A DNA stretch of 22,168 nucleotides, from contig JALLAP010000064.1 of NCBI GenBank assembly GCA_036939355.1, positions 1 through 22,168 on the forward strand, written 5' to 3'. Source of the stretch: Thalassiosira profunda (Eukaryota; Bacillariophyta; Thalassiosirophyceae; Thalassiosirales; Thalassiosiraceae). Of the stretch, positions 1 through 22,168 are shown piece by piece. Under the pieces are notes generated by a model. That model was not told the DNA's origin. It searched no databases and saw only the letters and a list, made by a program, of their open reading frames with translations. Both the position numbers and the translations under genes were made by a program. Every line of letters starts with the position of its first letter. Position 1 is the stretch's first letter.

Positions 1-136
1 CGCCGAAGAAGTCGACGTTGGCGCCGAAGCGCGGGTCCGAGCGGACCCCCAAGAATGTGCCTACGGGCGTGTCCACATACACGCTGCTCGTGGCGCCGGC
101 GAGGCCGACGAGGGAGGGTAGGAGAAGGGCTTTCAT
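1..136 (-). CDS. 5' end of a secreted carboxylesterase-like gene (partial)
   Basis: An ATG at 136 reading leftward opens 45 codons with no stop before the window edge. The product starts MKALLLPSLVGLAGATSS, a short hydrophobic signal peptide with small residues at the likely cleavage site. It is followed by VYVDTPVGTFLGVRSD and ends at GANVDFFG. The pattern of a T-x-x-G strand, a second G, then a V-x-F-F-G turn resembles the N-terminus of type B carboxylesterases, which continue with G-I-P-Y-A-x-P-P. The expected catalytic part lies outside the window, so the enzyme call is tentative, while the secreted N-terminus is well supported. A two-part motif shared with the ferritin-like genes lies 142 nt upstream of the ATG. 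Confidence 0.5.
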   Translation of the reverse strand, partial: MKALLLPSLVGLAGATSSVYVDTPVGTFLGVRSDPRFGANVDFFG

Positions 137-685
137 GGGCGAGTGTTGCATTGATTTATGGGGCGATGTCAACCAAGCGCGTCTTGGCGGCCGAACCTCC
201 TTTGTGTTGCAGATGTTACGGGGGCGTTTGTCGTCACCTTACCGCCGCGCCTTGTGGTGGTGGTGGGCTGAACACAGTTTGTGTCACTGAAATTCGGACA
301 TAATGAAGCGGTACAGAAAAGATACCTTTCTCCTCTTTCTGTCTCATGTCTCATACACTTTGGCAAAACGCCTCTGGTTGCACTCGTTGCACACTCCCCC
401 AGCCCCTGATAGTATGCTTGGTCGCTTCACGCATGTGTCAGTTCCAGCTGCTTGTCCTCCGTTCGTTTATCGGTCGATCAGTTTTCGCAAATGAAGAACG
501 GCCTCTTCTTTGTCCGAACGGGCAACCTCTAGATCTTTGCAATGTCGACAAGACATGATTGCTACGGATGGCGAGCATGCCTCCTGCTCGAGTTACTTTG
601 TAGCTGATAATACAAGATTATTTGTTACTGCCAAGCTAAAGCTATCTTGGTATTTGAGGCACACGCGGAGAGTGAGTTGCCACTC
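137..685. other. Intergenic region between carboxylesterase-like start and reductase 3' end
   Basis: I see no convincing gene here. Only short overlapping open frames with no family resemblance are present. It should hold the promoter of the leftward carboxylesterase-like gene and the 3' UTR of the reductase gene, which also runs leftward. The conserved promoter block at 278-329 lies inside it. Confidence 0.5.
278..329 (+). promoter_or_regulatory. Two-part promoter motif, copy 1
   Basis: TTTGTGTCACTGAAATT at 278-294 is followed by AAAAGATACCTTT at 317-329. The same two blocks, with one substitution and the same 39-nt offset, occur at 13856-13907, and again with a 44-nt offset at 18261-18317. 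All three sit upstream of a leftward gene with a predicted signal peptide. The DNA between the two blocks is not conserved, which argues for two constrained sites rather than simple copying. Confidence 0.45.
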
Positions 686-1957
686 TCATCGTTCCTTCTC
701 GTTGTTGACCGTGTCCTCCACGCCCAGGTGGTCGCACAGATCGCCGTACCCACCGATGAGCTGACCATTCAGATAGACGACCGGGACCGTCTTCGTCCCT
801 GGAGGAACGAGGTGCGAGAACATGCTCAGCGGGGCCTCGACGTACTCGACGTCCCACTGATGCAGTAGCGTCTTGGCGGCGACGCAAAATTTGCACTTGG
901 CCTTGGTCACGACGACGTTCGGCAGCGGCGGCACGGGGTCGTTCTCGTCGCCGCCCGCCGATGGTGCCCGCTGGACGTGGATGCCGCATTCCATCCCGCT
1001 GCCCCGAGAATACCGCCGGCTCCGCAAGAGGGAGCTGGACCGATGAGGCAGCCCCGGTCGTTCTCCCTTTGGCGTCGGAGGGTCCTCATCGTCCTTCTTG
1101 TCCTCCTCGCTCGCACTGGATCCATCGTCGCTCAGGGCTACCATCGGAACCTCGTCCTCCTCCTTCTTCGATAGGACGATCTCCTCCACAATCGAGTCCA
1201 TTTCCGGATGTCGGGGCATGTTCCTCTGCCGCAAATGCTCCAGGCACCGCTCGTCCGTCCAATCCAATATCGGATGGGCCTTCGACGGCTCTCCGCCAGG
1301 TGAGGAGAACTGAACAAAGTTCAAGTGGTCCCGCAGCGACGTTTGGCCGCGACGGACCCCGCTCAGCAGGCACTGCACCTTCGATGCCGTGCATTCTTGC
1401 TTGAGCGGGTTGATTTTGAAGACGCTTTGCGAGAGCTTGTGATATATGTTCTGCGAATCGCTCTCGAAGAAGTCCGGCTTGTACTCCGGCGTGATGCCCA
1501 CCTCGCCCATGGCCTCTCGAAAATCGTCTCTTGTGACATCCGCCTTGGCAATCGAGAGGTTGTCGCCCAGCCCGAGGATCTCGAGCAGCTGCCGTCCGTA
1601 GCGAAGGTCCCGCTCGCTCGTCGGACCCTGCGTGTCAATATAAAGCACGCGAACATCGGGACACGCCTCGGCGACGAGCGAGAGCATCACGCCCGATTGG
1701 ACGCCGAAGCTCGTGAGGACCGTGACGGACTTGGCGCCGAAGCGATCGACGACGAGCCGGATCCGCTCGACGGCGTCGGCGGCCGCGAGGCAGGCCTCGA
1801 ACGCGTCCTCCTCCTCCTGCCGCAGCACCGCCGCCTCGAGGACATCCGAGAGGTCCGGGCCGTCACCATCGTTGGCAGCGCCCGCGCGGCTCTTGGCCTC
1901 CACGTCGGAGATGTCGATGCCGCTCCCGTGGGAGGCCTTCGTCAGAGCGTACACCAT
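686..1957 (-). CDS. PAPS/APS reductase with C-terminal glutaredoxin domain (APR-B-like)
   Basis: 423 aa from the first ATG (1957); in-frame codons upstream lack an ATG. It should reduce activated sulfate (APS or PAPS) to sulfite in sulfate assimilation. The reductase domain (about 55-330) shows TSFGVQSGVML (82-92), YIDTQGPTSERD (106-117), GVRRGQTSLRDHL (200-212), HPILDW (228-233) and the catalytic ECGIH (323-327, Cys324). The Cys-Cys pair that would bind a 4Fe-4S cluster is replaced by YHKLSQSVFKINP, so the enzyme looks cluster-free like PAPS reductases and the APR-B enzymes known from mosses and diatoms. Residues 345-412 form a glutaredoxin/thioredoxin-like domain with CKFC (355-358) and TVPVVYLNGQLIGG. 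An acidic Ser/Lys/Glu segment (about 262-305) is inserted just before the catalytic tail. Plastid location is usual for the family, but I see no clear targeting peptide. No intron needed. Confidence 0.88.
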   Translation of the reverse strand: MVYALTKASHGSGIDISDVEAKSRAGAANDGDGPDLSDVLEAAVLRQEEEDAFEACLAAADAVERIRLVVDRFGAKSVTVLTSFGVQSGVMLSLVAEACPDVRVLYIDTQGPTSERDLRYGRQLLEILGLGDNLSIAKADVTRDDFREAMGEVGITPEYKPDFFESDSQNIYHKLSQSVFKINPLKQECTASKVQCLLSGVRRGQTSLRDHLNFVQFSSPGGEPSKAHPILDWTDERCLEHLRQRNMPRHPEMDSIVEEIVLSKKEEDEVPMVALSDDGSSASEEDKKDDEDPPTPKGERPGLPHRSSSLLRSRRYSRGSGMECGIHVQRAPSAGGDENDPVPPLPNVVVTKAKCKFCVAAKTLLHQWDVEYVEAPLSMFSHLVPPGTKTVPVVYLNGQLIGGYGDLCDHLGVEDTVNNEKER

Positions 1958-3472
1958 CGTCTCTCGACGAAACGAACCTCGACGTGAACGAACCTTCACG
2001 CCAGCGTTGCAATAGAGTTAATGCTGAGCTGCGCGCCCATTGACTCGACGCTTGGCTTCCCCACGCGCAGAGTGGAGGAGCAGCCGCGCGCGGCGAGGAG
2101 TTGGACGGCTGGCAAGCAGACGCGGTGAACACGCACTTCCGCCCCAAAGATTCAAGCCGCTGTGGTTGTGACAGGCGTCAGCGCTTCAAGTTGAGGTGCA
2201 AATACAGCCGTCTGACCTACGTCCCTGTCTCCGTATGTACTTACCAAAGTATCGGTAGAGCAGGCGCTCCGATGAAAGAGAAACAGCGAGAGGAGCCCGG
2301 AAGCAATCGCAGCAAGGATGCGGTTGGGATGATCCATCGCCTAGGCTCTCGTCTGTCGCATTCTCTCTCTGGCGGGTTCACGAAGCAATCACAGCCACAG
2401 CTCATGGAGGGGTCCCCTTCTAAGTACAAGCCTCTACTTGACACAAAAGATGCTCCGAGTGAGCCTGAGTATGTGCTCACTGTAGATCGTGCTCTTGTCC
2501 AAGCACCTGATACGTTGCTGATACCGTTAGCAATGAAACGCATGCGTCCACGAGCGACCGCCACTTTCTTGTGCGTGGCAGTAAGAGGTGTGGGTTCCTC
2601 TCGTATTGGTGTTGCCCCGGGTGTTCTCCTCGGTGCCCGCTTGTCTGGTGCCAAAACCCCTAACCTTGCCACGGAAGAAGCGAGCGGCTCGGACGTACGC
2701 GCATGCCCACGCGAGGCGCGGACGAATACCAACGCCTCGTCGATAATTCTTCAGTTGCAGTTGCAATGAATTAGGGCATCCAAAAGAGACGATGTGTGTT
2801 CTCTGCCAGAGCGGACTGCAATGCTGTGCTACTGCCCTCTCAAAGGCACGTCGCCGCACGCCAGAATGTCGCTGGGGCAGAGAAGGAGGGAGGTCGCAAA
2901 AGCCCGACGAGCGGCCGCCGCCAACCGCGCTCATATCTGCGGCGGAGTGTATTCCGAGACGGCCATCGTTCGATCTCATTTTTTTGCAGCTCGCTGACCG
3001 TTCGCCGCCGCGTCCTATTCGACCGATGCCACCACCTGAGGGCGCCAGCCCTGCGCCGCCGCTGTTGCTGTGCGTCTGTGGCGCTTCTTCCTCGGGCAGC
3101 CGCCACTTTGTTGTTGCTCGGGAAATCGGAGCTTTGTTTGACCGAGAGCGGAGAAATGACAAGAAGGAGGGCGCTCGCTCGGATTGGGGGCAGCAAAGAT
3201 ATCCTTCGCAGAGAATCATCTCCTCCTCGCGCGCTCCTACACTCATCACTCCTCCTCACTCCGCCACGCCCCGCCTCCCGTGGCCTGGCGCCTCGGCCGT
3301 CCGCTCCAGCCTAAGCGGCAGGCGACCAATATCGCTGGGGAGCTGCCGGCGACGCTGCGCGGGGCGAGCGATAGCTCCTGAACCTCTGCGTCCGATTGGG
3401 AGGTAGGGCGCCAACCTCGCTGAGTGAAACACACAAGCAATTTGTGCACATCTTGTGTGCAAAGAAAAGAAG
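1958..3472. other. Divergent intergenic region, no recognised gene
   Basis: About 1.5 kb lies between the leftward reductase and the rightward lipase. Several overlapping frames of 140-240 codons are open on both strands (2101-2769 +, 2527-3249 -, 2792-3406 +). None shows a recognisable domain or clean start context, and they overlap one another, as expected in GC-rich non-coding DNA. It presumably holds the promoters of both neighbours. The stretch 2780-3420 could include unannotated 5' exons, but I cannot support any. Confidence 0.4.
3443..3457 (+). repeat. TGTGCACATCTTGTG motif, copy 1 (lipase 5' leader)
   Basis: A 15-mer with a palindromic GTGCAC core, 16 nt upstream of the lipase ATG. 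Exact copies occur at 4096-4110 (+) and 21804-21790 (-), all in the sense direction of the local gene. Related GTGCAC sites lie in first introns of the secreted genes (about 15854 and 22099). Confidence 0.6.
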
Positions 3473-4129
3473 ATGGCGGCGGCGCCGCCCACCCTCTTCG
3501 ACGAGGCCCGCGACCTGCTCGTCTTCGCGTGCGCGACGCACTTCCTTGGTCGTATGCGGCTGGTGGCCCGCGAGGAGTCTGCAGACGCCAGCACCAACCA
3601 CAACCGCGCCTTCCCCGCGGCCACGGCGGCCACCCTCCTCGCCACGCCCATCGCGCCCCGCCAGATCGCCGACGCCATCGACGCCCGGGCCGAGGGCGCC
3701 GTGCCCTTCCTCGACGACGAGGCCGACTTTGGACGGGGGCGCTGGGCCGACGTCAACGCGCGCATGCTCCGGGATCCTCCGCCCTCGTGGGAAATCATTG
3801 AATTTGGCGACGAGCGATCGGACAAGGAGCTGGTGTACGCCATTGCAATTGACGACGCGAAGAAGAGGGTGGTTGTGGGATTTCGCGCCAGCGTCACCTC
3901 CAAGGATTGGCGGGTGAATCTCAACATGGTCTACGGACCCAAAACAAATCCGATATGCGGGATGGAGCTCGGGGAAACATCGATTGAGCAACCGAAGAAG
4001 CTCGTAATGCATCGCGGCTTCAGGGACTATCTGTTCCAAAAGCGTTCGAGACTGCGCGTTAATCCGCCTCAGGCTCATCAATCTATGAGTACAGCTGTGC
4101 ACATCTTGTGTTCGACGAGAAAGTCGTAA
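3473..4129 (+). CDS. Class 3 lipase, N-terminal part (gene interrupted)
   Basis: The ATG at 3473 sits in a good eukaryotic context (aagATGg) and is preferred over an in-frame ATG at 3455. The product begins MAAAPPTLFDEARDLLVFA. It contains VVVGFRASVTSKDWRVNLN, the class 3 lipase strand/oxyanion region (usual form VxAFRGT.S..DW), and VMHRGFRDYLFQK, the conserved H-x-G-F-x-x-Y-L-F segment before the nucleophile elbow. About 28 residues later the frame stops at 4127, before any GxSxG motif. That motif, with the rest of the fold, appears in the matching order at 11076-11805. The missing loop should be only 10 to 40 residues, so the gene is split by about 7 kb. A GTAAGT at 4126 overlaps the stop and could be a splice donor joining phase-correctly to an acceptor at 11075, giving a protein of about 460 aa. 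Whether it is intact through a giant intron or broken is unresolved. Confidence 0.8.
   Translation: MAAAPPTLFDEARDLLVFACATHFLGRMRLVAREESADASTNHNRAFPAATAATLLATPIAPRQIADAIDARAEGAVPFLDDEADFGRGRWADVNARMLRDPPPSWEIIEFGDERSDKELVYAIAIDDAKKRVVVGFRASVTSKDWRVNLNMVYGPKTNPICGMELGETSIEQPKKLVMHRGFRDYLFQKRSRLRVNPPQAHQSMSTAVHILCSTRKS
4096..4110 (+). repeat. TGTGCACATCTTGTG motif, copy 2 (lipase break)
   Basis: An exact copy of the 15-mer at 3443-3457, located about 15 nt before the end of the lipase N-terminal frame, where similarity to lipases has already faded. Confidence 0.6.
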
Positions 4130-4215
4130 GTAGGTATGTATCTCTCCTGGTGGTACATACATAAGATTTGTACGTAGTACCTTGTGGTAGGTACCTAAGA
4201 GGTATGAGTAGGGGC
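4126..4215. repeat. AT-rich segment with short inverted repeats at the left lipase break
   Basis: Directly after the end of the lipase frame, composition shifts from GC-rich coding to a stretch rich in GTA, TAC and GGTA. GTATGTA (from about 4135) is followed after a short loop by TACATAC. GGTAC and GTACC words recur several times up to about 4195. Such hairpin-prone sequence is seen at ends of some transposable elements, but no matching copy is visible at the right break. Confidence 0.4.
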
Positions 4216-4334
4216 GTATGCCATGATCGCTGCGCACTTGTGTTGGTTCATTATGTAATATGCACTTGATTGAATTGAATGCAAACAACATCGACACGTC
4301 TCCTTCTGCAGGCTTCTTCGCCTCGTCGGAAGAA

Positions 4335-7001
4335 CTAAACTTCAAAAACTTCAACGCCTTCCGGCATCTTCCCACGGCCCGGAGGAACAGCGTCGGCGTC
4401 GGGGGCCTCGCAAGACAGGAGGTTGTCCGTCTCTTCCCCCAAATCTTCATCGCTCGCCACCTCCTCTTCCTCCGCCGCAGACTTTTTTGCCTTTTTTGCC
4501 TTCCTTCCGGACTAGATGGAAAACCGTGAGAGGGACTTCATGTCAAGAAGCAGCAATGGTTCAGATCAGCTCCGCCTTACCATTTTGTACCACTTGTCTC
4601 TGACTGAAGCATACGACCGTCCGGGAAAATGCTTGGCGATCTCTGTCCACTGGCTCCCTAGCTCCCTATGCTTCTCCCGGAGCAGTGTCTCATCGCCCGC
4701 ATCCCATCTATTGTTCGCGCCCTGCTTCTCCCCTTCGACAGACTTGGCAGAAATCATGAGAGGCATCACGTCGCGAAGCAAAAAATGGTTCAGATCAGCC
4801 CATCTTACCATCCCTTCACACTTCTGTCTGACCGAATGAGACGACCGTCCGGGAAAATGCTTGGCGATCTCTGTCCACTGGTTCCCTAGCTCCTTATGCT
4901 TCTCCCGGAGCAGTGTCTCCTCGACCGCATCCCATCTCTTGTTCGCGCTCTTTTTCGGAGGCTCCCCTCTCTCTTTCTGCCTCCTTTTCTTCTCCCAGTC
5001 CGTTTTAGGATAAAGCTGGTCCCAGTTGCTAAAGAGCGGTGAGTGCGATCGTCAATTGCATGCACTCATGCTCACACACCTTACTTACTCAGGAAACTCG
5101 GCTCCATTTTCCCTGTGCGGCTTGACTTTGGAGGACCAGAACTCCTTCTCCTCATTTAGACTCCGGAAAGGGAGGAAGCCATTGTCTATCCACTTCTGCT
5201 TCAGCGCACGTCGGCCCTCGCCCTCGCCGGCAGCCTTTCCTTGGCGTCCGCCCGCCCAAAGCAAAACACCTTTCGTGCGATGATAGGGCAAATACGTCCT
5301 CTCCGCCACCTCCCAAATCCGGAGGTACTCGCAAGGCGTGTATTGCACTCCATTCTCTGGTGGAGGTGGAAGCACCCCCGTGGTCCGGAAGAATCCAATT
5401 TCATCCAGGAGCTTGATCCTGCGCTCGTCTTCCTCGTTCGTCTCTCCAGACTCCTTCAGCGGCCCTAGTCGTCTGAGATTCTCGTCACACCACGAATGAA
5501 GAGATTTGTTTGTTCCTGACTGCGGGCGTGGGTGGCCGTTGACCCTGACAAACGCGACAAGAACTTGATATGTTCTGTCCCATTGGTCGCGGAAATGATC
5601 CCACACGAAACCCATCGAGCTCAGCCGAGCCTTTTGTCCGTCTGACAGTTTGACGCCGCCATGCCCCCCCTGCCGGACATTGCTGACCCAACGTCCCAAC
5701 GAAGACTGTTTTTGAAGAGGCATCTGTTGCTCATGCTCGTCCATGTATGTCTTGAGCTGCGCGATTCTATCCTCGAAGGTGAATTGATTCGGATCATTGG
5801 ATTCGTCGTGCAGGCCAGCAATGAACTCGCTCGCGCCGGCCCCCCCGTATTTGTCCGCGACGTTTCGATCCCTCATTCGTTCCAAGAGGCCCTCCCCTTC
5901 TCTCTGGAGGAAGCCCTCCGAGTCCGTCAACATTTCAGGGATATCTGCGTCGTGCGGTTTGGCCCCGGTGTCGCCATCCGATTTGGGCTCCAGCTGATTC
6001 CGGAAGAGGTCCAGCGTGCTCTCCCGGAAGCGATCGTTTGGCTCGACTCCCAAAAGGCTGCAGGCGTTAGCCATCGTATCCATCGCACCGGCCAACGATG
6101 CACCGCTCCTCGTGGCCGACGTGGCATCGCTCCTCGAGGCCGACGACGGACCGCTCCTCCTGGACGACAAGGCGCCCCTCCTCGTACTGGCCGACCCACT
6201 GCTCGTCGCTCTGTTGTTGTCGATGGGCGGGAGCATTCCCGGGGGCGGGAACATTCCGGGAGGCAATGCTGGGTGGCCGTTTGAGCGGGGATCTCCTGCC
6301 CTCGCCCTTTTGGCAGAAGAAGGCGAGGCAGATTCATCACTGGCTGGCCTCTTTTTGGTCGTAGGACGCGCGTTCGCCACGTTGCTCGGCGAGGCACCGC
6401 TCCTTGAGGCACCCCACCTCGAGGGGCCGCTCCTCGAGGGACCACTTCTCGAGCCACTGTCGCTGTCGCCGTTTGGCTGGCCTCCTTCGCTACCAGCGTC
6501 GTCGCTGTCATCGCCAGACTCAGGACGTGCATCGTCGTTCCCGTCGTGGTCGTCGTTGCCACCGCCACCGCCACCGCCATCACCGCCATTCATGCCATGC
6601 CTGCGAGGGAAGCCACGTTTGACGAGAGGCATCACAGTCAGATCGCCCACGGGGGCGAGACGATTCGAACGCCTCCCAGTCACGGTCGAGTACCCGCTCG
6701 TTTCTCCGAACCACCGGACAAAAGGCGATCCATCCGACCACGAGCCTTTGTCACCGAATCCAAGACCCTGGTAAAATTTGACGGCCGGCGACGATTTATT
6801 CACCCCGAGAATCATCTTGCAGCTGCCATAACCTTCTAGTCTGTAACACGAGGCCAAAATCTGAAGCAGGGCAGTCCCCATGCCAAGTCCTGGCACCTTC
6901 GATCGCAGGAACTCGACAACTGCAGGCTGATACTCGTCCTTTCGAAACATTCCACTCTCGACAAGGCACAGCATGGCAGGGACCGTTGGCATGATGAACA
7001 T
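4335..7001 (-). CDS. GNAT-like / HA-HA / Myb-Myb nuclear protein (four exons)
   Basis: Hand-built model: exons 7001-5089, 5028-4809, 4742-4581 and 4511-4335, all on the minus strand with GT-AG introns and consistent phase; 823 aa. Residues ~33-80 carry a GNAT acetyltransferase signature (GLGMGTALL, LGVNKSSPAVKFYQGLGF), but the N-terminal half of that fold is missing. Next come a Gly/Asp/Ser/Arg-rich disordered stretch with a likely bipartite nuclear signal (~216-235), then two helicase-associated (HA) domains, ~407-468 (ending LSSMGFVWD) and ~472-540. Two near-identical Myb/SANT repeats follow (~668-707 and ~722-763; RWDA, LREKH, WTEIAKHFPGRS). It ends in a Lys- then Glu-rich tail. It is probably a DNA-binding nuclear protein. 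Exon 3 with its intron is a tandem duplicate of exon 2's Myb part; that 66-nt intron is stop-free and could be retained. The GNAT start is uncertain: a good acceptor (ctttcag) near 7010 hints at an upstream exon. Acetyltransferase activity is not assured. Confidence 0.72.
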
Positions 7002-7171
7002 GCACGCTGAAAGCACATCGCAACATCCGTTCCTCTCAAGACTACGGCGATTGGCTGCGCCACCACCAGCACGAATCGAACCCCAAGCTTGCTCCCATTA
7101 TGGTTCTCGAGCTTCACTTGCAGGGGCGTGTAACTTTGTATGTCAAGTTGGCCGAAGTGTGCGTTCAGTTG

Positions 7172-9495
7172 TTATTCCCACTCCGGCATTGATTTGGCTT
7201 TGTCGTATTCCAACAGGAATACACGAGCGTGTTTGTCGCCGGCGAGATCGACCTTCTGCCTGATATCCTCCTCCAATGTTGCAGAGCAGAAAAGGTCCTC
7301 CAACTTCATGTGAACGCATCCCTCGACGCCACCGATGATGCTATTCGTTTCATCAACGCCATGTCTCAGCATGCGACATAGAGGTGCTACCGACGAGAGA
7401 ACGCCCCATTCATCGTCGGCGATCATTTCCACCACTCCACCGCCGCATTTGCTCGCCCCATACGGAGCAATGTCACGATTTGCTGCAATGATTTCCCTCA
7501 CCAACTCAGGGGTTGCACGATCCAAAGGGACAAAGTTCTCCTTCTCGATATCGTGCCCCAGTAGATCAGTGACAGCGACAACGGCAGACTTGTCTGAACT
7601 CTCCTCGCCTGCATCTGGCTGCGATCCGCATGGCAACTCCCCATCTGCGCCCCCTTCCTTCCTACCGTCCTCGAAGGCGCCCGCACCGTTCTTCCTCTCT
7701 TGCGACAGATCCACCGTTCCATCCATGATGGCGAGTAGTTTGGGATCCGTTCCCTCCCGCGGGGGGCTCGCCGCCGCGGTGCCGCGCGCCGCCGTCGCCG
7801 CGGGGGCCGACCCGCGCGATCCGCCTTTGCCCGCGCCGCTCGCTCCGCGGGCGCTGCCGGCACCGCTGCGCGCCGATTCGGCCTTGTCGGCCAGCGGCGG
7901 GGGGCGCGGAAGATTCGTTCTCTTCGGCGCCGGGAGGGGCGGGCGCTGGTGCGTCGCGGGCGGCGACGCAGTTGACGTTGGCGGCGAGGGCTCCGCGGCC
8001 GGTGGCTGCGCAGGAGGCCCGGTCGGCGCCGATAGCTGCGGCGCCGGGCACCGTCCCACCTCCGTGGCCGTCGGCCCTCCCGTCGGCGGGACGGCCGGAA
8101 TGGCAGCCCGATTGGAATGGCTCCCCCGCGCCGCGATGTGCGCGCGGCGTCCACCTCCTGTGGCAGCCCGATCATTGCTGGCCTCCCCGGGGACGACGGT
8201 GGCAACCTCGGCCCGAGCGGCGTTTTGGAACGAGCGCGGGTCACGCACGGCCTTTTCCAGCGCGCTCGGCCGGTGGGACAGTTGGCGCCTCGGTTCGGGC
8301 CTCGTCGGTCGCTGCGGCGGTTGCGAGAACGCTCGCTCGGCCGTGGGAGGCTGTTGCTGCGGTGAGGACGGTCTATCAGTTCCCGGCCGACCCTGGACGT
8401 GCGGCGGGGGAGCAGGACCTGGCCACATCCCTGCAAAGGCCGGAGGAGCAGGACATGGCCGCATCCCCGCCACAGCCGGTGATGCCTTCCCTGCTTCTAC
8501 GCCCCCCGCCGCGCTGTGTAGCACTGTCCTGGCCTCCGTTTGCTGCTCCCCGACGTTGCATACAGAAATGAGGTCAGCATGTGACAGAATAACGAACGAT
8601 TGAGGTGCAGCAAACTCACCTCTTGCGCATCAACAAATTGACTCCTCCATCGACGCATCCCCGCCAGCACCCCCACGGCCTGTTCCTCCCTCTTGTCGGT
8701 GGCCATCGGTTGGGCAGCGCTCCCCGCCGTGCCCTCCTTGTCCTCGCCCTCCTCGTCCCCCGCCGCGGCGTTGCGTGCACTAACGTCCGCGTCGAGGCTT
8801 TTCTCATTGCTCAACGTTTCCGGCGAAACCATTCCACTGTCAGCGTTTGTCTGACCATCCCCTGCTCGGGGGACGTTTACATCCTCGGCATTCCCCCCGT
8901 GCTGCTCGATGTTGTCGCCACGCGCCGCCCCCAAAGGGATGTTCTCCTCCATCGCCTTCAACTCTTTGTCGCCACCAGCTATCACTCCCCTCATCCTATC
9001 ACTACCGGCTTTGTATTCCTCCACAACTTCACCCCACTTTCCTTCATCTATCTCCTTCTCATCAAAAAGAGCGCTCAAACGTCCCTTGAGGCTAGCAAGA
9101 TTCCCATTGAGTTCGGCACATTTGCTCTGGAGGCTGGCTTCCTCCCGCCGGAGACGGGCCATCTCGTCTCGCCCCCCACCGTCCCGGACTAGATCCAAAA
9201 ACGCCGAATTTGATTGCGTGATCCCGTTTTGGAGCTCAACCAGCTCACCCTGGAGACGTTCTGACCGCCCAAGCACGCCCTTGATATCCTCGTCGACCCT
9301 CTGCATTTTGGAATTGTGTTCTCTCCGCCCATGATCGAATTCAGCCAACAACCGGGCCAGCTGTTGTTTGTAAATACCATCTTGCGCGCGGAGTGTATCC
9401 CGCCTCGCAGTAGACTCTGGAGACAATTGCACCGCCGTCCCTGTCGCCCCCGCTACCCCCGAGTTGCGAGATTCACGAGCAGGAGAGGTCGACAT
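7172..9495 (-). CDS. Large coiled-coil, disordered protein of unknown function (two exons)
   Basis: Exon 1 is 9495-8620. It ends GAG before GTGAGT (8619), and exon 2 is 8545 (or 8542)-7172, entered in phase 0 after an AG acceptor. Spliced product is about 749 aa. The first ATG is 9495. Residues ~30-185 are strongly heptad-like (KQQLARLLAEFDHGRREHN, RLRREEASLQSKCAELNG), predicting a long coiled coil. A long acidic and then Pro/Ala/Arg-rich low-complexity middle follows. The last ~120 residues look ordered (RATPELVREIIAANRD, DDEWGVLSSVAPLCRML, ARVFLLEYDKA), but I do not recognise a family. Coiled coil plus disorder suggests a scaffold or partner protein. It lies just upstream (155-170 bp) of, and parallel to, the GNAT-HA-Myb gene, and diverges from the Spo11-like gene. 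Long open frames on the opposite strand (for example 7335-8603) are composition artefacts of GC-rich codons. Confidence 0.68.
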
Positions 9496-9843
9496 GATGC
9501 CCAATACCGAAAGGTGTGGGCAGAGGGCGGAGGGCGGAGGGCTGGAGGGCGTGTGGTGGTGGTGCAGATTTCCACTGCCGGTGAGATAAAATTGCAGACC
9601 GCCTCCTATGCGGTCTGAAAATATTGCGGGAAGACGCCGCCGCCGTATCTATGGCCGGTGTTGCCGTGGCCTCCGTGAGGGAGCGTGCGCCGCCGCGGAT
9701 AGGGAGCTGCGGCCGCCGCGGAGATGTCAGCCGAGCCAGGCTTTTATCTAGCTGGTACTTACTGGTACTTTCGTATCTACCTCGGGAAAAGCCGACTGGA
9801 AACTAGCCTCGCCGTGCGCGAGCCAGCACAAAGCACCCTCGTC
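9496..9843. promoter_or_regulatory. Divergent promoter region between coiled-coil and Spo11-like genes
   Basis: About 350 bp separates the two divergent starts. It contains short purine repeats (GGGCGGA-type units, about 9520-9550), an AT-rich patch (gataaaattg, about 9584-9593), a perfect 8-bp inverted repeat at 9595-9617, and an imperfect tandem CTGGTACTTA/CTGGTACTTT near 9750-9770. If translation instead starts at the upstream ATG (9724), part of this region is coding for 40 extra residues. Confidence 0.45.
9595..9617. repeat. Perfect inverted repeat (8-bp arms, 7-nt loop)
   Basis: CAGACCGC at 9595-9602 is mirrored by GCGGTCTG at 9610-9617 around a 7-nt spacer. It lies between two divergent genes, next to an AT-rich patch. 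It could be a protein-binding palindrome; it lacks the T-tract of a bacterial terminator. Confidence 0.6.
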
Positions 9844-10995
9844 ATGGCGGCCCAACTCGTCAACATCTCCCCCTACCGGCCGCCCGCCCTCGACTATCGC
9901 CCCGACGTCGCCATCGCGCGGATCGAGGCGACGCTCGCGTCCGCCTACGACAGCTTCCGCAATCGCGGCGTCCGTCATTTTCAATATCATGGGACGACCG
10001 AGGTCTACCGCGCGACGCCGAGGGGATTCAAGAAGCTGTTCTTCATCATGAACACCGCGCACAAACTCCTGATCGCGAACACTACAATGCTGAGCGGGGA
10101 CGAGGACGAGGACGAGGCGACGACGATCAAGCAGAACTCGGCCAAGTATCTGTTTGATAATTTATTCCATCGCGGCGACAAAAAGAACAGCTCGTTCCAT
10201 GAATACTTTCGCACGGCGGCTGATCTCTGCGACCTTCCGAGGCGGGCCTTTGCATTCACGACGAAAGCTACGGCCCTTGCGACGGGCGAATTCACTATCA
10301 AGTGGATTCGCCGCGACGGAGACCCGGACTTCATGGAGGACGGTGAGGTGGTGGACACGGAGAAAATGCCGAACAGCCACCGCCAGTTCCACATCGAGGA
10401 CGAGTGGCTGTGCCGGCTGCTGAACATTTGCGATTACAACACGGATATTGAGTTTATTTCTGATGCCACGTCGATGTTGCTCGTCGAGAAGGAGGGCGTG
10501 TACAATTGGTTGGTCCAGTACGGTTTCTACCGGAAGCACAACTGCATCCTCGTTTGCCTGCACGGCTTTGCTGACTTGAACACGATCGGATTCGTTCAAT
10601 ACGTCCAGAACAAGCTGAAGATCCCCGCGTTTGGCCTCTCGGACCTGAACCCGAGTGGAATGCAGCTTTTGCACTCGTGCTATTTCGCAGAATGCAGGAG
10701 CCGACCGGAGCGGCACCTCCGGGTGCCCGTCATCAATCTTGGGATGCGCCCGTCTTCACCGCCACCGGGCACGGTCCCACGAAGTGATCTGAACGAAAAA
10801 GACAAGGCAACGATTCGATTCCTTCTGAGCGACCGGAGCAAGTTCCTTGAGTACGGCGACCCGAGCCTGAGACACGGCGAGCTGTTATTCTGGGGGCACA
10901 TCAATGCGAAAGTCGACCTGGAGCTCTGGGGATACCACCGTCTCATGAGTCACGTCGATGTGCTGTACGCAGACCGCCAGAATAAGGGCATCTAG
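9844..10995 (+). CDS. Spo11 / topoisomerase VI subunit A-like protein
   Basis: 383 aa from the ATG at 9844 (an in-frame ATG at 9724 would add 40 residues unlike the family). Spo11/TopoVIA enzymes cut duplex DNA through a tyrosine in a winged-helix domain plus a metal-binding Toprim domain, and Spo11 starts meiotic recombination. Here KYLFDNLFHRGDKK (101-114) aligns with the Spo11 active-site helix, placing Tyr102 at the catalytic tyrosine with the same spacing to the following Phe. FTTKATALATGEF (138-150) matches the L-x-x-x-x-S-x-K-G-L-x-x-G strand. The Toprim part has MLLVEKEGVYNWLV (211-224; Glu215), GFADLNTIGF (241-250) and GLSDLNPSGMQLL (264-276). The second acidic residue of the usual DxDPxG is Asn269, so metal binding may be altered. 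It is intronless, unlike its two neighbours, and sits at the right edge of the block interrupting the lipase. Family is well supported; a meiotic role is not implied. Confidence 0.82.
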   Translation: MAAQLVNISPYRPPALDYRPDVAIARIEATLASAYDSFRNRGVRHFQYHGTTEVYRATPRGFKKLFFIMNTAHKLLIANTTMLSGDEDEDEATTIKQNSAKYLFDNLFHRGDKKNSSFHEYFRTAADLCDLPRRAFAFTTKATALATGEFTIKWIRRDGDPDFMEDGEVVDTEKMPNSHRQFHIEDEWLCRLLNICDYNTDIEFISDATSMLLVEKEGVYNWLVQYGFYRKHNCILVCLHGFADLNTIGFVQYVQNKLKIPAFGLSDLNPSGMQLLHSCYFAECRSRPERHLRVPVINLGMRPSSPPPGTVPRSDLNEKDKATIRFLLSDRSKFLEYGDPSLRHGELLFWGHINAKVDLELWGYHRLMSHVDVLYADRQNKGI

Positions 10996-11013
10996 GAAAG
11001 TTGCGCTGCCTAG

Positions 11014-11805
11014 GGCGGAGAGGTGGGGGACAGCGATGACGAGGACAGCGACGACGACGACACCTTTCCTTGCAGCTCCGATTGCAAAACGACGACCAAA
11101 ATCCAAAGCATCCTCCAGAATGTTGCAAAAGTCCTCGACGAACGGCCGGGATACTCCCTCTACACAACGGGCTACAGCCTCGGCGCCGCCCTCGCTACCA
11201 TCTTCGCCTTCTACGCCGCCGCGTCGGACGATCCGCGCCTCCCCAAACCCGTCACGTGCATCACCATCGGATCGCCAAAGTGTGGAACACTCTCCTTTAG
11301 AAAGGCCGTTGCTGCATTGGAATTGGCGGGGCGCCTGCGCTGCCTCCGACTGGTCAACGAGTATGATCCCATCAAAGAGGCGCCGCTCAAGAGCCTCGAT
11401 TCGCGGATGGCCCTCGTGACCGGGTCGGACTACCGCCACGTCGGGATGGCGCTGCACCTCGGCCGAGACGAGACGTACGGCTTTTCCTATCCCAAAGTAT
11501 CGCCGAGCTACCGCAGGCTCGTGCAGGACGATTGGCTCCGGCAGCGCGTCCTGTGCCGGGACGGGTGCCTCGTCTGCTGGGACCACCTGCGGTGCCGGGC
11601 GGCGCCCTCGGAAATCGGGGATCATCACGGCTACGCGGAGTACCTGCATCGATTGGAAGCCAATCGGGAGGAACTGCAAAAGCGTGACCTCGACGAGCTG
11701 TACCGCGAGGCGCGGGAAGGATCGGTGCCCTGGCCGTGCGCGTTCCCGTGGTGCTGTCCGCCGTCCGAGCCTGTCGGGGGAGAGTTGCGGCTGCACTACT
11801 ACTAA
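11014..11805 (+). CDS. Class 3 lipase, C-terminal part with catalytic triad
   Basis: An open frame runs from 11014 to the TAA at 11803-11805; a TAG lies just upstream at 11011. It starts with an acidic loop (GDSDDEDSDDDD), then KIQSILQNVAKVL, the nucleophile elbow YTTGYSLGAALATIF (GxSxG), IGSPKCGTLSF, RLVNEYDPIKEAP (likely acid Asp) and YRHVGMALHLG (likely catalytic His). These are the standard class 3 lipase blocks downstream of the H-x-G-F segment found at 4015-4050, in the right order and strand. A CAG acceptor preceded by ctttcctt ends at 11075, in phase with a donor at 4126. The tail is basic and Cys/Trp-rich (FPWCCPP). No ATG precedes the conserved region, so alone it would probably not be expressed correctly. 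Two further partial copies of its 3' end occur at 16009 and 20582. Confidence 0.8.
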   Translation, partial: GGEVGDSDDEDSDDDDTFPCSSDCKTTTKIQSILQNVAKVLDERPGYSLYTTGYSLGAALATIFAFYAAASDDPRLPKPVTCITIGSPKCGTLSFRKAVAALELAGRLRCLRLVNEYDPIKEAPLKSLDSRMALVTGSDYRHVGMALHLGRDETYGFSYPKVSPSYRRLVQDDWLRQRVLCRDGCLVCWDHLRCRAAPSEIGDHHGYAEYLHRLEANREELQKRDLDELYREAREGSVPWPCAFPWCCPPSEPVGGELRLHYY

Positions 11806-11860
11806 AAGTCTCTCTATTTTCACATTATAGTTTCCCTAATCTTTCACAATCGCTCAGCGC

Positions 11861-13630
11861 CTAAACACTGCACATCATCATGCCACGCAGCACATTGGTC
11901 GCCGTGGCCGAAACGAGGGATCCATAGCTGATATCCTCTCCGTCAAATCCTCCACCGTTCGCACAAACCTGAGCATCCACATCATCGTAAGCGTAAATCT
12001 TCCTCCAACTCTCGGCCAGGCTGCCATCCACAGATCCGAAGCGACGCCGGAACGCGCCTTCCAGCTGGGCCTCGCTCAGGACGTTCCGCTTCACGGCATC
12101 GCACGCATCCGCGTCCACGCTGCACACCCAACGGAAGGTGCGCCAGGCCAACGCGGCATGACCGCCCTCTTCCATCGCAATCGTGTGCAGCTCCGTCCGA
12201 ATCCACTCGAGGGTTTCTCCGTCGACGCCGTAGTATTTGTTTCCCTCTTTGGCACCGTTCGCCAGCACGGCATCGAGGACATCGACCTCCGCGGCGGCCT
12301 CCAACGCCGAGAGCGTCTCGTCGACGCATCCCTCCCGCGCCACCGCTATGGCCAGTGCCATCAAGTCGCTACCAAACTCATGCGTGGAGGCAGGCAACGG
12401 GCCCGGCCCGACCGTCCTCCCCAGCAATTGGGAGGCAATGGCAAACGACGTCGCGGCGTGACGGACCTCGTCCAATGCCGCCTCAAGAGCATCCTGCACC
12501 AAGTCGACGGGGGCGCCGTTGGTCATGAGCGCAATGGCAAAGGCCGCGAAGGAGGCCACCGAGGCGTGCTCTCCCAGGGCGCTCGTCGTCCACGCCTCCC
12601 CGAGGGCGATCTGGTTGGGGTGGACGGTGCGGTTGCCCTCGGACACCGGGCGAGATTCTTCCAACTCTAGTCCATCGGCTCCGAACCCCGCGTCGATATC
12701 TCCCGCACGAAGGGGCACCACGACCGGAGACGCCCGGAGCGTCCGGCCGGTGGCGTCGACGAACGGCCGTCCCTCGATGGCCCGGGAGCACACCCAGGAA
12801 TCCTCGTCGGCGTCCAGGCGCGGGACCTCCATCGCTCCGGCGTCCACCGCCGTCGGGGGTCCGATGAAGACGATCTCAGCGGCGTAGTCGGTGGCGCAGT
12901 CGTTGGTGGCGCTGGGGCCGGAGCGGACGTTGATGGGCTCGCCGTCGAACGATCGCACTTTTGGGGCGGTGACGTTGGCGCCGTGCTCGCATCCGTTGAG
13001 CATGACCTCGACGTTGACCGTGCAAACGTTTTGGTTCGAGGATCGGACGGTCGTTGCTTCCTCGTCGTCGCGCTCGGGCTGCTCCGGCGTCCTCCCGAGC
13101 GCCCTCCACAGCGCGGACTTCAACGAGAAGACGCCGTCCTCGAGGCGCGCGGCATCCTCGTCTTCTTCTGGGACGGGCGAGGGAGGGTACGTCCGGTCCT
13201 TCATGGCCTCGCACCAGTAGCTGGTGTAGGACCACGACGCGTTGTACGAGCTGGGCGGCAGGAAAGTCATGAAATTGGGATCGAGCACGCCCTCGACGGA
13301 GACGTCGAGAGAATCTTCGCCCCAGGCGACCCGGGGCACGAAGGTGGTGGCGTCGCAATCACTGATAATGGCGAGGTATGCCTCGTTCCCGGGCACGGGC
13401 TGCTCGCCGTACATGAACTGATCGTCGTTGTACATGAGCATCGTGACGGGCACGTTGCTGGTGATGGCGAGGCCTTGACGATGGTAGGAGCCGATGGCGG
13501 AGGAGGAATCTTCGTGGAGGATGTAAGTGCCGGGGGCGGCGACGGCCTCGATGTCTCGGGCATGGACGGCCCGCGGCCCGCTGCCAGCGACTAGCACGGC
13601 GATGGCGACGGCTGCGTTGTAAAGTTGCAT
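11861..13630 (-). CDS. Secreted ferritin-like di-iron domain protein, copy A
   Basis: 589 aa. The ATG at 13630 is chosen because the paralogue starts at the same place (its frame cannot extend in the same way) and because MQLYNAAVAIAVLVAGSG forms a signal peptide cleaved near AVHA. The N-terminal ~300 residues form an unrecognised Cys-containing region (GTYILHEDSSSAIGS, NDDQFMYGEQP, FLPPSSYNASW). Then comes GRPFVDATGRTLRA (287-300), a feature I recall preceding similar domains in myxobacterial proteins. Residues ~345-510 form a four-helix ferritin-like domain with ligands E354 (LGEHASVASF), E388-x-x-H391 (LDEVRHAATSF), E433 (REGCVDET) and E488-x-x-H491 (EEGGHAALAW), that is E, ExxH, E, ExxH. 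This predicts a di-iron or other two-metal site outside the cytosol; the reaction is unknown. It ends 55 bp from the convergent lipase stop. Confidence 0.78.
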   Translation of the reverse strand: MQLYNAAVAIAVLVAGSGPRAVHARDIEAVAAPGTYILHEDSSSAIGSYHRQGLAITSNVPVTMLMYNDDQFMYGEQPVPGNEAYLAIISDCDATTFVPRVAWGEDSLDVSVEGVLDPNFMTFLPPSSYNASWSYTSYWCEAMKDRTYPPSPVPEEDEDAARLEDGVFSLKSALWRALGRTPEQPERDDEEATTVRSSNQNVCTVNVEVMLNGCEHGANVTAPKVRSFDGEPINVRSGPSATNDCATDYAAEIVFIGPPTAVDAGAMEVPRLDADEDSWVCSRAIEGRPFVDATGRTLRASPVVVPLRAGDIDAGFGADGLELEESRPVSEGNRTVHPNQIALGEAWTTSALGEHASVASFAAFAIALMTNGAPVDLVQDALEAALDEVRHAATSFAIASQLLGRTVGPGPLPASTHEFGSDLMALAIAVAREGCVDETLSALEAAAEVDVLDAVLANGAKEGNKYYGVDGETLEWIRTELHTIAMEEGGHAALAWRTFRWVCSVDADACDAVKRNVLSEAQLEGAFRRRFGSVDGSLAESWRKIYAYDDVDAQVCANGGGFDGEDISYGSLVSATATNVLRGMMMCSV

Positions 13631-14127
13631 CGTCGCAAGTAGCTGAATGAGAGTTGCTGGCGGTTTGCAGAGCGCTGGGGTGTTGCCGAAATGAGAGGGC
13701 TGCAGATCAGAGGCGCTGAGAGGCGTGGCAGAGGCGTTAGGAAGGTACGCGAGGTGCAGCAGTGTTGTGTTGTCGAACAATGAGCGCATCGACTGGCTTG
13801 TTCGCTGGGTGCTCTTGGTCGGTGCTCTTCGACACGCGTCCGTCCTCAAGATCTCTTTGTGTCAATGAAATTGTACTTAGGAATAGTAGGACTCAAAAGA
13901 TACCTTTTCAAGTCTCCTAGCATCTTCCTGCATGCTCCGGCTCCGGCTGCTCTCTCCTCCCTCGGCTCCCACGCTCGCTCAGTCTAGTACATAACTTCTT
14001 GCCGATCCTGCATGCCTTCTTGGGCGACGACGACGCGATCGTGCTTCTTCCTGCCCGTTTCATATCTTCGGGTTGATGCTCTTCTATTGGCCTCCGTCGT
14101 TGATGCTCACATAATCCAAACGAAGCC
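13631..14127. promoter_or_regulatory. Bidirectional promoter, ferritin-like / Plg-R(KT)-like pair A
   Basis: About 500 bp separates the two divergent ATGs. The same region in copy B (18036-18535) keeps long conserved blocks, for example around 13688-13790 and 14010-14070, with indels between them. The two-part motif TTTGTGTCAATGAAATT ... AAAAGATACCTTT lies at 13856-13907. Confidence 0.6.
13856..13907 (+). promoter_or_regulatory. Two-part promoter motif, copy 2
   Basis: TTTGTGTCAATGAAATT (13856-13872) and AAAAGATACCTTT (13895-13907) have the same 39-nt offset as the copy at 278-329 upstream of the carboxylesterase-like gene. Here it lies 226 nt upstream of the leftward ferritin-like ATG. Confidence 0.45.
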
Positions 14128-14640
14128 ATGGGATCTGCAACCTCCAAGCCATCCAAACCCCCGCCGTCGAATCCGCTGCAAACCGTCCGGGACCGCGTCG
14201 ACGAGGAGATCGCCCGACGGATGATGATCCAGCGCGAGGTGCAACTGGCCGTCAACCTCGCGAAAGCGCGGGATACGATCCAGATCTTCGGATCCGCCTG
14301 GGCCGCCTTCGTCGGCACCGTGGGCGCGGCGGCGCTTTCGGGGAAGAAGGTCCCTCCAACGGCCGGGGTGCCCGTCGTCGTGGGCGGACTGGTGCTGGGG
14401 AACATGGCCGACCTGGCGTACGGCAACAAATTGGTGAGAGTGGCAAAGGAGGCGGAGCACATCCTCGAGAATGAAAGGGCGCGGCTGGTGCCGATGAAGC
14501 AGGCGCCGGTGCGGCGGTTTTATTCGGAGGAGGAAACGGCGGCGATGTTCGATCGGGCCACGGCCGCCGGACTGTTGTGGCCGAGCAGCGCGTTCAGTCG
14601 GTCTGCGGTTCCAAGCAAAGCGAAGGGCAGTGCGGAATGA
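14128..14640 (+). CDS. Plg-R(KT)-like small membrane protein, copy A
   Basis: 170 aa, intronless. It resembles the plasminogen-receptor Plg-R(KT) family (human C9orf46), small two-helix membrane proteins conserved across eukaryotes. Matching blocks are the charged helix REVQLAVNLAKARDTIQIFG (the family has MAMQIAWSREFLKYFG), the glycine-rich first membrane segment ending AALSGKKVPP, a second segment VPVVVGGLVLGNMADLAYGN (family: D-L-x-Y-G), and VAKEAEHILENERARL (family: GEAEDILETEKSKL). The human protein's C-terminal Lys is absent and the tail here is longer, so plasminogen binding is not implied; the original cellular role of the family is unclear. MGSATSK fits an N-myristoylation signal. 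It is divergently paired with the ferritin-like gene, so co-regulation is plausible. Confidence 0.75.
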   Translation: MGSATSKPSKPPPSNPLQTVRDRVDEEIARRMMIQREVQLAVNLAKARDTIQIFGSAWAAFVGTVGAAALSGKKVPPTAGVPVVVGGLVLGNMADLAYGNKLVRVAKEAEHILENERARLVPMKQAPVRRFYSEEETAAMFDRATAAGLLWPSSAFSRSAVPSKAKGSAE

Positions 14641-15068
14641 ATAAATGGCAGAAGGATGCTGGAAGATAGTGTTGATGTTTGTGAATTGCACTGAAAAGAC
14701 TCGCAAAGCTCGAAAGGCATTGCAAAACATGGCGCCATCTCCCCTGTCATCAGGCACGCACCTTGATGCAGCGACAATTGCAACGCCTCATGCATTTTGT
14801 GCTGTGGTCCTGATAGAGACTCCGCTGGCTGCGCATTCTTTCCCACAGTAGCACCTACGATATCGTTTGACAACTCGTATGTGTGCAGCGCCTGCCGGCG
14901 CCCGGAGTTTGGCTAGGTACAGACTCTACCTCTGATACATAGCCGTATTATTTGATTACTTCTATTCTGATTCCAAACGAGGCCCAACTATTCTTCACAT
15001 TCACCTTCGACTCTTGATCTTCTCAGACCCACACAAAGTTATTATTTTTTGAGAGCAGGAGTTTCTCC
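14641..15068. other. Convergent 3' intergenic region
   Basis: This is the 3' flank of the Plg-R(KT)-like gene; homology with copy B continues to 14855. From there to the secreted gene's stop at 15069 the DNA is AT-richer. I see no gene in it. Confidence 0.5.
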
Positions 15069-16007
15069 TCACGAGATGAGACTGGAGGTTGAGATGCTTG
15101 CGGCCAGATCGGCCACCCCCTCCTCTTCCACCGGTGCAATTGGCGCCGAACAGCTATCGCCAAGACAGAGGGAGACCGTGTACTCGTTGGACGCGCTGCC
15201 ACAGCGAAGATCATCGGCAGAGAAAGCATTGATGGAAACGAACACAACGTATTCACCGGCAGGGCGGAAGGTTGTAGCCGTGACCGTGGTCGTGGTAGGA
15301 GGATTGGTAGATTCCGCATCGAACAAAATCCTGCTACTGTCAGAGCACTCTGGTACTCCTTCGATGAACCCCACTATCACAGAAAGAGGGGCAAGAGAAG
15401 TAATCGTCGCGGTGACAGGACCGCCGAGGTGCTCGAACAAGTACCAGTCGGTGTCGCGCCGCCCACTGCCGTCAGGGGCGGTGTAGGTAGAGGTGACGCC
15501 ACAGATCGTTTCTCCGTTTTCAATCCTGCCAAAGGCGGGCGGAGACACGTTGCAGCCTCCGTTTATATCGACCGCCGGATCGAAGGGGTCGTCGCCGTCC
15601 TTGAGGCAACATTCCCCCTCAGACGTACCAACCGCACACTCGGGAATATCACAAGTGGTCGTCTGGAGTGGAGAGTCAGAGATTGAGCGATAAACGGCCT
15701 ATTGCATCTTCCGCATGGAACGAGATTGCACTCACCTTCTCCGTGGGGCTCGTCGTCGGCGAGTCGGTCGGGGCGTCGGTGACGCAGGGGATGATGGATT
15801 TGGACCTAGTCGTAGAAACAGATGGTTAGCGGCATGCGACGAAGGTTGTGAGCTGTGCACAGACGTTCAAAGACTAAACAAAATGGCGACCTTGCACTCA
15901 CGCCTTCGTGCCCGCGCCCTTCGCGCTCTTGGCCGCCTCGCCCGACTTGCTCTTGCCCGACTTGGACGGCAGGCTCATGCTGAAGCTCAGGCCGTCGGCC
16001 TTCCCGC
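15069..16007 (-). CDS. Secreted PT-linker protein with PPC-like domain, 5' truncated
   Basis: Exons 16007-15902 (5' end missing), 15805-15736 and 15662-15069, with GTGAGT donors, AG acceptors and consistent phase. Exon 1 encodes a Lys/Ser/Gly-rich stretch (SLPSKSGKSKSGEAAKSAK), common near the N-terminus of diatom secreted proteins. Exon 2 encodes SKSIIPCVTD and a PT linker (APTDSPTTSPTEK). Exon 3 has Cys-rich CDIPECAV..CC, then a β-rich domain with TDWYLFEHLGGPVTATITS and FRPAGEYVVFVS, resembling bacterial pre-peptidase C-terminal (PPC) domains, whose hallmark is DTDWY. The start codon and any signal peptide are missing because exon 1 runs into the N at 16008, where lipase-tail DNA begins. 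It was probably exported to the surface or cell wall. Domain call by eye, moderate. It shares its first exons with the gene at 21086-22168. Confidence 0.65.
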
Positions 16008-16008
16008 N
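16008..16008. other. Undetermined base (N) at a duplication junction
   Basis: A single N separates coding sequence of the secreted gene (to 16007) from the start of lipase-tail homology (16009, matching 11594). Its position exactly at the breakpoint makes a scaffolding join or misassembly a serious possibility. Confidence 0.95.
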
Positions 16009-16220
16009 GCCGGGCGGCGCCCTCGGAAATCGGGGATCATCACGGCTACGCGGAGTACCTGCACCGATTGGAAGCGAATCGGGAGGGATTGCAAAATTGC
16101 AACCTCGATGACCTGTACTGCGAGGCAAGGGAGGGAACAGTGCCCCGGCCGTGCGCGTTCCCGTGGTGCTGCCCGCCGTCCGAGCCTGTCGGGGGAGAGT
16201 TGCGGCTTCACTACTACTGA
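16009..16220 (+). pseudogene. Lipase 3' end remnant, copy B
   Basis: Homologous to 11594-11805 without indels (constant offset of 4415). In the lipase frame it encodes the last ~70 residues (SEIGDHHGYAEYLHRLEANR ... FPWCCPPSEPVG) with several substitutions and no early stop, ending in TGA instead of TAA. The catalytic triad and start are absent, so it is a truncated duplicate, or the rest was lost at the N junction. Confidence 0.8.
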
Positions 16221-16283
16221 AAGTCTCTCTATTTTCACATTGTATCTTTCCCTAATCTTTCACAATCGCTTAATGGTCAACGC

Positions 16284-18035
16284 CTAACTGCACATCATGA
16301 CGCCACGAAGGACATTTGTCGCCGTGGTCGAAACGAGGGATCCGTCGCTGATTTCCTCTCCGTCCGCTCCACTGTTCGTACAAACCTGAGCATCCACATC
16401 ATTGGAAGAGTAAATCTTCCTCCAACTCTCGGCCATGATGCCATCCACAGATCCAAAGCGACGCCGGAACGCGCCTTCCAGCTTGGCCTCGCTCAGGACG
16501 TTCTGCTTCACGGCATCGCATGCATCCGCGTCCACCCTGCACACCCAATGGAAGGTGCGCCAGGCCAACGCGGCGTGACCGCCCTCTTCCATCGCGATCG
16601 TGTGCAGCTCCTCCCGGATCCAAGCGAGCGTCGCCTCGTCGACGGCGTAGTATTTGCTTCCCTCCTCTGCACCGTTCGCCAACACAAGATCGAGGGCATC
16701 GACCTCCGCGGCGGCCTCCAACGCCGAGAGCGTCTCGTCGACGCACCCCTCCCGCGCCACCGCTATGGCCAGTGCCATCAAGTCGCTACCGAACTCGTGA
16801 TGGGAGGCTGGCAACGGGCCCGGCCCGACGTCCCGCCCCAACAGCCGGGAGGCGATGTCGAACGACGTCGCGGCGTGACGGACCTCGTCCAATGCTGCCT
16901 CAAGAGCATCCTGCACCAAGTCGCTGGGAGCTCCATTCGTCATTAGCGCGATGCTGAAGGCCGCGAAGGAGGCCACCGACGCGTGCTCTCCCAGGGCGCT
17001 CGTCGTCCACTTCTCCCCAAGGGCCAGCTGGTTGGGGTGGACGGTGCGGTTGCCCTCGAACACCGGGCGAGATTCCACCAAGTCGGCCAGTCCATCGAAT
17101 TGAGACTCCACGGCACCATCGCCCGGGCGAAGGGGCACCACCACCGGAGACGCCCGGAGCGTCCGGCCGGTGGCGTCGACGAACGGCCGTCCCTCGATGG
17201 CGCGGGAGCACACGTAAGAATCCTCATCTTCGTCCAGGCGCGGGACCTCCATCGACCCATTGTCCACCGCCGTCGGGGGTCCGATGAAAACAATCTCGGC
17301 CTCATAGTCGGTGGCGCACTCGTCGGTGGCGCTGGGACCGGAGCGGACGTTGATCGGCTCGCCGTCGAACGACCGCACCTTGGGCGCGGTGACGTTGGCG
17401 CCGTGCTCGCATCCGTTGAGCATGACCTCGACGTTGACCGTGCAAACGTTCTCGACGGTCGTCGCCTCCTCCTCGTCGCGCTCGGGCTGCTTGGGCGTCC
17501 TCCCCAGCGCCCTCCACAGCGCGGCCTTGAGCGAGAAGCCACCGCCCGTGAGGCGCGTGGTATCTTCGTCTTCTTCTGGGACGGGCGAGGGAGGGTACGT
17601 CCGATCCTTCATGGCCTCGCACCAATAACTCGTGTAGGACCAGCTTGCGTTGTACGAGCTGGGCGGGAGGAAGGTCATGTAATTGGGATCGAGCACGCCC
17701 TCGATGGAGACGTCGAGAGAATCTTCGCCCCAGGTGACCCGGGGCACGAAGGTGGTGGCGTCGCAATCGCTGATAATGGTAAGGTAGGCTTCGTTGCCGG
17801 AGACGGGCTGCTCGCCGTACATGAATTGATCATCGTTGTACTGGAACACCGACACGGGGACGTTGCTCGTGATGGCGAGGCCTTGGCGATGGTGGGAGCC
17901 GACGGCGGAGGAGGAATCTTCGTGAAGGATGTAAGTGCCGGGGGCGGCGACGGCCTCGATGTCTCGGGCATGGACGGCCCGCGGCCCGCCAGCGACTAGC
18001 AGGGCGATGGCAATGGCTGCGTTGTGAAGATGCAT
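16284..18035 (-). CDS. Secreted ferritin-like di-iron domain protein, copy B
   Basis: 583 aa from the ATG at 18035, closely similar along its full length to the 589-aa copy at 11861-13630. It has a signal peptide (MHLHNAAIAIALLVAGG, cleavage near AVHA). The unrecognised N-terminal region and the GRPFVDATGRTLRA block are kept. All predicted metal ligands are retained: LGEHASVASF, LDEVRHAATSF, REGCVDET, EEGGHAALAW. Differences concentrate in the acidic linker after SPVPEEDED, in a short deletion after EEATTV (RSSNQ missing), in the stretch after VVVPLRPGD, and at the C-terminus. Conservation of the metal site with drift in linkers suggests both copies work. It is divergent from the Plg-R(KT)-like copy B. 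Confidence 0.78.
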   Translation of the reverse strand: MHLHNAAIAIALLVAGGPRAVHARDIEAVAAPGTYILHEDSSSAVGSHHRQGLAITSNVPVSVFQYNDDQFMYGEQPVSGNEAYLTIISDCDATTFVPRVTWGEDSLDVSIEGVLDPNYMTFLPPSSYNASWSYTSYWCEAMKDRTYPPSPVPEEDEDTTRLTGGGFSLKAALWRALGRTPKQPERDEEEATTVENVCTVNVEVMLNGCEHGANVTAPKVRSFDGEPINVRSGPSATDECATDYEAEIVFIGPPTAVDNGSMEVPRLDEDEDSYVCSRAIEGRPFVDATGRTLRASPVVVPLRPGDGAVESQFDGLADLVESRPVFEGNRTVHPNQLALGEKWTTSALGEHASVASFAAFSIALMTNGAPSDLVQDALEAALDEVRHAATSFDIASRLLGRDVGPGPLPASHHEFGSDLMALAIAVAREGCVDETLSALEAAAEVDALDLVLANGAEEGSKYYAVDEATLAWIREELHTIAMEEGGHAALAWRTFHWVCRVDADACDAVKQNVLSEAKLEGAFRRRFGSVDGIMAESWRKIYSSNDVDAQVCTNSGADGEEISDGSLVSTTATNVLRGVMMCS

Positions 18036-18535
18036 CGTCGTAAGTAGCTGAATGAGAGTTGCAGGTTGCAGATCCGCTGGGTGTTGCCGAAATGAGAGGG
18101 ATGCAGATCAGAGGCGCTGAGAGGCGTGGCAGAGGCGTTCGGAAGGTACGCGAGGTGCAGCAGTGTTGTGTTGTCGAACAATGAGCGCACATCATCGACT
18201 GGCTTGTTCGCTGGGTGCTCTTGGTCGGTGCTCTTCGACACGCGTCCGTCCTCAAGTCTCTTTGTGTCAATGAAATTTGTACTTAGGAATATGTAGTTAG
18301 GACTAAAAGATACCTTTCAGCCTGCTGCGGGGCCTCCGCCCTCCGCGCTGCTCTCTCCGCCCTCTGCTCCCACGCTCGCTCAGTGACGACTTCTTGCCGA
18401 TCCTGCAAATCCTGCATGCCTTCTTCTTGGACGACGACGACGCGATCGTGCTTCTTCCTGCCCGTTTCAGATCTTCGGGTTGATGCTCACAAACTGGCCT
18501 CGTCGTTGATGCTATCACAAAGTCCAAACGAAGCC
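18036..18535. promoter_or_regulatory. Bidirectional promoter, ferritin-like / Plg-R(KT)-like pair B
   Basis: 500 bp between divergent ATGs, aligned with 13631-14127 and sharing long blocks. The two-part motif is at 18261-18317, with its spacing increased by 5 nt relative to copies 1 and 2. Local insertions and deletions differ from copy A, which gives a natural comparison for finding constrained sites. Confidence 0.6.
18261..18317 (+). promoter_or_regulatory. Two-part promoter motif, copy 3
   Basis: TTTGTGTCAATGAAATT (18261-18277) and AAAAGATACCTTT (18305-18317), offset 44 nt. It lies 226 nt upstream of the leftward ferritin-like copy B ATG. Confidence 0.45.
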
Positions 18536-19048
18536 ATGGGATCCTCTGCTTCCAAACAATCCAAACCCCCGCCGGCGAATCCGCTGCAAACCGTCCGGGA
18601 CCGCGTCGACGAGGAGATCGCCCGGCGGATGATGGTCCAGCGCGAGGTGCAACTGGCCGTCAACCTCGCCAAAGCGCGGGATACGATCCAGATCTTCGGA
18701 TCCGCATGGGCCGCCTTCGTCGGCACAGTGGGCGCGGCGGCACTTTCCGGGCGGAAGATCCCGCCGATGGCCGGGGTGCCCGTCGTCGTGGGCGGGCTGG
18801 TGCTGGGAAACATGGCCGACCTGGCGTACGGCAACAAATTGGTGCGAGTGGCGAAGGAGGCGGAGCACATCCTCGAGAACGAAAGGGCGCGGCTGGTGCC
18901 GATGAAGCAGGCGCCGGTGCGGCGGTTTTATTCGGAGGAGGAAACGGCGGCGATGTTCGATCGGGCCACGGCCGCCGGACTGTTGTGGCCGAGCAGCGCG
19001 TTCAGTCGGTCCACTGTTCCAAGCAAAGCGAAGGGCAGTGCGGAATGA
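18536..19048 (+). CDS. Plg-R(KT)-like small membrane protein, copy B
   Basis: 170 aa, the same length as copy A (14128-14640), with only a handful of substitutions, mostly in the first 35 residues, at the start of the second segment (GRKIPPMAGVP) and near the end. The start at 18536 is set by copy A and by the MGSSASK myristoylation-like N-terminus; an upstream in-frame ATG (18383) would add an unconserved leader. The two hydrophobic segments, DLAYGN and EAEHILENER blocks are identical to copy A. Strong conservation of the C-terminal half suggests purifying selection or gene conversion. Confidence 0.75.
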   Translation: MGSSASKQSKPPPANPLQTVRDRVDEEIARRMMVQREVQLAVNLAKARDTIQIFGSAWAAFVGTVGAAALSGRKIPPMAGVPVVVGGLVLGNMADLAYGNKLVRVAKEAEHILENERARLVPMKQAPVRRFYSEEETAAMFDRATAAGLLWPSSAFSRSTVPSKAKGSAE

Positions 19049-19349
19049 ATGAATGGCAGAAGGATGCTTGACTATCTTGTTTGTGAATGGAAGATGTGGA
19101 CTGAAAAGACTCGCAAAGGGCAGGGCGGGATGCATTGCAAAACATGAAACATGGCGCCAGTCCACTGTCATCAGGCACGCACCTTGATGCAGCGACATTT
19201 GCAACGCCTCATGCATCTTTTGCTTCGGCCCAGAGACTCCACTGCGCCTTCTCTCCCTGAGTAGCTCCTCCTCTCCCTTCCAAATTAGTCAGTGACGTAA
19301 AGAAAACTTGCTGACAGGACCAAGCAAGAGAGCTCTTCCTTCATTCTTC

Positions 19350-20522
19350 ATGCAACTGCCGCACCTCATGCCTTCAACGATGCCCCGGCCGTCGATAATC
19401 GTTGCCGCGGTCCTCCTCGCCCGCCACGCCGAGGGCCTCGCCGTCGCTCCCCGGCCATTGGCGGGGTCCCACTCTGCCCTCGGACTCGCGACGCGGCTTG
19501 GCAGACACAACATCATACATGCACCGAGCTGGCGCAGAGGGGCGCGGGCTTCACTGCGCTTGGGAGCGCAGGGCGATGGCGATGGCGACAGAGGCGACAT
19601 CGTTGTCGAGGAGGGAGGAGGCCCGCCGGGCGACGACGCGACAATAGATGCACCGTTGCAACCGCCGCCGCGGCAGCCGCGAGACGCGAGCGCCAGCGGC
19701 AGAAATGCAAACATCAATGGCGACGAGCAGAGTATCGCCCGCGCGATGATGCTGATGGGCACGTCGCCCCGCCGCATCTTCCTCTCGCTGGCCTCCTCCA
19801 CTGCCATCGCGCTGGCCGCCAATTTGTTCGGCATCACGAGCAACCTCCTAGCGGTCCTGCCCGAAGACTTCAGCGAAACAACCGGCTTCGACACCTACTA
19901 TCCGAGAGGCGGGTACAAGCGGGTTGTGGTCCGGGGCGGCAGTAGTGGGGGAGGCGTTCCTGGAACGGCGAGCGGCAGCACCAAGTGCTCGTTCCTCATT
20001 CCTCAAGACTGGGTGGCTGATACGGGACTGGCGTTGGCCCAGGCAAAACGGCGGGCGGTGCCCCTCGATTATTCCATGGGATCAGATAGGGCGTCGTCGG
20101 GGGTATTGCCCGACGCGGCGTACGGTCCCCCGGGCCGATTGGACGATCGCGGACTCTCCAATGGAGATACCAACGTGTCGGTGATCGTCAACACGGACGT
20201 CAAGGACTTTCGCCTGGCGTCGTTGGGGAATCGGCCGACCAAGGCGGCCGAGGCGTTGCTCTCGAAGCGCCGGAGGCCCACAAAGTTGGAATCGGCGAGC
20301 GAGCGACGACAAGGAGCGGACGGAGTACCGGTCTACCAATTCGAATACACGGTGGATCGGGGTGAGGCTGTCCCGCCGCTGCGGGCCATTTCCGTCGTGG
20401 CGGGCAGCGCACGGGGCGACGCGTTCGTGACACTGACGGTGGTGTCGGTGGAGGGGGCGTGGGCGGACCCCGTCGCGGCCGCGAGGCTGCGGAAGGTGGC
20501 CGAGAGCTTCAAGCTCGTCTAA
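19350..20522 (+). CDS. PsbP-family thylakoid lumen protein
   Basis: 390 aa from the first ATG (19350); ATGs at 19368 and 19380 are equally credible, the last giving the tidiest signal peptide (MPRPSIIVAAVLLARHAEG). In diatoms plastid import needs a signal peptide followed by a transit peptide; the basic region after LAVAP fits, though the usual Phe after the cleavage site is not seen. A twin-arginine-like segment (SPRRIFLSLASSTAIAL) then suggests passage into the thylakoid lumen. The mature part has the PsbP pattern: GFDTYYPRGGYKRV, CSFLIPQDWVADTGLA, NVSVIVNTDVKDFRLASLG, PVYQFEYTVDRGE, DAFVTLTVVSVEGAW and a final VAESFKLV. PsbP proteins help build or stabilise photosystem II; PsbP-like paralogues serve other complexes, and I cannot tell which this is. 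It starts about 80 bp after duplication unit B. Confidence 0.8.
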   Translation: MQLPHLMPSTMPRPSIIVAAVLLARHAEGLAVAPRPLAGSHSALGLATRLGRHNIIHAPSWRRGARASLRLGAQGDGDGDRGDIVVEEGGGPPGDDATIDAPLQPPPRQPRDASASGRNANINGDEQSIARAMMLMGTSPRRIFLSLASSTAIALAANLFGITSNLLAVLPEDFSETTGFDTYYPRGGYKRVVVRGGSSGGGVPGTASGSTKCSFLIPQDWVADTGLALAQAKRRAVPLDYSMGSDRASSGVLPDAAYGPPGRLDDRGLSNGDTNVSVIVNTDVKDFRLASLGNRPTKAAEALLSKRRRPTKLESASERRQGADGVPVYQFEYTVDRGEAVPPLRAISVVAGSARGDAFVTLTVVSVEGAWADPVAAARLRKVAESFKLV

Positions 20523-20671
20523 GCCTATCGACGCCGGTGCGCCGCTGCGAGGCATTGAGAGGTGAAGGTATACTGGTTCTGAAAGTGACGCCGAGCCATC
20601 GCTGGCTCGTGAGCGCGTTCTGTGCCGGGCGGCGCCCTCCGAAATCGGTAATCATCACGAATACGCGGAAT

Positions 20672-20728
20672 AACTGCGGCTGCGCTAACTGCATACTGAT
20701 ATGCTTCAAATTTACTTCACATCGATCG
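20672..20728 (+). repeat. Direct repeat, first copy, within lipase remnant C
   Basis: AACTGCGGCTGC, then GCATACTGATATGCTTCAA and a TTACTTCACATCGATCG end. The second copy is at 20788-20846 with a few changes. Both look derived from the lipase 3' end and 3' UTR (TTGCGGCTGCACTACTAC near 11785). Confidence 0.65.
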
Positions 20729-20787
20729 GGATCGGTGCCGCGGCCGTGCGTGTTCCCGTGGTGCTGTCCGCGCCTGCATTGGGGGAG

Positions 20788-20846
20788 AACTGCGGCTGCA
20801 ACTTACTGCATACTGATATGCTTCAATATTTATTTCACATCTATCG
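20788..20846 (+). repeat. Direct repeat, second copy, within lipase remnant C
   Basis: Partner of 20672-20728. It shares GCATACTGATATGCTTCAA exactly and ends TTATTTCACATCTATCG. Confidence 0.65.
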
Positions 20847-21028
20847 AGTCCTCATTATTTGCTTGTCTTCTCTTCGTCACTCCAACTCACTCACTTTCAC
20901 ACATATCGCAGATCCCTCTTCCTCTTTCACACACTTTCGCTCGCTCGCTCTTGATATTGCAGCACAATTGCCGCCAACGGGGCGGGGTTCTTCTCCCTCT
21001 TCGCATACACATTACAGTCTTCCTGACG

Positions 21029-21080
21029 AGGCCTTGGGCTTGGGGCTTGCACAGGAAGGCCTTGGGCTTGGGGCTTGCAC
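21029..21080 (+). repeat. 24-bp tandem repeat (two copies)
   Basis: A 24-bp unit starting AGGCCTTGGGCTTGGGGC occurs at 21029-21052 and 21057-21080, separated by AGGA. It lies just beyond the stop codon of the leftward secreted gene, so it would be in its 3' UTR. Confidence 0.8.
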
Positions 21081-21085
21081 TAGGT

Positions 21086-22168
21086 TCAGACCACCGAATT
21101 GACGTAGCAGAAGCAACCAGGAGCGGGATATCCTCCAGTACCCGGGAAGATGCCAGTAGCCCCAAATCCTGCCATCGTATTAGGGTAGTGCTGGCCAGAG
21201 GCGTCGTCTTCCAGACCCGATGCAATGCTATTCCCATCGGTGTTTCCAGTGCCAAAGCAGATGTGCACATCCCCGCTGGGGAAGAGGGTGGCCTGGGCGT
21301 TGACACTGCCGCTGATAATGAAGAACGGCACTGATTCGAATGAAATCGTAAAGGATCCGTCAGTGTTGCTCCTCGTGTAAATATTTCCCCCGCGGAAGGG
21401 ATTAAGATCTTCTTGGGCAATGGCAATGCGTGGGTTAGTGTAGGAACCGGGAGCAATGGGATCTGCAGAGCAGCAGTTGTTATTGGTATCAGTTGGGAGG
21501 ATGTTGATCTGCCCGTTGGTGGAAACCTGAACAGCGGTGGTGGGAACGCAATTCAGGAAGTCAAGCTCGAATGGAAGGCCAACGAGCTCAGTGGAGTCAT
21601 CCCTATCTGATATTGACAAGCGTGTCCCGCCGTTGCCTCCGAGGGGGCTGAACTGGGCCGTGGCAGGGCATATGCCCGTTTGGGGGGGTGTGAGAGACGC
21701 ACACGTTGTGGGGCTCTAATTGACGAGGGTGTTTGTGACACTGGTGAGCTTGAGAAGAACACGCTTCGGTCTTGGTGGAGACGAAGGCTCACAAGATGTG
21801 CACAAGTCATGTGCAAAGAGTGGCTCACCTCCGTGGGGTTCTTCGTCGGCGACTCAGTCGGATTCATAGAAGTGGTGGGGCTCTGTGTGACGCCGCATCA
21901 AAGAGATTGATTAGAGTCGAGTCGGAGTTGCGAGGCAATCCTTCAACATCCGGGACTGACTCACCTCCGTTGGGTTCTTTGTCGGTGATTCAGTCAGGCA
22001 GGGGATGGTAGATTTGGACCTGAGGTAGTTCAGTGAGAGGATAGAGGAGAGGAAGGACAGAGGGTTAAGGAGTTGCAATCAGAAGAAGTTGTGGGTTGTG
22101 CACAAGTATGTGCAAACAAAATGGCAAACGTGCAACTCACGCCTTCGTGCCCGCGCCCTTGGCGCTCT
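21086..22168 (-). CDS. Secreted PT-linker protein with nidogen-like domain, 5' partial
   Basis: Exons 22168-22141 (cut by the window edge), 22019-21965, 21882-21829 and 21715-21086, with GTGAG donors and phase-consistent junctions. Exon 1 ends with the same sequence as the gene at 15069-16007 (AKGAGTKA). Exon 2 gives SKSTIPCLTESPTKNPTE; exon 3 gives SPTTSMNPTESPTKNPTE, an extra PT module. Exon 4 encodes a domain with LPFELDFLNCVPTTAVQVST, NPRIAIAQEDLNPFRGGNIY, FTISFESVPFF and ATLFPSGDVHICFG. This resembles nidogen-like or choice-of-anchor β-domains of secreted bacterial and animal proteins (strand, P-R-I-A, D-L-N-P, then G-D-I-x-F). It ends CFCYVNSVV with paired cysteines. Probably extracellular or wall-associated; function unknown. 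Only exon 1, with the likely signal peptide, is incomplete. Confidence 0.65.
21790..21804 (-). repeat. TGTGCACATCTTGTG motif, copy 3 (intron of secreted gene)
   Basis: An exact copy on the minus strand, inside the predicted intron 21828-21716 of the nidogen-like gene, followed in the sense direction by unrelated intron sequence. Confidence 0.6.

Follow-up and report, generated by a model that had tools for sequence, protein, structure and literature searches.

A class 3 lipase gene of Thalassiosira profunda is split by about 7 kb of DNA that carries three genes

How does a single lipase gene come to lie in two pieces with three other genes between them, and could its product still be made? 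This question is raised by a locus of the diatom Thalassiosira profunda on contig C64 of an assembly of 21.8 Mb in 1366 contigs; the window that we analyzed is this entire contig (22,168 nt). Its flanks hold a PAPS-reductase/glutaredoxin gene and a PsbP-like gene, which mark the DNA as probably that of a photosynthetic eukaryote.

Our analysis confirmed that a class 3 lipase gene is split at this locus. The N-terminal half occupies 3473..4042 on the plus strand (190 codons, from the ATG at 3473 to ...HRGFRDYLFQK, with the K at 4042), while the C-terminal half, on the same strand and in the same order, occupies 11014..11805 and holds the acidic loop, the GYSLG, Asp, and His blocks, and the stop codon. 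The C half alone matches Pfam Lipase_3 (E 1.4e-17, 64.4 bits versus a cut-off of 22), and no Pfam family matched the N half alone. With the joined halves as query, a search of the organism's own genome gave 10 matches: the N half once and the C half once on C64, together with a tail copy at 16005-16217, and seven weaker matches elsewhere, on C58 (two), C1363, and C1290, plus three that are weaker still. These results, together with the related proteins described below, place the halves where the first-pass annotation had put them, with one correction. It had the C-terminal part restarting at 11076-11450; the conserved blocks do lie in the C half, but homology already resumes at 11014, and 11076 is where a predicted splice acceptor would restart the exon. 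After 4042, the N-half frame runs on for 28 codons without similarity to relatives and then meets a TAA at 4127-4129. The Ser, Asp, and His blocks are conserved in the C half, and the two halves would form one continuous chain only with the intervening DNA spliced out.

Related proteins allowed us to ask what this part of the lipase looks like when it is not interrupted. A protein search with the joined halves, scored among the 7998 candidates sharing most words with the query, returned seven relatives, the best four of which (P0003-P0006) are single predicted proteins of 475-537 aa that cover 98-99% of the joined query. All four, seen as proteins and not as DNA, are continuous through the split point of the window. 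The contigs that encode P0003, P0005, and P0006 (7470, 2281, and 1623 nt) are too short for a 7-kb gap in the gene; that of P0004 (12107 nt) is long enough for one. The break falls in the acidic loop of the related lipases, and the right piece of the window starts inside this loop: GGEVGDSDDEDSDDDD. The window has 28 residues between the LFQK block and the conserved KI/KF that follows, versus 34, 29, 35, and 27 in P0003-P0006. The first-pass annotation had given known lipases only a short loop at the split; the relatives have 27-35 residues there. Since the window falls within this range, the two halves fit together, with exact ends uncertain by a few codons. That the relatives run straight through the split supports insertion, and, as judged from these comparisons, the best explanation of the split is that a native segment bearing genes was inserted into the lipase. 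The insert comprises about 6,971 nt (4043..11013), its ends being taken from the protein alignment and uncertain by a few codons.

The same fit bears on a less favorable reading of the locus, in which the assembly wrongly joined an N half and a C half that belong to different loci or alleles. We consider such a misassembly unlikely because the halves complement each other to within the relatives' loop range, which is rarely expected of random breakpoints. Furthermore, each half occurs once in the assembly, no n lies in 2800-12500, and no detected repeat ends at 4042 or 11013. Some signs do point the other way. The assembly, in 1366 contigs, looks incomplete: the chaperonin family has 7 matches on 5 contigs, several of them partial, and a eukaryote is expected to have more members of this family. 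In addition, a one-base n at 16008, directly before a lipase-tail repeat, marks one uncertain join within the same repeat family.

This n belongs to a wider pattern of repeats downstream of the lipase. A tandem duplication of about 3.2 kb (11594-14813 and 16009-19234; 82-100% identity by block) contains the lipase tail together with a DUF2368 gene and a gene on the minus strand that matched no Pfam family, and the position of the single n just before the second lipase-tail copy suggests a scaffolding join. A third, degenerate relic of the lipase tail lies at 20611-20771, downstream of the PsbP-like gene. A 34-nt stretch upstream of the n (15896-15929) recurs with 97% identity at the right end of the contig (22135-22168); the two stretches are perhaps parts of neighboring copies of a repeated minus-strand gene.

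Pfam matches and frame reading upheld the three genes annotated between the lipase halves, namely a GNAT-HA-Myb gene, a coiled-coil gene, and a Spo11-like gene. Two of these lie on the minus strand and one on the plus strand, all between two parts of one host gene. The GNAT-HA-Myb gene (4335..7000, minus strand), whose structure and start we read from the sequence, would have exons at about 7000-5089, 5028-4581, and 4511-4335, separated by introns at 5088-5029 (60 nt) and 4580-4512 (69 nt), and would end near 4335, after the third exon. Its HA (E 1.9e-17) and Myb (E 2.1e-22) matches are both clear, and its GNAT match is weak (18.7 bits, under the cut-off of 23.6). HA domains abound in this genome: of 236 candidates, 150 were scored, and all 150 matched. 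The coiled-coil and proline/alanine-rich gene (7172..9495, minus strand) reads as two exons, with an intron of 74-77 nt at about 8619-8543, and no Pfam family scored over its cut-off for this gene. The Spo11/topoisomerase VI subunit A-like gene (9844..10995, plus strand) is a single open frame with a Toprim domain. Its stop codon lies 18 nt upstream of the lipase restart and looks native, as the last two residues are the same as in the relative P0001.

The protein encoded by this last gene matches the TOP6A-Spo11 Toprim profile (E 6.4e-19, 69.4 bits versus a cut-off of 24.1), as do all three members of its family, and solved Topo VI-A chains match it at E 8.4e-7 to 6e-5. The cut-off of the NCBIfam Topo VI-A equivalogs is not reached (six models match, the best with 40 bits versus 531), and scores so far below the cut-offs mark the protein as a divergent relative rather than a standard Topo VI-A. 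Like Spo11 and Topo VI-A, the protein has a Toprim domain with the conserved Glu; in the second Toprim motif the family carries Asp-x-Asn (DLNPSG) in place of Asp-x-Asp. A Tyr is invariant in the three members (QNSAKY), and we take it, placing it by eye, to be at the likely position of the catalytic Tyr. Unlike in Spo11 and Topo VI-A, a winged-helix domain is not recognized by Pfam, which gave no match for an N-terminal domain of this type, and a structure predicted from the three sequences (pLDDT 45.9) was too poor to judge the winged helix. Relatives are few: a search among 5.8 billion proteins, limited to shared 5-residue words, found two, P0001 and P0002, which lie on contigs of 2205 and 2931 nt, and a profile search for wider relatives returned the same two again. 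The gene is single copy in its own assembly, in which a second, very divergent Spo11-type Toprim gene lies on C602 (L026; 35.3 bits) and a Topo VI-B transducer domain lies on C514.

With respect to the origin of the insert, its DNA (4040-9700 and 9703-11100) occurs once in the assembly except for one 65-nt match (C708:3889-3953, 85% identical to the region of the coiled-coil gene), and this incomplete-looking assembly yielded no donor copy of the segment. The insert shares a short signature with the rest of the genome. The 16-mer TGTGCACATCTTGTGT at 4096..4111 (plus strand) has 177 matches in the assembly at no more than one mismatch, versus 0 for the reversed control; it or near-copies of it occur in the window at 3443-3458, 4096-4111, and 21789-21804, and some copies in the genome stand in tandem at 11-13 nt spacing. 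Of ten loci that we inspected, two are the window itself; among the other eight, three look clearly intronic (L028, L031, and L035) and two further ones possibly so, as judged by eye. Third-position GC is 0.77 in the Spo11-like gene and 0.59-0.63 in the other two insert genes, compared with 0.79-0.82 in the lipase halves and 0.49-0.80 in three flanking frames, so composition does not mark the insert as foreign. With a host-wide 16-mer and short introns, the insert looks like native nuclear DNA. Viral or prokaryotic origin was considered for the Spo11-like protein only: scans with its alignment as query gave 102 pattern matches in viral_contigs and 119 in genome_contigs and no confirmed relative.

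An insert of native DNA could still be mobile, whether as a Helitron that captured genes or as a novel type of element that cuts by means of its own Spo11/Topo VI-A-like protein, a reading that we regard as very improbable. The genome does encode Helitron-type proteins (3 matches), and the inferred right end of the insert reads CTAG, which we take to be a Helitron-like end. Helitrons insert between A and T and have ends of the form TC...CTRR. Here, the inferred boundaries depart from this rule, with CTAG followed by G on the right and, on the left, a start after G without TC, so that the host bases at the ends are G rather than A and T; moreover, no Helitron protein was found in the five insert frames scanned. 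In favor of an element with its own nuclease, a 2-nt AG borders both inferred ends in frame, resembling the 2-nt overhangs that, according to PMC12203943, are left by Spo11/Topo VI cuts, but a match so short carries little weight. The longest candidate for a target duplication, TGCGC (5 nt), would throw the lipase out of frame. Neither terminal inverted repeats at the insert (the best ungapped match, 7.5, was equalled by 43 of 100 shuffles) nor a hairpin signal at its left margin (z -0.46) was found, and the segment is single copy as far as the assembly goes. Given that the search for transposon ends was negative, the most likely route of entry would be a double-strand break into which a fragment was captured non-homologously.

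We turn to whether the interrupted gene may still yield a lipase. A consensus 5' splice donor, GTAAGT, is predicted at 4126..4131 (plus strand), where it precedes the first in-frame stop of the N half, and a strong 3' acceptor, CACCTTTCCTTGCAG, is predicted at 11061..11075 (plus strand); its scored tract has pyrimidines at 10 of 11 positions. The two have the same phase and would join the halves in frame. In random trials drawn on 121 kb of own-genome DNA (38 loci), an in-frame pair arose by chance in 45 of 200,000 (0.0225%) with an acceptor as strong as the one observed and, with a loose acceptor, in 0.83% of 100,000. Since the test was post hoc, with its threshold taken from the observed acceptor, and the donor consensus is not universal in this genome (an intron on C811 has GTGCGA), we read it as support and not as proof. 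Two other pairings were considered by eye: joining the donor at 4126 to an acceptor that ends at 11013 breaks the frame, and GTTAAT at 4061 keeps the frame with the same acceptor but departs from the consensus. The first-pass annotation had posed insertion and nesting in a giant intron as alternatives. Both stand, insertion on the strength of P0003-P0006 and the intron as plausible from the in-frame donor and acceptor across the insert; they are compatible readings, with a giant intron plausible as a consequence of the insertion.

The state of the two halves gives a second indication. The N half is 60.0% identical to P0003 (190 aligned residues) and 58.5% to P0004, compared with 50.7% between P0003 and P0004, although that last comparison covers 219 columns, 29-31 more than those of the window, and is not quite like for like. 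The C half is 60.5% identical to P0003 and 55.8% to P0004, which share 55.6% with each other. Both halves are fully open and not accelerated relative to these proteins. Between the C-terminal 69 codons and their tandem copy at 16011-16217 there are 19 differences in 207 positions, with dN 0.052 and dS 0.266, values that leave open which of the two copies was constrained. Since neither half is farther from P0003 and P0004 than those two are from each other, and given the dN/dS of the tail, decay of the halves appears to be absent or else recent.

These observations must be weighed against a plainer outcome of the same insertion, namely that the lipase is simply broken, by a recent and perhaps heterozygous event that is tolerated because other lipase-like genes exist, and that the splice sites are a coincidence. 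This outcome is a close rival of the spliced reading, though we hold it to be somewhat less probable. It draws on the same insertion evidence, with P0003-P0006 continuous through the split; the genome offers lipase-like matches on C58 (two), C1363, and C1290 and three others that are weaker; and the relic tail at 20611-20771 suggests that local copies decay. Intron length also speaks for it. Readable introns in this genome measure 60, 69, 74-77, and about 74 nt, and one of 6,950 nt would lie far outside that range. Joining of neighboring frames gave 7 intron candidates of 44-316 nt versus 2, 1, and 1 in three controls, a weak calibration, and PF00133, a second yardstick for introns, had 4 matches. 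Conversely, open and unaccelerated halves would require the break to be recent, and an in-frame consensus splice pair is rare by chance. On these sequence grounds, we rate splicing of a giant intron somewhat above a dead lipase and place misassembly clearly below both.

We thus propose, with a probability of a little under one half (about 0.48), that a native segment was inserted and that the lipase is probably still made through a 6,950-nt intron in which three genes are nested. First, about 6,971 nt of the organism's own nuclear DNA, with its three genes, would have entered codons of the acidic loop, as homology supports. The left margin of the insert would have supplied the donor, whereas the acceptor would derive from former acidic-loop codons, the site at 11075 sitting in codons that look ancestrally coding. 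Removal of 4126-11075 would then put 28 new residues where most of the acidic loop had been, with two minus-strand genes and one plus-strand gene remaining nested within the host lipase gene. Antisense and nested transcription could interfere with transcription of the lipase. A more elaborate version, in which an intron was born in one step from a gene-bearing 6.95-kb segment with three working nested genes in a compact algal genome, the segment being a mobile unit whose own Spo11/Topo VI-A-like protein made the entry cut with a 2-nt stagger and which splices itself out of any gene it enters, appears highly improbable to us.

Nested genes are known from other genomes, an example being the three genes in an NF1 intron, and here, too, a host gene is parted by other genes, of which some are antisense. 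The present case differs in two respects. First, nothing in the related proteins points to an interruption at this place, which means that the intron would have been born together with its nested genes. Second, the readable introns of this genome are short. An origin by insertion would be an unusual variant. A further parallel, by our own comparison, is the case in PMC3443670: there, as proposed here, an exon takes up DNA that can then be spliced and that changes the coding sequence. The present insert differs in measuring about 7 kb and carrying three genes. In literature titles and the opening lines of abstracts, neither a Spo11-like mobile element nor a like case appeared, and a case of this size may be in print.

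In conclusion, this locus draws attention to a rare Spo11/Topo VI-A-like family. Should the lipase be dead, the locus would offer a fresh example of gene loss through the insertion of unique host DNA. If the splicing is real, it would document the birth of an intron and the nesting of genes in a single event, readable from sequence in a genome of short introns, and would mean that the spliceosome of such a genome copes with 7 kb that hold antisense genes.
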